Assembly (NCBI GenBank): GCA_025964575.1
Contig: JAOPYO010000471.1
Span: 1-64,000 of the forward strand
Direction of reading: 5' to 3'
DNA: 64,000 nucleotides
DNA from: Actinomycetes bacterium
Lineage (GTDB): Bacteria > Actinomycetota > Actinomycetes > Streptosporangiales > Streptosporangiaceae
In this document: one piece after another, positions 1 to 64,000 of the stretch
Layout: every line of letters starts with the position of its first letter
Position numbering within the stretch: position 1 is the first letter of the stretch
Translations under genes and position numbers: made by a program
The notes under the pieces: model-generated
Seen by the model: only the letters and a program-made list of their open reading frames with translations
What the model was told of the DNA's origin: nothing
Databases searched by the model: none

Positions 1-417
1 GGCCCGCGGGGTCCAGTAGTCGGCGAACACCGGCTCGGTGGCCACCTGGAACAGGTGCTTGAGGGACTTCTCCCGCCAGGCCTCCTCGAGGGCGTATGAC
101 GGGAAGCCCCAGATGTTGTCCGGCCGGGACGAGGAGTCCGATCGGATCCGCTCGGGCTTGGGGATCTGCGACACCCTGGTGAGATATTGATAGGTATCCC
201 AGGGCTTGTCGATGTTCGACAGCACCCGTATGTGGTTCATCGGGACGCCGTAGATCCGGAGGTAGTCGACGGTCACGAATGAGCCGATCCCACCGCCAAC
301 CGTGACGAATGGGACATCGTTGATCGGTATGCCCGCCGCGGCGACCATCTCGTCGGTCCACACGGACGTGCTGAGTAGCTGGGGGGTGAGGTCACCGCGC
401 ACAACGGGTCTGGCCAA
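1..417 (-). CDS. Rossmann-type oxidoreductase, N-terminal part (runs off window)
   Basis: The frame is open for 139 codons from a TTG at 417 to the window edge and reads as real protein. A glycine-rich segment, VTVGGGIGSF, near residues 40-49 looks like the first beta-alpha turn of an FAD- or NAD(P)-binding Rossmann fold. It is followed by VDYLRIYGVP, then a region rich in Arg, Ser and aromatic residues (RIRSDSSSRPDN). AGGGA lies about nine bases upstream of the TTG. GTG codons a few residues further in are alternative starts. The C-terminal part lies outside the window, so substrate and reaction cannot be assigned. It may be a flavoprotein or pyridine-nucleotide oxidoreductase; I recognise the fold signal, not the subfamily. 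Confidence 0.6.
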   Translation of the reverse strand, partial: MARPVVRGDLTPQLLSTSVWTDEMVAAAGIPINDVPFVTVGGGIGSFVTVDYLRIYGVPMNHIRVLSNIDKPWDTYQYLTRVSQIPKPERIRSDSSSRPDNIWGFPSYALEEAWREKSLKHLFQVATEPVFADYWTPRA

Positions 418-455
418 AGCGATTGTTCCCTTATTTCGTAGCTGGCACCTATCGC

Positions 456-470
456 GTTCGATGCTCGAAC
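456..470. promoter_or_regulatory. Perfect inverted repeat, candidate operator upstream of the leftward oxidoreductase gene
   Basis: GTTCGA-TGC-TCGAAC is a perfect 6-bp inverted repeat with a 3-bp centre. It lies 39 bp upstream of the probable start of the leftward gene at 417 and downstream of the PH-domain gene that ends at 557. The position suits a repressor site, but no dedicated regulator is adjacent. Confidence 0.3.
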
Positions 471-556
471 CGTAGATCGGGTTTGCCCACGAAAGCGATA
501 CGTCAGTCAGAACTCCGGACCTGTGACCTAAAGGATCAGGACTTCCGGGACCGGTG

Positions 557-1075
557 TCAGTCCGGAGAACCGTCGACAGCGGGGAAGACGAGCGAGGAGA
601 CCTCGAGGTAGAGCTGCTCCGGGTACGGCATGTACTTGACGTTGCGCATGGCCTGGTCCTGGCCCGCCGACTCCATCACGAACTCGCCATAGCCGAGCAT
701 CCGGCCCAGCGCCGACCGCTCCAGCGCGATGTCGGTCACCTTGCCCAGGGGGATCATGGCCACCCGCCTGTTGAGCACGCCGGTGATGAGCATGACCCGG
801 TGCTCGGTGACGAGGAAGTACTCGATCGACCAGGCGAAGACCTTCCACATCAGCCGGGCCAGCAGGCCGAGCCACAGCCACCAGATGAGGGTGAGGCCCG
901 TCGCCGTACTGACATAGCCGCAGGCGAACAGGCCGGCGACGACCTCCACGACGGGTCGCAGGAGTACGGCCGGGTGCCGCCGCACAGCGATCGTCTGGCC
1001 CTCGTGCGGCATGAGGTACCTGTCGACGGTCCGTGTGCCCGAGTCGCGGAAGACCACATAATCGTTGAGGTTCAT
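557..1075 (-). CDS. Bacterial PH-domain (YdbS/bPH2-like) membrane protein
   Basis: A 172-residue protein with two close hydrophobic segments at about residues 40-80 (VVEVVAGLFACGYVS and LIWWLWLGLLARLMWKVF). Then comes the pattern typical of bacterial PH domains: FLVTEHRVMLITGVLNRRVAMIPLGKVTDIALERS. This is known as the bPH2/YdbS-like fold, membrane-anchored and of unknown biochemical role, often annotated only as PH domain-containing. It starts at ATG 1075. It points the same way as the oxidoreductase gene to its left, but a gap of about 140 bp with its own inverted repeat argues for separate transcription. Family call fairly secure, function unknown. Confidence 0.75.
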   Translation of the reverse strand: MNLNDYVVFRDSGTRTVDRYLMPHEGQTIAVRRHPAVLLRPVVEVVAGLFACGYVSTATGLTLIWWLWLGLLARLMWKVFAWSIEYFLVTEHRVMLITGVLNRRVAMIPLGKVTDIALERSALGRMLGYGEFVMESAGQDQAMRNVKYMPYPEQLYLEVSSLVFPAVDGSPD

Positions 1076-1259
1076 GAGGTCAGTGGGTCCGGAGCGAAGT
1101 CAATGCAACCGCCTTGTCGTGGCGCTGGAAACCAAGATCCAGTCGCCTTAACGGTAACCCACGCCGGCCTAACTGCCGAGCAATAAGTGACGTACCTTCC
1201 GAACGAAGTCCTGGCCGTCATGTATGGACGTAACTGTGATTACAACCCGGCCCTTACTG

Positions 1260-2288
1260 TCATCGAGGCCGGGGTGGCATCGGACTCGCGGTCGAACCTC
1301 GCACGGTGAGGTGGCAGGGAAGCAGGAGGCGTTTGGCGGATCCGCCGGGCTCGTTGATGCAGTCGAGGAGCAGTTTCGCCGCCTCGGCGCCGATGTCCTC
1401 CTGGGGAAGGTGAACGGTGGTCAGCGGAGGGTCGAGCCGGGCGAGCATCGGCAGGTCGTTGAACCCGATCACCGAGACATCGGCCGGGCAGTTCAGTCCC
1501 ACCTCGGCCATGGCGTCCAGGCAGCCGAGTGCGATCAGGTCGTTTCCGGCCATGATCGCGGTCGGCGGGACCGGCGCGGCCAGCATGCCACGGGCCGCCT
1601 GCAGGCCCGCGGCTTCGTTGTAGGCGTCGGCGAAGGCGATCGGGCAGTCCGCGGCGGCCAGCTCGAAGCGCTGTATCGCGTCGAGGAAGGCACGGTAGCG
1701 GCCGAAGCCGGTGGACAGATCCTGCGGCCCCGCCAGGTGCCCGATCCGCCGATGGCCCAGCGACACCAGATGCTCGACGGCGGAACTGATCCCGGCCACT
1801 TCGTCCCCGGCGACCGCCGGCACGAGTGCGGCGTCGGTGAGCCGGTTGACCAGCACCATGGGAACGCCGTCGGCGACCGCCTTCTCCACCACCGGATGCT
1901 CCCGGCGGGCCGTGGCGATGATGAAGCCGTCCGCGTGCCGGGCTCGCAACATCGCCAACAGGCGTTCCTCGGCGGCGGGGTCGTTGTCGGTGTCGACGAT
2001 GAGGGTGGCATAGCCGGCCTTCGCCAGTAACTTCTCGACGCCCCGCACGATCGGCGGGAAGAGGGGATTGGCCAGATCGGGCAGCACGACGCCGACGGCG
2101 TACGAGCGGCGGGTGCGCAGGCCGCGCGCGAACGTGTTGGGCTGGTAGCCGAGACGCTCGGCGGCGGCCAGCACCCGCCGGACGGTCCCCGGCGCGACCC
2201 GATCACGTGTCGCCTCGTTGAGCGCCTTGCTGGCGGTGCCGGGATGGACCTCAGCGGCGCGGGCCACATCGCGCAGGGTCACTGTCAC
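1260..2288 (-). CDS. LacI-family transcriptional repressor
   Basis: A 342-residue protein with an N-terminal LacI helix-turn-helix (TLRDVARAAEVHPGTASKALN, about residues 4-24) and hinge (RLGYQPNTFARGLRTRRS). A periplasmic-binding-protein-like effector domain follows (VGVVLPDLANPLFPPIVRGVE; HLVSLGHRRIGHLAGP; VIGFNDLPMLARLDPPLTTV). The start is GTG 2288. The gene is divergent from the transporter and catabolic operon that begins at 2499. The 210 bp between them hold three copies of CAATCG(A/T)TTG, the even-length palindrome with central CG favoured by this family. It most likely represses that operon and perhaps itself, with a pathway metabolite as inducer. The HTH reads HPGTASKAL rather than the commoner VSxxTVSRVL, still within family range. 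Confidence 0.92.
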   Translation of the reverse strand: MTVTLRDVARAAEVHPGTASKALNEATRDRVAPGTVRRVLAAAERLGYQPNTFARGLRTRRSYAVGVVLPDLANPLFPPIVRGVEKLLAKAGYATLIVDTDNDPAAEERLLAMLRARHADGFIIATARREHPVVEKAVADGVPMVLVNRLTDAALVPAVAGDEVAGISSAVEHLVSLGHRRIGHLAGPQDLSTGFGRYRAFLDAIQRFELAAADCPIAFADAYNEAAGLQAARGMLAAPVPPTAIMAGNDLIALGCLDAMAEVGLNCPADVSVIGFNDLPMLARLDPPLTTVHLPQEDIGAEAAKLLLDCINEPGGSAKRLLLPCHLTVRGSTASPMPPRPR

Positions 2289-2327
2289 AGGACGAGATCA
2301 TAGGCGACCGACCGCGAATATTGCCAG

Positions 2328-2337
2328 CAATCGTTTG
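2328..2337. promoter_or_regulatory. LacI-type operator-like half (CAATCGTTTG)
   Basis: CAATCGTTTG lies 39 bp upstream of the repressor gene start and about 25 bp upstream of the operon's -35 box. It differs by one base from the perfect palindrome at 2396-2405. An identical copy lies at 2510-2519, inside the first codons of the binding-protein gene. Candidate autoregulatory or looping operator. Confidence 0.45.
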
Positions 2338-2361
2338 TTGTAATCAAGGTTCAGTGAGGCA

Positions 2362-2390
2362 TTGACATGCTGGTAGTGAGGGCTTAGTTT
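2362..2390 (+). promoter_or_regulatory. Promoter of the ABC importer/catabolic operon
   Basis: A perfect -35 hexamer, TTGACA (2362-2367), is separated by exactly 17 bp from TAGTTT (2385-2390), which fits the actinobacterial -10 consensus TAnnnT. The predicted start of transcription is near 2396-2399, leaving a leader of about 100 nt before the GTG at 2499. No other gene lies between. Confidence 0.65.
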
Positions 2391-2395
2391 CGCCG

Positions 2396-2405
2396 CAATC
2401 GATTG
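2396..2405. promoter_or_regulatory. Palindromic operator CAATCGATTG at the transcription start
   Basis: CAATC/GATTG is a perfect 10-bp palindrome with the central CG typical of LacI-family sites. It begins six bases after the -10 box, so a bound repressor would block initiation directly. It is the best of three related copies in the divergent region; the others are at 2328-2337 and 2510-2519. Confidence 0.6.
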
Positions 2406-2498
2406 TCGTCATTGCGGCAAACGCCACCCCCAGGACGTCGTTCACTTCCGGCGAGGTCCCCTGACTCCCACCCCTTGCCATCCGAGAGGAAGAACACG

Positions 2499-3758
2499 GT
2501 GGACGGAAGCAATCGTTTGTTTCATCGGGGAACATCTCACCGGCGCGGAGCGAGGCTCTCCGCCCTGGCCTGCGCGGCCGTGCTGCTCGCAGCCGGCTGC
2601 GGTGGGTCGCACGGTTCCGGTGGGGGCGCGTCCAAGACGCTCACGATCGGCATCTCGCTGTCCCTCACGGGGGACTTCGCGGATCCCGGCAAGGCCGCGA
2701 AGCGCGGCTACGAACTCTGGGCGGATCACGTCAACGCCCAGGGCGGTCTGCTCGGGCGCACCGTGCGGGTCAAGATCGTCGATGACCTGTCCAGCCCCAG
2801 CCAGGTGGTGACCAACTACACCAACCTGATCACCCGCGACCATGTCGATCTGGTGTTCGGCCCGTTCTCCAGCCTGCTGACCGCGCCGGCCGCGCGGGTC
2901 GCCAAGCGGTTCGGTTACTCCTTCCTCGAGCCGGCGGGTGGTGGCCCGAAGGTGTTCGCCGAACATCTGAACAACCTGTTCTTCGTGCAGCCCGCGCCGG
3001 TGGTCGCCTCGGGCGAGGTGTTCGCCGACTACATCCTCTCCCTGCCGGCAGGGCAGCGGCCGCAGACCGCGGCCTACCCCTCGCTCGACGACCCGTTCTC
3101 CTCGCCGATCGCCGATACCATCCGCGCCCGGTTCGAGGCCGCCGGGATCAAGACCGTCTACAAGGGCATCTACCCGGCCGAGGCCCCCGACCTGACGCCG
3201 GTGATGGCCAAGGCCGCAGCCGCCAAGCCCGATGTCATCGTCTCGGGCACCCAGTCAACCGACGCCTACCAGCAGGTCAAGGCGCTCGTCCAGCTCAAGT
3301 ACAGCCCCAAGTTCATGTTCATGTCGAACGGTGCCAACTCGCCCGTGGAGTTCCCGGACAAGGTCGGCGCGAAGAACACCACCGGCATCTTGTCGGCCGG
3401 TGACTGGTTCGCCGGATCCACCGAGCAGGGGAGCGCGCAGTTCACCAGTGAGTACCTGAAGAAGTACGGGGGCACGGCAGCTCAGATCGACACCACCTCG
3501 GCTGAGGCTTATGGGTGCGGTCAGCTGCTCGAGGCGGTCGCGGCCAAGACCGGCAAGGTCGACAACGCCACGATCATCTCCACGCTGCACTCGGGCAGCT
3601 GGCCGACGCTGCTCGGCACGCTGTCCTGGAACGCCGACGGCGCTCCCAAGGGCACCTTCCATCTGGTGCAGTGGATCGACGGCCGGCTGGTCCCGGTGTT
3701 CCCCGCGACATCCGCGCAGCACGCACCACTGCCTTCCAAGCCCGCCTGGAACGGCTGA
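2499..3758 (+). CDS. Branched-chain amino acid-type ABC transporter substrate-binding lipoprotein
   Basis: A 419-residue lipoprotein that would capture the substrate outside the membrane. The start is GTG 2499, preceded at eight to nine bases by AGAGGA; an in-frame ATG at 2403 lacks such a site. The signal peptide has a basic N region (HRRGAR), a hydrophobic stretch (LSALACAAVLLAAGC) and the lipobox LAAGC, with the lipidated Cys near residue 36. The mature part is a type I periplasmic-binding fold of the LivJ/amide-binding class: TIGISLSLTGDFADPGKAAKRGYEL at the start, then LLGRTVRVKIVDD and FGPFSSLLTAPAA. It is the first gene of the operon and overlaps a copy of the putative LacI site (2510-2519). 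The substrate is unknown; relatives bind amino acids, amides, aromatic acids and other small organic acids. Confidence 0.9.
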   Translation: MDGSNRLFHRGTSHRRGARLSALACAAVLLAAGCGGSHGSGGGASKTLTIGISLSLTGDFADPGKAAKRGYELWADHVNAQGGLLGRTVRVKIVDDLSSPSQVVTNYTNLITRDHVDLVFGPFSSLLTAPAARVAKRFGYSFLEPAGGGPKVFAEHLNNLFFVQPAPVVASGEVFADYILSLPAGQRPQTAAYPSLDDPFSSPIADTIRARFEAAGIKTVYKGIYPAEAPDLTPVMAKAAAAKPDVIVSGTQSTDAYQQVKALVQLKYSPKFMFMSNGANSPVEFPDKVGAKNTTGILSAGDWFAGSTEQGSAQFTSEYLKKYGGTAAQIDTTSAEAYGCGQLLEAVAAKTGKVDNATIISTLHSGSWPTLLGTLSWNADGAPKGTFHLVQWIDGRLVPVFPATSAQHAPLPSKPAWNG

Positions 3759-3770
3759 GAGGCCCGGCGC

Positions 3771-4649
3771 ATGCATACGATCATCCAGGGCGTCCTGATC
3801 GGCATTCTCACCGGCGGCGTCTACGCGCTGATGGCGAGCGGCCAGACGCTCATCTTCGGAATCATGAAAGTGGTGAACCTGGCGCAGGGCGCCATGGTCA
3901 TCCTGTCCGCCTACCTGACCTACACCCTGTTCACATCGGTGGGGATCGACCCGTTCCTCGCGGTGCTCATCACCACCCCGGCGATGTTCTGTCTGGGCGT
4001 CGCGGTGCAGTGGCTCTTCCTGCGGCAACTGCGGAGTGAAGACGCCGCGGAGTTGTCGCTACTGGTGACGTTCGCGATCGCGCTGGGCGTCGAGGGCGTG
4101 CTGTCGGTGGCGTACAGCACCAGTTACCAGAGCGTCAACGCCTCCTACGCCAACGCCTCGTTCACCGTCGCGGGCTATCAGATCGGCGCCGTACGGCTGT
4201 ACGCGTTCCTGCTGTCGGTCGCCGTACTCGGGCTGCTGTATCTGCTGTTGCACCGCACCCGGTTCGGCCGGGCGGTGCGGGCCACCGTGCAGAACCCCGA
4301 GGCGGCCCGGCTGCTCGGAGTCGAGCCCACCCGGATCAGGGCGCTCGGCTTCGGACTGGGGACCGCCACCGCGGCTGCCGCCGGATCGGTGTTCGGGCTG
4401 ATCTACCCCTTCAACGCGGGCAGCCACTACGACCTGATCTCCCAGCTGCTGTCGGTCGTCGTCCTCGGCGGCCTGGGCAGCCTGGGCGGCGCGGTCGTCG
4501 CAGGCATGATCATCGGCGTTGCGTCGTCGGTCGTCGCCGTGACCTGGTCGCCGACGTGGAGCCAGTTCACCTTCTTCGTCGTATTGCTGGTCGTCCTGCT
4601 GGTACGGCCGCGCGGCCTGTTCGGCACCACGCTGCGGGGTGCGCTGTGA
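3771..4649 (+). CDS. ABC transporter permease, LivH type
   Basis: A 292-residue integral membrane protein, one half of the importer channel. It has about eight hydrophobic helices and the LivH hallmark near the N-terminus (GVLIGILTGGVYALMASGQTLIFG followed by KVVNLAQGAMVILSAYL). The loop with the conserved TRFGRAVRATVQNPEAARLLGVEPTRI segment contacts the ATPases in this family. A C-terminal glycine-rich segment reads VVVLGGLGSLGGAVVAGMIIG. It starts 12 bases after the binding-protein stop and its own stop overlaps the next start (GTGA), so the genes are translationally coupled. Confidence 0.93.
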   Translation: MHTIIQGVLIGILTGGVYALMASGQTLIFGIMKVVNLAQGAMVILSAYLTYTLFTSVGIDPFLAVLITTPAMFCLGVAVQWLFLRQLRSEDAAELSLLVTFAIALGVEGVLSVAYSTSYQSVNASYANASFTVAGYQIGAVRLYAFLLSVAVLGLLYLLLHRTRFGRAVRATVQNPEAARLLGVEPTRIRALGFGLGTATAAAAGSVFGLIYPFNAGSHYDLISQLLSVVVLGGLGSLGGAVVAGMIIGVASSVVAVTWSPTWSQFTFFVVLLVVLLVRPRGLFGTTLRGAL

Positions 4650-5704
4650 CCCGCGGTGGGCTGTCCCGGGCCGGCGGATTCCTCGTCGTCCTCGCGGTGC
4701 TGCCGCTGGCGATGCCCCAGCACTGGGTGGTCAGCATGCTGGTGTTCACGGTCATGTACGCGGCGCTGGCCTCGTCATGGAACCTGATCGGAGGCTACGC
4801 GGGCTATCCCTCGCTGGGCCACGCGGCGTTCTTCGGGTTCGGCGCCTACACCGTGGCATTGGTCTATCCGAGCAGCCACACCCTGTCCAACGGGCTGCTG
4901 CCGTTCGCGATCCTGCCCGTGGTCGCCGTGGCGGCCGCGTTGATCGGCCTGCCGATCGGTGCGATCGCGATGCGTACCAGGGCCGACGTGTTCGCCATCG
5001 TCACCATCACGCTGCTGTTCGTCGCGCAGACCCTGGCGTTCAACCTGCGGAGTCTCACCGGCGGCGCCCAGGGGGCCGGCGTGGCGATCCCGCCCTTCGA
5101 CGTCGGGACCTTCGAGCGTCCCTTCTACTACGCCATGTGCGTCCTGCTGCTGGTGGCGATGGGCGCGAGCTGGTATTCGCGGAATTCGAAGATCGGCCTG
5201 TCGCTGGCGGCGGTCCGCGCGGACGAGGACAAGGCGCGCGGCATCGGCGTACACGTCGCCGGAGTCAAGCTGCTGGCGTTCTCGGTGAGCGTCGGGATCA
5301 CGGCGATGGTCGGCGCGGTGTGGGCGTACTACGTCAACTTCGTCTACCCGCAGTTCGCCTTCGACCCGTTGATCACCATCGGCATGGTCCTGATGGCCTT
5401 CCTGGGCGGGCGCGGCACCCTGTGGGGGCCGGTCGTCGGTGCGGTCATCCTGGTGCCCGCGCAGCAGTACCTCGCCTACGAGCTCGGTGGCAGCCGGCTC
5501 TACCTGGTCGCCTACGCCCTGGTGTTCCTGCTGATCATGCGGTTCATGCCGCGGGGCGTCCTGCCCACCATCAGCGACATCCGGCGCCGCAGGCGGCTGA
5601 CCGCCGCCGCGGACAACGACCCGCCGGTGCGCCGCCTGGCGGGCGGCGGGCTTGGTCTGGCCGCTGCCGGCCGTACTGACAGGCAAGGAGGTACCGGAGC
5701 ATGA
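4646..5704 (+). CDS. ABC transporter permease, LivM type
   Basis: A 352-residue second permease subunit. It starts at GTG 4646, overlapping the livH-type stop by four bases; an upstream in-frame ATG at 4556 lies deep within the preceding gene and is rejected. LivM features are SWNLIGGYAGYPSLGHAAFFGFGAY near residue 45, RTRADVFAIVTIT, the ATPase-contact loop (SLAAVRADEDKARGIGVHVAGVKLLAF) and MAFLGGRGTLWGPVVGA. Its tail is extended by about 35 residues rich in Arg, Gly and Ala after the last helix. The stop overlaps the next gene (ATGA). Confidence 0.92.
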   Translation: MTRGGLSRAGGFLVVLAVLPLAMPQHWVVSMLVFTVMYAALASSWNLIGGYAGYPSLGHAAFFGFGAYTVALVYPSSHTLSNGLLPFAILPVVAVAAALIGLPIGAIAMRTRADVFAIVTITLLFVAQTLAFNLRSLTGGAQGAGVAIPPFDVGTFERPFYYAMCVLLLVAMGASWYSRNSKIGLSLAAVRADEDKARGIGVHVAGVKLLAFSVSVGITAMVGAVWAYYVNFVYPQFAFDPLITIGMVLMAFLGGRGTLWGPVVGAVILVPAQQYLAYELGGSRLYLVAYALVFLLIMRFMPRGVLPTISDIRRRRRLTAAADNDPPVRRLAGGGLGLAAAGRTDRQGGTGA

Positions 5705-6432
5705 GCGCCTTGCTCGAGGTCCAGAACCTCACCAAAACGTTCGGCGGAGTCAGTGCGGTGGACGGCTGCTCGTTCACCGTCGGTGAGGGCACCGTCACCG
5801 CTCTGATCGGACCCAATGGGTCCGGCAAGACCACCGTGTTCAACCTGGTCACCGGCTATCTGCCCGCCGATTCCGGCACCGTCGGTTTCAGCGGGCGGGA
5901 GGTCACGGGCATGAGCCCGATCCGGCTCTACCAGCGGGGCCTGTCCCGCACCTTCCAGCAGGCCAGGGTCTTCCCGGAGCTGACGGTGCAGGAGAACCTC
6001 GTCGTGGCCGGCGGCTGGAGCTTCCGCGAGCTGTTCGGGCGGCGGGTGTCCCGGGCCGACCGGATCCGCGCAGGAGAGCTGCTGGAGGAATTCCGTCTGG
6101 ATCGGGTGGCCGACCTGACCGCCGCGGAGCTGTCCTGGGGTCAGCGCAAGCTGCTGGAGTTCGCCGCGCTGCTGATGAGCGACCCGCGTCTGGTACTGCT
6201 CGATGAGCCGACCGCGGGGGTCAACCCGGTGTTGATCGACACCATGGAGTCCCACATCCGGGCACGTCACGCCGGAGGGACGACCTTCCTGGTGGTCGAA
6301 CACGACATGAGTTTCGTGATGCGCCTGTGCGATCCGGTGATCGTGCTCGACCGGGGTTCCCCCATCGCCACGGGTACTCCGGAGCAGGTGCAGTCCGACC
6401 CGCGGGTCCTCGACGCCTACCTAGGAGAGTGA
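5701..6432 (+). CDS. ABC transporter ATP-binding protein, LivG type
   Basis: A 243-residue cytoplasmic ATPase that powers the importer. Walker A is GPNGSGKT (about residues 37-44), the Q-loop region is SRTFQQARVFPELTVQENL, the degenerate LivG signature is LSWGQRKLLEFAALL, Walker B is RLVLLDEPTAGVNP and the switch histidine is in FLVVEHDMSFVM. The C-terminus (GSPIATGTPEQVQSDPRVLDAYLGE) is characteristic of LivG. The start ATG overlaps the permease stop and is preceded by AAGGAGGT, a near-perfect ribosome-binding site, about six bases upstream. Confidence 0.95.
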   Translation: MSALLEVQNLTKTFGGVSAVDGCSFTVGEGTVTALIGPNGSGKTTVFNLVTGYLPADSGTVGFSGREVTGMSPIRLYQRGLSRTFQQARVFPELTVQENLVVAGGWSFRELFGRRVSRADRIRAGELLEEFRLDRVADLTAAELSWGQRKLLEFAALLMSDPRLVLLDEPTAGVNPVLIDTMESHIRARHAGGTTFLVVEHDMSFVMRLCDPVIVLDRGSPIATGTPEQVQSDPRVLDAYLGE

Positions 6433-6437
6433 GAACG

Positions 6438-7193
6438 ATGACGATCCTGCTGTCCTTGGACGGTGTCGTCGCAGGCTACGGGGCCGGGGACATCCTCAAG
6501 GGCGTCACCCTCGAGGTGCCCGGCGAAGGCGTCACCTGCTTGATCGGGCCCAATGGAGCGGGCAAGTCGACCGTGCTGAAGGCGGTCAGCGGCCTGCTCC
6601 GGCCGAAGTCCGGCAGGGTGCTCTTCTGCGGCGACGACGTCACCGCGCTCGGCCCCCGGCCCAAGCTGCTGCGCGGCATCGTGCACGTGCCGCAGGACCG
6701 CAGCCTGTTCCCGGCAATGACGGTGTGGGACAACCTGCTGATGGCCGGTTACCTGCGCCGGAACGACAGAACGTTGAAGAGCCGCATCGACGACGCCGCC
6801 GAGCTGTTCCCGATCGTCGCGCAGCGGCGCACCGCGCATGCCGGGTCGCTGTCGGGCGGCGAGCAGAAACAGGTCGAGCTGGCCCGCACCCTGTTGTTCG
6901 ACCCGCAGCTGATCCTGCTCGACGAGCCGTCCATCGGGCTGGACCCCAAGTCCCGTCACCTGGTGTTCGAAGCGATCGGGCAGCTGGCCGCCAGCGGCCG
7001 CACCGTACTGCTGGTCGAGCAGAACGCCCGGTCCGGCCTTGCCGCCGCGCAGTTCGGAGCGGTTCTGGAGGCCGGGGTGGTCGCGCTCACCGGCACCGGC
7101 CAGGACCTGCTCTCCGACCCTGAGGTGGCCCGGCTCTACCTGGGCGCCTCATCGCGGTCCACCACCACTCTGACGACCCAGGAGAGAATCTGA
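6438..7193 (+). CDS. ABC transporter ATP-binding protein, LivF type
   Basis: A 251-residue second ATPase. It starts at ATG 6438, five bases after the previous stop, with GGAGA upstream. Walker A is GPNGAGKS, the signature is LSGGEQKQVELARTLL, Walker B is QLILLDEPSIGLDP, and the H-loop reads VLLVEQNARSGLAAA; LivF proteins have Glu-Gln-Asn rather than Glu-His-Asp, as here. With the LivG, LivH, LivM and binding-protein genes it completes a five-component importer. Its stop overlaps the next start (TGATG), so the metabolic genes are coupled to the transporter genes. Confidence 0.95.
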   Translation: MTILLSLDGVVAGYGAGDILKGVTLEVPGEGVTCLIGPNGAGKSTVLKAVSGLLRPKSGRVLFCGDDVTALGPRPKLLRGIVHVPQDRSLFPAMTVWDNLLMAGYLRRNDRTLKSRIDDAAELFPIVAQRRTAHAGSLSGGEQKQVELARTLLFDPQLILLDEPSIGLDPKSRHLVFEAIGQLAASGRTVLLVEQNARSGLAAAQFGAVLEAGVVALTGTGQDLLSDPEVARLYLGASSRSTTTLTTQERI

Positions 7194-8122
7194 TGAGCAC
7201 GCATCCCACGATCGGCTGGATCGGTACCGGCCGGATGGGCTACGCGATGGCCGCCCGGCTGCTGCAGGCCGGTCACGCCGTCACCGTCTACAACCGTACG
7301 AAGGCCAAGGCCGAGCCACTCGCCGAGTACGGCGCCGTGATCGTGGACAGCCCCGCCGAGCTCGCCGACCGCGACATCGTCTTCACCATGGTCTCCGCGT
7401 CGGCGGACTTCGTCCAGGTCACCACGGGTGAGGGCGGTGTGCTCCAGCAGGGGCGGGCGCCGCGCATCCTGGTGGACTGCTCCACGGTGTCGGCCGACGC
7501 GTCGGCGGAGGTCCGCGCCGGGGCGGTCAAGGTCGGCACCAGCCTGCTGGTGGCGCCCGTCTCCGGCAACGCCAAGGTCGTCAAGGCGGGCAAGCTCTCT
7601 CTCGTCGCCTCCGGCCCACGGGAGTCCTTCGACGAGGTCCGTGAGCTGCTGGAGATCGTCGCCAGAGCCGTCACCTACGCCGGCGAGGGCGAGGTGGCCC
7701 GCCTGGTCAAACTCGCCCACAACATCTTCCTCGGCGTGGTCACCCAGTCGCTGGCGGAGATCACCGTGCTGGCAGAGAAGGGCGGGGTGCCGCGTGCGGC
7801 GTTCCTGGAGTTCCTCAACGACTCGGTCATGGGGTCGGTGTTCACCCGCTACAAGACACCCGCCTTCGTCAATCTCGACCTCACGCCGACCTTCACGCCC
7901 GTCCTGCTGCGTAAGGACTTCGACCTGGGTCTGGCCGCCGCCCGCGAGCTCGAGGTGCCGATGCCGGTCGCATCACTGACCCACCAGATCGTTCAGCAGG
8001 CGATCGGCCGCGGGCACCGTGACACCGACTTCGCGGCACTTCTGCTGGAGACCGCGGCGGCGGCCGGGCTGGAGCTCCAGTCCGAGGACGTGCCGGTCTC
8101 AGACGGGCTGGGGGCGCAGTGA
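7193..8122 (+). CDS. NAD(P)-dependent beta-hydroxyacid dehydrogenase, 3-hydroxyisobutyrate dehydrogenase-like
   Basis: A 309-residue member of the 6-phosphogluconate/3-hydroxyisobutyrate dehydrogenase superfamily, which oxidises a beta-hydroxy acid to a semialdehyde or reduces the reverse. The dinucleotide motif is GWIGTGRMGYAMAARLL at residues 8-24. VYNRTKAKAEPL follows, where an Asn-Arg-Thr after the second strand suggests NADP preference. The catalytic segment is VARLVKLAHNIFLG, with the family Lys and Asn. The substrate loop (DCSTVSADAS) and VAPVSGNAKVVKAGKLS depart from the usual STxxP and SGGxxGAxxGTL, so the substrate is probably not plain 3-hydroxyisobutyrate. Beside an aldehyde dehydrogenase, a semialdehyde intermediate is plausible (inference). 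Confidence 0.85.
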   Translation: MSTHPTIGWIGTGRMGYAMAARLLQAGHAVTVYNRTKAKAEPLAEYGAVIVDSPAELADRDIVFTMVSASADFVQVTTGEGGVLQQGRAPRILVDCSTVSADASAEVRAGAVKVGTSLLVAPVSGNAKVVKAGKLSLVASGPRESFDEVRELLEIVARAVTYAGEGEVARLVKLAHNIFLGVVTQSLAEITVLAEKGGVPRAAFLEFLNDSVMGSVFTRYKTPAFVNLDLTPTFTPVLLRKDFDLGLAAARELEVPMPVASLTHQIVQQAIGRGHRDTDFAALLLETAAAAGLELQSEDVPVSDGLGAQ

Positions 8123-9348
8123 GTGCCGTCCCCGGTCACACCGGGGTGGACTTCGAATCCCGGGTCGACTTCGACCGGCTGCGGTCCTACCGGCTGGCGC
8201 GGGCGCGGGCGGCGCTCGAGGCCAGTGACCTGGGGGCGCTCCTGGTCTTCGACGTCAACAACATCCGGTATCTGACCAGCACGGTCATCGGTGAGTGGTC
8301 GCGGGACAAGATGACCCGCTACGCGCTGCTGACTCGCACCGGTGAGCCGATGGTGTGGGACTTCGGTTCGGCGGCGCGTCACCACCAGCTGTACGCGCCC
8401 TGGCTGGAACCGGAGAACTGCCGAGCCGGGATGCTCGGGCTGCGTGGCGCGATCCCGCCCCCGGCCGGACTGTTCGAACGGGCCGTGGCGGAGATCAAGT
8501 CGATCCTGGCGGAGCACGGTCTGGCCGGCGCGCCGGTCGGCGTGGACATCGTCGAGCCGCCGTTCCTGTTCGAGATGGAACGGGCGGGCCTGCGGATGGC
8601 CGATGGGCAGCAGGTGATGCTGGACGCCCGGCAGGTGAAGAACCCCGACGAGATCATGCTGCTGTCCCAATCCGCGGCGATGGTCGACGGCCTCTACCAC
8701 CAGATCGCCGAAGCGCTCAAGCCTGGGGTGCGGGAGAACGACATCGTCGCCCTGGCCAACCACTACCTGTACACGCACGGCTCGGACGACGTGGAGGCGA
8801 TCAACGCGGTGTCGGGGGAGCGGTGCAACCCACACCCGCACAACTTCACCGACCGGATGATCCGTCCCGGTGACACCTGCTTCTTCGACGTCATCCACTC
8901 CTACAACGGTTACCGGACCTGCTACTACCGGACCCTGAACGTGGGCTGGGCGACGCCGGCTCAGCGTGACGCGTACACCAAGGCCCGGGAGTGGATCGAC
9001 GCGTCGATCGAGCTGGTGAAACCCGGGCAGACCACCGATGTGATCGCCAGGGCGTGGCCCACGGCGACCGAGTTCGGGTTCTCCACCGAGATGGACTGCT
9101 TCGGCCTGCAGTTCGGCCACGGACTGGGCCTGGGCCTGCACGAACGGCCGATCATCAGCCGACTGAACTCGATCGAGAATCCGGCCGAGATCCGCGAGGG
9201 CATGGTGTTCGCGCTGGAGACCTACTGCCCGGCCACTGACGGGTACTCGGCCGCCCGGATCGAGGAGGAGGTCGTCGTCACCGCCGACGGCGCCCGGGTG
9301 CTCACTCGCTTCCCGGCGCAGGAACTTTTCATCGCCAACCCCTACTAG
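8119..9348 (+). CDS. M24 (pita-bread fold) enzyme, Xaa-Pro peptidase/creatinase-like, altered metal site
   Basis: A 409-residue two-domain protein. The N-terminal creatinase-like domain contains RLARARAALEASDLGALLVFDVNNIRYLT, and the C-terminal pita-bread domain begins around residue 175. Canonical M24 enzymes bind two metals through Asp, Asp, His, Glu, Glu. Here I see the first Asp (CFFDVIHSYNG), the His (FGHGLGLGLHE) and both Glu (FALETY; ARIEEEVV). The second Asp position reads RTCYYRTL, so Asp appears replaced by Cys. The substitution resembles a subfamily annotated as Xaa-Pro peptidase family and suggests a non-peptidase or mononuclear enzyme. DddP, a DMSP lyase, also belongs to M24. The start GTG overlaps the previous stop. 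It probably acts on the imported substrate or its first product (inference). Confidence 0.85.
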   Translation: MSAVPGHTGVDFESRVDFDRLRSYRLARARAALEASDLGALLVFDVNNIRYLTSTVIGEWSRDKMTRYALLTRTGEPMVWDFGSAARHHQLYAPWLEPENCRAGMLGLRGAIPPPAGLFERAVAEIKSILAEHGLAGAPVGVDIVEPPFLFEMERAGLRMADGQQVMLDARQVKNPDEIMLLSQSAAMVDGLYHQIAEALKPGVRENDIVALANHYLYTHGSDDVEAINAVSGERCNPHPHNFTDRMIRPGDTCFFDVIHSYNGYRTCYYRTLNVGWATPAQRDAYTKAREWIDASIELVKPGQTTDVIARAWPTATEFGFSTEMDCFGLQFGHGLGLGLHERPIISRLNSIENPAEIREGMVFALETYCPATDGYSAARIEEEVVVTADGARVLTRFPAQELFIANPY

Positions 9349-9372
9349 TCGAGGGAAGAGAGGCACACGAGG

Positions 9373-10386
9373 ATGACGACGACCAGTACCGAACCCTCCC
9401 GGATGGAGATGCCCGGAGAAACGCGCTTGGCGCTGTACCGGCAGATGGTGCGGATGCGCGGCATGGGGAAGCGGGCTTACGACCTGTTCCTGCAGGGCCT
9501 GGTCAAGGGGACCAGCCATCTGTCCCTCGGCCAGGAGGCCATCGCCGCCGGGTTCGGCGTGGCGATGCGACCCGACGACTACACCTTCGCCACCTACCGG
9601 GGCCACGCGCACACGCTGGCCCGCGGCGTGCCGATGATGCCGATCCTCGCCGAGCTGATGGGCCGCGCCAACGGCCTGATGGCCGGCAAGGGCGGCTCGA
9701 TGCACCTCACCTCGGTCGAGCACGGGATGATGGGCTCGTACGCGATCATCGGCGCGCACCTGCCGATCGCCGCCGGCGCGGCCTGGTCCGCGCAGTACCG
9801 AGGCACCGGGCAGGTAGCGGTCTGTTTCTTCGGTGACGGCACCACCAACATCGGGGCTTTTCACGAGGCGCTGAACTTCGCCGCGATCTGGTCGCTCCCG
9901 GTCGTGTTCGTCTGCGAGAACAACGTCTACATGGAGTACACCCGGACCTCCGACATCACCGCGGTGCCGCGGCCCGCGGCCGACCGGGCGGCGGCCTACG
10001 GCCTGCCCCCGATCGTGGTCGACGGCAACGACGCCGACGCGATGTACGAGGTCGCTGCCGCCTCGCTGGCCACGGCACGGGCGGGAGGGGGCCCCAGCCT
10101 GATCGAGGCGCTGACCTACCGGCACGGCGGCCACTCCCGGGCAGACCCGGCCAAGTACCGGCCGGCCGCCGAGGTGGAGGCGTGGCTGGCCCGGGACCCG
10201 GTGCCCGCCTACCGGGCCCGGCTGCGCAGCGTCGGCATCGCAGAGGAGGCACTCGCCGCGATCGAGACCGAGTCGGCGTCCGAGGTGGACGCGGCGACCG
10301 CGGCCGCCAAAGCGGGCCCGATGCCCGCCGCGGAGTTGGTGGAGAAGGACGTATGGGCCGACGGAGGTGCCTCATGGCGGAACTGA
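9373..10386 (+). CDS. TPP-dependent 2-oxoacid/acetoin dehydrogenase E1 component, alpha subunit
   Basis: A 337-residue E1 alpha. The thiamine diphosphate motif runs from GDGTTNIGAFHEALNF to VCENN (about residues 155-185), the usual GDG-x(~25)-NN spacing. Other family segments are GTSHLSLGQEAIAAG, TYRGHAHTLARGV and GKGGSMHLTS, and the phosphorylation-loop region is RHGGHSRADPAKYR. It most resembles the acetoin dehydrogenase/pyruvate dehydrogenase alpha group. It overlaps the beta gene by 13 bases. No E2 acyltransferase or E3 gene is present in the operon, so either E2/E3 come from elsewhere or the E1 works alone on a non-dehydrogenase reaction. Confidence 0.92.
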   Translation: MTTTSTEPSRMEMPGETRLALYRQMVRMRGMGKRAYDLFLQGLVKGTSHLSLGQEAIAAGFGVAMRPDDYTFATYRGHAHTLARGVPMMPILAELMGRANGLMAGKGGSMHLTSVEHGMMGSYAIIGAHLPIAAGAAWSAQYRGTGQVAVCFFGDGTTNIGAFHEALNFAAIWSLPVVFVCENNVYMEYTRTSDITAVPRPAADRAAAYGLPPIVVDGNDADAMYEVAAASLATARAGGGPSLIEALTYRHGGHSRADPAKYRPAAEVEAWLARDPVPAYRARLRSVGIAEEALAAIETESASEVDAATAAAKAGPMPAAELVEKDVWADGGASWRN

Positions 10387-11351
10387 CCTATCGGGACGCG
10401 GTCTCCCGCGCGATCGCCCAGGAGATGCGCCGGGACGACAGCGTGGTGTTCCTCGGCGAGGACATCGGCGCGGCCGGCGGCGTGTTCAAGGCCACCGTCG
10501 GGCTGCTGGAGGAGTTCGGGCCGCGCCGGGTGCGGGACACGCCGATCTCCGAGCAGGCCATCCTGGGCGCCGCGATGGGCGCCGCGATGACCGGGCTGCG
10601 GCCGATCGCCGAGATCATGTTCTCCGACTTCTTCGCGGTCTGCTGGGACATCGTCGCCAACGAGATCGCCAAATCCAGGTACATGACCAACGGTCAGGTG
10701 TCGTTCCCGCTGGTGATCCGGTCGGGCAACGGCGGTGGGTTGCGCTTCGGCGCCCAGCACTCCCAGGCCGTCGAGAACTGGGCCATGGCGGTACCCGGCC
10801 TGAAGGTGGTCGCGCCGTCCAACCCGGCCGACCTGATCGGCCTGTTCGCCGCGGCGGTCCGCGACCCTGACCCGGTGTTGTTCTTCGAGGCCAAGTCGTT
10901 GTATCCGGTCAAGGGCGAGGTGCCCGATGGCGAGATCGTCGAAGAGCTGGGCAAGGCCAAGGTGGTCCGCGACGGTGGCGACGTCACGATCGTCGCGCTC
11001 GCTTCAATGGTGCCGCGGGCCGTGGCCGCCGCCACGGAGCTGTCGCGCGACCACGGCATCGAGGCGGGCGTGGTCGACCTGCGCTCCCTGGTGCCACTCG
11101 ACGTCACGACGGTCCTGGGTGAGCTGGCCAAGACCGGTCGGCTGTTCACCGTGGAGGAGAACCCGCGGTTGTGCGGCTGGGGCGCCGAACTGGTGTCGAT
11201 ACTCGCCGAGGACGGGTTCACCAGCCTCGACGGCCCACTGGTGCGGATCACCACGCCACACGTGCCGCTGCCCGCCGCCGACGCACTGGAGGACGCCGCC
11301 CTGCCCAGCGTCGCCCGCATCGTCGAGACCGTCCTGAAGAACACCGACTGA
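10374..11351 (+). CDS. TPP-dependent 2-oxoacid/acetoin dehydrogenase E1 component, beta subunit
   Basis: A 325-residue E1 beta, starting at ATG 10374 inside the end of the alpha gene; a longer in-frame start at 10182 would sit wholly within the alpha gene and is rejected. Motifs are LTYRDAVSRAIAQEMRRD, VFLGEDIGAAGGVFKAT, DTPISEQAILGAAMGAA, SGNGGGLRFGAQHSQ and VDLRSLVPLDV, all typical of transketolase-like beta subunits. HSQ and the preceding glycine-rich turn belong to the active-site region. It ends with VPLPAADALEDAALP. Together with the alpha subunit it would form an alpha2beta2 enzyme. Confidence 0.93.
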   Translation: MAELTYRDAVSRAIAQEMRRDDSVVFLGEDIGAAGGVFKATVGLLEEFGPRRVRDTPISEQAILGAAMGAAMTGLRPIAEIMFSDFFAVCWDIVANEIAKSRYMTNGQVSFPLVIRSGNGGGLRFGAQHSQAVENWAMAVPGLKVVAPSNPADLIGLFAAAVRDPDPVLFFEAKSLYPVKGEVPDGEIVEELGKAKVVRDGGDVTIVALASMVPRAVAAATELSRDHGIEAGVVDLRSLVPLDVTTVLGELAKTGRLFTVEENPRLCGWGAELVSILAEDGFTSLDGPLVRITTPHVPLPAADALEDAALPSVARIVETVLKNTD

Positions 11352-11365
11352 GGGGTGCCGGCACC

Positions 11366-12820
11366 ATGACGATGAAAAGCTTGACGGAGACGGTGCCCAG
11401 AGGCCTGTACATCGGCGGCACCTGGCGCGATGCCTCCGACGACGGCCGGATCGAGGTCACCGATCCCGCCGATGGCGGGCCGATCACGGAGGTCGCCTCC
11501 GGGACCGTCGGCGACGCGCTGGACGCGGTCGCCGCGGCGCATGCCGCCTTGCCGTCGTGGCGGGGGACCCCGCCGCGTGAGCGCGGTGAGATCCTGCGCC
11601 GGGCCTTCGAGCTGATGACCGAGCGACGCGAACAGCTCGCCGAGCTGATCGTGCGGGAGAACGGCAAGGCGCTCCCCGATGCCCGATCCGAGGTGACCTA
11701 CGCCGCTGAGTTCTTCCGCTGGTATGCAGAAGAGGCGGTCCGGGCGATCGGCTCGGTGCAGACCGCGCCCAGCGGGGCCAACAAGATCCTGGTGCTGCGC
11801 CAGCCGGTCGGGGTGGCGTTGCTGATCACGCCGTGGAATTTCCCGGCCGCCATGGCCACCCGTAAGATCGCTCCGGCGCTGGCGGCGGGCTGCACGGTCA
11901 TCCTGAAGCCGGCCTCCGACACACCCCTCACCGCCCTCGCGATGGCGGAGATCCTGGAGGAATCGGGGGTGCCCGCCGGTGTCGTCAACGTCATCCCCTC
12001 CCGCCGATCCGGTGCGGTCGCCGCCGCCGTGCTCGCCGATCCGCGGGTGCGCAAACTGTCGTTCACCGGGTCCACCGAGGTCGGCCGCGTTCTGCTGGCA
12101 CAGGCGGCAGGCACCGTCGTCAACTGCTCGATGGAGCTCGGCGGCAACGCCCCGTTCCTGGTGCTCGCCGACGCCGACCTCGACCAGGCCGTGACCGGGG
12201 CGATGGTGGCCAAGATGCGCAACGGAGGTGAGGCGTGCACCGCTGCGAACCGGTTCTATGTGCACGCGTCGATCGCGGGGGAGTTCTCCCGGCGGCTCGC
12301 CGCAGCGATGGACAAACTCACCGTCGGTCCAGGGTTGGAGCCTGGGATCGACGTCGGACCGCTGGTCAACGCCGCGACCCGTGACAAGGTCGCCGAACTG
12401 GTCGACGGTGCCATCGACTCCGGTGCACGAGTACTGACCGGAGCCCGATCCGTCGACCGGCCGGGGTTCTTCTACCTGCCCACCGTTCTCTCGGACGTCC
12501 CGGCCGACGCACCCATCCTGGGCGAGGAGATTTTCGGGCCGGTGGCGCCGATCGTCCCGTTCCACACCGTCGAGGAGGCGGTGGCGCTGGCCAACGACAC
12601 CGAGTACGGCTTGGTCTCCTACCTCTATACCGCCGACCTCGGCGCCGGACTGGCCGTCTGCGAGCAACTGGAGGCCGGAATGGTCGGGCTCAACCGGCCG
12701 GTGGTCTCCGATCCGGCGGCACCGTTCGGAGGGGTCAAGCAGTCGGGAATCGGACGCGAGGGCGGCCACGACGGGCTCCTCGAGTTCACCGAAGCCAAGT
12801 ACGTCGCCGTTCAATGGTGA
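11366..12820 (+). CDS. NAD(P)-dependent aldehyde dehydrogenase, succinate-semialdehyde dehydrogenase-like
   Basis: A 484-residue aldehyde dehydrogenase that oxidises an aldehyde to its acid. It starts at ATG 11366, 14 bases after the E1 beta stop. Landmarks are PWNFPAAMATRKIAPALAAG, the cofactor turn LSFTGSTEVGR, general base Glu in MELGGNAPFL, nucleophile Cys in NGGEACTAANRF, EEIFGPVAPI and PFGGVKQSGIGREGG. The GEACTAANR stretch and overall length are closest to the succinate-semialdehyde dehydrogenase (GabD) group, but group membership does not fix the substrate. As the last gene of the operon before a strong hairpin, it probably removes a semialdehyde made by the hydroxyacid dehydrogenase or E1 enzyme. 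Confidence 0.9.
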   Translation: MTMKSLTETVPRGLYIGGTWRDASDDGRIEVTDPADGGPITEVASGTVGDALDAVAAAHAALPSWRGTPPRERGEILRRAFELMTERREQLAELIVRENGKALPDARSEVTYAAEFFRWYAEEAVRAIGSVQTAPSGANKILVLRQPVGVALLITPWNFPAAMATRKIAPALAAGCTVILKPASDTPLTALAMAEILEESGVPAGVVNVIPSRRSGAVAAAVLADPRVRKLSFTGSTEVGRVLLAQAAGTVVNCSMELGGNAPFLVLADADLDQAVTGAMVAKMRNGGEACTAANRFYVHASIAGEFSRRLAAAMDKLTVGPGLEPGIDVGPLVNAATRDKVAELVDGAIDSGARVLTGARSVDRPGFFYLPTVLSDVPADAPILGEEIFGPVAPIVPFHTVEEAVALANDTEYGLVSYLYTADLGAGLAVCEQLEAGMVGLNRPVVSDPAAPFGGVKQSGIGREGGHDGLLEFTEAKYVAVQW

Positions 12821-12831
12821 GATCGGCGTGA

Positions 12832-12864
12832 AGCCGCCCCTCGGTGTCGGGCCGAGGGGCGGCT
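12832..12864. terminator. Bidirectional terminator hairpin between the operon and proS
   Basis: AGCCGCCCCTCGG and CCGAGGGGCGGCT form a perfect 13-bp stem around the 7-base loop TGTCGGG. It lies 11 bp after the aldehyde dehydrogenase stop and 19 bp from the stop of convergent proS, so it can serve both. Confidence 0.8.
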
Positions 12865-12883
12865 CGTCGAACTCTGCAGATGA

Positions 12884-14599
12884 TCAGCTGGTGGCAGAAG
12901 TGACGAGCTTGCGCACGTGCTCGGCGGCCTCGCCGACCGGGACGACCACGGTCTCGCCGGTCTCTCTGGTGGTGATCTCGACTGTGCCGTTCGCCAGCCC
13001 GCGCGCCCCGACGGTCACCCGGTAGGGAATGCCGATGAGCTCGACGTCCTTGAACTTCGCTCCGGGTCGCTGATCCCGGTCATCGAGGATGACATCGATA
13101 CGGTCGGCGGTCAGGCGGGCGTAGAGGTCTTCGGCCGTTTGGCGGGTGGCATCGTCATCGATGTTGAGCAGGACGACGGCGACCTCGAAGGGCGCGACCT
13201 GGACGGGCCAGATGATGCCCTTGTCATCGTTGCGGGTCTCGATGATGGCGGCCATCGCCCTCTCGACTCCGATGCCGTAGCTGCCCATGATCGGGGTGAC
13301 CCGCTCGCCGCCCGCGCCGAGAACGGACACGTCGAGGGCTTCGGTGTACTTGTAGCCCAGCTTGAAGATGTGACCGACCTCGATGGTCCGGACCACATCC
13401 AATGGCTGCTCGCAGTCGGGGCAGGCTTCCCCCGCGGTGACCTCCCGCAGATCGGCCCAGCTGCCGACGGCGATGTCGCGCTCGACGTCCACGCCCCGTA
13501 GGTGGACACCGTCGATGTTCGCGCCGGTGCTCATGGCGTGGCGGCCCCGCAGCGCCTCGTCAGCGAGCACGGGGAGGCCGGTGATACCGACCGCACCCAG
13601 GCTGCCCGGAGAGGCGCCGAGCGCTTCGGTGATCTCCGCCGGATGAGCCGGCCGGGCTTCCAGGGCCCCGGTGGAATCGAGCAGCTTCTGCTCCACCAGC
13701 GCGTGGTCACCGCGCATCAGCACGAGGGTGAGCTCGCCGTCCAGCATGTACACCAGGGTCTTGATCTGCCGGTCCGCGGCGACACCGTGCTGCTGGACCA
13801 GCTCGTCGATCGTGCGCGCCGTCGGCGTGTCGAACCGCTCCGGCGCAGGGAGGCCGGCGCCGTCATCAACAGGAGCGAGAGCAGAGGTGGCCTTCTCTAC
13901 ATTGGCGGCATAGTCGCACGCCACGCACCGTACAACCAGATCCTCGCCCGCGTCGGAGGGGCACATGAACTCCACCGACGCGCTGCCACCCATGCTGCCG
14001 CTGGAGGCCTGGACCGGGATCGCCGGAATGCCGAGCCGGGTGAAGATCCGGGTGTACGCCTCGTAGTGCCGGTCGAACGCATCGTCCAGACCGGCGGGGT
14101 CGGCGTTGAAGCTGTAGGAGTCCTTCATCGTGAACTCCCGGACCCGGATCAGCCCGCTCTTGGGGCGCGGCTCGTCCCGGAATTTGGTCTGGAACTGGTA
14201 CCAGATCTGTGGAAGATCCCGGTATGAGCTGAGTTCCTGGGCCAGCGTGGTGAAGATCTCCTCATGCGTCATACCCAGCGCGATCTCCGCGCCCTTCCGG
14301 TCACGCAGGCGGAACATCTCCTCGCCCATGACGTTCCAGCGTCCGCTCTTGTGCCAGATCTCGGCCGGATGCATGGCCGGCAGAAGGAACTCCTGCGCGC
14401 CGATCCGGGTCATTTCCTCACGGATGACGTCGATGATCTTGGCTCGGACCCGTACGGCCAACGGTAGCAGCGAGTAATGGCCGGACATCAGCTGCCGGAT
14501 GAACCCCGCCCGGACCAGCAGCCGGTGGCTGACCGCATCGGCATCCGCGGGGAACTCCCGGAGCGTGGGCGTGTACAGCTGGGACCAGCGCATCGGCAT
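12884..14599 (-). CDS. proS: Prolyl-tRNA synthetase
   Basis: Charges tRNA-Pro. It is a bacterial-type ProRS of about 571 residues. The N-terminus reads MRWSQLYTPTLREFPADADAVSHRLLVRAGFIRQ. Class II catalytic segments include LLPAMHPAEIWHKSGRW and FRDEPRPKSGLIRVREFTMKDSYSF. An inserted YbaK-like editing domain occupies roughly residues 225-400 (VQQHGVAADRQIKTLVYMLDGE; MSTGANIDGVHLRGV). Motif 3 is in GSYGIGVERAMAAIIE, and the anticodon domain carries VILDDRDQRPGAKFKDVELIG. The start is taken as ATG 14599; ATG 14593 is equally possible because the ribosome site is weak, and a further upstream ATG at 14674 has a low-complexity leader unlike the family. Confidence 0.95.
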   Translation of the reverse strand: MPMRWSQLYTPTLREFPADADAVSHRLLVRAGFIRQLMSGHYSLLPLAVRVRAKIIDVIREEMTRIGAQEFLLPAMHPAEIWHKSGRWNVMGEEMFRLRDRKGAEIALGMTHEEIFTTLAQELSSYRDLPQIWYQFQTKFRDEPRPKSGLIRVREFTMKDSYSFNADPAGLDDAFDRHYEAYTRIFTRLGIPAIPVQASSGSMGGSASVEFMCPSDAGEDLVVRCVACDYAANVEKATSALAPVDDGAGLPAPERFDTPTARTIDELVQQHGVAADRQIKTLVYMLDGELTLVLMRGDHALVEQKLLDSTGALEARPAHPAEITEALGASPGSLGAVGITGLPVLADEALRGRHAMSTGANIDGVHLRGVDVERDIAVGSWADLREVTAGEACPDCEQPLDVVRTIEVGHIFKLGYKYTEALDVSVLGAGGERVTPIMGSYGIGVERAMAAIIETRNDDKGIIWPVQVAPFEVAVVLLNIDDDATRQTAEDLYARLTADRIDVILDDRDQRPGAKFKDVELIGIPYRVTVGARGLANGTVEITTRETGETVVVPVGEAAEHVRKLVTSATS

Positions 14600-14787
14600 C
14601 GACCAAACGTCTCGGAACCTGGTGGGGTGCCGCGCCTGACGCAACGCGAGAGGCCACGGCGGTAGAGAACGCATTGTAGGCGGTCACCTTGGTATGGCGC
14701 GTTGGTTGCGTGATCCCACTCAGCTCGCGGTTTCGGCGCCCGGGGTAGAAGTCCACCCCGGACGCAGTCAGATGCGGATGGCTGGCT

Positions 14788-15720
14788 TCAGCAACCCTTG
14801 TTGAGCAGGGCGTTGTAGCCGCCGTTCGACGACTTCGGCGGCTTCGCGTCCACCCAGAGCCGGACCTGCCCGGGGGCCAGCGGGTCCGCGTCCCTGACGA
14901 ACCAGCTGCCCGGGATCTTGTCACGGCCCAGATTCTTGCCGTAGAGGCTGCCGTCGGCCTGGACCTCGTCGACGTGGAATTCGGGTACGGTCACGTGACG
15001 CTTCCCGATCTTGGCCAGTGCCGCATCGACGGTGAGGCCGCGAACCGCGACGCAGTGCAGCGCCTCTCCGGGAGCGAACGCGCTGGCAGTGGTGCTGAAC
15101 TGCTCGCCTGGCCGGGCAGCGCGCCCGAAGACGATCTGGGCCTGGTTCCGGTAACCCACCGGGATGCGCAGACCGACAGCGCAGATGTCTCCTCCGCCGC
15201 CGCTCACACACCTGCCCTTGGCGGTGATCGGTTCGATCTTCCGCTTGTCCGGCCCAGCCTCATCGCCCTGCATCACGAGGGTGCCCACGATCGACGGTGA
15301 CGCGGGGACCAGCCGGAGACCGATCTTCATGCCGTGGGCGGCGAACTCCTTCTGGTAGCGCTTTGGGTCGGCCAGCGGGTCTTTGATCCGGACCTCGAGG
15401 TACCTGCCCTTAGTGATGAAGCTGAGAGCGGCGGCGGGTTGGAAATTGGGCGCGATCACGGGCGTGGATCCGCCGGAAGTCCTGGCACCGGGCTGGGTGA
15501 GCACGGCGACCGCCACGGCGGCCATGGCTCCGGCGAGCCCGATCGCCAGCGGGATGCTGATGATCCGGCGGCGCCGGACGGGCCGTACGGTGGGGGCGTC
15601 GTCGGGGGAGGTCGCCATGATCCGGCGAGCCAGGTCGCCGGGGTCGCTCACCGGGCGGGCGGCGTCGGCGTCGGAGATCGGTGAGATGCGGGCGATCAGG
15701 CTGTCGAGGTCGTGTCTCAT
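14788..15720 (-). CDS. Single-pass membrane protein, putative anti-sigma partner of the adjacent ECF factor
   Basis: A 310-residue protein. A cytoplasmic segment of about 50 residues contains a conserved-looking start (RHDLDSLIARISPISDADAARPV). One membrane helix follows (about residues 53-75, ISIPLAIGLAGAMAAVAVAVL), then a large extracytoplasmic domain with at least four cysteines (GRCVSGGGGDIC, EALHCVAV and the C-terminal NKGC). The start overlaps the sigma-factor stop (ATGA), so the two are coupled, the usual arrangement for an ECF sigma and its membrane-bound regulator. I see no zinc-binding anti-sigma motif (HxxxCxxC), so the anti-sigma role rests on context. The external cysteines could form disulfides and sense an envelope condition. 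Confidence 0.65.
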   Translation of the reverse strand: MRHDLDSLIARISPISDADAARPVSDPGDLARRIMATSPDDAPTVRPVRRRRIISIPLAIGLAGAMAAVAVAVLTQPGARTSGGSTPVIAPNFQPAAALSFITKGRYLEVRIKDPLADPKRYQKEFAAHGMKIGLRLVPASPSIVGTLVMQGDEAGPDKRKIEPITAKGRCVSGGGGDICAVGLRIPVGYRNQAQIVFGRAARPGEQFSTTASAFAPGEALHCVAVRGLTVDAALAKIGKRHVTVPEFHVDEVQADGSLYGKNLGRDKIPGSWFVRDADPLAPGQVRLWVDAKPPKSSNGGYNALLNKGC

Positions 15721-16310
15721 GCGCGTTCTCCGTTCGTGGCAGGGGCAGGCGTGCGGATCAACTGGGATTGCGGAAACGCGGCGTCGTGGCGTTCCAGTTC
15801 GCGGGCGAACCGGCGGCGAGCCCGGTACAGCCTGATGCGTACGGCGTTGCGTGAGCAGCCCAGCACCGTGGCGATCTCACCGTGGTCCAGTCCCTCCCAG
15901 CCGACCAGGGCCAGCAGTTCGCGGTCGCCCTCGGGAAGGTCACCGAACGCGGCCGCGATGGCCGGCAGGTCGCTGCTCTGGTGCCCCGGGGGGCGGTGGA
16001 CCGCCGCAGCCAGTTCCACGCGCAACTCCGCCCCGAGATCGGCGGCCAACACCGATCGGCGCCTCTCCCCGCGATGGTGGTTGGCGAGCACCCGCCGGGC
16101 GACCCCGTAGAGCCACAGGCGGGCCTCGCCGCCGCGCGGGAGGTCGTCCAGGCGCCGCCATGCGGTCAGGAAGGTCTCGGCGATGACGTCTGCGGCGTCA
16201 TGCGAGTTGTCTGTGCGGCGCCGTACATAGCCCAGGATCCGGTCGTGGTCGGCCGCATAGACCTCCTCGAACCGGAGGCGTCTCTCCTCGGGCGTGGGGG
16301 GTGGGTGCAT
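15717..16310 (-). CDS. ECF-type RNA polymerase sigma factor
   Basis: A 198-residue sigma-70 family factor of the extracytoplasmic type. Region 2 is seen as YAADHDRILGYVRRRTDNSHDAADVIAETFLTAWRRL and LWLYGVARRVLANHHRG (about residues 17-90). Region 4 is LPEGDRELLALVGWEGLDHGEIATVLGCSRNAVRIRLYRARRRF (about 125-170), with the helix-turn-helix in its second half. It starts at ATG 16310, which has AAGGAGAGGG upstream; a longer frame from 16373 is less likely. It is coupled to the membrane partner by a 4-base overlap. The gene probably regulates its own promoter, but no site could be fixed. Confidence 0.92.
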   Translation of the reverse strand: MHPPPTPEERRLRFEEVYAADHDRILGYVRRRTDNSHDAADVIAETFLTAWRRLDDLPRGGEARLWLYGVARRVLANHHRGERRRSVLAADLGAELRVELAAAVHRPPGHQSSDLPAIAAAFGDLPEGDRELLALVGWEGLDHGEIATVLGCSRNAVRIRLYRARRRFARELERHDAAFPQSQLIRTPAPATNGERA

Positions 16311-16425
16311 CGAGCCCTCTCCTTTTCGGCGCACGCCGCATCGGGCGTGACACGTTGGCCGGACACCCACCACATGTCCGCACCTCCCGGATCATTTCGT
16401 CCCGATGAAAAGCGAAAACCGCGCA

Positions 16426-17685
16426 CTAGGGCGCCGGGTCGTCTCCGGCGAGGAGATCGGTGAGGATCAGTTCGAGGGCTGATTCCTCTTGTACGGCGAC
16501 GCCGAGGGCCTGCATGGCCGGGGTGAGCCCGGGGTCCCAGGTGGCTTCGACGGGGGTTCCGGCCAGTGGCTGCAGGGGAGTGCCTCGGCCGCGGGCGGCT
16601 GTCGTGTGCTCTTCGTAGTCGGTGGCGCCCATCCTCCAGGGCCGGGCACCGTACCGGGTGATGAGCCGATTGGCCATGGCGATGCCAGGCCAGTCGAAGT
16701 CGCCCCGGTAGGCGATCCGGGCACCGGCACCGGCGAGGACGTCCAGCAGCGTCAGCACCGTCGTGGTCGGGTTCCCCGAGGTGCAAACCAAGGGATGGGC
16801 GGCGCCGGCGTCGGCGGCGGCCTCGATGATCCGGGGGTTCTCGCAGACGAAGACCTCGGTGCCGGGCGGTAGCCGCCATTCCGCATGCCGTAGATCGCGC
16901 AAGGTCAGGTGGGTCTCCGCGCCGGTCCGCGCGCGCAGGGTGCGCGCGGTCAGGTCGTCGGCCTGCGGGGTCAGCCCGTACGTCAGGACGGTGCTCGACA
17001 CGTTGTCGGCCGCGGCACCCGCCACCTCCCACAGCTCCCTGCGAGCCCGCGCGTCCCGCGGAGGCTCCGTGTCGTGCACCCGGGCCAGGGCGCGCAGCAC
17101 GATCCTGGCCAGGAGTGTGCCGTCGTCGAGCCCGTGCGCGCTGCCGGTTACCCGTTCGGCGAGTTCACCACGACCGGACGGCCGGGCCGCCGCGGTCAAC
17201 AGTCCCAGGACGGTCACCGCCTGCGCGATGAGACGACCGGCGTGCGCGGGGTCGAGCCGGGCGAGCGTACCGCCCTGCCGGATCTCCGCCAGCCATGGCT
17301 CGGCCCAGGGAGCTCGGCCGAGCCCCGCCGAGCGAAGGGCGTCGTGCGCGGTGGCCCAGATCTGGTCGCGTGCGGCCTGCCGGGCGGCCCTGGTGGCGGG
17401 CCGATCGATGAGCGGCCCGCGCAGCTCCACGACGGCCTCCACCAGGCCGCAGGGCAGCCTGGCCTCCAGATCGGTCAGGGCGACGGTGATGGTGCCCGAC
17501 GGAAAGGGGCGGCCCATGAGCAGGCCGAGTTCCTCACGTTCGGCGTCGGCGGGGTGGTCGAGACTCAACCGCCCGCGGACCGCCAGCCCGTTGCGTTCCA
17601 GCCGCTCGTGCAGCGTGTCCCAGAGCCGGGCGAGCGCGGGGCGGTCAAGCCAGTCGCGGGCCTGCCGACTCATGACGGCGGTCAT
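16426..17685 (-). CDS. jetD: Wadjet nuclease subunit JetD-like (DUF2399/TIGR02679, Toprim)
   Basis: A 419-residue protein and the last gene of a four-gene operon. The C-terminal half carries a Toprim-like nuclease core: acidic Glu in TEVFVCENPRIIEA (about residue 270), then the Asp-x-Asp pair in YRGDFDWPGIAMANRLI (about 325). These are the expected metal-binding residues of DUF2399 proteins, which serve as the DNA-cleaving subunit in Wadjet-type plasmid defence. The N-terminal half (RLWDTLHERLERNGLAVRGRLSL and following helices) corresponds to the TIGR02679 N-terminal region. The start ATG 17685 overlaps the jetC stop (ATGA). Family recognition is from memory of DUF2397/2398/2399 clusters; activity is inferred. 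Confidence 0.83.
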   Translation of the reverse strand: MTAVMSRQARDWLDRPALARLWDTLHERLERNGLAVRGRLSLDHPADAEREELGLLMGRPFPSGTITVALTDLEARLPCGLVEAVVELRGPLIDRPATRAARQAARDQIWATAHDALRSAGLGRAPWAEPWLAEIRQGGTLARLDPAHAGRLIAQAVTVLGLLTAAARPSGRGELAERVTGSAHGLDDGTLLARIVLRALARVHDTEPPRDARARRELWEVAGAAADNVSSTVLTYGLTPQADDLTARTLRARTGAETHLTLRDLRHAEWRLPPGTEVFVCENPRIIEAAADAGAAHPLVCTSGNPTTTVLTLLDVLAGAGARIAYRGDFDWPGIAMANRLITRYGARPWRMGATDYEEHTTAARGRGTPLQPLAGTPVEATWDPGLTPAMQALGVAVQEESALELILTDLLAGDDPAP

Positions 17686-20600
17686 ATTCCCACCAGCCGC
17701 TTGCGCCGGCCGTCCCAGGCGAAGTGCACGGTGGCGACCCCGCGGGCGTGCGGGTCGCGCAGACATTCGTAGATGTGCAGGCTCGGTACGGTCGCGAAGC
17801 ATCCCCACAACCGCTCGCTGGTGATGACGAAGTCCAGGTCGAGTTCTACCAGCAGGCCCAGCAGCCGTCCGTGGGTCGGCTCGTCGACCTTGGCGAACGC
17901 GTCGTCCAGCAGGATCAGCCGTGGCGCGGCCGGCGCGCCGCGTCCGATCGAGGAGAAATGCGCCGCAGCGGTTGCGAACAGCACAAGGTAGGACACGACC
18001 CGCTGTTCGCCCTGACTGAGCGCGGTGCGGTGACTGAGGACCCGTTCGCGGTCGGGGTTGGCGACGTCGGTCACCTTCACCTTGAACATGAACCAGGCCC
18101 GGTAGTCCAGCGCCGTGCGCAGATGCAGGGCGTATCCCGCGGACGGGTCGGCCAGCCGTGCCTCTTCGATCCGGCGGCGCAGTGCTTCGCGCAACTGAGC
18201 GGACTGCTCCCGGGAGCGCAGCGCGGCGGGCCGCCGGAGCAGGGATACGGCGGCGGTGATGTCGGCGTCGCTGCCCGCTGGAAGCTCCCAGTGCAGGCGC
18301 GCCCCGATGCCGTGGGAGGAACGTACCTCCTCCAGGGTGTCGTTCATCTCCTTCACCAGAGTCTGGGCGGCCAGCACCTGCCGTGACAGGTGGTCGCCGA
18401 GCTCGCCGAGCAGGTAGCGCTCGAAGACCTCCTGCTCACGGGCGGACAGCTGGTTCCTCGCATCCAGTGCCGCGGTGCGGATGCGCTGCCCGACCACCGC
18501 CACGTCGTGGGCACCGGTGTCGTCGTGCAGCGCGAAGCGCTTGATGCCGTCCGTCTCATCGACCGCCGCGTCGTAGCCACCGGAGAGGCCGTCGCGCAGC
18601 TCCTCGCCGCGTCGCAGGATGAGCGAGTCGCTGACGTCGCCGCTCGCCGGGCCGAGCCGTCCCTCGATGTCGTCGGAGAGCGTCCGTAGCGCGGTGATGC
18701 GGGCCCGGACGTCGTCGTCCTGAGCCGTGTCGTAGGCCTCCAGCGCGCTGTCCAGATCGCCGAGTTCGGCCGCCAGGGGCAGGCCCGGCAGACCGAGAGG
18801 ACGGCGCAGCCCGTCCCCGCCCGACACCACGGCCTGTTCCTGCCCGATCAGCGCCGTGGCCGCGGCCTCTCGCTCGACGCCTGCCTTCACACGGTCGTCG
18901 CGGGCCTTCTGATGGCCGCTCTTCGCCTGCGGAAGCTGTCGGTCGGCGTCGGCTCGGCGGTGTTCCGCGGCGGTCTCCTTGGCGAGGATCTCCTGCTCGG
19001 TGGCGCCGACCGACTCCTCGAGCAGGCTCAGCTCTCGCCGGACGGTGATCAGGTGTGCGTACGCCGCGCCGTAGTCGCGTTCGGCCGTTGCACGGGTGTC
19101 GCGGGCCCCGGTCCAGGAGCCACGGGTACGGGCGTGGGTGTCCAGGCGGGTGAGGAGCCGCCCGGCATCCCGGCCCAGGGCGCCGATTCCGTCGCGCAGG
19201 CCATGGAGCTCGGTCTGCAGTTTGCTCAGGCCGTCGGGGTCGGTGGGCAGTTCGTCGGCGGTCGCCTGGGTATGAGCCTGAGTACGGAGCCGGACCGCCG
19301 TCGCCAGAGCCTTCTCGGCTGCCCTGCGGGCGTCGGCCAGCTCAGCGGTCAGCCGGGCGGTCTCGGCGGAAGCCCCGTCGCAGAGCACCCACGCGGAGAT
19401 GAGTTCCCAGCCTGCGGGCACCTCTCGCAGTGCATGGCGCAGCGCGTCCCGGTGTTCTTCGATCCGCGTGCGGGTGGTGGTCGCGGCGGTCAGCATGGCC
19501 TCCAGTTCGCCGATGCGTCCGGTCAGCTCGTCGATGCGGCGCTGCCGGGTGGCGGCCCGTACCCCCGCGCCGATGTATTCGGCCTGCTGTTTGCCGTACG
19601 AACCCGACGCCACCCCGAGACGCCAGCGGCCGTCGTCGGCGACCCAGCTGTGCGCGGCCGATTCGCCGAGGCCGATGCCGCGCAGCAGGAGATCGAGGGC
19701 GGCATGGCCCACCCCGTGACCGGGAACCGGGCGCAGCACCTCGGCCAGGCTCCGGCCGGGCACCGGATCACCGCCGCGCAGCAGCACCTCCCGGGTACCC
19801 TCGGCGAGCAGGGCGCCATCGGCGCAGACCCAGGCGTTCAGCAGGCCGCTCGCCTCCAGCGCCGCCTCCAGACCGGCTTCGTCCGAGGCCTGCGAGAAAT
19901 CGACGAGCAGGAACAGGGGCGCACCCGCGTCCGAGGAGCGCTCCGCCGTCGAGTACGGCGAGCGGTGCGGTTCCGGGTCCACCTGCCGTTCTCGGTCTGC
20001 CTTCTCCGCCCGTACGGCCTTGAGCTCGCCGGCCACCGCACGTTCCTTCGCGAGAGCCTCGTCGCGCTCGCTGTCATAGGCGTCCAGCACCGGATCGGCG
20101 ATCTCATGTGCCACTCTGGCGACGGCCTCGGGGGTATCGCGCGCGAGGGCACGTTCGGCCGCGGGCAGGTCCTCGTCGGTGGAGACCTCGACCAGCGTGA
20201 TCAGTTGACTCCGCTCGGGCAACCGGGCGGCCCAGGCACGCACCTGGCCGGCAAAGCCCGCCGAGGCCGTCACGAGCTCGGTGTAGCGCGCCTGTTCGCG
20301 CTGCTGCGCGTTGGTCAGCTGACCGTCCAGCTGTTCGGCCTCCTGACGCCGCGTCTCCGCTGTGCGCTCGGCTCGGGCGACCTCCCTGAGCCGGGTGCGC
20401 AGCGCGTCGGCGGCGCGCTGCCGGGCCTTGACCACCTGGTCGGCCTCGCCCAGTCGCTCACGCCAGGAGGTCAACCCCGGCGTGGCGGCCGCGTCGAGCG
20501 CTCGTACGACGGGCCGTGCGATCTCGCGGATCTCACCGTCGATATCGGTGAGGGTCTCGGTGACGGGCGCGGCCAGCACGGTCGCCTGTGCGGTGGGCGG

Positions 20601-21827
20601 CTCGCCGAGCAGGGCCTCGTCGATTCCGCATCCGCGGGCGGTGCGGCTCGCGTTCCGCAGTACGCGGCGCAGGTCGGTCAGTTCGCGGCCGATCTCCTCG
20701 GCCTCGTCGGACAACCGGCCGATGGCCGTCGTCTCGCCCTGCCTGGCCAGTTCGGCGGTGTTCCACGCGGCGCGAGCGGTGCCCTCCACGGCCTGCAGAG
20801 TCGCTCGTCTCTCCCGCAGATCCTGCAGCGCTCCGTACACCGCGCTCTCGCGTAGTGTCCGCAGCTCGGTGTCGGCGGTCTCGCGGTATTCCTCCAGCGT
20901 CGCGACCTTCGCCGCGGTCTCCTCCTCCACTTCCTTGTGGGCCGTCAGATCCCGTTCAGCGTCACCGGCTCTGCGCCGCCGTGTCCTCAGCTCCTCCAGG
21001 GCGGCCCGTACCTGGCCGACCCGGCCGCGCAGCACGCCCCGCAGATAACCCCGGTAACCAGTGAGGAACGTGGTCAGCGCGGCGTCGGTCTTCTCCAGCC
21101 GTGCCAGCTCGTCCCGTACGGTGTCCAGATCATCGAGGTTGCGGGCGACCCGGTCGAGGACCTCGTCGTCCAAGGGCGGGAGCGCGTCGCTGAGCACCTT
21201 GACCAGCTCGCCCGACTCGATCCGATCGCCGATCGTCGGGCGGCGCAGCCCGTACAGCAGGTGCACGAGATTGCGATAGCGGGCGAGGTCGGCCATGCCG
21301 AACAGCTCGCGGGCGACCCGTGCACGGTAGTCGGCCGCACGGTCATAGCAGTTCTCCTGGCCGACGAGCTCACGCAGCCGGTCCAACTGAGGACGCCGCT
21401 CCGGATCGTGCAGTGGCAGCTCCTCGCCCACCGTCAACCGGGTCACGAAGAACACCGGCTTCGCCTCACCGGTCGAGGACGACGCTTTGATCGCGACGCC
21501 CAGGGTGAGGCTCTCGCGTTCCCCGTCCTCGGTTTCGCGGGAGAACTCCACCCATAGATAGCCCAGCCGGTTGGTGCCCGTGGTCCAGCCGTCGAGCATC
21601 AGCCACTTGAGGGTGGTCTTGCCACCGCCCGCAGCGTCGATCTTGCGGGTGTCGCCGTCGAGGAGGAACGGCAGCAGCATCTCCAGCGCCTTGGACTTCC
21701 CCGCGCCGTTCTTGCCGCGGAGCAGCAACCGGCCGCCGCCGAAGTGGAACTCCTCGTCGTATTGCCACACCTGGTGGATCCCGGCTCGGCCGAGCCGGAA
21801 GCGGTGCGGGTGCTTGGGCAGCGGCAT
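17682..21827 (-). CDS. jetC: Wadjet SMC-like ATPase JetC-like (TIGR02680)
   Basis: A 1381-residue SMC/MukB-like ATPase. Walker A is near the N-terminus (LLLRGKNGAGKSKALEMLLPF, about residues 35-55). Long charged helical stretches follow from about 230 to 1090 (for example RELEELRTRR-like repeats and RDLTAHKEVEEETAAKVATLEEYRE), as expected for coiled-coil arms around a hinge. The C-terminal head has signature LSQGEQRVVSYLVLF and Walker B RLILLDDAFAKVDE. It starts at ATG 21827, overlapping the jetB stop (TGATG). In Wadjet systems this subunit with JetA and JetB extrudes DNA loops and licenses JetD to cut small circular DNA. A longer frame from 21992 is out of family and rejected. Confidence 0.88.
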   Translation of the reverse strand: MPLPKHPHRFRLGRAGIHQVWQYDEEFHFGGGRLLLRGKNGAGKSKALEMLLPFLLDGDTRKIDAAGGGKTTLKWLMLDGWTTGTNRLGYLWVEFSRETEDGERESLTLGVAIKASSSTGEAKPVFFVTRLTVGEELPLHDPERRPQLDRLRELVGQENCYDRAADYRARVARELFGMADLARYRNLVHLLYGLRRPTIGDRIESGELVKVLSDALPPLDDEVLDRVARNLDDLDTVRDELARLEKTDAALTTFLTGYRGYLRGVLRGRVGQVRAALEELRTRRRRAGDAERDLTAHKEVEEETAAKVATLEEYRETADTELRTLRESAVYGALQDLRERRATLQAVEGTARAAWNTAELARQGETTAIGRLSDEAEEIGRELTDLRRVLRNASRTARGCGIDEALLGEPPTAQATVLAAPVTETLTDIDGEIREIARPVVRALDAAATPGLTSWRERLGEADQVVKARQRAADALRTRLREVARAERTAETRRQEAEQLDGQLTNAQQREQARYTELVTASAGFAGQVRAWAARLPERSQLITLVEVSTDEDLPAAERALARDTPEAVARVAHEIADPVLDAYDSERDEALAKERAVAGELKAVRAEKADRERQVDPEPHRSPYSTAERSSDAGAPLFLLVDFSQASDEAGLEAALEASGLLNAWVCADGALLAEGTREVLLRGGDPVPGRSLAEVLRPVPGHGVGHAALDLLLRGIGLGESAAHSWVADDGRWRLGVASGSYGKQQAEYIGAGVRAATRQRRIDELTGRIGELEAMLTAATTTRTRIEEHRDALRHALREVPAGWELISAWVLCDGASAETARLTAELADARRAAEKALATAVRLRTQAHTQATADELPTDPDGLSKLQTELHGLRDGIGALGRDAGRLLTRLDTHARTRGSWTGARDTRATAERDYGAAYAHLITVRRELSLLEESVGATEQEILAKETAAEHRRADADRQLPQAKSGHQKARDDRVKAGVEREAAATALIGQEQAVVSGGDGLRRPLGLPGLPLAAELGDLDSALEAYDTAQDDDVRARITALRTLSDDIEGRLGPASGDVSDSLILRRGEELRDGLSGGYDAAVDETDGIKRFALHDDTGAHDVAVVGQRIRTAALDARNQLSAREQEVFERYLLGELGDHLSRQVLAAQTLVKEMNDTLEEVRSSHGIGARLHWELPAGSDADITAAVSLLRRPAALRSREQSAQLREALRRRIEEARLADPSAGYALHLRTALDYRAWFMFKVKVTDVANPDRERVLSHRTALSQGEQRVVSYLVLFATAAAHFSSIGRGAPAAPRLILLDDAFAKVDEPTHGRLLGLLVELDLDFVITSERLWGCFATVPSLHIYECLRDPHARGVATVHFAWDGRRKRLVGI

Positions 21828-22972
21828 CAAGTGGTCACCTCTGGTGCATAGCGGGCCGCCGCCGCCATGAGCATCCAGCCTGTCGTGGGCTCGTCGGGCG
21901 GATCGGCCGGGGCGATGAGCCGCATCCGATGCAGCAGGTCGACGACGGCGCCGCGGAGCAGTTCCGGGGCATCGGTGAGCTGCGTGGACCACGCCTTGCG
22001 GTGCCGCTCGATCAGCTCCCGCAGCACGGTGTCGATCAGGCCATCAGGAATCGGCAGCCCCGCCGTGGAACCGTCCGGAGTGAGCAGTTCGACCAGCCGC
22101 TCCACGAGGAGCAGGGCCGCCCACGGCACGGTCCCGGTACCGGGGAACTCCAGATCGCTCAGCTCTCCGGCGGGGTCGAGCAGGGCCACGCCCTCGGCGC
22201 GGATCTCGGTGTCCAGGCCGAAGAGTTCCTCGAAGGTCCGCTGTTCGCGGCGCTGGTTGCGGCGCAGCCAGTCGCTCTGCTCACCTGTCAGATCGTCGAT
22301 GTAGACGACCGGGGTCTCCAGCAGCCGGCGCCGCACGTAGTGGCGTGGCCCGGCATGGCCGGGGGCGGCCGCCCACTCGATGAGCTCCTCCGCCGTGGCG
22401 GCCTTGCCGATCGGCCCGCTCACCAGCCGCCGGGCGATCTCCCGGTCGATCGTGACCAATGCCTCGGCCTCGTCATTCTCCGCATAGGTGTCGACCGACC
22501 CCTCGTCCTCGGCAAGCACCTGCCACGCCATCAGCTGCTTCAGTGCCGCGACCATGGCCCGCCGTTCGACCGCACGGTTGGGCTCGCTCAGATCGATGCC
22601 CGCCTCGGCCGCGGCCGCGCGGGTACGGGCCACCACCTCCGAGAGCAGCAGCTGCTCGGGCGCGGTCACCAGGGTCGAGAGGATCAGTGCCAGATAGGCG
22701 TAGGTCCGTGGTGTGAACGGAGCCCCGGACCTACGCTCCAGCCGTCGGCCGGCGTCCCGGCCCAGTCCCGCCTTGTGCAGTCGCGCGAAGCCGGATTCCA
22801 CCACCAGCCGGTAGCCCAGCATCTGGTTGAAGCGGCGGGCGAGCTCGTCGGCGTGCCGGCGTATGAGCGGGAACCCATCAGGGTGGGTTTCGGGTGTGAC
22901 CAGGGGAGAGGCGAGCAGCAGCCGGGCGGCGGCGCGCCGTTCGGCGGCGAGATCCGTGGCGAAGTCACTCAT
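21827..22972 (-). CDS. jetB: Wadjet accessory subunit JetB-like (DUF2398/TIGR02678)
   Basis: A 381-residue protein. The N-terminal segment, LLLASPLVTPETHPDGFPLIRRHADELARRF, followed by GYRLVVESGFARLHKAG and PFTPRTYAYLALILSTL, matches the DUF2398 pattern. This family always accompanies a DUF2397 protein and a TIGR02680 ATPase, and corresponds to the winged-helix KITE-type subunit of the SMC complex. The mid region contains paired acidic/aromatic motifs (TPVVYIDDLTGEQSDWLRRNQRREQRTFEELFGLDTEIRAEG split by a short linker). GTG or ATG start near 22972 overlaps the jetA stop by four bases. Confidence 0.83.
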   Translation of the reverse strand: MSDFATDLAAERRAAARLLLASPLVTPETHPDGFPLIRRHADELARRFNQMLGYRLVVESGFARLHKAGLGRDAGRRLERRSGAPFTPRTYAYLALILSTLVTAPEQLLLSEVVARTRAAAAEAGIDLSEPNRAVERRAMVAALKQLMAWQVLAEDEGSVDTYAENDEAEALVTIDREIARRLVSGPIGKAATAEELIEWAAAPGHAGPRHYVRRRLLETPVVYIDDLTGEQSDWLRRNQRREQRTFEELFGLDTEIRAEGVALLDPAGELSDLEFPGTGTVPWAALLLVERLVELLTPDGSTAGLPIPDGLIDTVLRELIERHRKAWSTQLTDAPELLRGAVVDLLHRMRLIAPADPPDEPTTGWMLMAAAARYAPEVTT

Positions 22973-24540
22973 GCGGTCTCCTCTTCGCCGGTCTCTTCGG
23001 CGCTGATGGCCAGGGCGAGTTCGTCGAGCACCAGGTCTCCGTCGGCACCGCGGATCACCGTTCGCCGTCCCGGGGCGCTGATGAGCCGTATGCGCAGGTC
23101 GAGATCGTCATCGGCGCTCACCGTCTGGGCGAAGTGCGGAGCGGCCCCGGCCAGCGAACGGGCCAGCATGTCCAGCAGCAGACGGGTCGCCATACCCGAC
23201 AACCGGACTTCCGCCAGGTTCGCTGAAGCGGCACGCAACTCCGCAGCCGCCGCGTGTCGCCGCTGTGCCTCCTCCTCCGCCTCCTTGCGCAGCCGCTCCC
23301 GTTGTGCGGCATAGTCCTCGGCGGAGGCTGTACGGCCCCGGAGCGCGCGAGAGCCCCGTTCACGCAGGGCGATCGGGACCGGGGCGGTCGGTCCGTCCCA
23401 CCAGCTCGTGGTCGCCGGGACGTCGCTGTCGACGTCGGGAACCCCTCCCAGATGACGCGCCCCGTACAGCCCGAAGGCGCCGACGAACACATCGTGCGCG
23501 GTCGCCTCGTCGGCGGTGTCGAACCACTTCGCCAGTTTGAGCAGATCCTTGCGCCGCGACAGCTCGCCGGTCGACGAACGGATCATCCGCTTCGCGTTGG
23601 CCAGCAGCGCCTGCAAGGCCCGCAGCGTCGCGTCCCGGAGCTGGTCGACCTGGCTGCCCTGGCCAGTGTCGTCGAAGAACCAGGCCTTGAGCCCCGCCCA
23701 GTCGGAGAGGTCCCGGCCCCGGCTGCGCTCGATCGTGATGTCGGCTTGCCGTAGTGCGCTCAGGCCCCGGTCGTTCGCGTCGACGCGGGCCAGGAGATCG
23801 GGGAGGCGCGGCCACAGATCGGTGAGGCTCTGCTCGATCTGCGGTGCGAAGTACGCGACGTCCTCAGTGATCGTCTCGGCGTAGTCGAGCAACAGTTCTT
23901 TGAATCCGGTGAACTCCGCGCCGTCCAGGTCGTACCGGAAGATCACCTGGCCGAGATAGGCATAGAAGTCGCGCACTGAGTCGGCGAACTGGCCGAACTG
24001 AGCGAACAGGGTGGAGATCCGCTCCAGCCCCTCACGTGGCTCGACGCCGCCCGGCCGCTCCTCGGCCTTCCCCAACTCCGCCAGCCCTCGGGCGACCAGG
24101 GCGAGCAACTCGCGGCTCACCTCGCGCGCGGCGTCCGCGCTGGCCAGGATCTCATCGGCTTGTCGCTGGATCCGCTCGCCCAGCGGCGAGAGCTGAAAGC
24201 GGGAGCGCGCCCGGTGGTACTCACGAATGCTCACCGCCTTGACCGGACGAGAGCTGGGGATGAGGTTTCCCCACCCCTTCAGCTGCTCCAGTTTGGTGGC
24301 CACGGTCTCGGGTTGAAGATCACCGGGGAGTCGCTCGGCCACGTCATGCGCGGACAGGTCGGCCAGGAGGGTCGAGGTGAACACGCGCATGATGGCAAGA
24401 TGCGTTGCCCGGTCGGGGACCGTCAGATACGTGAAGGCGGTCAGCCGATCGAGGTCCGCTCCCGCCTCGGCACCGACACCGTCTCTAGTCACGATCTCAA
24501 ACCGTACGCCGTCCGCCGACGGAATCGGCCGTGTGCGCAC
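22969..24540 (-). CDS. jetA: Wadjet kleisin-like subunit JetA-like (DUF2397/TIGR02677)
   Basis: A 523-residue protein. The start shows LTAFTYLTVPDRATHLAIMRVF, typical of DUF2397, and a winged-helix-like N-terminal third (LQPETVATKLEQLKGWGNLI). A long helical middle follows (LFAQFGQFADSVRDFYAYLGQVIFRYDLDGAEFTGFKELLLDY), and the C-terminal part ends in DLVLDELALAISAEETGEEE. DUF2397 proteins act as the kleisin-like bridge of the loop-extruding complex. Start GTG 24540 has no good ribosome site; a GTG at about 24492 is an alternative that would keep the family core. It lies 42 bp after the upstream gene's stop and overlaps jetB at its end. Confidence 0.83.
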   Translation of the reverse strand: MRTRPIPSADGVRFEIVTRDGVGAEAGADLDRLTAFTYLTVPDRATHLAIMRVFTSTLLADLSAHDVAERLPGDLQPETVATKLEQLKGWGNLIPSSRPVKAVSIREYHRARSRFQLSPLGERIQRQADEILASADAAREVSRELLALVARGLAELGKAEERPGGVEPREGLERISTLFAQFGQFADSVRDFYAYLGQVIFRYDLDGAEFTGFKELLLDYAETITEDVAYFAPQIEQSLTDLWPRLPDLLARVDANDRGLSALRQADITIERSRGRDLSDWAGLKAWFFDDTGQGSQVDQLRDATLRALQALLANAKRMIRSSTGELSRRKDLLKLAKWFDTADEATAHDVFVGAFGLYGARHLGGVPDVDSDVPATTSWWDGPTAPVPIALRERGSRALRGRTASAEDYAAQRERLRKEAEEEAQRRHAAAAELRAASANLAEVRLSGMATRLLLDMLARSLAGAAPHFAQTVSADDDLDLRIRLISAPGRRTVIRGADGDLVLDELALAISAEETGEEETA

Positions 24541-24582
24541 AGACCGACCATGACGGACTCAGACTCGGTTTCGGATCGAGTC

Positions 24583-25215
24583 TCAGGGCACCGGATGAGC
24601 TTGCCGCTGGGCTTCAGCGAAGAAAGCGTGGACGGCGGCCGCGTCCGTCAGTTCGGTGAGCGGGCGGGCAGCGCCGAAGGACACGTTCCAGAATGGCCCC
24701 GTGCGCGGCTGCCAGGGCCCGACATAGGCGTACGGCTCCGGTAGGTGGGAGTCTCCGGGAGAGACGCCGTAGTTGACCTCATCCAGGGTGATTCCGATGT
24801 CGAAATGCTCCGGCCACAGCACCGGCACCACCGCAGGCGCCAATGTTCTCAGCGCTTCGTCGCCATCGCTGAGCGCCTTGGCGATCACCCGGGCCGCCTC
24901 CGCGTCCACGTGCAGGGGCTCATCGAGGCCCACGCCCGAACCGTCCGAATAGAGGCCCTCGGGGGCACCCGCCTCCACCCCGGCCGCCGCGGCGAGTTCC
25001 CGGACCGTGACGCCGGTCAAGGGGAGCCGCCGCCCGTCCGCCGTGACCAGGTGATCTTCGTCCACCCGGACGGAGGGCTCCTTGACGGTGCCGAAGCCGC
25101 CGGGCAGCGCGCGGAGCCGGATGGTGCCGCTGAGCCGATGCTGCGGTCCGGCCAGCACCAGTTCGGCCACCCCGTGGAGAGCCTGCCTGGTCCGCGTCAG
25201 TGCGGCTGCGTCCAT
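24583..25215 (-). CDS. Conserved hypothetical protein ahead of the Wadjet operon
   Basis: A 210-residue soluble protein with no function I recognise. It begins at ATG 25215 (GAGG close upstream) or at GTG 25239. The N-terminal half is beta-rich (SGTIRLRALPGGFGTVKEPSVRVDEDHL; DGRRLPLTGVTVRELAAAAGV). The C-terminal half contains LWPEHFDIGITLDEVNYGVSPGDSHLPEPYAYVGPWQPRTGPFWNVSFG, a stretch I associate with widespread uncharacterised actinobacterial proteins. No signal peptide or membrane helix. It reads in the same direction as jetA with a 42-bp gap, so it may share the transcript, but linkage to defence is unproven and may be accidental. Confidence 0.7.
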   Translation of the reverse strand: MDAAALTRTRQALHGVAELVLAGPQHRLSGTIRLRALPGGFGTVKEPSVRVDEDHLVTADGRRLPLTGVTVRELAAAAGVEAGAPEGLYSDGSGVGLDEPLHVDAEAARVIAKALSDGDEALRTLAPAVVPVLWPEHFDIGITLDEVNYGVSPGDSHLPEPYAYVGPWQPRTGPFWNVSFGAARPLTELTDAAAVHAFFAEAQRQAHPVP

Positions 25216-25417
25216 GTCCTCATTCTGACCGTCACTCACAGTCTCAGAGTAGCGATAGAGCGTCGTGAAGTTCGGCTGGGGAGGGGCGTGTCCGCTCCGA
25301 GGTCGGGGACTCGCCGTGAAACCCGTTTGCCCGTACGGTCGCACTCCCCGGCCAAGCTCGAAGACCCTCGATAAGAGGCATCCCGCTCGATTCCCCGTCA
25401 CCGGCATCTTTTGGCGG

Positions 25418-26737
25418 TCACGAGGTGGCCGGTGAATTGGTGGGTGTTTCAGGCCTGACGACAACCTGCCGAAGATAGAGATCGCGGAACGTCACCGGGC
25501 CGCGAGGACCGGGCACCCGATCGAGGTTGATGCCGGTTTCGGGAATCGAGAACAACTTGAAACCATCGAGAAGGCGAGGAGTCGCATTGTGGAAGGCGCC
25601 AGTGCCGATGTAGGAGCTCAAGAATTCCTCGACGACGTCCTCGTCTTCGGCGATCACTCCCGCCGCCAGCCCGGAGGTCTGCTCGTTGGCTATCCGGGCG
25701 GCCTCAGCCGGTCCGCGCACTGAGGTGATGGTGACGGTCGCTTCACGGCCGGTTTCCAATGCCCACTCACGGCCGAGTTCATGGTCATGAGGGGGCAGCG
25801 ACGCGGTGATGCCCAGCCGGTTGAGCAGAGGCAGTGTGCTAGCGGTCATCTCCTGCCAGATCGTGTCCTTGACGAGAAGGAGGTTGAGACGATTGCAGAC
25901 ACCGAGACGGTCGAGGCTGGCTTCGATGAGGTCGGCGACCAGCTGCCGATCGGCGGAGTCGTCTACATAGATGACGGCGCCGCCGTCGGCGTGCGCGAGG
26001 GTCCGGACCCCGCACTGTGCGGCCTCGGCGGCCAGAGTCCGCGTGCTGCTACCACTTCCACGCAGGATCACCAGCGGCAGTAGCGCCGGCTGCCGGACGA
26101 GAGCGCGGGCCATCTGCTGGCCGGGGACTCGGATGAGCTGGATGACGCGGTGGTCGAGGCCTACGTCCCGGAGGGAAGGCTCGATGACATGGCTGACGAG
26201 GCCGATGGCGGAGCGGAGCGCCGCCGAACCCGTCCTGAGAACACCGGCGTTGCGCGACTTGATGAGCTGCGATGCGATGTCCACGACGACGTTGGGCCGA
26301 GCTTCGAAGTTCGCACCGATGACGCCCACCGGTCGGCGCCACTCCTCAAGCACCAGATTGCCGTGCATGCTGCGGATCCGACGACGGGAGGGGTCCGATG
26401 GCGCGTCGGCCAGAGCCAGCAGCTGCGCGGACATGGCCTCCAGCCGCTCCTCACCCAGCCGCAGCCGGTCGAGCAGAGCCCCCGACGTGCCGGCGGCCTC
26501 GGCGTCCCGGAGGTCTTCCTCGTTGGCCGCCAGCACAGGCGTGGTCACTTCGAGCAGACGGCGCGCCATCGTCCTCAGCGCCGCGTCCACGACGTCGGCC
26601 GACGCGGCGACGAGAGACCCTGCGGCTTCGTGAGCGGTTCGCGCCGCTCCTGCGACGATCTCCGCCGACTCTGCCTCGGCCAGCGGCGCACCATCCCGGA
26701 CGTCGGCCTGTTCGGGAAGGACACCGTCGTTGGTCAT
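25418..26737 (-). CDS. Divergent ProA-like protein (glutamate-5-semialdehyde dehydrogenase/gamma-glutamyl phosphate reductase family)
   Basis: A 439-residue member of the ProA branch of the aldehyde dehydrogenase superfamily. ProA reduces gamma-glutamyl phosphate to glutamate semialdehyde in proline synthesis. Recognisable segments are AARTAHEAAGSLV, PVGVIGANFEARPNVVVDIASQLIKSRNAGVLRTGSAA, RGSGSSTRTLAAEA, TLAHADGGAVIYVDDSAD and the nucleophile Cys in LDRLGVCNRLNLLLV. The usual proline-enzyme sequence there is closer to PAVCNAMETLLV, and an extended N-terminal 25 residues is unusual. With no proB or obg nearby, this is likely a second, specialised copy. It could reduce another acyl phosphate (inference). 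The product points away from the GntR gene on its right. Confidence 0.75.
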   Translation of the reverse strand: MTNDGVLPEQADVRDGAPLAEAESAEIVAGAARTAHEAAGSLVAASADVVDAALRTMARRLLEVTTPVLAANEEDLRDAEAAGTSGALLDRLRLGEERLEAMSAQLLALADAPSDPSRRRIRSMHGNLVLEEWRRPVGVIGANFEARPNVVVDIASQLIKSRNAGVLRTGSAALRSAIGLVSHVIEPSLRDVGLDHRVIQLIRVPGQQMARALVRQPALLPLVILRGSGSSTRTLAAEAAQCGVRTLAHADGGAVIYVDDSADRQLVADLIEASLDRLGVCNRLNLLLVKDTIWQEMTASTLPLLNRLGITASLPPHDHELGREWALETGREATVTITSVRGPAEAARIANEQTSGLAAGVIAEDEDVVEEFLSSYIGTGAFHNATPRLLDGFKLFSIPETGINLDRVPGPRGPVTFRDLYLRQVVVRPETPTNSPATS

Positions 26738-27012
26738 GATCTTTCCTTCGCTATCTGGTCAGCAGATCGACCTCGGTCAACCTGTTCGGCTTCCGAACCA
26801 GACCCTGCCGAGCACCTACGACGAGCTGACGGAGGAGGGCTGGGTCTACGTGGTGCCGGCCTCGACGACGACAGGGCGTGTCTCGTAGATCAATGTCCTG
26901 CTGCGATGGGTGAGATCCACGAGACACGCCCTAGACTGCTGGCGATCTTTGGTCGACAGTCTTCAGCGGACTGCGGGGCGGTCTCTGGTCGATTGTTGAA
27001 CAAGGAGCTTCC
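26738..27012. other. Intergenic region with a long inverted repeat and a possible gene remnant
   Basis: Between the starts of two divergent genes. A perfect 14-bp inverted repeat, AGGGCGTGTCTCGT (26873-26886) and ACGAGACACGCCCT (26919-26932), encloses 32 bp. To its left a rightward open frame, 26751-26888, reads as plausible protein ending in STYDELTEEGWVYVVPAS and stops inside the repeat. It has no start codon in its own frame and may be a gene remnant. To the right, AAGGAG just before 27013 serves the GntR gene. Confidence 0.5.
26873..26932. repeat. 14-bp perfect inverted repeat with 32-bp spacer
   Basis: The arms match at 14 of 14 positions. It could be a hairpin, an operator, or paired ends of a tiny insertion-sequence remnant; the GGGCGTGTCTC end looks like IS-type terminal repeats, but no transposase or target duplication is visible. 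Confidence 0.5.
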
Positions 27013-27720
27013 ATGGTCAAGTCTTCAGAGTCGGGTCCGCCAGGGGACATGTCTGATCTCCCCGCCCTGCAGCCGCTGCCCACGGCCGCGGAGCGGGCGG
27101 CCGACGTGATCAGGCAGAACATCTTCGAGGGGAGATTCACACCTGGCACGGCGCTGCCTGAGGCCACCTTGTCAAGGGCCCTCCGGGTTTCCCGCAACAC
27201 CGTCCGTGAGGCATTCCGGACGCTGATCGGAGAGCACCTGCTCGCATATGAGACGCACAAGGGAGTGATGGTTCGGCGGCTCACCGCAGATGATGTTCGC
27301 GATATATACAAACTGCGCCGCATGTTCGAGCTCACTGCAATCGATCTTGCCATAGGAGGTCATCATGGGCTGGAGGTCGTCGAACTCAGTGAGATTGTTG
27401 CTGCCGCCGAGCAAGCAGCCGAGGATGGCCTTTGGTCGGAGGTCGGAACCGCTAACCTACGGTTCCATGCCGCGGTCGTGGAAACTCATCGCAGTGATCG
27501 AATAAATGAGATCTTTCGCCGTCTCATGACCGAGCTTCGTCTGGGATTCCTGGCCGCCGAGGATCCGGCCTCCTTCCACGGCCCATTTCTCGTACGCAAT
27601 CGTAGGATCCATGATTACGTGGCCGGTGGAAGAATGATGGAAGCGCGTCAGGAACTGGCTGCATATCTAGATGACGCCGAGGGCCCTGTCGTCAGGGCGG
27701 TCCAGGGATTCCAGGGATGA
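27013..27720 (+). CDS. GntR-family regulator with FCD effector domain
   Basis: A 235-residue repressor. The winged helix-turn-helix covers about residues 25-90 (AADVIRQNIFEGRFTPGTALPEATLSRALRVSRNTVREAFRTLIGEHLL). An all-helical FCD domain follows (LRRMFELTAIDLAI; NLRFHAAVVETHRSDRINEIFRRL; RNRRIHDYVAGG), with the histidines that bind metal in this family. The start ATG 27013 has AAGGAG five bases upstream. The stop is only two bases from the stop of convergent cvnD, with no room for a terminator between them. Codon third positions are less GC-rich than in neighbours (for example GATATATACAAA), hinting at different ancestry. Targets are unknown; the proA-like gene and the terpene/conservon locus are nearest. 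Confidence 0.88.
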   Translation: MVKSSESGPPGDMSDLPALQPLPTAAERAADVIRQNIFEGRFTPGTALPEATLSRALRVSRNTVREAFRTLIGEHLLAYETHKGVMVRRLTADDVRDIYKLRRMFELTAIDLAIGGHHGLEVVELSEIVAAAEQAAEDGLWSEVGTANLRFHAAVVETHRSDRINEIFRRLMTELRLGFLAAEDPASFHGPFLVRNRRIHDYVAGGRMMEARQELAAYLDDAEGPVVRAVQGFQG

Positions 27721-27722
27721 CG

Positions 27723-28364
27723 TCACTGCGCACCTGGTGCCAGATCGGACCGTCTCAGTGACCGTTGCATGCCGGGATGGGCATCTGCCACCGCGTCGGC
27801 TCGGAGGGCGTGCTCGACAAGGGTGATCAGCACCTGCTTGGCGGAGTCGCGCTGCCGAACATCGCACAGGACGATCGGCACGTCGGGATCGATGTCCAGG
27901 GCCGTGCGGATCTTCTCCACGGTGTGCCTGCGGGCGCCTTCGAAGCAGTTGACGGCGACCACGAACGGAGTGTTGCGCCGCTCGAAGTAGTCGATGGAGG
28001 CGAAGCTGGCGGTGAGCCGCCGGGTGTCGGCCAGGACGACCGCGCCGATCGCACCATTGGACAGCTCATCCCACATGAACCAGAAGCGCTCCTGGCCCGG
28101 TGTCCCGAACAGATAGAGCGCGATGCCGTCCGGAAAGGTGATGCGGCCGAAGTCCATGGCGACGGTCGTCGTGCTCTTGCTCTCGACGCCCTGGATGTCG
28201 TCGATGCCGGTGCTCGCGTCGGTGAGCACCTCCTCGGTACGCAGCGGACGGATCTCGCTGACCGATCCGACCATGGTGGTCTTGCCGACGCCGAACCCTC
28301 CGGCCACGAGGATCTTGAGGGCTACCAGCGGGCCGTTCTCGGAGTCATAGGGCGCGGAGGTCAT
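27723..28364 (-). CDS. cvnD: Conservon GTPase CvnD (first conservon)
   Basis: A 213-residue Ras/MglA-like small GTPase. G1 is GGFGVGKTTMVGS (residues 22-34), the switch region TEEVLTDASTGIDD follows, G3 is FGTPGQERFWFMW, and the NKxD position reads VAVNCFEGARR, as in conservon GTPases where Lys-x-Asp is not kept. It is the last gene of cvnABCD and begins 20 bases inside cvnC. In Streptomyces, CvnA-D form a membrane-associated complex resembling eukaryotic G-protein-coupled signalling. The C-terminal tail of about 20 residues (MQRSLRRSDLAPGAQ) is absent from the second copy at 40733. Confidence 0.93.
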   Translation of the reverse strand: MTSAPYDSENGPLVALKILVAGGFGVGKTTMVGSVSEIRPLRTEEVLTDASTGIDDIQGVESKSTTTVAMDFGRITFPDGIALYLFGTPGQERFWFMWDELSNGAIGAVVLADTRRLTASFASIDYFERRNTPFVVAVNCFEGARRHTVEKIRTALDIDPDVPIVLCDVRQRDSAKQVLITLVEHALRADAVADAHPGMQRSLRRSDLAPGAQ

Positions 28365-28725
28365 TGAGCACTTTCCTGAGGAGGAACTGATCGGACTGCT
28401 CGGACGGCACCGCCAGTCGCCGCACCTCGATCAGCCCCTGGGACTGCAGGTCTCCCAGGAGCACCCGGACCACGCCGAGTGCGAGATCCAGTTCCGAGGC
28501 GAGGTCGGCGACGGTGTTCGGTCGCTGGCAGAGTCCCAGCAGCTGTCGCTGCTCGGGTGACAGCCGGACGTGGTCCGGGGGCGTACGTCCTGTAGCGACG
28601 AGGAGTGTGACCAGGTCGAGGCGGTCGCCCAGCGGTTTGGTCCGGCCGCGCGTCATGGCGTACGGCCGGACGATGGGGCCGGCCTCCTCGTCGATCCATC
28701 TCTCTTCCCGGGGATCCATGGTCAT
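28345..28725 (-). CDS. cvnC: Conservon DUF742 protein CvnC (first conservon)
   Basis: A 126-residue DUF742 protein. It has the standard pattern PREERWIDEEAGPIVRPYAMTRGRT near the N-terminus and a winged-helix-like core (LCQRPNTVADLASELDLALGVVRVLLGDLQSQGLIEV). It ends with LLRKVLNDLRAL, the family's usual last residues. The start ATG 28725 overlaps the cvnB stop (ATGA). A longer open frame from 28857 runs through cvnB and is rejected. Its role is thought to be as an adaptor in the CvnA-D complex. Confidence 0.92.
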   Translation of the reverse strand: MTMDPREERWIDEEAGPIVRPYAMTRGRTKPLGDRLDLVTLLVATGRTPPDHVRLSPEQRQLLGLCQRPNTVADLASELDLALGVVRVLLGDLQSQGLIEVRRLAVPSEQSDQFLLRKVLNDLRAL

Positions 28726-29141
28726 CCCGAGCCGGGCGTCGGTTCCGCCGATCTCGGGGCCGCGGTGAGGTGCCTGCGCACGCGCTTGACCAGCAAGGCC
28801 ATCTCGTAGGCGACGAGGCCGGCGTTGGCACCCGCGTCGCTCAGCACGGCCAGGCAACTTCCGGTCCCGGCCGACGTCACGAAGAAGAGCGCGTCCTCCA
28901 TCTCGATGACCGTCTGACGTACCTCGCCGGCCTCGAAGTGCTGGCGGGCACCGTTGGCCAGGCTGTAGAAGCCGGCGGCCAGGGCGGCGAAGTACTCGCT
29001 GTCATCCCTGCTGACGTTGCGGGACGCCGCCATCACCAGGCCGTCGCGCGACAGAACCACGGCCCTGCGCACCTCACCGACCCGGTCGACCAGATCGTCC
29101 AGCAGCCAGCCCAGTTCTCCTGTCACATGAGATTGAGTCAC
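28722..29141 (-). CDS. cvnB: Conservon Roadblock/LC7 protein CvnB (first conservon)
   Basis: A 139-residue Roadblock/LC7-fold protein: ELGWLLDDLVDRVGEVRRAVVLSRDGLVMAAS at the start and SCLAVLSDAGANAGLVAYEMALLVKRV later. Such proteins act with small GTPases, often as GTPase-activating partners (MglB-type). GTG 29141 overlaps the cvnA stop (GTGA), with GGGGG upstream. Paralogous to the protein at 39971. Confidence 0.93.
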   Translation of the reverse strand: MTQSHVTGELGWLLDDLVDRVGEVRRAVVLSRDGLVMAASRNVSRDDSEYFAALAAGFYSLANGARQHFEAGEVRQTVIEMEDALFFVTSAGTGSCLAVLSDAGANAGLVAYEMALLVKRVRRHLTAAPRSAEPTPGSG

Positions 29142-31465
29142 GTGTCACCCCCTTCTTTCCCCTGCTCGAACAGGAATTGATCTTCCTCTTCGTCATCGCG
29201 GCCGCGCAACCAGCCCGTCTGCAGCGAGGCCATGAGGTCACGGGTCTCTTCGGGACGGCGGTCGGCCGTGGAGTCCTCGGGCGCCGACCCGGACTTTTTG
29301 CGCAGTTGCGGGGCCAGATTGGCCTGCCGGATGCGCCGCGGCAATTCGTCCTCGTCGTCCTCGTCGTCCTCCTCGGCGGAGTCGACGACGGCAGAGCCGG
29401 TGATCTGCCTGGGCTCGAACCATCCATGTGAAGCGGACGAGACCGAAATCGGGGTGGAGGCGACCGGCTGCGGGCGCAGGAAGGTGACAGGCTTGCCGAC
29501 CGGCGGCTCCAGGTCCGATTCCTCGTCCTGCATCACCAGCTCATGAGGGATCAGCACCACCGCCGTGGTGCCGCCGTACGCCGACGGCTGCAGAGTCACG
29601 CGGATGCCATGGCGGGCGGCCAACCTGGAGACGACGAACAGCCCGAGCCGGTCGCTGTCGGCCAGATCGAACTCGGGCGGCCGCACCAGCCGCTGGTTGA
29701 GCTCGTCCAGTTCACTGGTATTCAGACCGATGCCACGGTCCACGATCTCCACTGCGAAGCCGTTGGCCACCATCTCGCCGCGGACCTGGACCTCCGTCGG
29801 TGGAGGTGAGAAGGCCGTCGCGTTCTCGATCAGCTCGGCCAGCAGGTGGATGACGTCGGCCACCGCCGCGGCGGCCAGCGAGGCGGGTGACGAGGACATC
29901 ACATCGACCCGGGTGTAGTCCTCCACCTCGCCGAGGGCGCCGCGCAACACGTCCTCGATCTGCACGGGCCTGCTCCATCCTCGGCCGGCGGGAGCACCGG
30001 AAAGGATGACCAGGCCTTCCGCATGACGGCGCATGCGGGTGGTGAGGTGGTCCAGCCGGAAGAGATCCTCGAGTTCCTCGGGCTCGGAGGCGCGACGCTC
30101 CATGGCGTCGAGCATGCGCAACTGCCGGTGCAGGAGGGACTGACTGCGCCAGGCCAGGTTCAGAAAGACCCGGCTGACACCCTTGCGCAGATAGGCCTCT
30201 CCGACGGCGGTGTCGATCGCCGTGCGCTGCACCCGGGTGAAGGCGTCGGCGACTCGGGAGATTTCCGTGGTCTTCCCGACCTGGAGCGGCGGGACCTCCG
30301 CGTCCACGTCCACGTCCTCACCGCGGCGAAGTCGCGCGACGACCCGGGGCAGCCGTTCCTCGGCCAGGTCCTGTGCCGCCCGTTGCAGGCCGCCGAGTTC
30401 CCGGGACAGGTTCCGGGCGAACAGGATCGACAGGATGATGGAGGCCAGCACGGCGATCAGGCCCAGCCCGCCCGCCAGGAACAGTCGGAACAGAATCCGA
30501 TCGCCGATCGGCTGGGCGCGATCCTTGAGGGCCGCGCCCGCCTGGGTGACCGACTGCCCCCATGCCAACGAGAGCGGGGTGATGGTCGCCTGCCACGCCG
30601 CGGCCGGTAGCCGGGTCTTGGTCTTGGCGGCGACGATCCCGTCCTCCATCGCCCGGAGGCGCACGAACTCTGGGGATTCGACCACCCGCTGCACCGAGTC
30701 GCGCAGGGTGCCGCTCAGGTCCGCGAGCCCGGTGTCGAACGTCTGCCGCTGCTGGGCCGACCACTGCACGAAGGCGGTGTGCTCGGGGGTGGTCATCCGA
30801 CCACCGGCCGCCTGCACGGCCGTGACCAGCGCGTCTTCGCGCAGCATGTAGTCCTGTGCCCAGCCGACGGCGACGAGCCCACGGCCTTGCTGAAAGATGT
30901 CGAGATCATCGACGACCCCCGTGCTGCTGAAGAGCCGGATGGCGGCGTCGAACATGTCGCCATAGGCAGCGATCGCATGCACGTCGTCCGTTTGGTTCGA
31001 GTCGATCGAATCGCGGAGGGCGCCCAGTTGGTCGAGCTGCTGGTTGAGGTCGGTCAGACGCTGCTCGATCGTGCTGCCCGCCGCGCCATCGACCTTGGCG
31101 GACGGCGCGGTCTTGCGGAAATATGTCTCCGCCGCGTTCGTTCGTACTCGCTGGCCCTGGAGTTGCTGGCGGCCCTGGCGCCCGTGGGAGCCCACGTAGA
31201 GGGCGGTCAGCGCTCGCTCCTGCTGCAGCTGCGCCGTCAGGGAGGCGCCCGGAATGAAGATCTTGTCGTATGTCGTGGCGATGGCGTTCTTGTTGAGAGC
31301 CGCGCCGAGGGTGGCGCTCGCCGCGAATCCCCAGAGTCCGACGAGGGACAGCAGAGGGATGACGAGCAGTGCCGTGATCCGCATCCGAACGGAGCGCGTT
31401 CTGGGCCGCTTGGGGCCCTTGCCGTCTTCGCTCGCCGAGGCGCGCCGGGTCCACTCGGGAAGCAC
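29138..31465 (-). CDS. cvnA: Conservon sensor-kinase-like protein CvnA (first conservon)
   Basis: A 775-residue membrane protein. It starts at GTG 31465, which has AAGGAG nine bases upstream; the open frame continues to 31666 without a better site. A first membrane helix (about residues 30-53) is followed by a nitrate/nitrite-sensing-like extracytoplasmic domain beginning TAQLQQERALTALYVG. A second helix (about 325-350) leads into a HAMP-like linker. Then comes a histidine-kinase-like segment (HRQLRMLDAMERR; LEDLFRLDHLTTRMRRHAEGLVILSG) and an HATPase domain with N-box HLLAELIENATAFSPP near 540 and DRGIGL. The last 170 residues are acidic and low in complexity, as in other CvnA proteins. Sensor of the first conservon; ligand unknown. 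Confidence 0.93.
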   Translation of the reverse strand: MLPEWTRRASASEDGKGPKRPRTRSVRMRITALLVIPLLSLVGLWGFAASATLGAALNKNAIATTYDKIFIPGASLTAQLQQERALTALYVGSHGRQGRQQLQGQRVRTNAAETYFRKTAPSAKVDGAAGSTIEQRLTDLNQQLDQLGALRDSIDSNQTDDVHAIAAYGDMFDAAIRLFSSTGVVDDLDIFQQGRGLVAVGWAQDYMLREDALVTAVQAAGGRMTTPEHTAFVQWSAQQRQTFDTGLADLSGTLRDSVQRVVESPEFVRLRAMEDGIVAAKTKTRLPAAAWQATITPLSLAWGQSVTQAGAALKDRAQPIGDRILFRLFLAGGLGLIAVLASIILSILFARNLSRELGGLQRAAQDLAEERLPRVVARLRRGEDVDVDAEVPPLQVGKTTEISRVADAFTRVQRTAIDTAVGEAYLRKGVSRVFLNLAWRSQSLLHRQLRMLDAMERRASEPEELEDLFRLDHLTTRMRRHAEGLVILSGAPAGRGWSRPVQIEDVLRGALGEVEDYTRVDVMSSSPASLAAAAVADVIHLLAELIENATAFSPPPTEVQVRGEMVANGFAVEIVDRGIGLNTSELDELNQRLVRPPEFDLADSDRLGLFVVSRLAARHGIRVTLQPSAYGGTTAVVLIPHELVMQDEESDLEPPVGKPVTFLRPQPVASTPISVSSASHGWFEPRQITGSAVVDSAEEDDEDDEDELPRRIRQANLAPQLRKKSGSAPEDSTADRRPEETRDLMASLQTGWLRGRDDEEEDQFLFEQGKEGGDT

Positions 31466-31769
31466 GAGATCTAGCTCCTTGTGATGATCGCAGCGATCAC
31501 GTCGCCGGCCGTCCGACACCGCCCGAGAAATCTGTTCAGTGTCGTCTATACCGTCACACCGACCCCCCAGTGCAGCTATGGTGCCCGTCGTCTCAGCGAG
31601 ATGCAAGAGCCTCTGCATGTTCCGATGCACGTGCATGCCTGCTACGAAGCGGTCATCACCGCCCATGGAGCATGGCCACTTTGCTCTTTCGTTACCTGAA
31701 ACGTGCGGCTCCCGCCGGGTAACCCAGACCCGGTGCCGACGCCCACCGCCTGATGGACGAGGACGGTCT
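31466..31769. other. Intergenic region between the polyprenyl synthase gene and cvnA
   Basis: About 300 bp without a supported gene. Two palindromes are visible: TGATCG-CAG-CGATCA at 31485-31499, only 20 bp from the cvnA start and just upstream of its AAGGAG, and the perfect 12-mer ATGCACGTGCAT at 31625-31636. Either may be a regulator site for an internal cvnA promoter. No clear terminator follows the synthase gene (ends at 31770), so read-through into cvnA is possible. Confidence 0.4.
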
Positions 31770-32828
31770 TCAGCGGGTGCGGTCGACGAGGAAGCGGGAC
31801 AACACCGCCAACTCGTGGGCGGCCGTAGCGTCCAGGTCGGCGGTGTCGAGGATGCGCAGGGCCTGGGAGACGTTCAGATCGGCCTCCGCCTCGGCGAAGG
31901 AACGCCCGCCCGCCTCCGAGATCAGTTCGGCGGCCTGGACCAGGGAATCCTCGTCGTCCAGTGGCCCGGCGAGCAGGACGGCGAGCCGCCGCCCCGCAGG
32001 CGTTCCCGACGCGAGCGCTGCGACCACCGGGAGGGTCTTCTTGGCCTGCCGCAGATCGTTGAAGACGGGCTTGCCGGTGAGGGAGGGGTCGCCCCAGATG
32101 CCGAGCAGATCGTCGACCGCCTGGAAGGCGAGCCCCAGATGACGGCCCATCCGTGCCAGCGCGTCGGCCAGGGCGGGCGGCCCGCCGCCGAGCAGGGTGC
32201 CGACCGCGGCGGCACACCCGAGCAGTGAGCCGGTCTTGCCGACGGCCATGGCGCGATACTCCTCGACGGTGACCGCATGTGGACCGGACCATGGGCGGGT
32301 CTCGAAGGCGACGTCCTCGGCCTGGCCGTGGACCAGTTCGACCAGGGCCTCGGCCAGCCGCTGCACCGCGAGCGCGCTATATCTCTCCGCGGTCTGGGCG
32401 AGGGTGAACATGGCGAGGGCCAGCAATCCATCACCGGCCAGCACGGCCGGCCCGACGCCGTACTGCTTCCACGCCGTCGCGCGGTGACGGCGCTGCTCGT
32501 CGCCGTCCATGATGTCGTCGTGGACCAGGGAGAAGGCGTGCACCAACTCCACCGCGACCGCTCCGCTGACCGCCACCTCCGGGGGCGATCCCACGGACTC
32601 GGCGCACAGCATCGCGAAGGCAGGCCGCAGGGCCTTGCCGCCCTCAGCCTCACGGGGAGTGCCGTCCGCCTCGACCCAGCCGAACGTGAAGGCCGCCATC
32701 CGCCCGGGCCAGGGATGCAATCGGCCGACCGCTTCCCTCAGGGCCGGATCGACCAATCGCCGGCACCGAGCGAGAACTCTGGCCACTTCACCAACGGCCT
32801 CTTGCGGGTCGGAGACGTCCAGCGTCAT
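31770..32828 (-). CDS. Polyprenyl (probably geranylgeranyl) diphosphate synthase
   Basis: A 352-residue all-alpha trans-prenyltransferase that condenses isopentenyl diphosphate with an allylic diphosphate. The first aspartate-rich motif is in FSLVHDDIMDGDEQRRHR (about residues 98-115) and the second in FQAVDDLLGIWGD (about 233). The chain-length region upstream of the first motif (VELVHAFSLVH) is that of common actinobacterial C20/C15 enzymes and does not decide product length by eye. Because a class II cyclase of the diterpene type lies across the divergent region, GGPP is the likely product (inference). It starts at ATG 32828, the first gene of the leftward transcript leading into the first conservon. 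Confidence 0.9.
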   Translation of the reverse strand: MTLDVSDPQEAVGEVARVLARCRRLVDPALREAVGRLHPWPGRMAAFTFGWVEADGTPREAEGGKALRPAFAMLCAESVGSPPEVAVSGAVAVELVHAFSLVHDDIMDGDEQRRHRATAWKQYGVGPAVLAGDGLLALAMFTLAQTAERYSALAVQRLAEALVELVHGQAEDVAFETRPWSGPHAVTVEEYRAMAVGKTGSLLGCAAAVGTLLGGGPPALADALARMGRHLGLAFQAVDDLLGIWGDPSLTGKPVFNDLRQAKKTLPVVAALASGTPAGRRLAVLLAGPLDDEDSLVQAAELISEAGGRSFAEAEADLNVSQALRILDTADLDATAAHELAVLSRFLVDRTR

Positions 32829-33458
32829 GAAAGCTCAGTCCTAGCGGGTATCAGATGCTGAAGATCCTAAGCCGAGGGTTCCCGGAAAAGCGGTAGATCG
32901 AAACCGCAAAACTGTCTTGACCTTCGAGTCATGTCAGTTGTCGGGCCGTTGAGTAACGATTGGTCTCCCTGAAGCGCAGCGCTTATCCCGCCTATCGGTG
33001 GCCTCTGACGGAAAGAAATCAAACCGATACGTAGCGTGATCGACCGGCGTTTCGTCGGCAATTCATGCACCGGTGTCCCCGAGTCTCCTCTGCGGTCCGC
33101 CCGACCACCGAGGCGATGTGGCATCTCGTGGGTACGCCTCCCGCGCAAGCTCCTGATCAGGTGATTCAGATAGAAGCATTCATGTAAAGCGTCTATCCCT
33201 ATCGACTTCGAGTGATCAATATCACTCCCGGTACGTTCCAATCGCAGCGTTCGATGATCTTGCCTGCCCTGGATGGCCATGTAATACTCCGGTTAAGCAT
33301 GAATCGCTACAAAGGTTACAAAAACTCGACAGAAAGCCAACCCACTTCCCGTGCGGCGCCCCGTGCGGGACCGCCCGAATAGCTTGAGCATCGTTATTTG
33401 CTTTCATCCGAGCAATGCCATTCCAGGTGTTGCCGCCCGGAAGTGGGGATGGTTCACA
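32829..33458. promoter_or_regulatory. 630-bp divergent control region of the terpene/conservon locus
   Basis: No supported gene. The base composition is clearly more AT-rich than the flanks. It must hold the promoters for both arms of the locus. A hyphenated palindrome, GAGTGAT-CAAT-ATCACTC, lies at 33210-33227. A weak rightward promoter candidate, TTGCCT (33260-33265) with AATACT (33283-33288) 17 bp later, sits about 170 bp ahead of the P450 start. Its length is unusual for so compact a genome. Confidence 0.5.
33210..33227. promoter_or_regulatory. Hyphenated palindrome GAGTGAT-N4-ATCACTC, candidate operator
   Basis: Seven-base arms match perfectly around CAAT. It is located between the divergent starts at 32828 and 33459 and about 33 bp upstream of a possible -35 for the P450 arm. 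Suitable for a dimeric regulator controlling both arms; the regulator is not identified. Confidence 0.45.
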
Positions 33459-34823
33459 ATGACGATTGATATTGCTGTTGGTAAGGCGAAGATGGCGAGG
33501 AAATTCCCACTCCGCCGCACTCTCCCAGCACTCATACGAGATCCGGTCAAGGCGATCCAGGAGATCGGGAGGGAGTCGAACGGGGAGATCGCGCGAGTGA
33601 ATCTCGGGCTGTTCCGGCCGTACCTGGTGACCCGCCCTGAGCATGTCCAGCATGTCCTGCGCGACAACGCCGTGAACTACCCGCGTGAGGGCATGATGTG
33701 GAAGCCGCTCACCCGTCTGGTCGGTCAGATCGCGGGTGAGGGCCCGGAATGGGCGCTCAACCGGGGCATCTTCCAAGCCCTGCTGTCGGGACCGAACATC
33801 GCGTCGGTCACGGAGGAGATGGCGGCGACGATCTCCGAAGCCGTGGACCAACTGGGTCATCGTGTCGCCCCAGGCGAGCCGGTCGACGCCGTCCTCGAGA
33901 TGACCCGGATCGTGCAGCGCGCCATCATCCGTGTCTTCTTCGGCAACAAGATCTCGATAGCCGAGGCGGATCATCTGGCTGACGCGATCCGAACCGCGAC
34001 CACGTCATTTGGATCCCGGATGCTGCTGCCGTTCGTGCCGCACTCCGTTCCGCTCCCGGGGGACCGTGCGTTCCAGCGTGCCGTCGAGGCCGTGGACGAG
34101 GTCATGATGCCGCTGGTCCGTGAGTCGCGTCGTGAAGCGGCGGACGGCAAGGACATCGTGTCGATGTTGCTCCGGGCACGTGATGAGAACGGCAAGGGGC
34201 TCGACGACCAGCAGGTTCGAGACGGCGTCGTCGCGATGTTCGTGGCCGGTACCGAAACGACCGCGACCGCGCTGACCTGGCTGCACGTAGTGCTCGACGC
34301 CCGTCCGGACATAGCGGCCAAGCTTTATGAGGAGATCGACCGCGTGATCGGGACGGATCAGCCGGGGCGCGCGCATCTGCCCGAGCTGCGTTACACCAAG
34401 ATGGTCATCCAGGAGCTACTGCGGGTGTACTCCATCGGCTGGATCATTCCGCGGACCGCGGTGGCGGACGACGTCATCGACGGTGTCCTGATCAAGGGTG
34501 GCGCCACCGTTCTCATCAGCCCCTATCTCACCCATCGGCTGGACTCGGTATGGAAGGATCCGCAGGTCTTCGACCCGGAACGATTCTCCCCGGATCGAGT
34601 GGGTTCGAGGCATCGATTCTCGTATCTGGCCTTCGGTGCCGGTGCCCACCAGTGCGTGGGGACTCTCTTCTTCACCATCGAGGCGCAACTCGTTCTGGCC
34701 ACCCTGCTCAGCCGATTCCGGCCCGTACTCCAGGCCACGTCGCCGATCGAGCCGCAGGTGCGGCTCACGCTGACGCCCCGCCAGCGAGTCAAGATCGTGC
34801 TTCAGCCGCTCGGGCAACGGTAA
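33459..34823 (+). CDS. Cytochrome P450 of the terpene locus
   Basis: A 454-residue P450 monooxygenase, soluble as usual in bacteria. The oxygen-binding I-helix is VAMFVAGTETTATAL (about residue 260), the ExxR motif is QELLRVYSIGW, and the heme-ligand loop is FGAGAHQCVGTLFF with Cys near 394. The start is taken as ATG 33459, preceded by GGGGAT; the N-terminus MTIDIAVGKAKM then reads into FPLRRTLPALIRDPVKAIQ. No ferredoxin or reductase gene is in the locus, so electrons would come from general partners. It lies eight bases ahead of a terpene synthase gene and is likely to oxidise its product. P450 genes are also frequent conservon companions (CvnE), so the two roles may coincide here. Confidence 0.93.
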   Translation: MTIDIAVGKAKMARKFPLRRTLPALIRDPVKAIQEIGRESNGEIARVNLGLFRPYLVTRPEHVQHVLRDNAVNYPREGMMWKPLTRLVGQIAGEGPEWALNRGIFQALLSGPNIASVTEEMAATISEAVDQLGHRVAPGEPVDAVLEMTRIVQRAIIRVFFGNKISIAEADHLADAIRTATTSFGSRMLLPFVPHSVPLPGDRAFQRAVEAVDEVMMPLVRESRREAADGKDIVSMLLRARDENGKGLDDQQVRDGVVAMFVAGTETTATALTWLHVVLDARPDIAAKLYEEIDRVIGTDQPGRAHLPELRYTKMVIQELLRVYSIGWIIPRTAVADDVIDGVLIKGGATVLISPYLTHRLDSVWKDPQVFDPERFSPDRVGSRHRFSYLAFGAGAHQCVGTLFFTIEAQLVLATLLSRFRPVLQATSPIEPQVRLTLTPRQRVKIVLQPLGQR

Positions 34824-34831
34824 CGGGCGCC

Positions 34832-35737
34832 ATGTACTCATCCATCAAGGCGGTCAACGAGCTGTCGGCGGCCGCCGAGCAGGGCAGGATCTGCGCGCTG
34901 TCTGCGGATTGTCACAGGTATCTGCAGGAATGCCCCGATGCCTACCCGGGTCTCTTCCCTGAGAGTCCGTTCGATCCCAGGCTCTTCAGCGCCGTCGCGC
35001 TGGCCAACGCATTCGGCTCCCCATGGGCCACGGCGGACCAGCTACGGATCGCGACCCGTACCTCTCTCTGGGTCTTCGCCGCGGACTGGGTGGTGGACTA
35101 CGTCGCGAAGTCGCGGGACGAGGTCCACGACGTCATGACGGCGTGTCTGGCCATCGCGGACGGCAGAGCACCTGCCGTGAGTACGCCGCTCACCGATTTT
35201 CTCGCCGACATCCGTGATGAGCTGGCCACCGCTCCCACGTTTGCGGCATTCCACCCGAACTGGCGCGACCAACTCGAGCGCTATCTGGCAGCCATGGCGC
35301 GTGAGTGGGACTGGAAGTCGGCTCGGGCCGCAGGTGATGAGACGAAGCTGCCGACGTTCGAGGAGTATCTGGGCAACGCCGACAACTTCGGGTCCTCCTG
35401 GGTCAATGTCTCGCACTGGATATTCACCTGCGACCCGCACACGCTCGACCAACTCGACGAACTCTGGCTGGTCAGCGAAGAAGTGCAGAAGGTGCTGCGC
35501 CTGCTCAACGATCTGGCCACTCACGAGCGGGACCTGAGCTGGGGGGACCTCAACGGACTGATGCTCGGCGTCGACCGGGCAGGCGTGAACGAACGGATCG
35601 CCGTGCTCGTCGACGGCTGCCAGGAACTGCTCCAGCCCCTGCGGGAGAGTCACCCACGAGAGGTCGTCTACCTGGAGCGGCAGATCGGCTACAGCACCGG
35701 TTTCTACGGGAACACGGATTACTGGGGTGCTCTGTGA
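34832..35737 (+). CDS. Class I terpene synthase
   Basis: A 301-residue class I (ionising) terpene synthase. The aspartate-rich metal motif is degenerate: WVFAADWVVDYVAKSRDE, giving D85-x-x-x-D89 instead of DDxxD. The second metal site is LLNDLATHERD, N226-D227-x-x-T230-x-x-x-D234, matching NDxxS/TxxxE with Asp for Glu. The length is that of single-domain bacterial enzymes. The start at ATG 34832 follows the P450 stop by eight bases, and the end overlaps the class II gene (GTGA). Pairing with a class II cyclase suggests that its substrate is a bicyclic diphosphate made by the next gene, rather than linear GGPP. Sequence identity is too low for me to name a product. Confidence 0.82.
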   Translation: MYSSIKAVNELSAAAEQGRICALSADCHRYLQECPDAYPGLFPESPFDPRLFSAVALANAFGSPWATADQLRIATRTSLWVFAADWVVDYVAKSRDEVHDVMTACLAIADGRAPAVSTPLTDFLADIRDELATAPTFAAFHPNWRDQLERYLAAMAREWDWKSARAAGDETKLPTFEEYLGNADNFGSSWVNVSHWIFTCDPHTLDQLDELWLVSEEVQKVLRLLNDLATHERDLSWGDLNGLMLGVDRAGVNERIAVLVDGCQELLQPLRESHPREVVYLERQIGYSTGFYGNTDYWGAL

Positions 35738-37302
35738 CCGTCGACGACCGGACGGCGGTCATCTTGGATACGACGGCAGCGGCCCAGGAGTTGATCGCCG
35801 GGCTCATATCCGAGCCCTGGGGTCAGGTCTCCCCCTCGGTGTACGAGACCGGACGCCTGGTGACCCTGACTCCATGGCTGACCGGACATGTCCAGCGGAT
35901 CGAGTTCCTGCTGGCGAGCCAGCGGCCAGACGGCGGTTGGGGCGCTCCGCAGATCGGCTACGCGCTGGTGCCGACGCTGAGCGCGACCGAGGGGATCCTC
36001 GCCGCCCTGCGCCGTCACGGTCCGGACCCGAGGCTGAGGTCGGCGGCGGACCGGGGACTGCGCCTCCTCTTCCGCTGGCTGAACGGCGGCGCCGAGCTCA
36101 CCTTTCCCGATATGCCAGCAGTAGAGCTGATATCGCCGTACCTCATCGCTCTGATCAACGAGCACCTCGACTCCATGCCCGGCGAGTGGCAGGAGGGTGA
36201 ACGCCTGAAGCCTTCGGCCGACATGGACGGTGCCGTCCTCACGCTGATCCGGGAACGCCTGGTGGCGGGCGCCGACCTGCCGGAGAAGCTCCTGCACGCC
36301 CTGGAGATCGTGGGAGATGCGGCACGCGGCCTCCGTACGATCCGTACGGAACCAACGGGGACCATCGGCGCCTCTCCCGCGGCCACCGCGGCCTGGCTCG
36401 GCGACAGGGAACCATCCGACCCCAGCAATCCGGCGCGCTGGCACCTCGAGACGGTCGTCGCCCGGCACGGCGGGCCGGTGCCCTGCGGCCTCCCCATCAC
36501 CGTGTTCGAACGGGCCTGGGTCCTGAGCGGGCTGATTCGCGCGGGCATCCCCGTCTCCGTTCCCCCGGAGCTGGTGCTGAGCCTGACGACCCAGCTCGGT
36601 CCGCTCGGAGCATCTGCGGCCGCCGGACTGCCGGCGGATGCCGACACCACGTCCGGCGCACTGTACGCCCTCGCCCTTCTCGGTGCCCCACACCCGCCGG
36701 ACCTGCTGTGGGCGTATGAGACGGAGACCCATTTCTGTACGTGGCCCGGGGAACAGGGCCTGTCGGTCAGCACCAACGCGCACGTGCTCGAGGCCTTCGG
36801 TGAATACTCATCCCTCCGCCCCGACAGCGCCGCACGCTATACGGCGACCATCGCCAAGGTGTCGGCGTGGTTGTGCGATCGGCAGCTCGCCGATGGAAGC
36901 TGGCAGGACAGGTGGCACGTCTCCCCCTACTACGCGACGGCCTCCAGTGCGCTCGCGCTGGATCGCCACGGCGGTCCGGAGTCCGCGGAGGCCGTGCGCA
37001 GTGCCCTGCGGTGGCTCCTTGCCACCCAGCGTGCGGACGGTTCCTGGGGTCTGTGGGAAGGCACCGCCGAGGAGACCGCGTACGCCCTTCAGGTCCTGCT
37101 GCTCACCCGGCCCGCATCGAGCCCGGCGTACGAAGAGGCGGTGGCACGTGGCCACGCCTCTCTGCTGCGATCCGCCGATCGGACGGATCAACCGGCTCTC
37201 TGGCACGACAAGGATCTCTACCTGCCCACCGCGATCGTTCGCGGGACCGTCCTGGCCGCGCTCCATCTGGCGCAGCGTCCGATCGTCGGTTCTGGCCGGT
37301 AA
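35734..37302 (+). CDS. Class II diterpene cyclase (protonation-type), DxDTT variant
   Basis: A 522-residue enzyme of the squalene-hopene/copalyl diphosphate synthase fold (beta-gamma domains). QW-type repeats are seen at QRPDGGWGAPQ (about 63), QLADGSWQDRW and QRADGSWGLWEGTAEETAYALQVL (C-terminal third). The acid motif is LPADADTTSGALYAL: D302-A-D304-T-T. The middle Asp that protonates the substrate is kept, while the last Asp of DxDD is Thr. A DxDTT form is known, to my recollection, in the halimadienyl/tuberculosinyl diphosphate synthase Rv3377c. Length, about 500 residues, fits bacterial class II diterpene cyclases rather than 630-residue hopene cyclases. Likely substrate GGPP from the enzyme at 31770. 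Its GTG start overlaps the class I stop. Confidence 0.85.
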   Translation: MTVDDRTAVILDTTAAAQELIAGLISEPWGQVSPSVYETGRLVTLTPWLTGHVQRIEFLLASQRPDGGWGAPQIGYALVPTLSATEGILAALRRHGPDPRLRSAADRGLRLLFRWLNGGAELTFPDMPAVELISPYLIALINEHLDSMPGEWQEGERLKPSADMDGAVLTLIRERLVAGADLPEKLLHALEIVGDAARGLRTIRTEPTGTIGASPAATAAWLGDREPSDPSNPARWHLETVVARHGGPVPCGLPITVFERAWVLSGLIRAGIPVSVPPELVLSLTTQLGPLGASAAAGLPADADTTSGALYALALLGAPHPPDLLWAYETETHFCTWPGEQGLSVSTNAHVLEAFGEYSSLRPDSAARYTATIAKVSAWLCDRQLADGSWQDRWHVSPYYATASSALALDRHGGPESAEAVRSALRWLLATQRADGSWGLWEGTAEETAYALQVLLLTRPASSPAYEEAVARGHASLLRSADRTDQPALWHDKDLYLPTAIVRGTVLAALHLAQRPIVGSGR

Positions 37303-37334
37303 ATCCGGTAGATATCAATAGAAATGTCACAAAA

Positions 37335-37349
37335 CGGACTAATTGTCCG
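37335..37349. promoter_or_regulatory. Hyphenated palindrome CGGAC-TAATT-GTCCG
   Basis: Perfect 5-bp arms around TAATT, 32 bp after the class II cyclase stop and 16 bp before the -35 of the predicted cvnA promoter. It could be a weak terminator of the terpene genes or an operator for the second conservon. Confidence 0.35.
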
Positions 37350-37365
37350 GTGTAGATGATTCACC

Positions 37366-37394
37366 TTGAGTGGCTATGCCCGTGTTGCTAAGGT
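37366..37394 (+). promoter_or_regulatory. Predicted promoter of the second conservon
   Basis: TTGAGT (37366-37371), a 17-bp spacer, then TAAGGT (37389-37394), matching TTGACA-like and TAnnnT. The region is AT-rich. Transcription would begin near 37401, giving a leader of about 120 nt before ATG 37521. Confidence 0.5.
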
Positions 37395-37520
37395 TCTCCC
37401 GAGCGTGGAACAGTGGCGATCTATTGCCGTTCCTCGTGCCAGACCATCAGGTACTTCGCAACCCTTAATTCACCTTCGGACAGGTTGCGAGTCTCACTAC
37501 ATATTGTTGGGTCGGTTGTA

Positions 37521-39941
37521 ATGCGCTTCCGCAACGCCCGTCTGCGGACGAAGATCACCGCTCTGCTCCTGTCGCTTGCTGCACTGTGGGCGTTCGCTGC
37601 ATGGGTGACGCTACGGGAGGGCCTGAACCTGGTCTGGCTGAGCACGCTCGACGCCAAGACCGGTCGGCCGGGCAACACCTTGGTCACCAACCTGCAGCAG
37701 GAACGCCGGCTTTCACTGATCAGTTTGAGCACACCGACTCCTCAGCGGCGGGCGGCGCTGGATGCGCAGAGGGGGCGCACTGATGAGGCCAAGGCCAACT
37801 TCCTGAAGCTGGCCGGCAGCTCCGAGGTATCGATGGCGGCAGGCGCGGCCGAGATGAAGCGCATCAAGGAGACGTTCAAGCAACTGGACGGCCTCGCCTC
37901 GGGCCGCGCACAGGTCGATGCACGGCGGGTGGATCGCACCGTCGCCGCGACTCCGTTCAACGACATCATCGACTCCGTCTTCCGGATCTACGGCTCGAGC
38001 GCGAGCGTGGACAACCAGGACATCGCCAAGGACAGTCGTACCCTGATCGCCCTGACCCGGGCCAAGGAGATCCTCTCGAGGGAGGACGCCCTGCTCGCGA
38101 GTGTACTGGCGGCGGGCCGGTTCACCAGTGGTGAGCATGCCCAGTTCGTCGAACTCGCGGGTGCCCAGCGACTCCTCCACGCCGAGGCGGTGGCCGAGTT
38201 GCCCGACGCCGATCGCGCCCGTTACGAACAGTTGGTCAGCGGCGCGGACTTCACCCGCTTCCACGCCATGGAAGACCGCATGATCCAGTTCCAGGAGAAG
38301 CGGGCGAAGGTCACCCCGCCCCTGCCCGTTGGCGCCCAGGAGTGGGAGTCCGTGATGGGCCCGGTCCTGACCGGTCTGGAGAAGGTGGTTCTGACGGGCG
38401 GTGACGGAGTGGTGGAGCGGGCCAAGCCGGTCGCCATCGGTGTCATCCTCCGCGTGGTGCTGGCCGCCGGCCTCGGTCTCATCGCCGTCGTCTCCTCGGT
38501 CGTCTTGTCCATCACCACGGCCCGGGCCCTCGTGCAGCAGCTGGAGAAACTGCGGGTCGCCGCCTGGGAGCTCGCCGAGAAACGGCTGCCCAGTGTGGTC
38601 GAGCGCCTCGGGCACGGTGAAGAGGTGGACGTGGCCGCCGAGGCGCCGTCGCTGTCCTTCGGCTCAGACGCCATCGGCCAGGTGGGGCGTGCGTTCAACG
38701 CGGTCCAGGAGACCGCCATCCGGACTGCGGTCGAGCAGGCCGAACTGCGGCGCGGCATCCGCGACATCCTCCTGAGCCTGGCCCGCCGCTCCCAGGCGTT
38801 GGTCCACCGGCAGCTCACCCTGCTCGACACCATGGAGCGGCGGGAGATCGAGACCCAGGAGCTCGAGGACCTCTTCCGGGTCGACCACCTGGCCACCCGC
38901 ATGCGGCGCAACGCGGAGAATCTCATCGTCCTGTCCGGGTCGACCCCGGCCCGTGGCTGGCGCCGCTCGGTCGCGATGGTCGACGTGGTCCGCGCGGCAG
39001 TGGCCGAGATCGAGGACTACACCCGGGTCACCGTCATGCCGATCGGCCCCGTCGCACTGAACGGACGGGCCGTCGGTGACATCACCCACCTGCTGGCCGA
39101 GCTGATCGAGAACGCGGTCTCGTTCTCGCCCCCGTACACCGTGGTCCAGATCAGCGGTCACATGGCCGCAGGCGGCTACGCCATCGAGGTCGAGGACCGC
39201 GGTCTGGGCATGACCGACGAGAACCTGGCCGGCATCAACGAGCGGATCGCCGACCCACCCGAGTTCAACCTGTCGAGTTCCGTGCAGCTTGGCCTGTACG
39301 TGGTCGGGCGGCTGGCCGAGCGGTACGGCGTCCGGGTGTCGCTCAAGCGCTCCCCCTACGGCGGTACGACAGCGGTGGTTCTGGTCCCACGCGAGCTGGT
39401 GATCGAGGACGAGAACGCCGCCGACTACGCCGCGCCGATGCCGGTCGCCGTTGGCGTCGCGGACGAGGCCGCGCGGTCCCAGCCCCAGGCCGTACGCACT
39501 CTGTCACCGGAGCCGGCGGGTCCATCCGCGTTCACCGTCATCTCTGAGCAAGGCACCCCGGCTCCGGTCAACGGCGCGGGATCCCCATCAATATCCAGGT
39601 CGGAGGAAGGCGTGGAGCCGGAGACCCCGCCCGTGCCGGAGATGTCGCACACCCCATCGGGTTTGCCGTTCCGGGTACCTCAGGCGAGCCTGGCCCCACC
39701 GTTGCGTACCGACGGACCCACGTCGGCCGTGGCGGAGGAGGGCGAGGAGAACGTCGACCCCGGGCGATCGCCCGAAGAGATCCGAAAGATGGTCGGAGCC
39801 TTCCAGAAGGGCACCCAACGCGGCAGGAACGCCGCCGAGGGAGCGCTCGGCCGGGACGACGACCCCCCGCAGCCACCCCCTGCTTCTCTCGGGCCCTCTG
39901 ATCGGGGGCCCACACCCGACCTCGCAGATCCAGCCGGCTGA
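37521..39941 (+). CDS. cvnA: Conservon sensor-kinase-like protein CvnA (second conservon)
   Basis: An 806-residue paralogue of the protein at 29138. An N-terminal helix (KITALLLSLAALWAFAAWVTL) comes before an extracytoplasmic nitrate/nitrite-sensing-like domain (VTNLQQERRLSLISL). The second helix lies at about 308-332 (VVLAAGLGLIAVVSSVVLS), then a HAMP-like part and kinase-like segment (VHRQLTLLDTMERREIETQELEDLFRVDHLATRMRRNAENLIVLSG). The ATPase N-box is HLLAELIENAVSFSPP near 523, with EDRGLGM. A proline-rich acidic tail of more than 150 residues follows. ATG 37521 is the best match to the family N-terminus but its ribosome site is poor; the frame is open back to 37413. Confidence 0.92.
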   Translation: MRFRNARLRTKITALLLSLAALWAFAAWVTLREGLNLVWLSTLDAKTGRPGNTLVTNLQQERRLSLISLSTPTPQRRAALDAQRGRTDEAKANFLKLAGSSEVSMAAGAAEMKRIKETFKQLDGLASGRAQVDARRVDRTVAATPFNDIIDSVFRIYGSSASVDNQDIAKDSRTLIALTRAKEILSREDALLASVLAAGRFTSGEHAQFVELAGAQRLLHAEAVAELPDADRARYEQLVSGADFTRFHAMEDRMIQFQEKRAKVTPPLPVGAQEWESVMGPVLTGLEKVVLTGGDGVVERAKPVAIGVILRVVLAAGLGLIAVVSSVVLSITTARALVQQLEKLRVAAWELAEKRLPSVVERLGHGEEVDVAAEAPSLSFGSDAIGQVGRAFNAVQETAIRTAVEQAELRRGIRDILLSLARRSQALVHRQLTLLDTMERREIETQELEDLFRVDHLATRMRRNAENLIVLSGSTPARGWRRSVAMVDVVRAAVAEIEDYTRVTVMPIGPVALNGRAVGDITHLLAELIENAVSFSPPYTVVQISGHMAAGGYAIEVEDRGLGMTDENLAGINERIADPPEFNLSSSVQLGLYVVGRLAERYGVRVSLKRSPYGGTTAVVLVPRELVIEDENAADYAAPMPVAVGVADEAARSQPQAVRTLSPEPAGPSAFTVISEQGTPAPVNGAGSPSISRSEEGVEPETPPVPEMSHTPSGLPFRVPQASLAPPLRTDGPTSAVAEEGEENVDPGRSPEEIRKMVGAFQKGTQRGRNAAEGALGRDDDPPQPPPASLGPSDRGPTPDLADPAG

Positions 39942-39970
39942 AGCTGAAAAGGATAGAAAAGGGACAACGA

Positions 39971-40381
39971 GTGGTGCAGAAGACAGGTCCATCCGTCGAC
40001 CTGGCCTGGTTGCTGGACGACCTGGTCGGGCGGGTAAACGAAGCACAGCACGCGGTCGTCCTCTCGGCGGACGGACTGCTCATGGCCGCCTCCCACGACA
40101 TCAGCCAGGACGACGCCGAACACCTGTCCGCCGTAGCGGCCGGGATACAGAGCCTCGCCAGGGGTGCCGGTGAGCGCTTCGGCGGTGGCACCGTACGCCA
40201 GAGCATCATCGAGATGCAGTCGGCATTCCTGCTGGTGACCGTCGCCGGTAAGGGTGCCTGCCTGGCGGTGCTGACCGCCGACGACGCGGATGTCGGCCTG
40301 GTCGCCTACGAGATGGCCATGCTGGTCACTCAGGTCGGTCACCATCTCAGCTCCCCGCAGCGGACGGCCGGGTCGGTATGA
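39971..40381 (+). CDS. cvnB: Conservon Roadblock/LC7 protein CvnB (second conservon)
   Basis: A 136-residue Roadblock/LC7 protein: LAWLLDDLVGRVNEAQHAVVLSADGLLMAASHDI and CLAVLTADDADVGLVAYEMAMLVTQVG. It starts at GTG 39971, with AAAAGGGA eight bases upstream; a second GTG follows directly. Overlaps cvnC by four bases. Partner of the CvnD GTPase encoded at 40733. Confidence 0.93.
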   Translation: MVQKTGPSVDLAWLLDDLVGRVNEAQHAVVLSADGLLMAASHDISQDDAEHLSAVAAGIQSLARGAGERFGGGTVRQSIIEMQSAFLLVTVAGKGACLAVLTADDADVGLVAYEMAMLVTQVGHHLSSPQRTAGSV

Positions 40382-40752
40382 CGTCGTCCGACGAACGGTG
40401 GCTCGACGAGCAAGCGGGGCCGGTCGTGCGGCCCTACGTCGTCACGAGCGGCCGCATGCAGCCGATTCGCGGTGACTTCGACCTCATCTCCCTTGTCGTG
40501 GCGACCGGCCCGGCACCCACAGGCGAGATCGGTCTCGGTCCCGAGCACATCGCCATCATCCGGCTCTGCCAGAACCTGATGTCGGTGGCGGAGATCACCG
40601 GATATCTGGACCTGCCGGCCGGCACCGTCCGAGTCCTGCTCGGCGACCTGCTTGACAGAGGATTCGTCATGGTGCAAGAACCCGAACCTGAGTTCGACAT
40701 GCAGGACCACAGGCTCTATGAGGCGGTGATCAATGGACTACGGGCGCTCTAG
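40378..40752 (+). CDS. cvnC: Conservon DUF742 protein CvnC (second conservon)
   Basis: A 124-residue DUF742 protein with SSDERWLDEQAGPVVRPYVVTSGRM, a winged-helix-like core (LCQNLMSVAEITGYLDLPAGTVRVLLGDLLDRGFVMV) and the ending YEAVINGLRAL. It starts at ATG 40378 in the cvnB stop and overlaps cvnD by 20 bases, exactly the same overlap length as in the first conservon. Confidence 0.92.
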   Translation: MTSSDERWLDEQAGPVVRPYVVTSGRMQPIRGDFDLISLVVATGPAPTGEIGLGPEHIAIIRLCQNLMSVAEITGYLDLPAGTVRVLLGDLLDRGFVMVQEPEPEFDMQDHRLYEAVINGLRAL

Positions 40753-41353
40753 GCGCGAGGTCGAACGCCGCAAGCTGCCGACCGCCATCAAGATCTTGAT
40801 TGCGGGTGGCTTCGGCGCCGGCAAGACCACCATGGTGGGTGCGGTCTCCGAGACCCGACCGCTTCGGACCGAGGAGATCATCACCGATCAGAGCACAGGT
40901 GTCGACGACCTGTCCGGCGTGGAGACGAAGAAGACGACCACGGTGGCGATGGACTTCGGCCGGATCACCATCCGGGACGAGTTCATGCTCTACCTGTTCG
41001 GTACCCCCGGGCAGGAACGGTTCTGGTTCATGTGGGATGAGGTGGCCATCGGCGCGCTCGGTGCGGTTGTGCTGGCCGACACCCGGAGGCTGGCCGACTG
41101 CTTTCCCTCGGTGGACTACTTCGAACGGCGGGGCACACCGTTCATCGTCGCGGTGAACTGCTTCGAGAACGCTCCGAAGTACGACCTCGCCGAGGTCGAG
41201 CTGGCGCTGAACCTGGGCCCGCACGTCCCGGTGATGCTCTGTGACGTGCGGCAACGGGAGTCGTGCAAGGACGTTCTGATCAGCTTGGTCCAGCACGCGA
41301 TGAAATCGCGCGGCGTCCGCGCGAAACCGGCGGTGGAGACGTCTGCGCCATAG
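40733..41353 (+). CDS. cvnD: Conservon GTPase CvnD (second conservon)
   Basis: A 206-residue small GTPase. G1 is GGFGAGKTTMVGA, the switch region is TEEIITDQSTGVDDLSGVETKKTTTVAMDFGRI, G3 is LFGTPGQERFWFMW, and the base-recognition region is VAVNCFENAPKYDL. It is closely similar to the first copy at 27723 but lacks that copy's extended tail. It ends the rightward transcript; convergent glnH ends 88 bp further on, with no strong hairpin between them. Confidence 0.93.
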   Translation: MDYGRSRREVERRKLPTAIKILIAGGFGAGKTTMVGAVSETRPLRTEEIITDQSTGVDDLSGVETKKTTTVAMDFGRITIRDEFMLYLFGTPGQERFWFMWDEVAIGALGAVVLADTRRLADCFPSVDYFERRGTPFIVAVNCFENAPKYDLAEVELALNLGPHVPVMLCDVRQRESCKDVLISLVQHAMKSRGVRAKPAVETSAP

Positions 41354-41441
41354 GCCGTGCCGAACTGCCGTGCCGAACCCCGGGTCGCGGTGCCGCGGTG
41401 CAGCGGTGCAGGAATCACTCGCTCCCGCTGGAGATCGTGGT

Positions 41442-42254
41442 TCAGCCGCAGCCTTCGAACTGGGGGACGGTGGTGGTGACCTTGAGACCGGACGGGCCGA
41501 ACCATTTGTCGAGAAGGGTCTTGGCGGTGCCGTCCAGAAACAGGTCGGTGACGGCCTTGTTGATCTCCTCGCAGCCCTTCAGATCACCTTGCTTGATGCC
41601 GATGCCGTACTTCTCATCCGAGATCGGCGCGTTGACGAGCTTGACGGCCTGACCCTTCTGGGCGGCGAACCCGGCCAGGATCAGGTCGTCCGTGGAGACG
41701 GCGTCCACGGTGCCGGAGATGAGGTCACCGACACATGCGCTGTACGACGCGGCCGGGACCAGACCGGCCGCGATCTTCTTCTCCTCGGTGACGCGTTTCC
41801 AGGAGTTTGAGCCGGCCACCTGACAGAGCTTCCGGCTCTTGAGGTCGTGCACGTTCTTGATCGTGGTGTCGCTCCCGCGTACCAGGGTGTCCTGGTGGGC
41901 GACATAGTACGGCCCCCCAAAGATGACCTTGGTCTTGCGCTCCGGCGTGATCGAGTAGGTGGCGAACACCAGATCGACCGTGCCCTGTTGCAGGAACGTC
42001 TCTCGCTGGGCCGACGTGATCGCCTTGAAGGTGACGTTCTTCGCTCCGAGCTTCTTGGCGACGTACTTCGCGACATCCACGTCGAAGCCCTCGAACGTGC
42101 CGTCGGACTTCTTCAGCCCCAGCCCCGGCTGGTCCGCTTTGACGCCGATCACCAACGTGTCCTTGGCGGCGATCGACGACGATCCACCACCGACCCCACA
42201 GGCGGTCAGGGACAGGGCCAGCACCATCGCGGACGCCCAGCGTGCTCGCATCAT
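41442..42254 (-). CDS. glnH: GlnH-like amino acid-binding lipoprotein (PknG pathway sensor)
   Basis: A 270-residue lipoprotein. ATG 42254 (or the next ATG, 42251) has GAGGGA upstream. The signal peptide reads RARWASAMVLALSLTAC with lipobox LTAC. The mature part is a polar amino acid-binding fold (SBP family 3): DTLVIGVKADQPGLGLKKSDGTFEGFDVDVAKYVAKKLG, VDLVFATYSITPERK, and YGIGIKQGDLKGCEEINKAV. In M. tuberculosis GlnH binds aspartate/glutamate outside the cell and signals through GlnX to PknG. Here the gene lies immediately after a GlnX-like gene and in line with a PknG-like gene, with no transporter permease or ATPase genes, which favours sensing over import. Confidence 0.88.
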   Translation of the reverse strand: MMRARWASAMVLALSLTACGVGGGSSSIAAKDTLVIGVKADQPGLGLKKSDGTFEGFDVDVAKYVAKKLGAKNVTFKAITSAQRETFLQQGTVDLVFATYSITPERKTKVIFGGPYYVAHQDTLVRGSDTTIKNVHDLKSRKLCQVAGSNSWKRVTEEKKIAAGLVPAASYSACVGDLISGTVDAVSTDDLILAGFAAQKGQAVKLVNAPISDEKYGIGIKQGDLKGCEEINKAVTDLFLDGTAKTLLDKWFGPSGLKVTTTVPQFEGCG

Positions 42255-42262
42255 TCGCTCCC

Positions 42263-43750
42263 TCAACGGAATTCCGACAGGCGCGGACGGACCCCAACCA
42301 GGACGAGCGCGGCGATGACGACGGCCGCGCCCGGCAGCAGCCAGTTCCACCCGTTCAGCGCACCGTCACCGTCACGGATGGCCGCGTCGAAGGTGTTCCG
42401 GTGAATGCCGATGAGGGAGACGAGTGCCCGGTCGTAGTCATCGAAGTCATGGATGGAGGAGCCCGCGGTGCGCCCCATCCGGACCTCGATCGCGTCGCGC
42501 GGTTTGCTGGAACCGACCAGCTGCCGCAGTCGGCGATCGTCCTGCTGGAACTTCTGGTAGGTCGTGAGCAGTGTGCTGACGGCCCCTCCCTGGCGATCGA
42601 CGGTGATGTGCCGCGCCTCTTCCCCATAGAAGCCCAGGAAGGGCACCTTGTAGGAGCCCGCGTTGTAGGTGGTCAGGCCCGCGTCCACCCCGGTGTAGTA
42701 CTTGTCGAGGTTGCCGGCCGGGACGTAGAGGATCGATTGGGACTTGTCGAGGTACACCTGTTCGTAGGTGTCGGCCCGGCCGGGATCGAGCAGATAACGG
42801 CTCTCGTCGGCGTTGAGGCTGTTGCTGATCGCCCGTGCCCGGGACAGCGCGAGGATCGAGTCGAACCCGTCCTTCTTGGCCTTCTGCAGGTGGCTCGCTT
42901 CCGCGGAGAGTAGCCCGACGCTCACCACGATGAGCACCAGGGTGCCCAGCGTGGCCAGTGCCAGTGCCGGGTTGATCAACCGCCGGAACCGTCGGCTGAG
43001 GAACATCTGCAGGCTCAGCAGCGCCACGATCACGAGCAGGCCGGTGCTGACCACCCACACCCGGCCGTCCTGCACCGAGGAGTGTTTCGACTCGTAGGTG
43101 CGCCGCACGATCGTCCCGCTGTCGAGAGTCAGGTTGTACGCCTTCGGCAGCAGATCCAGTTTCATCAGATCCGTCGCCTGGCGGTGCAGATCGATGACCT
43201 GCTGCGGGGGCGGTCCGGCGGCATGGCCGGCCTGGCCGTCGAGCAGTAGGGCCTGGGAGGCGAGCCGCTCGTACTGACCCAGCCCGTCGAGCACGGCCTG
43301 CACCGTACGCTGCCCGGCCGGGTCCTTTCCGGCCAGGTCGGAGGCTTGCAGCACGGCCTTGTCGGCTTGCGCGCGGCGCTGCTGGTAGACGTTCAGCGCC
43401 TGGGCCCGGCCGACGCCCAGATCCTGTTCCTTACCGATCAGCAGTACGTTGGCCAACTGGGCGTCCATGTCGCTGAGTGCGAAGTACAGGTCGCCGGTGG
43501 CGACCACCTGCGGGCCCGCGCCGTGCCCGATGACCTGCAGGCCGTCGCGCGCGTCACCGACGACCGAGCTGGTGACCGCGAACAGTGCCGCGACGGCGAG
43601 CACGGCGGCCAGCGCCGCCGCGCGGATGCGCCCCGGCATGGTCCGCAGCCGCAGCGGACCGGCCAGCCTTCTCAGCGTGGAGTCCGGTATCTGGAGAGTG
43701 CTTCCCGGGGTCGTTGCCGGGTGCGATGAACGAGCCGTCGACATGGTCAT
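42263..43750 (-). CDS. glnX: GlnX-like membrane signalling protein
   Basis: A 495-residue protein. It starts at ATG 43750, overlapping the FHA gene stop (ATGA). Four membrane helices are seen: about residues 37-60 (AAALAAVLAVAALFAVTSSVV), two close together near 230-285 (VWVVSTGLLVIVALLSLQMFL; LALATLGTLVLIVVSVGLL), and one at the C-terminus (WLLPGAAVVIAALVLVGV). This leaves two large extracytoplasmic helical domains, each like a four-helix sensor bundle (GDARDGLQVIGHGAGPQVVA; EASHLQKAKKDGFDSILALSRAR). The topology and gene neighbours match GlnX of M. tuberculosis, which links GlnH to PknG. No kinase domain is present. Its stop lies eight bases before the glnH start. Confidence 0.82.
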   Translation of the reverse strand: MTMSTARSSHPATTPGSTLQIPDSTLRRLAGPLRLRTMPGRIRAAALAAVLAVAALFAVTSSVVGDARDGLQVIGHGAGPQVVATGDLYFALSDMDAQLANVLLIGKEQDLGVGRAQALNVYQQRRAQADKAVLQASDLAGKDPAGQRTVQAVLDGLGQYERLASQALLLDGQAGHAAGPPPQQVIDLHRQATDLMKLDLLPKAYNLTLDSGTIVRRTYESKHSSVQDGRVWVVSTGLLVIVALLSLQMFLSRRFRRLINPALALATLGTLVLIVVSVGLLSAEASHLQKAKKDGFDSILALSRARAISNSLNADESRYLLDPGRADTYEQVYLDKSQSILYVPAGNLDKYYTGVDAGLTTYNAGSYKVPFLGFYGEEARHITVDRQGGAVSTLLTTYQKFQQDDRRLRQLVGSSKPRDAIEVRMGRTAGSSIHDFDDYDRALVSLIGIHRNTFDAAIRDGDGALNGWNWLLPGAAVVIAALVLVGVRPRLSEFR

Positions 43751-44547
43751 GGCAGTCTCCGCACCGTGATGGTGGTCCAGGCGCCGACGTGGATCCGATC
43801 GCCGTCCTGCAACGGGAGTTCGGTGTTGACGGCGATGGGATCGGTCTCCTCGTTGACGGTGGTGCCGTTGGTGGAGCCCGGGTCGACCAGTGTCCAGCCG
43901 CCGTCGGGCCGCGCGAGCAGCACCGCGTGGGTGTGGGAGACGCCTGGATCCTCCGGCGGCCCGCTCAGGTCGATCTCTGGCACCGTGCCCTGGGACACGC
44001 TGCGCCGTCCGATGCGGATCTGCTGCCCCGTCAGCGGCACCCGCCGCTCCGGGCAGTACGGGGGGAAGGTGAGGGCGGTCACGTCGGGGCCGTCCTGAGC
44101 GCGTACCGCGTCGTAGTAGGCCCGGTCGGCGCTGACCACGGCGGTCCACCCCCCAACCCCACTCCCAGTCTCGGTCGCCGCTCCCGTCCCGGTTCCGGTT
44201 CCCGTCCCGGCGGAGGTCTCCGCAGAAGCCCCACCCACTCCGTGATCAGGCGATCGTTCGTCGATCGATTGCGTGATCACGGCGGGAGTGGGGGACGGAC
44301 GAGACGGGATGCCGCCGCCGGTGGAGAAGTCGTAGCCGCACTCCTCGCAGAAACGGCCGCTGCGGGGTGTGGCGCAGTCCGGGCAGGGTTCATCGCCCTC
44401 GCCGCCGATGGCGGGTGGGGGGACCTGGGGGGCCGACCCCGCGTCCGGTCCAGGCCGCGCCGGCGCCGGTGCCCCGGCCATGCGAATACCACAGACGTCG
44501 CAGTATTCGTCGTCGGCAGAGGAGTGCCCTGCGGGACAGGTCGCCAT
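43747..44547 (-). CDS. FHA-domain protein with two N-terminal zinc-ribbon motifs
   Basis: A 266-residue soluble protein. Two cysteine pairs at each end of the N-terminal region (C-P-A-G-H then YCDVCG; CPDCATPRSGRFCEECG) look like short zinc ribbons (residues 4-20 and 55-71). A Gly/Thr-rich linker (TGTGTGTG) follows. The C-terminal 100 residues form an FHA phosphothreonine-binding domain: QIRIGRRSVSQG, DPGVSHTHAVLL and LVDPGSTNGTTVN carry the conserved Gly-Arg, Ser-His and Asn residues. It may be the functional counterpart of GarA, the FHA substrate of PknG (inference). The same zinc-ribbon style occurs in the PP2C and kinase proteins of the cassette. Confidence 0.88.
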   Translation of the reverse strand: MATCPAGHSSADDEYCDVCGIRMAGAPAPARPGPDAGSAPQVPPPAIGGEGDEPCPDCATPRSGRFCEECGYDFSTGGGIPSRPSPTPAVITQSIDERSPDHGVGGASAETSAGTGTGTGTGAATETGSGVGGWTAVVSADRAYYDAVRAQDGPDVTALTFPPYCPERRVPLTGQQIRIGRRSVSQGTVPEIDLSGPPEDPGVSHTHAVLLARPDGGWTLVDPGSTNGTTVNEETDPIAVNTELPLQDGDRIHVGAWTTITVRRLP

Positions 44548-44549
44548 GC

Positions 44550-45911
44550 TCAGCCCTCGACCTGTGGAGTGCGGGGGGCGTGGGAGGCCGACTCCCCGGG
44601 GGCTACCCGGGTGCGTACGGTCTTGGACGACCGGGTGTCCAGGGACATCTCGTCGGCCTTGTCGACATTTTTCTTCAGCCGTACGGTGCCGGTCGCCGGG
44701 TCGATGACGTCCACGACCTTGCCGAGCAGCGAGGCGATCGCCTCGTTGCCCGACTCGCCGGCCAGCACGACCGCCCGGCCGAGCCGGGCCGTCGCGGTGT
44801 CCAGGTCGCCGTCCTTGCGGGCCTGCAGGCCCTCCTGGATGGCATCGGCGAGCTCGGCCTGGCCGGTGTAGTGGGCGACGCGGGGGTTGATCCGGGTGGA
44901 CAGCACCTCATCGTCGGTCCACTCGGCCAGGATGTTGCCAGTGGCCAGCACCCGGTCCTGTTCACGGGTGGTCCCGGGCAGCACCAGCTTGACCCAGCCG
45001 GCTCGCATCTCCCGGCCCACCTCACCGACCGGGACCTCGACGCAGACGTGATAGTCGCGGCTCTCCTCGCCCCAGGCGCCGGTCGGGTAGTCACCGGCCT
45101 GGGGACCGGCTTCGGTCCGCTTCGCGGTCAGATCCGCCAGGGTGGGCAGCACCTGCTTGACGAAGCGCAGCTTCGCGTTCTGCGGGGTCCACACCCGCAG
45201 CGCCACATCGGCGATCGCCTTGCCCATGGCGGACTGGGTCATGGCCCGGAAGTCGGCTTCCAGATCTTGCGGCTTGGCCACGATGTCGACGCTGCCCAGC
45301 AGCGCCGAGGACACCTTCCGCAGCTCGGCGACCTCCCAGTCGGTGCCGACGCCACGGCAGTCGCATACGAAGTGGCCGGTGCACACGGCCAGCGACGCGT
45401 CCAGTTCTTCAGCGGTCTCGTGCTGGTTCTTGCCGTCGGTCAGCAGGATGGCATGCCGGATGCCGGCCGGGTGGGTGGCCGCCACGCGGGAGAACAGCCG
45501 GTCGGCCAGCCGCAGCCAGGACCCGATCGCGGTGCCACCGGCGGCGCTCAGCTTGCCGATCGCGGTCTTCGCCTGGTTCCTGGTCTGGGTGTCGGCCGCG
45601 ACCAGCTGCTCGCCGGCCGGATAGATCATCTTTGCCCAGCTGGAGCCGGAGACCACGGCGAAGTCGACGCCGTCACGGAGGCTGTCCACGGCGGCTTGGG
45701 CGGCCTTCCTGGCAGCGGCCAGCTTGTTGCCCGGCGTCGTCATCGACCCGGAGGTGTCGATGATGATGACCACGGCCGCGGCGGTGGAGCGGGCGGCTCC
45801 GGCCAGGGGTGCGCCGGTGGCCTCGACCGTCACGATCGCGTTCACCTCCCGACCGCCCTCGGGGAGGTAGCGGTTCTGGTCGACCTTGATGGAGAAGTCG
45901 GGTTCGCTCAT
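44550..45911 (-). CDS. VWA-domain protein
   Basis: A 453-residue protein with no signal peptide. The von Willebrand A domain (about residues 45-220) has the metal-binding MIDAS motif VIIIDTSGSM, the Thr in AAGGTAIGSWL, and the Asp in HAILLTDGKNQH. C-terminal to it are a beta domain (VALRVWTPQNAKLRFVKQVLP; CVEVPVGEVGREMRAGWVKLVLPG) and a helical stretch (YTGQAELADAIQEGLQARKDGDLDTATARLGRAVVLAG). Its start overlaps the PP2C stop (ATGA) and its stop is two bases from the FHA start. VWA proteins of this kind act as scaffolds in kinase/phosphatase cassettes; the actual partner is unknown. Confidence 0.88.
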   Translation of the reverse strand: MSEPDFSIKVDQNRYLPEGGREVNAIVTVEATGAPLAGAARSTAAAVVIIIDTSGSMTTPGNKLAAARKAAQAAVDSLRDGVDFAVVSGSSWAKMIYPAGEQLVAADTQTRNQAKTAIGKLSAAGGTAIGSWLRLADRLFSRVAATHPAGIRHAILLTDGKNQHETAEELDASLAVCTGHFVCDCRGVGTDWEVAELRKVSSALLGSVDIVAKPQDLEADFRAMTQSAMGKAIADVALRVWTPQNAKLRFVKQVLPTLADLTAKRTEAGPQAGDYPTGAWGEESRDYHVCVEVPVGEVGREMRAGWVKLVLPGTTREQDRVLATGNILAEWTDDEVLSTRINPRVAHYTGQAELADAIQEGLQARKDGDLDTATARLGRAVVLAGESGNEAIASLLGKVVDVIDPATGTVRLKKNVDKADEMSLDTRSSKTVRTRVAPGESASHAPRTPQVEG

Positions 45912-47215
45912 TCGGCAGGCTCCGTGATCGGTTGTGCGGGGGGTTCCACCGGACCTGTGGGGTCCGCAGGGGAGAACGGGATCACCACCACGGTGATGTT
46001 GTCGCGCCCGCCGGAATCGAGTGCGATGCGTAGCAGCGACCGGGCGGCGGCCAGCGGTTCAGCGGCGGCCATGCCTATTGGCCTCCCACCCGTTGGCCTC
46101 CCACCCGTTGGCCTCCCACCCGTTGGCTTCCCACCCGTCTCCTGGACGCGGTCACCGGCATCGGGGCCGGTGGCGGCCTCGCCCACGCCGCTGGGTGGGT
46201 TGGGAAGCGCTTCGGCCAGCGCACCGGCGATCGCGGAGGCATCGGGCAGGTAGTTCCAGAGTCCGTCGCTGCAGACGACGACCACGCCGGAGCCTTCGGG
46301 GGTGAAGATCCGGACATGGGCCTCGACCGCGGTCGCGTCCGCGCCCAGCCAGCCGACGAGCACGTGGGCGTTCTGGTGTGCCTGTGCCTCGGCCTCACTC
46401 AACGCACCGAGCGCGACCATCTGTTCGGCCCACGAGTCGTCGTCCGTGAGCCGGGCTCCGTCACCGGAGGCTGGGAGCCAGTGGGCGTGGCTGTCGTCTA
46501 CCCGGGTGTTGGTGGACGTGTCGGGGGGAGGGGCTGGGAGCCAGTAGGCGCGGCTGTCACCCACCCACCCCACAGTGATCGACTCGGCTCCGGTCAGGGC
46601 CGAAACGTAGGTGCAAGCGGGGGCGTCGTGTTCCGACGCCGCCAGTGCGGCCACCGCCTGTGCGGCCCGGAGCACCGCAGTCCGGGTGGCGGTCTCGGCG
46701 TCGGCGCCGGCCTCCAGCTCTTTCAGCAGGACGGCGACTCCGGTGTCCGCGGCGGCCCGCGACGCGTCCTCGGGCCGGGGGGAGGAGGACACCCCGTCGC
46801 AGACGACCGCCGCGACCCCGTCCGAGGTCGCGGCCAGCGCCATCGCGTCCTCGTTCTTACTGTGCCTCAGGCCCTTGTCGCTCACCCCGGCGGCGATCAC
46901 ACCCCCATCGGGGGCGGCCAGCTCGAATTCCACATGGTCGCGGCCGCTGGGCTGCCGTAGCCCGCACCGCTCGCAGTAGCCGTCCACATCGATCGTGCCG
47001 GCGCCGCACCCGGTGCAGTCACCGGCCCCGGGGGGTTCCACGATCGGGATCTCCGCGGTGTTCCTCCCCCCGGCCGGAACCTGGGCGGCGGGTGCCTCTT
47101 CGGAGATGCGATGCCCGCAGGCCTCGCAGAAATTGTTCCCGGTGAACACTGGGGCGTGGCAGACGGGGCACAATGTCGCTGGTTCCTGAGCGTCGCCCAG
47201 GGCTGGATCGTCCAT
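45908..47215 (-). CDS. PP2C-type protein phosphatase with zinc-ribbon N-terminus and internal repeats
   Basis: A 435-residue Ser/Thr phosphatase expected to reverse kinase action. Residues 16-90 hold two zinc-ribbon-like pairs (CPVCHAPVFTGNNFCEACG; CTGCGAGTIDVDGYCERCG). The PP2C domain has GVSDKGLRHSKNEDAMAL, VVCDGVSSS with the metal-binding Asp, GWVGDSRAYWLP, VVVCSDGLWNYL, and GGRDNITVVVIPF. Two oddities lie within it. A 21-residue duplication repeats DSRAYWLPA as DSHAHWLPA. A low-complexity insertion, GGKPTGGRPTGGRPTGG, comes from a 15-bp DNA repeat just before the C-terminal strand. It overlaps the kinase stop (the GTG/ATG start at 47215) and the VWA start. Confidence 0.9.
   Translation of the reverse strand: MDDPALGDAQEPATLCPVCHAPVFTGNNFCEACGHRISEEAPAAQVPAGGRNTAEIPIVEPPGAGDCTGCGAGTIDVDGYCERCGLRQPSGRDHVEFELAAPDGGVIAAGVSDKGLRHSKNEDAMALAATSDGVAAVVCDGVSSSPRPEDASRAAADTGVAVLLKELEAGADAETATRTAVLRAAQAVAALAASEHDAPACTYVSALTGAESITVGWVGDSRAYWLPAPPPDTSTNTRVDDSHAHWLPASGDGARLTDDDSWAEQMVALGALSEAEAQAHQNAHVLVGWLGADATAVEAHVRIFTPEGSGVVVVCSDGLWNYLPDASAIAGALAEALPNPPSGVGEAATGPDAGDRVQETGGKPTGGRPTGGRPTGGRPIGMAAAEPLAAARSLLRIALDSGGRDNITVVVIPFSPADPTGPVEPPAQPITEPAE
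46078..46137. repeat. Four-copy 15-bp tandem repeat inside the PP2C gene
   Basis: TTGGCCTCCCACCCG is present three times exactly and a fourth time with one change (TTGGCTTCCCACCCG). It encodes (TGGRP)-type pentapeptides in the phosphatase, so copy number changes keep the frame. Confidence 0.9.
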
Positions 47216-49503
47216 TAGAACAGGGTCCTCGGCCGGATGGTATTGGCCCTGATCACCAGCGTATGCCGGTCATCAGAGCCCTGAGCGAGACGGGCTAGTT
47301 CACGGTAGGTCCGCTCAAGTTTGCGGCGGAGCCCGGCCTCGGTCAGCCGGGCGCCCAGGAGGGTCGTCCCCCCAGTGGGGGCGTGCCCGGCCAGCACCCA
47401 GTCGAGCGCCGCCCCTACCACCTCCGCGGTGAGCTCCTCTCCCCGAGCACCCTCGAGCTTGAGCTCGGCCAGCCGGTTCCCGGCGGCGATGAGCTCCGAC
47501 TCGGTGAGTTCGCCGGGATCCCGGCCGCGGACGGCCGCCGCGACCGCCGCCACCTGGGCGGCGACATACTGGCTGGAGATCTCCGGAACGGCGTCCAAGG
47601 CCGCCACCGCACCAGCCCGGTCGCCTGTCGCCAGCCGTACCCGGGCCAGCCCGAAGGCCGCGCTGACATAACCGTGATCAGTGCGCCAGACCGCTTCGTA
47701 CAGCCGGGCGGGCGCGTTCTCGTGGGGCACTGGGGATCGGCCCCCAGCGGGCGACGGGCCTCGGCCGCCGGCGAGTTCCTGGCTGAACGCCAGGGCAAGT
47801 TTCGGCGCGGCCTCGCCCGGCATCCAGGTGTAGAGGCCGTCGAAGAGCCGCTGGGCCAGGTCGAAGCGTCCGCCGGCCAGTGCGGCCAGCCCGCGATACC
47901 AGTCGACCCGCCAGTCTCCGGGGAACTGGGCCTCGATCTCGTCGAGCAGCTCTTCGGCCTCGCGGAAACCACCGAGTTCGATCCTGACCCGCGCCAACAT
48001 GAAGCCGACTTCGGGGGACGTCACCGGTGCGGCCACCAGTGCGGTGGCCAGGGCGTCGGGCTCCCGGATGGTGAGCCCCGCCAGAAAGCCGGCCGCCGGA
48101 TCCGACCCGTACACCAGCGGGACCGGCAACGCGGCCGTGGCGGTGGCGGGGACGAGCGATCCCAGCGCCGGGCCGGTGTCACCGTTGAGCGCGGTGATCT
48201 CGGCGCCGGCCGTGTAGCGCTCCGGTCCGAACATGGTCGACGGCGCCGGGCGGGGCTTGCCGTCCTCGGCGGACAGCACCTCCCGCAGCACTCCGGTGAG
48301 CTGTTCGGCCATCTCGGCGGCGTCCTGGAACCGCTCGATCGGGTTCGGATGGGTCGCGCGGCGTAGCAGCCGGTCGTACGACTCGTACCGGCTGAGCAAC
48401 GGCACTTCCGCGCGGTCGGGCAGCGAGGTGGCGTAGGCACTGCTGTAGCCCTTGAACGGGAAACTCATCACGGCGAGCGTGCGGCCGACGGTATAGAGGT
48501 CCGAGCTGATCGACGGGCCGAGGGTCGCGATCTCGGGCGCCTGGTAGCCGACCGTCCCGTAGATCGGGCTGTCGACGTCGGTGGCCCGGCGGACTCCGCC
48601 CAGGTCGAGGAGTTTGAGCTGCTCCTCCGACTGGATGGCGTTGTCCGGCTTGAAGTCGCAGTAGATCAGGCCCAGCCCGTGCAGATAGCCCAGCGCCCGC
48701 AGCACCTCGAGTGCGTAGGCGATGACCTGGCCGACGGGCAGTGAGGTGTCGGCGCCGCCCTGGTCGCGCCGCTGCAGCAGGACGTCCTTGAGGGACTGGC
48801 CGCCGACGTACTCCATGACGATATAGCCGACCAGCACCCCCGTCTTGGGCTCCGGATGTTGGACGAAGTTGTAGATCTTGACGATGTTGGGGTGTTCGAC
48901 CTCGGCGAGGAACGAGCGCTCGGCCGCCGCGGCGGCCAGTGCCTCGGCGTCGCCGGTGTCGAGCAAACCTTTCAGGACCACCCAGCGATCGCTGACGTTG
49001 CGGTCGCGGGCCAGGTAGATCCAGCCGAGCCCGCCGTGCGCGAGGCAGCCGAGCACCTCGTACTGGCCGCCGACCAGATCGCCCGTCCTGAGCTTGGGGG
49101 TGAAGGAGAAGCCGCTGCCGCACTTGGGGCAGAACCCCTCGGTCCGGCCCGGCCGGTCGCCCCGTCCGCGTCCGACCGGCTCGCCACAGCTGCTGCAGAA
49201 CCGCTTGTGCTCGGCGACCTCGGGGTTGTCCAGGACGGCCGAGGCCGGGTCCCGGTAGGGGACGGGCGGCACCTCCACCAGTCCCACGCCGAGCATCCCG
49301 CGCCGGGCCGAGGAGGCGGAACCCGTCCTCGTGCTGCGGTTGGTGGGCGTCGTGCGCCCGGACAGGATGCTGCCCGTGGCCGAGGTAGCGGCAGAGCCCG
49401 CGCTCCGGGAGGCGGCCGCCCCTTCCGGGGGTGCCATGCCGCACAGATCGCAGTAGCCGTCCTCGACGGTGCCCGTGCAACCGGCGTAGGTGCATGTGTT
49501 CAT
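47215..49503 (-). CDS. pknG: PknG-like Ser/Thr protein kinase
   Basis: A 762-residue soluble kinase of PknG architecture. A short zinc ribbon at the N-terminus (CTYAGCTGTVEDGYCDLCG) and a second one (FCSSCGEPVGRG; GFCPKCGSGFSF, about residues 100-135) occupy the rubredoxin position. The kinase domain starts near 145 (YEVLGCLAHGGLGWIYLARD), with the ATP Lys in VVLKGLL, HPNIVKIYNFVQH, the catalytic loop IYCDFKPDN and metal loop LLDLGGVRR, as in PknG. A helical TPR-like half follows (EVGFMLARVRIELGGFREAEELLDEIE). In mycobacteria PknG controls 2-oxoglutarate/glutamate metabolism through GarA. Starts at ATG 49503, with GGAG eight bases upstream; it heads the six-gene cassette. Confidence 0.92.
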   Translation of the reverse strand: MNTCTYAGCTGTVEDGYCDLCGMAPPEGAAASRSAGSAATSATGSILSGRTTPTNRSTRTGSASSARRGMLGVGLVEVPPVPYRDPASAVLDNPEVAEHKRFCSSCGEPVGRGRGDRPGRTEGFCPKCGSGFSFTPKLRTGDLVGGQYEVLGCLAHGGLGWIYLARDRNVSDRWVVLKGLLDTGDAEALAAAAAERSFLAEVEHPNIVKIYNFVQHPEPKTGVLVGYIVMEYVGGQSLKDVLLQRRDQGGADTSLPVGQVIAYALEVLRALGYLHGLGLIYCDFKPDNAIQSEEQLKLLDLGGVRRATDVDSPIYGTVGYQAPEIATLGPSISSDLYTVGRTLAVMSFPFKGYSSAYATSLPDRAEVPLLSRYESYDRLLRRATHPNPIERFQDAAEMAEQLTGVLREVLSAEDGKPRPAPSTMFGPERYTAGAEITALNGDTGPALGSLVPATATAALPVPLVYGSDPAAGFLAGLTIREPDALATALVAAPVTSPEVGFMLARVRIELGGFREAEELLDEIEAQFPGDWRVDWYRGLAALAGGRFDLAQRLFDGLYTWMPGEAAPKLALAFSQELAGGRGPSPAGGRSPVPHENAPARLYEAVWRTDHGYVSAAFGLARVRLATGDRAGAVAALDAVPEISSQYVAAQVAAVAAAVRGRDPGELTESELIAAGNRLAELKLEGARGEELTAEVVGAALDWVLAGHAPTGGTTLLGARLTEAGLRRKLERTYRELARLAQGSDDRHTLVIRANTIRPRTLF

Positions 49504-49671
49504 GAGCTCGCTCCGCTCGCCGGCTCGGGCGCTGTGAGGCAGCGCCTTCCCTCGTCGCTCAGGAGCTCGTTCCTCACTCCTTCGCTCCTCAGTCCAGGCA
49601 CCGCCGCGCCCTCGCGACTCCGCGCGCTCCTCAGTCCAGCCCACGTCGGCGCTCCTCCGGCTCGCTCATGG
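49504..49671. repeat. Intergenic repeat element, copy 1
   Basis: Between the aminotransferase stop and the kinase start. On the minus strand it begins TGAGCGAGCCGGAGGAGCGC and contains CTGGACTGAGGAGCG twice, about 45 bp apart. A related element lies at 53255-53346. Low-complexity GAGCG-rich DNA with no gene; possibly a dispersed repeat of this lineage. Confidence 0.5.
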
Positions 49672-50910
49672 TCACTCAGAGAAAGTCTTATGGAGCAGGG
49701 TCTCCTGCTCGATGACGGAGGCGAGCCGGCGGACGCCCTCATGGATGCGCTCAGGATCGGGATAGCAGTAGGAGAGGCGCAGGTGACGTTGACCGGATCC
49801 GTCGCTGTAGAAGCCGGTGCCAGGCACGTACGCGACCCGGTTGGCGATCGCCCTGGGCGCCATCGCCTTGGAGTCGAGGCCCTCGGGCAGCGTCAGCCAC
49901 ACGAAGAATCCCCCGGCGGGCCGGGTCCACGAGGAACCTGCGGGCATCATCGCCTCCAGCGACCGCAGCATCGTGTCCCGGCGTTCCCGGTACAGCTCAC
50001 GGAAGTCCTTGATCTGCTCCCGCCATGGCTGGGTCGCCAGATACTCCCGCACGGCCAGCTGGCTGAAAGCGGAGTGGGACAGGATCGCCGACTCGGCGGC
50101 GAGCACGAGCTTGGCCCGGATCGCGTGCGGGGCGAGTGCCCAACCCACCCGGAAGCCAGGCGCGAAGGTCTTGGAGAACGAGCCGAGATAGATGACCCGG
50201 TCCGGGTCGTCGGCGCGCAGCGCCAGGAGCGGCTCCCCGTCGAAGCCCAGCAGTCCGTACGGGTTGTCCTCGATGACGAGCAGGTCGTACGTCTCGCAGA
50301 TCTCGAGGATCTCCCGTCTGCGAGCCGCGGTGAGCGTCACACCGGCCGGGTTCTGGAAGGTGGGCACGGTGTAGAGGAACTTGGTACGCCGGCCGGCCAG
50401 CCGCAGCCGCTCCAGGGTCTCCCGCAAGGCCTCGGGAATGAGTCCCTCGGAGTCCAGGGGGACCTGCACGACCTTGGCCTGGAAGGAGGCGAAGGTCCCC
50501 AACGCCCCCACGTACGAGGGCGCCTCGGCGATGACGACGTCACCGGGATCCACGAAGATCCGGGTGATGAGATCGAGCGCCTGCTGCGAGCCCACGGTCA
50601 CCACGATGTCGTCGGCGCTCGCCTGTATGCCCTCCAGTGCCATCACGTCGCAGATCCGTTCGCGCAGCCCGGGGTCGCCCTGCGCCGAGCCGTACTGCAG
50701 GACCTCCGCGCCGCGCTCGGCCACCAGCCGGGCGGTCAGATCGCCGATGAGGTCGAGGGGGAGCGCGGAGACATACGGCATTCCACCGGCGAGCGAGACC
50801 ACCTCGGGCCGCGACGCCACCGCGAAGAGCGCCCGGATCTCCGAGGCCACCATGCCCGCTGCGCGCGCGGCGTATCGGTCGGTGTAAGCGTCGGTGCGGT
50901 GGGCTTTCAC
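49672..50910 (-). CDS. PLP-dependent aminotransferase, class I/II (2-aminoadipate transaminase/LysN-like)
   Basis: A 412-residue fold-type I aminotransferase. It starts at GTG 50910 with GGGAGG upstream; the very long open frame before it is antisense to the GNAT gene. Features are VVSLAGGMPYVSALPLD, LQYGSAQGDPGLRERI, VGSQQALDLITRIF, the Asn/Asp-Tyr region VIEDNPYGLLGF, and the PLP Lys in LGSFSKTFAPGFRVGW. RLSYCYPDPERIHEGV carries the substrate-binding Arg. No N-terminal GntR-type helix-turn-helix, so it is an enzyme and not a MocR regulator, although it belongs to that aminotransferase branch. The substrate is likely an aromatic or 2-aminoadipate-like amino acid; unproven. Confidence 0.87.
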   Translation of the reverse strand: MKAHRTDAYTDRYAARAAGMVASEIRALFAVASRPEVVSLAGGMPYVSALPLDLIGDLTARLVAERGAEVLQYGSAQGDPGLRERICDVMALEGIQASADDIVVTVGSQQALDLITRIFVDPGDVVIAEAPSYVGALGTFASFQAKVVQVPLDSEGLIPEALRETLERLRLAGRRTKFLYTVPTFQNPAGVTLTAARRREILEICETYDLLVIEDNPYGLLGFDGEPLLALRADDPDRVIYLGSFSKTFAPGFRVGWALAPHAIRAKLVLAAESAILSHSAFSQLAVREYLATQPWREQIKDFRELYRERRDTMLRSLEAMMPAGSSWTRPAGGFFVWLTLPEGLDSKAMAPRAIANRVAYVPGTGFYSDGSGQRHLRLSYCYPDPERIHEGVRRLASVIEQETLLHKTFSE

Positions 50911-51097
50911 GGGGCGACCTCCCGGGTGGCGACGGATTTGCAGAGTACGACACGGCCCTGCGTGGCAGACTGACCAGGCCGCCGCAGACGGGGCCGAGGC
51001 ACACATGAGCGCAGGGGCCCTGACCGTTACGATGGCGGATGTCCCCGGTCGGTTGCCGGGATTCTCGAAATGGACGCTTCCAGAAGGGTGCCGCCTG

Positions 51098-51715
51098 GTG
51101 TCGCGTCGTCTTGTCAACGTCACGCTGGACAATCTCGACGACCTCCCTCGTCGCTGCCGTCGCTGCGTCTTCTGGGAACTCGACCCGGTCAGCCGGGGGC
51201 GCGCTGAGGAGGTCGGGGATCCCGCGCTCGAGAAGGAGGCGTGGATCTCCTCCACGCTTCTGGAGTGGGGCAGCTGCGGCAAGATCGTCTATGTCGACGG
51301 GGTTCCGGCCGGTTTCGTGCTGTACGCGCCGCCGCTCTATGTGCCGCGCTCGGTGGCCTTCCCGACCAGTCCGGTGAGCGCCGACGCCGTACTCCTGATG
51401 ACCGCTCACGTGTTGCCCGAGTTCACCGGCGGCGGACTCGCCCGGATGCTGGTCCAGGGCGTGGCCAAGGACCTCACCCGCCGGGGTGTCAAGGCGATCG
51501 AGGCCTTCGGCGACCTCAAGGGGGAAGAGGGCAGTTGTCTGGTGCCCGCCGACTACCTGCTGTCGGTCGGTTTCAAGACCGTGCGGCCACATCATCGCTT
51601 CCCGCGGCTCCGGCTCGAGCTCAAGACGGCCCTGTCCTGGCGTGAGGACGTCGAGGTGGCCCTGGAACGCCTCCTCGGCTCCATGTCACCCGAAGGCGCC
51701 CTCCGTCCTGTCTGA
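51098..51715 (+). CDS. GNAT-like N-acetyltransferase of the trx/ori region
   Basis: A 205-residue protein: RRLVNVTLDNLDDLPRRCRRCVFWELDP at the start, then a GNAT-like core (GKIVYVDGVPAGFVLYAPP; LMTAHVLPEFTGGGLARMLVQGVAKDLTRRGVKAIEAFG). GGGLARML is in the acetyl-CoA loop position, although shorter than the classic Q/RxxGxG/A. I prefer GTG 51098, which has AGAAGGG nine bases upstream. ATG 51005 would add 31 residues, but that stretch has low GC at third codon positions and looks non-coding. In relatives a similar gene sits between thioredoxin and parB. The last 110 bp, including the stop, are repeated immediately downstream. Confidence 0.8.
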   Translation: MSRRLVNVTLDNLDDLPRRCRRCVFWELDPVSRGRAEEVGDPALEKEAWISSTLLEWGSCGKIVYVDGVPAGFVLYAPPLYVPRSVAFPTSPVSADAVLLMTAHVLPEFTGGGLARMLVQGVAKDLTRRGVKAIEAFGDLKGEEGSCLVPADYLLSVGFKTVRPHHRFPRLRLELKTALSWREDVEVALERLLGSMSPEGALRPV

Positions 51716-51827
51716 GCGGCTCCGGCTCGAGCTCAAGTCCGCCCTGTCCTGGCGTGAGGACGTCCAGGTGGCCCTGGAACGGCTCCTTGCTCCCACGCCA
51801 CCGGAAGGCGCCCTCCGTCCCGTCTGA
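51604..51827 (+). repeat. Tandem duplication of the GNAT gene 3' end (2 x 112 bp)
   Basis: Copy 1, 51604-51715, is the end of the gene. Copy 2, 51716-51827, follows at once and again ends in TGA. Copies differ at roughly a tenth of positions, yet copy 2 still encodes RLRLELKSALSWREDVQ and ends in EGALRPV. The unit is 112 bp, not a multiple of three, so copy 2 lies out of frame after the first stop and is probably not translated. Confidence 0.9.
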
Positions 51828-51866
51828 GTGCATCTGAGCGCCGGACGCGGTTGGGGTGGAAGCACG

Positions 51867-51897
51867 ACGGCCCCGCACCACAGAGGTACGGGGCCGT
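51867..51897. terminator. Bidirectional hairpin between the GNAT gene and trxA
   Basis: ACGGCCCCG and CGGGGCCGT form a perfect 9-bp stem around 13 bases, between the convergent GNAT and trxA genes. Confidence 0.7.
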
Positions 51898-51928
51898 ACG
51901 GAACAGCGCGGGAGACGCTGGCTTCGCG

Positions 51929-52252
51929 CTACAGGTAGTCGGCGAGTTCGCGGAGCATGGCGGCCTTGGGCTTGGCGCCCATGATCTGCTTGACCACTTC
52001 GCCGTCCTTGTAGATGTTCATCGTGGGGATCTGCATGATGTCGTAGTCACGCGGCACGTTCGGGTTCTCGTCGATGTTCAGCTTGACGATCTCGATCTTG
52101 TCGCCGTGGTCACGGGCGATCTCCTCGAGGATCGGAGCGACCATCCGGCACGGCCCGCACCACTCGGCCCAGAAGTCGACGAGCACGGGCTTGTCGCTCT
52201 TCAGGACTTCGATCTCGAAGTCGGCGTCGGTCACGGTCTTGAGCGCGCCCAA
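51929..52252 (-). CDS. trxA: Thioredoxin
   Basis: A small dithiol redox protein reduced by the TrxB encoded just upstream. The active site WCGPC is in LVDFWAEWCGPCRMVAPI, with the cis-Pro in QIPTMNIYKDGE. The start is taken as TTG 52252: AAGGAG lies six bases before it, and the resulting 107-residue protein, beginning GALKTVTDADFE, matches usual thioredoxins. ATG 52279 overlaps the trxB stop (TGATG), which could allow coupled translation of nine more residues (TLSLKENPL). I favour TTG but cannot exclude ATG. Confidence 0.95.
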   Translation of the reverse strand: MGALKTVTDADFEIEVLKSDKPVLVDFWAEWCGPCRMVAPILEEIARDHGDKIEIVKLNIDENPNVPRDYDIMQIPTMNIYKDGEVVKQIMGAKPKAAMLRELADYL

Positions 52253-52278
52253 GGGATTCTCCTTCAGTGAGAGGGTCA

Positions 52279-53238
52279 TCAGACCTGGTGGTGGATGAGC
52301 TTCGCGGCACCGGTGTCCTGTAGCCAGTGCTCTGCGTCGAGGGCGGCAGAGCTGCCGGTGCCGGCGGCGGTGACGGCCTGGCGATAGATGTGATCCACCA
52401 CGTCCCCACAGGCGAACACACCGTCGATCTTGGTCTTGGTGGTCGGAGCCTCGACGATGAGGTAGCCGTTCTCGTCGATGTCGAGCTGGCCGCGGAACAG
52501 TTCGCTGCGCGGGTCATGGCCGATGGCGACGAACAGCCCGGTCACCTCGAGGGTGCGCTCCTCGCCGGTCTGTGTGTCGCTGAGTCGTACGCCGGTCAGC
52601 TTGTCGTCGCCGAGGATCTCGGCGACCTCGCTGTTCCAGGCAAACTTGATCTTGTCGTTGGCGAACGCGCGGTCCTGCATGATCTTCGTGGCGCGCAGCT
52701 GGTCACGGCGGTGCACGATGGTCACCGACCTGGCGAACCGGCTGAGGAACATTGCCTCCTCCACGGCGGTGTCGCCCCCGCCGACCACGGCGACGTCCTG
52801 GTCACGGAAGAAGAAGGCGTCGCAGGTGGCGCACCAGGAGACACCGCGGCCAGAGAGCCGCTTCTCGTTCTCCAGACCGAGTTCGCGGTAGCTGGAACCG
52901 GTCGCGACGATGACGGTCTTGGCCCGGAAAACGTCCTCCCCGACCTTGACGATCTTGGGGTCGACAGTGAGATCGACCTCGGTGACGTCGTCGCTGATGA
53001 GCTCGGCGCCAAAACGCTCCGCCTGCTTGCGCATGTTGTCCATCAGCTCGGGGCCCAAGATCCCGTCGGGGAAACCGGGGAAGTTCTCGACTTCGGTGGT
53101 GTTCATCAACGCACCGCCTGCGGTCACCGAACCCTCGAATACCAGCGGCTTCAGGTCACCACGGGCCGCGTAGACCGCCGCGGTATAGCCCGCGGGGCCA
53201 GACCCGATGATGATCACGTTCCGGACGTCGTCGCTCAC
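52279..53238 (-). CDS. trxB: Thioredoxin reductase
   Basis: A 319-residue FAD- and NADPH-dependent flavoprotein that reduces thioredoxin. The FAD motif is [17 protein letters not shown] near the start, the redox pair is CATC in [11 protein letters not shown], the NADPH motif is [17 protein letters not shown] with HRRDQLRA, and the C-terminal FAD segment is [23 protein letters not shown]. It starts at GTG 53238, with AGGAG five to six bases upstream. It forms an operon with trxA. The upstream frame to 53391 comes from repeat-like DNA and is not coding. Confidence 0.97.
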
Positions 53239-53254
53239 TGTCTCTCCTGTTCGC

Positions 53255-53346
53255 TTACCTACGGCGCGCCTTGAGACGCCGGTTTCCCACGTCGCTCGTT
53301 CCGCGCTCTTCAGCCAGCCATCGCAGCGCGCCTTCGGCTCGCTCAC
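53255..53346. repeat. Intergenic repeat element, copy 2
   Basis: On the minus strand it reads TGAGCGAGCCGAAGGCGCGC, then GATGGCTGGCTGAAGAGCGCGG, broadly matching the element at 49504-49671 (TGAGCGAGCCGGAGGAGCGC and GGCTGGACTGAGGAGCGCG). Both copies begin at the same motif and sit in intergenic DNA upstream of leftward genes. Confidence 0.45.
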
Positions 53347-53457
53347 GGTGCTTCTGCTGATCGGCCTCGGATGGGGAAACCATCCCCGCAATCTGGGTCA
53401 ACCGATCCTAGGGGCCTGGGATTCCCGGCCGTGCCAACCAGCCTTCTCAGGATAGGA

Positions 53458-53491
53458 AAACGGGGGCGTCCCGGCTGGAACGCCCCCGTTT
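53458..53491 (-). terminator. Rho-independent-type terminator of the sigM operon
   Basis: AAACGGGGGCGT and ACGCCCCCGTTT form a perfect 12-bp stem with a 10-base loop, followed on the minus strand by TTTT. It lies 33 bp beyond the anti-sigma stop. Confidence 0.85.
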
Positions 53492-53524
53492 CGCAGGCCT
53501 GAGAACCTGTCCTGCCCGCGCGTC

Positions 53525-54310
53525 CTAGTTGTCGGCGGCCTGGGTGTGCGTGATGACGTCGGGGGTCGTTGTCGAGCACTTCGGCCCCACGACCCACACG
53601 TCCAGCACGTGGGGACCGTTGCCGCGCAGCACGATCACCATGGCGTCCTGACCGTTGTAGCGTGCGCGGTCCACCAGGACCGGATCCTCGCCCTTGGCGA
53701 TCTGCACCACACACTCTTCCAGCCCCACAGCCGACACAGCGGTGGGGCTGCCCGTGGACTTGAGCACCGTGCCGACCTGGCTGCTCAGCGTGGCGCCCTT
53801 GTAGTCGGTGCCACTGGCGATGAGCCGGTAGCTGCCCGAGGCCGGAGCCCGCTGCCCCGCCGCGAACTTTTGCGGTGCCGACGAAGCCGCCCTGTCTGCG
53901 GAGGAGTCCTCGGGGTTCTGCGCTGCCTGAGACTTGGTGTAGTCCGGCGACATGGACGAATGCAGCAGTTCCCTGCCGACCAGAGCACCGCCGCCGACCG
54001 CGACCAACGCGGCCGCCGCCGCGGACAGTAGTTGCAGATTCCGCCGCCGGCGTGGCCGCCCGCTTACGGCGGTCGGCGAACGTGATGCTTCGGCCGCGAT
54101 CGCGGCGTCGATTCGCTCCGCCAGTTCTATGGGTAGTGGCGGCACGGGTGCGTCAGCGAGCAACTGGGACACGTCGGCAAGGTCGGCCGATCGGTCCAGG
54201 CATTCAGTGCAGTCCACCAGGTGGTCGTTGGCGGAGGCGGCCTGCTCATCGTCGAGCAGACCCTCGGCCAGATCCGCCAGGGTCTCGTAGTCAAGGTGTG
54301 CAGTCTTCAC
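53525..54310 (-). CDS. Zinc-binding anti-sigma factor, cognate of SigM
   Basis: A 261-residue membrane protein. The start GTG 54310 overlaps the sigM stop, with AAAGGAGGT upstream. The N-terminal anti-sigma domain (YETLADLAEGLLDDEQAASANDHLVDCTECLDR) holds the ZAS signature His-x3-Cys-x2-Cys. One membrane helix lies at about 92-112 (LLSAAAAALVAVGGGALVG). The external C-terminal domain contains a single Cys in each of two places (LEECVVQI; VGPKCSTT). Corresponds in position to RsmA of mycobacteria, which holds SigM inactive. Length is greater than RsmA because of the external domain. Confidence 0.88.
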   Translation of the reverse strand: MKTAHLDYETLADLAEGLLDDEQAASANDHLVDCTECLDRSADLADVSQLLADAPVPPLPIELAERIDAAIAAEASRSPTAVSGRPRRRRNLQLLSAAAAALVAVGGGALVGRELLHSSMSPDYTKSQAAQNPEDSSADRAASSAPQKFAAGQRAPASGSYRLIASGTDYKGATLSSQVGTVLKSTGSPTAVSAVGLEECVVQIAKGEDPVLVDRARYNGQDAMVIVLRGNGPHVLDVWVVGPKCSTTTPDVITHTQAADN

Positions 54311-54936
54311 TGGGTAGTGCCACCTCCTTTCTCCGTTCCGACGTTCTCGCCGTCCCGCCGGTTCCGAAGATGACCGAGAAGTGGCACAAGACGTGCCCGG
54401 CCACGTGCACAACGGCTCTTGATCGTGCCTGAGGGGACCTCGAGGACCTTGGCCGCGTCGTCCACCGAGTAGCCCATCATGTCCACCAGTATCAGCGCTG
54501 CCCGCTGCTCATAGGGGATCTGCTGAAGCGCCGCGGACACGTCCAAGGCGGTCTCGTGGGCGCTGGTGGGATCGGCGCCCTTGGGCGCGATGGCGTCGAA
54601 CGTGGCGTCGTCCCCCATCGACATGACCGGCCGGAGCGTACGGCGGCGTAGCCGATCCAGGCAGGCGTTGACGACGATGCGGTGCAGCCAGGTGGTGACG
54701 GCGGCGTCGCCGCGGAACCGTCCAGCCGCCCGGTAGGCCGACAGAAAGGCATCCTGCAGCGCGTCCGCGGCCTCCTCCTGGTCGCCGAGTGTGCGCATGG
54801 CGACCGCCCACATTCGGTCCCGATGCCGCTGCACGAGTTCGCCGAAGGCATGCTCGTCACCTGCGACATGTTGGGCGAGCAGTTCCTTGTCCGGAACCAC
54901 GTAGGTCTTCCGACCGCTCACGAACGCCACTTTCAC
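54307..54936 (-). CDS. sigM: ECF RNA polymerase sigma factor SigM
   Basis: A 209-residue ECF sigma factor. Region 2: DEHAFGELVQRHRDRMWAVAMRTLGDQEEAADALQDAFLSAYRAAGRFRGDAAVTTWLHRIVVNACLDRLRRR. Region 4: LQQIPYEQRAALILVDMMGYSVDDAAKVLEVPSGTIKSRCARGRARL, each given here in overlapping short parts of the protein (about residues 28-100 and 138-184). Starts at GTG 54936, with a GTG eight codons on as alternative. Its setting before a ZAS anti-sigma gene and trxB/trxA matches sigM of M. tuberculosis (Rv3911-Rv3914), so the name rests on synteny as well as family. Confidence 0.92.
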   Translation of the reverse strand: MKVAFVSGRKTYVVPDKELLAQHVAGDEHAFGELVQRHRDRMWAVAMRTLGDQEEAADALQDAFLSAYRAAGRFRGDAAVTTWLHRIVVNACLDRLRRRTLRPVMSMGDDATFDAIAPKGADPTSAHETALDVSAALQQIPYEQRAALILVDMMGYSVDDAAKVLEVPSGTIKSRCARGRARLVPLLGHLRNRRDGENVGTEKGGGTTQ

Positions 54937-55026
54937 CAGCTCACAGCGCTGTGGGAGATGCGCTCAGGGGGGACTGACTGGAGACATTGATGAACGGCAC
55001 GATACCCGTTCATGGAACTGATTATT

Positions 55027-56619
55027 TTAGCTGGCCTGACCATAGACCGTGACATCGCGGATTTGTGCCTTGAAACCCGCAGGAGCCGGTGTGTCGAACC
55101 ACAGGAGGACGTACTGGCCGGCAGTTTCCTTGTCGTTACGCAGCTCGACGGTCCCGGAGGCGTCGGTCCGTTTGTCGGCGATGCGCAGCGAGCCGGGGGT
55201 CCGGCCATCGCCGAGCCGCAGCTCCAAGGTGGCGCCACCCCGGCCTGCCAGCACGACCTTGACCCGGCTGACCTTGACGGACTTACCCATGTCGAGCAGG
55301 ACGCCCAAGCCCTTCTCATAGTTGCCGAAGTCGGCGCTGCTATAGCTCTGAGAACTCCAGATCGTTGACGGATGGCCGTCGAAGACCGCACTCGCACCCT
55401 TCCCCACCGACGTATCTCCATGACCGGGGCGAGGGTCGTCCAGACCGGAAGCACTCTGGACGGTCAGCTTGACGTCGCTCTTCTTGGGGGTCGTAGGCGC
55501 AACCGAGACCGTCGGGCCGACCTTCTTGGCCTGGCTGTCATGGCCCTGGGCGAGCTGCCAGCCGACGATGCCGATGACCAGGGCTGCCAGGCCTGCCGCC
55601 ACCCCGATGAGGGGGCGTTTGCCGATCTTCCCTGTGCCGGTGCCACTCGGGCCGATCTCACTGACCGCACCGTAACCAGAGTCACCCGCACCGTAACCGG
55701 AGTCGTACGACGGCGTCGGCTGGGGCCGGACGGGGGGCGCGGGAAGAGGTGCGGGGGCAGGCATGGGCATGGCCCGGGTCCGCTGTGAGCTTGGGGGGGC
55801 CGGGCGCTGTGCGACAGAAGGGGGCGGGCCCTGGGGATATCCGGCGAACAGCGGCAGGGGGATGCGCGGTACGCCGGACAGAGCCTCCGCCAGTTGCGCA
55901 GGGCTGGTGAGCGGCGGCTCTTGACTAGAAATGCCCAGGGAACGGCAGGTGATCCGGTCGAGCGCCTGCGGAACGCCCGCACGGAGCTGATGTGGCGCGT
56001 ACGGCACCCCGTCGTTCATCGGCGCGGCGGGCAGCTTGCAGGTCGCGGTGCCCGGCCAGTACGCGGTGAGGGCCAGGTACAGCATCTGAGCGAGGCCCTG
56101 GGTGTCTGTCAATGCTGGGCTGTCGACGGTGGTGCCCGTCAGCGCGGCGTCCACCCCGAGCCCGAGGATCTTGACGGTGTTACCAGTGGTCCACAGCAGG
56201 TCGCGGGGGGTCAGCCGCAGATGGGCGAGTCCAGACGTGTGCGCGGCGGCGATCGCCTCGGATGCCTCGCCGAGCAGGGTCGCGGCGCGGCCGGGCTCCA
56301 TTGGGCCACCGGTGGAGATCATGTTCTCGAGGGTCTCGCCGACCACCCACTCGCTGACGACGTACGCGAGCTCACCGCTGTCGTCGGCGTCGAAGACCTG
56401 GGTGAGCCGGGGGTCGGTCAGTCGGCTGGCGGAACGGGCCGCCATGACCACCTTGGCGATGAGTGGGAAGTCCGGCTCGAAGGTGCGGACGGCGACGGCG
56501 CGGGCGAGGATCTCGTCGGTGGCCTTCCACAGCGAGGAACCACCGGATTGATGGACCCGCTCCTCGAGCCGATAACGTCGGGCGAGGCGGGTTCCGGGTT
56601 CTATGAAAGACGTGCTCAC
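55027..56619 (-). CDS. MviN-associated pseudokinase with extracytoplasmic C-terminal domain
   Basis: A 530-residue protein. The N-terminal 250 residues are kinase-like (RYRLEERVHQSGGSSLWKATDE) but lack catalytic residues. The ATP Lys position is Arg (AVAVRTFEPD), the HRD loop reads LAHLRLTPRDLLW without the catalytic Asp, and DFG is replaced by LGLGVD. A Pro-rich linker (about 255-320) leads to one membrane helix (about 327-347, LIGVAAGLAALVIGIVGWQLA). The outside domain resembles an F5/8 C/discoidin-type beta sandwich (FDGHPSTIWSSQSYSSADF). In M. tuberculosis this pseudokinase is fused to MurJ (Rv3910) and recruits FhaA; here it is a separate gene after murJ. Confidence 0.87.
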   Translation of the reverse strand: MSTSFIEPGTRLARRYRLEERVHQSGGSSLWKATDEILARAVAVRTFEPDFPLIAKVVMAARSASRLTDPRLTQVFDADDSGELAYVVSEWVVGETLENMISTGGPMEPGRAATLLGEASEAIAAAHTSGLAHLRLTPRDLLWTTGNTVKILGLGVDAALTGTTVDSPALTDTQGLAQMLYLALTAYWPGTATCKLPAAPMNDGVPYAPHQLRAGVPQALDRITCRSLGISSQEPPLTSPAQLAEALSGVPRIPLPLFAGYPQGPPPSVAQRPAPPSSQRTRAMPMPAPAPLPAPPVRPQPTPSYDSGYGAGDSGYGAVSEIGPSGTGTGKIGKRPLIGVAAGLAALVIGIVGWQLAQGHDSQAKKVGPTVSVAPTTPKKSDVKLTVQSASGLDDPRPGHGDTSVGKGASAVFDGHPSTIWSSQSYSSADFGNYEKGLGVLLDMGKSVKVSRVKVVLAGRGGATLELRLGDGRTPGSLRIADKRTDASGTVELRNDKETAGQYVLLWFDTPAPAGFKAQIRDVTVYGQAS

Positions 56620-56973
56620 GGCATCGTCCTAGGCAAGTCGTCGAGTCCCATTATCAGGTGGCGTGGCAGCTGCGCCTCCGACCCTCCTCTTCGGGTATCT
56701 GCGCCTCCGACGCAACCCCCTTGTGGGTATCTGCGCCTCCGGCTCAATCCCCTTATGGGAATCTGCGCCTTCCATGCAACCCCCTTGTGGGTATTTGCAC
56801 CTCTGACGCAACCCCCTTCCGGGTACTTGCGCCTCCGACACGGTTCCCTCGTTTTTGCGGTCCTCGGGGTGTCGTCCGGCAAGCGGTGGCTCCCAACATG
56901 CTAGTGCCTTGTCTCTATATGTTGGTCGGGTTATCGCCCTGCGTGTTCCGGACGTCTCGAATGCGGCGAAGAT
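56620..56973. other. 354-bp intergenic region with tandem repeats between murJ and the pseudokinase gene
   Basis: The middle of the region (56671-56860) is a six-copy tandem repeat; the remainder next to the murJ stop (56890-56973) shows no gene. No strong terminator hairpin was found. The pseudokinase gene may be transcribed from here or by read-through from murJ. Confidence 0.6.
56671..56860. repeat. Six-copy tandem repeat, 32-bp unit
   Basis: The unit starts TGCGCCTCCGACGCAACCCC and ends TTGTGGGTATC. Copies begin at 56671, 56700, 56732, 56764, 56796 and 56828: 32-bp spacing four times, 29 once. Copies share about 75-90 percent of positions; the first and last are most diverged. There are no unique spacers. 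Confidence 0.9.
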
Positions 56974-58653
56974 CTATCCGCGTCCCGGCAGTAGGCGTCG
57001 GGTGAGAGTGCTGATCATCGTCTCGACCTCGCTCACCCGCAGCAGCTTGGCGGCGACCAGGTAAAGGACCCCGCCGACGAGGCTCCCGACTACCAGCGCG
57101 GTCAGGGCAGGCAGCGCACCGGAACCCATCCAGCGCTCGACGCTCAGGTGCACCGCGTAGGCGAAGATCGCGGTCGGCGTCGCGGCGAGCAGCAGTTTGA
57201 GGTTCGTGGTGATGATCCGCTTCCCGTCCAGGCCGTCCAGCCGGAGCCGCAGGATGGTCCAGCAGAGCACCACTCCCACGGCCTGGGCGACGACGAAGCC
57301 GAAGGCCAGCCCGGTCACGATCCACTTGGTGTCGAGGGTGTTGAACAGCGTGAAGCTGACCACGACGTTCGCGCCCACCGTGGCGAAGGCGATGAACGCG
57401 GTGGTCTTGGTGTCCCGGTAGGCGTAGAAGACCCGCAGCATCAGCTGGAAGGTCGAGAACGGCAGCAGCGCGATCGCGAACATCTGCATGACGTGCCCGA
57501 TCACCTGCGCGCCGGCCAGGCTGGTGTGGCCATGAGCGAAGAGCACGGTGGCCATCTCCACCCCGAAGACGACCATCAGCACCGCCGCGGGAACCATGAT
57601 CACTGAAGACAGCCGGAGGCCGGAGGAGAAATCATCCTTGACCAGGTCCCCGCGATCGTCGGAGGCATGCTCGCTCATCCGGGGCAGGAGTGCCGTGATC
57701 ACCGACACCGCGACGATCGCGTAGGGCAGTTGGAACATCTGATAGGCCGTGAAGTACGGGGTGAAGCCGTAGCCGCCGGACAGATGCTCAGTCGTGGCCC
57801 TGTCTCCAGCGCTGTTGGCCAGCGCGGTCGTGACGGCGAACCCGATCTGGGTGGCGATGACGTACACCAGGGTCCAGCCGGCCATTTGCCCGATTCCGCT
57901 GAGTTCACCCTTGCGGAAGTCGAACCGGGGCCGCCACTTGAACCCCACCGCCCGCAGTGACGGCCAGAGCGCGACGGTCTGCAGCACGATGCCGCCGGTG
58001 GTGCCGATCGCGAGGAGCAGCTTCTCCGCGTTCGTGATCGTGTCCGGGGTGGGCGTCCCGGTGCTGATCACCATGAAGATGCCGCCGATGACGATGACCA
58101 CGATGTTGTTGAGCACCGGAGCCCACATAGGGGCGCCGAAGCGGCCACGCGTGTTGAGGATCGCGCCGGCGAAGGCTCCGATCCCGTAGAAGAAGATCTG
58201 TGGCAGGAAGAAGAGAGCGAACAGCACCGCCAGATCGCGCTTGGGGCCCTCGAAGCTGTTCCCGTAGATACTGATGAGCACGGGCGCCAGCGCGACGGCC
58301 ACGATCGTCAACAACGCCAGGAAGACCACGGCGGCGCTGAAGAGCCGCTGTTCGTACTCCTCGCCGTACTTCCGGTTTTGCTCTCGGGCACGCACGATCA
58401 GCGGCACGATCACGCTGGTGAGGATGCCGCCGAGCAGCAGGTCATAGACGATATTGGGCACCGTGTTGGCGGTGTTGTAGACATCGCCGAGGCCGACGGT
58501 GCCGAGGGCGACCACCAGGATCAGGCTGCGCAGGAAGCCGGTGAGCCGGGAGGCGATCGTGCCCAGCGCCATGACGGCGCCCGAGCGCAGCAGGCTGGAC
58601 GAACCCTCAGCCGGCTCCGCCGCCGGTTCCTGGGTTTCCGGCTGCTGCGTCAT
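56974..58653 (-). CDS. murJ: Lipid II flippase MurJ (MviN)
   Basis: A 559-residue MOP-superfamily membrane protein that flips lipid II for peptidoglycan synthesis. It has about 14 hydrophobic helices. Motifs are SGAVMALGTIASRLTGFLRSLILVVALG, DVYNTANTVPNIVYDLLLGGILTSVIVPLIV (the conserved first-helix pair with Asn-x-x-Pro-Asn) and FALFFLPQIFFYGIGAFAGAILNTRGRF. ATG 58653 has GGAGG six bases upstream and lies 47 bases inside the DUF6049 gene; a longer frame from 58704 is less likely. The C-terminus ends after the last helices with LLPGRG, so it lacks the fused pseudokinase seen in mycobacteria. Confidence 0.95.
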   Translation of the reverse strand: MTQQPETQEPAAEPAEGSSSLLRSGAVMALGTIASRLTGFLRSLILVVALGTVGLGDVYNTANTVPNIVYDLLLGGILTSVIVPLIVRAREQNRKYGEEYEQRLFSAAVVFLALLTIVAVALAPVLISIYGNSFEGPKRDLAVLFALFFLPQIFFYGIGAFAGAILNTRGRFGAPMWAPVLNNIVVIVIGGIFMVISTGTPTPDTITNAEKLLLAIGTTGGIVLQTVALWPSLRAVGFKWRPRFDFRKGELSGIGQMAGWTLVYVIATQIGFAVTTALANSAGDRATTEHLSGGYGFTPYFTAYQMFQLPYAIVAVSVITALLPRMSEHASDDRGDLVKDDFSSGLRLSSVIMVPAAVLMVVFGVEMATVLFAHGHTSLAGAQVIGHVMQMFAIALLPFSTFQLMLRVFYAYRDTKTTAFIAFATVGANVVVSFTLFNTLDTKWIVTGLAFGFVVAQAVGVVLCWTILRLRLDGLDGKRIITTNLKLLLAATPTAIFAYAVHLSVERWMGSGALPALTALVVGSLVGGVLYLVAAKLLRVSEVETMISTLTRRLLPGRG

Positions 58654-60790
58654 CAAGGTCCTCCGCTTGCTTCCGGCGTCGTCTTGCCCGCGTCGCACGT
58701 ACACCGACGCCGATGAAGACTATGGCAAGTGCGCCCCCCGTGATGAGGAGCGCTGTCCCGACCAAGCCTGTCGCATGCACACGAATGGTGTGAACCACTC
58801 CAATGGGTTTTCCCTGAGCGCCTGGTGACAGCAACTGAACGTCGACGTCGGTGTCGCCGTTGCCGACCGCCTGCATCCGGACGAAGACGGTGTGCTTCTG
58901 GTTGGGGGGCAGCGTCAGAGTGTCCTCGGACGATTCGATCAACAGCCGTGGGGACGCCGACGCCACCCGTAGTCGGATCTTGACCGTGTCCGTGGGGAGG
59001 TCGTTGGCGACGGTGATCGGCACTGTGCCGGTGCGGCCGGCCAGTGTGCGGCTGGGATTGTTGCCGAGGACGACATGGACCTGTTTGGTGAGATCCGTTA
59101 CCTGCTTGGACAGCGTCGCGCGGAACGCGTTGCGGGCCCTGGCGGCCTGCTTGCCGCTGCCCCGCCAGGCCGACGACGTCGCCCGCAGGACGCTGCTCCG
59201 CTCGAAATCGGTCTTGGGCGGCTGGAAGATCAGTCCGAAGTCCGTGGCCGTGGCACGGATGTTCTTGACGCTCTTCAGATAGCCCTGGTCCAGTTCCTGC
59301 TTCTGTGCGGCTTTCGGATAGCTCTCGAGCGTCCGCGGCTTCGGCTGGTCGGTGAGGACGGCGTCGAGCCCGGTCGGTCTGAGCCAGGGCTCGTTGTTGC
59401 TGAGCCTCAACAGCTCCGAGGCCAGCCCAGGAGCTGGATTCCAGCGCCGGTCCGGGGCGATGACCAGGCTGCGGGTCTGTGTCCTCTCCGTCGTCATCAG
59501 TGCCGTCTCGGCCAGGAACCGTTGCCCCGCCAGCAGTCCACCGTCGGGCACGGATCGGGTGTCCGCGCTGATGACGTCGCTGATCGTGGCGTCGTAGGCC
59601 AGCGCCGTCCTGGTCTTGCGCGAGGTCGCCACTGTCGTGGTCGCGTCCGGTGTGTAGGTGAGTCCGGCCGGAGGCTGCAGGATCGCGCTGCTCATCAGCA
59701 GGGCTTGGTCCTGTCTGGCGAGCCGGTTGATGGTGCTCTGGTCGGCCACTCCGCCGGCCGGCCAGGCGATCGACGTGGGCGCCCGGCCCAGCAGATCGTT
59801 GGCGATCGACCTCTGGCTGTAGGCGTCGTTGATTTGAGCCGTCATCTTCTGGCGGACCAGTGCGACGATGTCCGGGTCGGCGAAGGGGACGGCGAAGTAG
59901 GAGGTCGCCCCGGTCTTGACCGTGTCCAGCCAGGTCTTCGCGGCCGTGCTGGCCTGCGGGGAATTCTTGACCTTGTCGACCCGATAGGACTTCTGGGCCA
60001 TGGTTTCGGCGTCGGACAGCAGTGCGGGATCGATCGCCCAGGTGACCGGCACCTTGGAGATCTTGGGGGCGCCGGCGAGCTCCGCCAGCCGTCCGCCGGG
60101 CGCGAAGTCCGTGGCCAGCCGGTCGTCCAGGAACAGGGCGTCGCCGGCGCGGTGCGGGCGGTCGATCACCGGCCATACCCAGGCGATCGAGGTCTTTCTG
60201 AGTGTTTTCTTGGCGTTCTTGGGGACCAAGACCACAGTGGTGCGCTGCTCGATGAGCGCCTGGCCGGCGGAGTCGTACACCCCGACGGCGAGCGGGAAGA
60301 CCCCGAAGCTCCCCGCAGGGAGCTTCAGCGCCTTGGCGGCCAGCTTCAGGGTGAACTTCTGCTGGGCTGTTCCGGATGGGATCAGCCCAGGGAGCCGCCT
60401 GTGATCGGCGGTCTGCGGAGTGGCGGGGCCGGGGGTCTCCGCGAGCTGGCTGCGGCTGATCAGCGGCTTCTGAGAGTAGTTCAGCCGTACCGACGTGCCG
60501 GTGAGGGCCTGGCCAGTTTGATTCTGTGCGTACCCCCTGACCGTCACGCTCTTGTCCTGGGAGAGCGTCCGGGGACTGACACTGGTGATCACGAGATTCA
60601 CACCGGATTTGACCTGCCGTCCGCGGGACGCCCGGTCCTTGTCCGGTCGGGGCGAACTGGCTGCGGCGACCCGCACTCTCGAGCCACCCGGCGGTTCGGC
60701 GCAAGCCGACGCCGCGAGGACCGGGGAGACCACGGAGACCAACAGGGCCAGTCGGAATACGTGCCGAAACCTCACGCCGGGTCCGCCCAT
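58607..60790 (-). CDS. DUF6049 family secreted/membrane-anchored protein
   Basis: A 727-residue protein. The N-terminal signal-like segment (VFRLALLVSVVSPVLAASACA) includes a possible lipobox-like ASAC. A long extracytoplasmic part begins LVITSVSPRTLSQDKSVTVRGYAQN. A large middle domain contains TWAIDPALLSDAETMAQ, and a C-terminal helix comes before RATRARRRRKQAEDL. This pattern and its position ahead of murJ match the DUF6049 protein that precedes MviN in actinobacteria (Rv3909 in M. tuberculosis). Role unknown, presumably linked to cell-envelope assembly with MurJ. A GTG six codons in is a possible start. Overlap with murJ implies joint translation. Confidence 0.85.
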   Translation of the reverse strand: MGGPGVRFRHVFRLALLVSVVSPVLAASACAEPPGGSRVRVAAASSPRPDKDRASRGRQVKSGVNLVITSVSPRTLSQDKSVTVRGYAQNQTGQALTGTSVRLNYSQKPLISRSQLAETPGPATPQTADHRRLPGLIPSGTAQQKFTLKLAAKALKLPAGSFGVFPLAVGVYDSAGQALIEQRTTVVLVPKNAKKTLRKTSIAWVWPVIDRPHRAGDALFLDDRLATDFAPGGRLAELAGAPKISKVPVTWAIDPALLSDAETMAQKSYRVDKVKNSPQASTAAKTWLDTVKTGATSYFAVPFADPDIVALVRQKMTAQINDAYSQRSIANDLLGRAPTSIAWPAGGVADQSTINRLARQDQALLMSSAILQPPAGLTYTPDATTTVATSRKTRTALAYDATISDVISADTRSVPDGGLLAGQRFLAETALMTTERTQTRSLVIAPDRRWNPAPGLASELLRLSNNEPWLRPTGLDAVLTDQPKPRTLESYPKAAQKQELDQGYLKSVKNIRATATDFGLIFQPPKTDFERSSVLRATSSAWRGSGKQAARARNAFRATLSKQVTDLTKQVHVVLGNNPSRTLAGRTGTVPITVANDLPTDTVKIRLRVASASPRLLIESSEDTLTLPPNQKHTVFVRMQAVGNGDTDVDVQLLSPGAQGKPIGVVHTIRVHATGLVGTALLITGGALAIVFIGVGVRATRARRRRKQAEDLDDAAAGNPGTGGGAG

Positions 60791-60821
60791 AGGTCGTCAG
60801 CCCAGGCGTTGGTCAGCCGCT

Positions 60822-61367
60822 TCACGGGCTCGATCGTAGTGCCGGGATGACCCCGGTCAGGCCCACCTCCTCCACTTTTCCAAGATCGACGGGCTTGGCG
60901 CCGGACAGTGCGTAAAGGTCGAGAGTCCTGATTCCCAGGGCCGTACACGCCTCGCCGGTCGCGGTGTAGGTGACGTCGTCCTCTTGCAGAACATCGATGA
61001 TGCGCTGGTCGATGAAGGTCTTTACGGACTTGGGAAGCAGTAACGGTGCGACCAGGTCGGCGGTGTACTCCGTCGCGTAGTTGATGAGATCAGCGGGGGC
61101 GGGCCGCACCGAACGGGCCCCGAGCGCCCGTCGCATGGATTCATACGAGGGTACGAAGCCCGCCTTGACTACGACGGCGGCCAGAAATCGTTTGCCGCTG
61201 CTGGTAATACTGAAGGCATAAATACGGGTCGTCAGACAGCGTCCGGGGGGCAGTCCGAGGACTTCGGGCAGCTCGTCGGCGTGAGCAATGGCACGCGGAA
61301 GTCGTACGATCTCGTGCAGCGTCTCACGCTCGAGGAGCATGCGGTGGATGGCGAGAGCGTCTTTCAC
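60822..61367 (-). CDS. YbaK/EbsC-like aminoacyl-tRNA editing domain protein
   Basis: A 181-residue single-domain protein. Segments such as ADELPEVLGLPPGRCLTTRIYAFSITSSGKRFLAAVVVKAGFVPSYESMRRALGARSVR and LVAPLLLPKSVKTFIDQRIID agree with the YbaK fold, which hydrolyses mischarged tRNAs in trans or forms the ProRS editing insert. The usual catalytic Lys of ProX/YbaK is not certain from the sequence. It starts at GTG 61367 with GGAGG about ten bases upstream, divergent from cca. Its stop is 31 bases before the DUF6049 start, so the genes may be co-transcribed. Confidence 0.7.
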   Translation of the reverse strand: MKDALAIHRMLLERETLHEIVRLPRAIAHADELPEVLGLPPGRCLTTRIYAFSITSSGKRFLAAVVVKAGFVPSYESMRRALGARSVRPAPADLINYATEYTADLVAPLLLPKSVKTFIDQRIIDVLQEDDVTYTATGEACTALGIRTLDLYALSGAKPVDLGKVEEVGLTGVIPALRSSP

Positions 61368-61490
61368 CGTGACAATCCTCCTTCACCCCCGTTGGCTAGC
61401 GTCTCAGAACGTAACCCGGGGATCGCATCCTGTGAAGCCCGCGTGAGTAGCCCGACCCACTTTGTTGTCGACCGCAAGGACCTACCCTCG

Positions 61491-62942
61491 ATGTCCGAGT
61501 CGAATGACCTGACCCCGGAACAGCAGAAGGCGATCACCGAGCTGCTGCGCCGCGATGCTCCCCTTGCCGACGAGCTCGGCCACCGGTTCGCCGCCGCCGG
61601 CCACGAGCTGGCGCTGGTCGGCGGACCGGTACGAGATGCGCTGCTGCGTCGGCCGGGCAACGACTTGGACTTCACCACCGACGCGTCACCGGAGCGGATC
61701 CTCGAGCTCATCGAAGGATGGGCCGACGCGGTGTGGACGATAGGGATCGAGTTCGGCACGGTGGGTCTGCGCAAGGGCGACTACCAGCTGGAGATCACGA
61801 CATACCGCTCCGAATCGTACGACCCGAAGTCCCGCAAGCCGGAGGTCTCGTACGGGACCTCGCTCCGCGACGATCTGGTCCGGCGGGACTTCGCGGTCAA
61901 CGCAATGGCGGCACGGCTGCCGGGGCACGAGTTCGTCGACCTCTTCGGTGGGCTGGCGGATCTGCGGGACAAGGTGCTGCGGACGCCAGGACGGCCGGAG
62001 GACTCCTTCAGCGATGACCCGCTGCGGATGCTGCGCGCGGCCCGATTCGTCTCCCAGCTCGGTTTCACGGTCGCGCCTGGCGTCGTCACAGCCATGACCG
62101 ACATGGCCGGGCGGATCGACATCGTGTCGGCGGAGCGGATTCGCGAGGAGCTCAGCAAGCTGGTCTGCGGCGCCCACCCGCGTGAGGGGCTGGCACTGCT
62201 CGTCGAGACCGGGCTGGCCGCGCAGGTTCTGCCCGAGCTGCCCAAGCTCCGGCTGGAGATCGACGAGCACCACCGGCACAAGGATGTGTACGAGCACTCG
62301 CTGATCGTGCTGGAGCAGGCGATCGCGCAGGAGGAGAACGGCCCCGATCTGGTGCTGCGGCTGGCCGCGCTGCTGCATGACATCGGCAAGCCCAAGACCA
62401 GGGCGTTCGAGCAGGGAGGGCGGGTCAGCTTCCATCACCACGAGGTGGTCGGTGCCAAGATGACCAAGGCCCGGCTGACCGCGCTGCGCTATCCGAAGGA
62501 CATCGTCGCCGACGTGTCCCGGCTGGTGGAGCTGCACCTGCGCTTTCACGGCTACGGGACGGGCGAGTGGACGGACTCGGCCGTACGCCGTTACGTGCGC
62601 GACGGCGGCCATCTGCTGGACCGACTGCACAAGCTGACCCGGGCGGACTGTACGACCCGCAACAAGCGCAAGGCTGCCGCGCTGTCCCGCACCTACGACG
62701 ACCTGGAGCAGCGAATCGCCCGGCTGTCGGTCGAGGAGGAGCTGGCTGCCATGCGGCCGGAGCTCGACGGCAACGAGATCCAGTCCGTGTTGGGGATCTC
62801 ACCGGGTCCGGTCATCGGCCAGGCCTACAAGTTCCTGCTCGACCTGCGCCTCGACCAGGGCCTGATCGGTAAGGAGGCCGCCACGGCCGAGCTGCTGAAG
62901 TGGGCCCACGAGCAGGGCATCGAGCCACTGCCCTCTTCGTGA
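61491..62942 (+). CDS. cca: CCA tRNA nucleotidyltransferase
   Basis: A 483-residue enzyme that builds or repairs the tRNA 3' CCA end. The N-terminal nucleotidyltransferase has LALVGGPVRDALLRRPGNDLDFTTDASPERIL with the catalytic Asp pair (DLDF), RRDFAVNAMA with the template RRDF motif, and DPLRMLRAARF. C-terminal to it is an HD domain (LRLAALLHDIGKPKTRAF and HHHEVVGAKM), characteristic of the long actinobacterial form (PcnA in M. tuberculosis, Rv3907c). The start is ATG 61491 with AAGGA ten bases upstream; a frame from 61281 overlaps the divergent gene. Standing opposite murJ and sigM, it is the usual neighbour of this region. Confidence 0.95.
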   Translation: MSESNDLTPEQQKAITELLRRDAPLADELGHRFAAAGHELALVGGPVRDALLRRPGNDLDFTTDASPERILELIEGWADAVWTIGIEFGTVGLRKGDYQLEITTYRSESYDPKSRKPEVSYGTSLRDDLVRRDFAVNAMAARLPGHEFVDLFGGLADLRDKVLRTPGRPEDSFSDDPLRMLRAARFVSQLGFTVAPGVVTAMTDMAGRIDIVSAERIREELSKLVCGAHPREGLALLVETGLAAQVLPELPKLRLEIDEHHRHKDVYEHSLIVLEQAIAQEENGPDLVLRLAALLHDIGKPKTRAFEQGGRVSFHHHEVVGAKMTKARLTALRYPKDIVADVSRLVELHLRFHGYGTGEWTDSAVRRYVRDGGHLLDRLHKLTRADCTTRNKRKAAALSRTYDDLEQRIARLSVEEELAAMRPELDGNEIQSVLGISPGPVIGQAYKFLLDLRLDQGLIGKEAATAELLKWAHEQGIEPLPSS

Positions 62943-63103
62943 TCATGCAATCGGTCAACGATTGATCGCCGGATCCACAAGGCTCGGGGCGGGGATTTGT
63001 CGGGGTCCGCTCTCGCCTGTCGGGGCAGGTGGCGATCAGGCTGGTTGCCGGATCGGTTGGGTGCGGCCGACTGTCAGGAAGCTGCCAGGAAAAGGGGGAA
63101 GGG

Positions 63104-64000
63104 TTGTCACCGGAGGAGATCGAGGGGCTGCTGGCCTTCGACCGCGAGCACGTCTGGCATCCGTACGCTCCTATGCCGGCGTCGGCGCCCGTGCATCCGG
63201 TGGTCTCGGCCTCCGGGGTACGGCTGACGCTCGCCGACGGTAGTTCGTTGATCGACGGGATGTCCTCGTGGTGGGCGGCCATCCACGGCTATGGTCACCC
63301 GGCGCTCGACGCCGCACTCACCGACCAACTCGGCCGGATGGCGCATGTGATGTTCGGCGGCCTCACCCACCCTCCGGCCGTACGGCTGGCGGAGCTCCTG
63401 ATCGACATCACCCCGGCGCCGCTCACCAAGGTCTTCTTCGCAGACTCGGGCTCGGTCGCCGTCGAGGTCGCGATCAAGATGGCTCTGCAGTTCTGGCGCT
63501 CGCAGGGTCGGCCGGAGCGGCACCGGCTCCTGACCGTCCGCGGCGGCTATCACGGCGACACCTTCGGTGACATGGCCGTCTGCGACCCGATCGGCGGGAT
63601 GCATCACCTGTTCACCGATGTGCTGGCCTCCCATGTCTTCGCGCCGGAACCACCACTCGGGTACGACGCCCCGCCCTCCTCGGCCTATCTCGCCGAGCTG
63701 GAAGAGCTGGTGGCCGCCCATGCCCACGAGCTGGCCGGGATCATCGTGGAGCCGATCGTGCAGGGTGCCGGCGGGATGCGCTTCTACTCGCCCGCCTATC
63801 TGAAGGCCCTGAGGGCGCTGGCCGACTCCTACGACCTGCTGCTGATCCTCGACGAGATCGCCACCGGATTCGGTCGCTCGGGGACGCTCTGGGGCTGCTC
63901 GCACGCGGAGGTCGCACCGGACATCATGTGCGTGGGCAAGGCGCTGACCGGTGGCTATATGACCATGGCCGCCACGCTCTGCACCGACCGGGTGGCCCGC
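63104..64000 (+). CDS. bioA: Adenosylmethionine-8-amino-7-oxononanoate aminotransferase, N-terminal part
   Basis: The gene runs off the window after 299 codons. BioA transfers an amino group from S-adenosylmethionine to 8-amino-7-oxononanoate in biotin synthesis. TTG 63104 has AAAAGGGGGAAGGG just upstream. The sequence opens [16 protein letters not shown], the usual DRxxxWHPYxxM of Bio[17 protein letters not shown], the cofactor region [53 protein letters not shown] and [15 protein letters not shown] follow. PLP Lys is in [11 protein letters not shown], the last part seen. The first 40 residues include Trp and Tyr residues conserved for substrate binding in BioA. Transcribed in the direction of cca, 161 bp away. 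Confidence 0.93.

Follow-up and report, generated by a model that had tools for sequence, protein, structure and literature searches.

The closest described counterparts of the operon analysed here are two enzyme pairs, SaCPS/SaDTS (terp1, Salinispora arenicola) and Sat1645/Sat1646, which differ from each other in a few residues (PMC9814573). SaCPS makes normal copalyl diphosphate (CPP), and SaDTS makes isopimara-8,15-diene (PMC9814573). In the Mg2+-bound structure of Sat1646, Mg A and Mg C are held by both Asp residues of EDWQVD, a motif that the authors of that study term canonical (PMC9814573). In the mechanism proposed for this enzyme, Tyr183, activated by Tyr288, removes the C-9 proton; the Y183F substitution abolishes the 8,15-diene and leads to isopimara-8(14),15-diene (PMC9814573). 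When fed syn-CPP, Sat1646 produces a new 6/6/7 skeleton (PMC9814573). In E. coli, the class II homologues of that study proved insoluble (PMC9814573). For class II cyclases, Gly485 in Tpn2 versus Asp in PtmT2 (D502) sets the outcome between clerodane and labdane, and Rv3377c has Ala at this position (PMC9814783).

These systems share different sets of features with the window, by which we mean the whole stretch of 64,000 nucleotides of actinomycete DNA that was analysed. Both SaCPS/SaDTS and Sat1645/Sat1646 have the same gene order (P450, class I, class II), DADTT and DWxxD motifs and a downstream conservon; the window enzymes are 50% identical to them for class I and 52% for class II. In contrast to the Salinispora SaCPS/SaDTS locus, a divergent GGPP synthase gene adjoins the operon in the window. 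PtmT2, an ent-CPP synthase (5BP8), shares with the window class II enzyme the beta-gamma fold (TM 0.90), the switch Asp, the activating His, a Trp and the metal-binding DxxxxE, whereas it has DxDD instead of DxDTT and Lys where the window has Arg393, with 46% identity in the structural alignment. Stt4548, an isopimara-8,15-diene synthase (7E4M), resembles the window class I enzyme in fold and reaction type but has a canonical DDCAD, other active-site residues and only 26% identity. Rv3377c, a halimadienyl diphosphate synthase (6VPT), has DxDTT and the class II fold in common with the window, yet it is 24% identical (structural alignment), and its known partner Rv3378c, unlike its counterpart in the window pair, is not a class I terpene synthase.

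Operon layout and family motifs

The operon opens with a cytochrome P450 gene (33459-34823, + strand; PF00067, 5.4e-70), followed after 8 nt by the class I diterpene synthase gene (34832-35737, +; 301 aa). The latter overlaps by 4 nt (GTGA, stop/start) with the gene for a class II diterpene cyclase of CPP-synthase type (35734-37302, +; 522 aa). The P450 is 42% identical to that of the Salinispora locus and 71-74% identical to those of two Actinomadura loci (L008 and L009). Divergent from the operon lies a polyprenyl diphosphate synthase gene of GGPP type (31770-32828, −; PF00348, 9.6e-54), a homologue of which, likewise divergent, is also found at several Streptosporangiaceae loci. The enzyme scores 295 bits against the NCBIfam IdsB GGPPS model, under the cut-off of that model; it is presumably C20-specific and would thus supply the pair with its C20 substrate. 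The top-scoring model for this protein is a family 2 encapsulin cargo (401 bits, below the cut-off of 450), and the idea of an encapsulin cargo was dropped.

Upstream of the P450 gene, a TGATCATGTGATACT element is kept in Streptosporangiaceae loci, with 14-15 of 15 positions retained in ten of them. The window copy, aligned by eye with that of the same-genus locus L032, agrees at 12 of 15 positions. It lies within a promoter-like site, TTGCCT-N16-TAATAC with TGGCCATGTAATACT (33260-33288, +), that may act as a promoter/operator.

Pfam assignments, predicted folds and homologues concur with the original prediction that a class II and a class I diterpene synthase form a pair here. Both genes, their coordinates and all motif positions proved correct: D85-W-V-V-D89 (within FAADWVVDYV) and N226-DLATHER-D234 in the class I enzyme, D302-A-D304-T-T in the class II enzyme. 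The class I protein (PF19086/PF03936) has a confident predicted structure (pLDDT 93) whose top PDB match is Sat1646 (TM 0.90, 50% identity; E=1.5e-89 in the sequence search), and, like Sat1646, it has the class I alpha fold and carries both (E/x)DWxxD and NDxx(S/T)xxxD. The class II model (PF13243/PF13249; pLDDT 87) has a beta-gamma double alpha-barrel fold, with PtmT2 as its top PDB match and a TM of 0.84 to Tpn2. A squalene-hopene cyclase was rejected as an interpretation: the Pfam SQHop match reflects the common fold, and the structural matches are diterpene cyclases.

The motifs had been regarded as non-canonical, and the pairing as a possible route to a new skeleton. Neither the motifs nor their pairing proves new, since a DxDTT class II enzyme is already paired with a DWxxD class I enzyme in Salinispora SaCPS/SaDTS, whose product is known. 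For this comparison the SaCPS locus was read from a genome (G215) recognised by a class I enzyme 98% identical to Sat1646; the class II protein beside it carries LPPDADTT. The full DxDD is likewise absent from the window enzyme, and the Salinispora homologue indicates that DxDD does not define this class II branch. When 93 class I and 87 class II homologues were aligned, D85 was present in 93/93, D89 in 92/93 and W86 in 90/93 class I sequences. All 87 class II sequences keep D302 and the general acid D304 (the middle Asp of DxDD/DxDTT), and 86/87 keep T305. A genome scan returned 32 loci, with DADTT in all class II genes read far enough and DWxxD in the class I genes, except for DAxxD in two Nonomuraea. 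Judged from these sequences, DADTT and DWxxD are the rule in a large actinomycete family and are not what sets the window pair apart, which removes a false lead. Degeneration of the motifs in a pseudogene is ruled out by the open frame and the family-wide conservation of metal and acid residues.

Proposed pathway and its product

For the window operon, the analysis itself establishes gene content, motifs, folds, conservation and linkage; substrate, product, P450 role and regulation we infer as follows, and we consider it quite likely that the pair converts GGPP to CPP and then to a pimarane-type diterpene. D304 of DADTT would protonate GGPP and trigger its cyclisation to bicyclic copalyl (labdadienyl) diphosphate. 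Quenching of the cation on the side of Asp492, at the position of PtmT2 D502, would forestall a halimane or clerodane rearrangement. In the class I enzyme, D85/D89 and NDLATHERD would bind Mg2+, by analogy with Sat1646, and ionise CPP, and closure of the third ring would give an (iso)pimarenyl cation. F186, in place of the catalytic Tyr, would then steer proton loss towards the 8(14),15-diene and away from the 8,15-diene, and the P450 would oxidise the olefin. The operon and its divergent GGPP synthase would thus make an oxidised pimarane-type diterpene. Counting against this pathway is an identity of only 50-52% between the window pair and the known pair. Exclusive use of farnesyl diphosphate, named at the outset as a refutation, is disfavoured by the adjoining GGPP-type synthase gene and by relatives that use GGPP/CPP.

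The class II step is informed by the Asp/Gly switch known from Tpn2/PtmT2. The switch residue in the window is Asp492 (LWHDKDLY), and of the 66 homologues covering this position, 64 likewise have Asp. Also retained are the activating His (H350), the metal-site residues D126/E131 and Y496; the position of Tpn2 Lys383 is Arg in 87/87 class II homologues. By analogy, Asp492 and the retained active-site residues favour a labdane-type (CPP) product over a halimane or clerodane one. This prediction is for CPP without regard to enantiomer.

The window class I enzyme keeps the sensor Arg of helix H (R223), the linker Asn (N185) and the equivalent of Tyr288 (Y292). However, the catalytic Tyr used for the 8,15-diene is replaced, with F186 at the position of Tyr183. 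Read against the Sat1646 Y183F result, this substitution predicts the 8(14),15-diene, and a product of pimara-8(14),15-diene type is, by this analogy, a good possibility, short of likely. The prediction turns on one residue and is testable by a single GC-MS experiment. In the class I family alignment, this effector position is occupied by Phe in 35 sequences, Leu in 32 and Tyr in 22. In the tree, Tyr belongs to Sat1646 and other Micromonosporaceae. Most Micromonospora have Leu, as does one clade from the window's family, and the clade that contains the window has Phe.

The main competing view is a variant of the same pathway with the other isomer as its end point. Under this view, the window pair makes the Salinispora product, isopimara-8,15-diene, and F186 has no effect owing to other changes in the pocket. 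Motifs and operon order are indeed common to the whole family, and an isopimara-8,15-diene has been reported from Micromonospora, yet the examined enzymes of this genus mostly carry Leu, which suggests that Tyr may be dispensable for the 8,15-diene. Against this stands the loss of the 8,15-diene in Sat1646 Y183F, and we regard the Salinispora product as rather unlikely for the window.

A new diterpene skeleton, as first proposed for this pair, now appears improbable, and the evidence points to the known pimarane skeleton, possibly with another double-bond position. In its favour, the search found no characterised pair of known product above 60% identity, the level named at the outset as telling against novelty. 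In addition, most relatives share with the window a second pocket change, from T85 in Sat1646 to F82, so that the difference in product may go beyond the double bond; together with the change at Tyr183, it alters the pocket relative to Sat1646, which itself forms a new skeleton from syn-CPP. However, the motifs are common to a pimarane-making pair, and in the literature covered, diterpenes from genera that carry the operon are pimarane-type where the skeleton is stated.

Scarcely plausible is a class II enzyme that makes halimadienyl or clerodienyl diphosphate, in the style of M. tuberculosis or terpentecin, for a halimane or clerodane class I product: the DxDTT shared with Rv3377c had prompted the comparison, but both sequence and fold place the enzyme nearest to a CPP synthase (PtmT2, E=1.3e-122 and 413 bits, against 100 bits for the far more distant Rv3377c), and its switch residue is Asp, as opposed to Gly in Tpn2 and the non-basic Ala in Rv3377c. 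We therefore rejected the halimadienyl reading on similarity scores and Asp492, and the clerodane reading on Asp492. As a separate observation, two Micromonospora loci (L028, M. inaquosa; L031, M. parva) have Gly at the class II switch (LWYGKELY) and Ser at the effector position of their class I partners, and are candidates for a clerodane-making branch.

Distribution and pimaranes of related genera

Class I homologues occur in 207 of 343 genomes of the window's family (180/285 among those of good quality) and in 180 of 355 genomes, a few weak matches included, of the family to which Micromonospora sp. ATCC 39149 belongs. In an even sample at class level, 20 of 395 genomes matched the class II enzyme at E<=1e-30, and 18 of these belong to the window's family, which was recognised by coordinates shared with named Actinomadura and Microbispora loci. 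Among the genomes listed with homologues, 15 come from the genus group of Microbispora sp. H13382.

As context, pimaranes are reported from several of these genera. Microbispora hainanensis is reported to make 2alpha-hydroxy-8(14),15-pimaradien-17,18-dioic acid (PMC7338456), Micromonospora isopimara-2-one-3-ol-8,15-diene (PMC4584356), Verrucosispora gifhornensis the gifhornenolones (PMC10301674), and Actinomadura the pimarane-type C19 norditerpenes JBIR-65 and actinomadurol (PMC10780140). In the literature covered, none of these compounds has a gene-cluster assignment. The examined Microbispora class I enzymes carry Phe, consistent with the 8(14),15-diene; this match was found once the prediction had been formed and is not a blind test. 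The widespread operon may well be where several orphan pimarane diterpenoids come from. Tentatively, and with some doubt, we propose in addition that the residue found at the Y183 position, which is Tyr, Phe or Leu depending on the clade, acts as a natural double-bond switch and that the conservon-wired operon is the unrecognised source of the Microbispora, Micromonospora and Actinomadura pimaranes. If this is true, the switch would operate across an enzyme family that is represented in over half of the genomes searched from the window's family and in half of those searched from the Micromonospora family.

Between the window (27723-44149) and L032, most flanking genes are 72-89% identical, whereas identity is 45% for the P450, 50% for class I, 65% for class II and 60% for the downstream CvnA. 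In trees, the window P450 groups with Actinomadura and the class II enzyme stands apart from Actinomadura (AU p=5e-33 and 0.009); a grouping of the class I enzyme with L032 is rejected (AU p=2e-8). A diverged operon in conserved flanks, together with discordant trees, suggests that parts of the operon were exchanged in place.

Conservon linkage and neighbouring genes

Downstream of the class II gene, four genes on the + strand follow directly in the order of a conservon, a type of GTPase signalling operon. They encode a CvnA-like sensor kinase-like protein (37413-39941; NIT and HATPase, PF08376 and PF02518), a CvnB-like roadblock protein (39905-40378; PF03259, 2.6e-26), a CvnC-like DUF742 protein (40372-40749; PF05331, 1.3e-33) and a CvnD-like small GTPase (40733-41353; PF03029, 4.2e-31); the start codons of the first three are not fixed. 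A CvnA homologue lies on the same strand downstream of class II in 35 of the 36 loci with enough downstream sequence, Salinispora included, mostly within 230 bp. Conservons can control specialised metabolism; Cvn8, for example, acts as a repressor of the lanthipeptide cluster beside it (PMC8510531, PMC13343842). The downstream conservon probably controls expression of the operon, and this recurrent link could offer a handle for switching on such silent clusters. A literature search found no earlier link between conservons and diterpene operons, which is weak evidence as subscription journals were mostly outside its coverage.

Other features of the window were noted in passing. Beyond the GGPP synthase gene lies another complete conservon (CvnD, C, B, A; 27723-31666, −), so that the diterpene genes are flanked by two conservons. 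Further upstream is a type II Wadjet defence system (JetA2-B2-C2-D2; 16426-24540, −), complete by PADLOC models. The region at 41442-49644 (−) encodes a solute-binding protein, a 628-aa ORF that has no Pfam match, VWA and PP2C proteins and a PknG kinase, and resembles a PknG-GlnX-GlnH signalling cluster.
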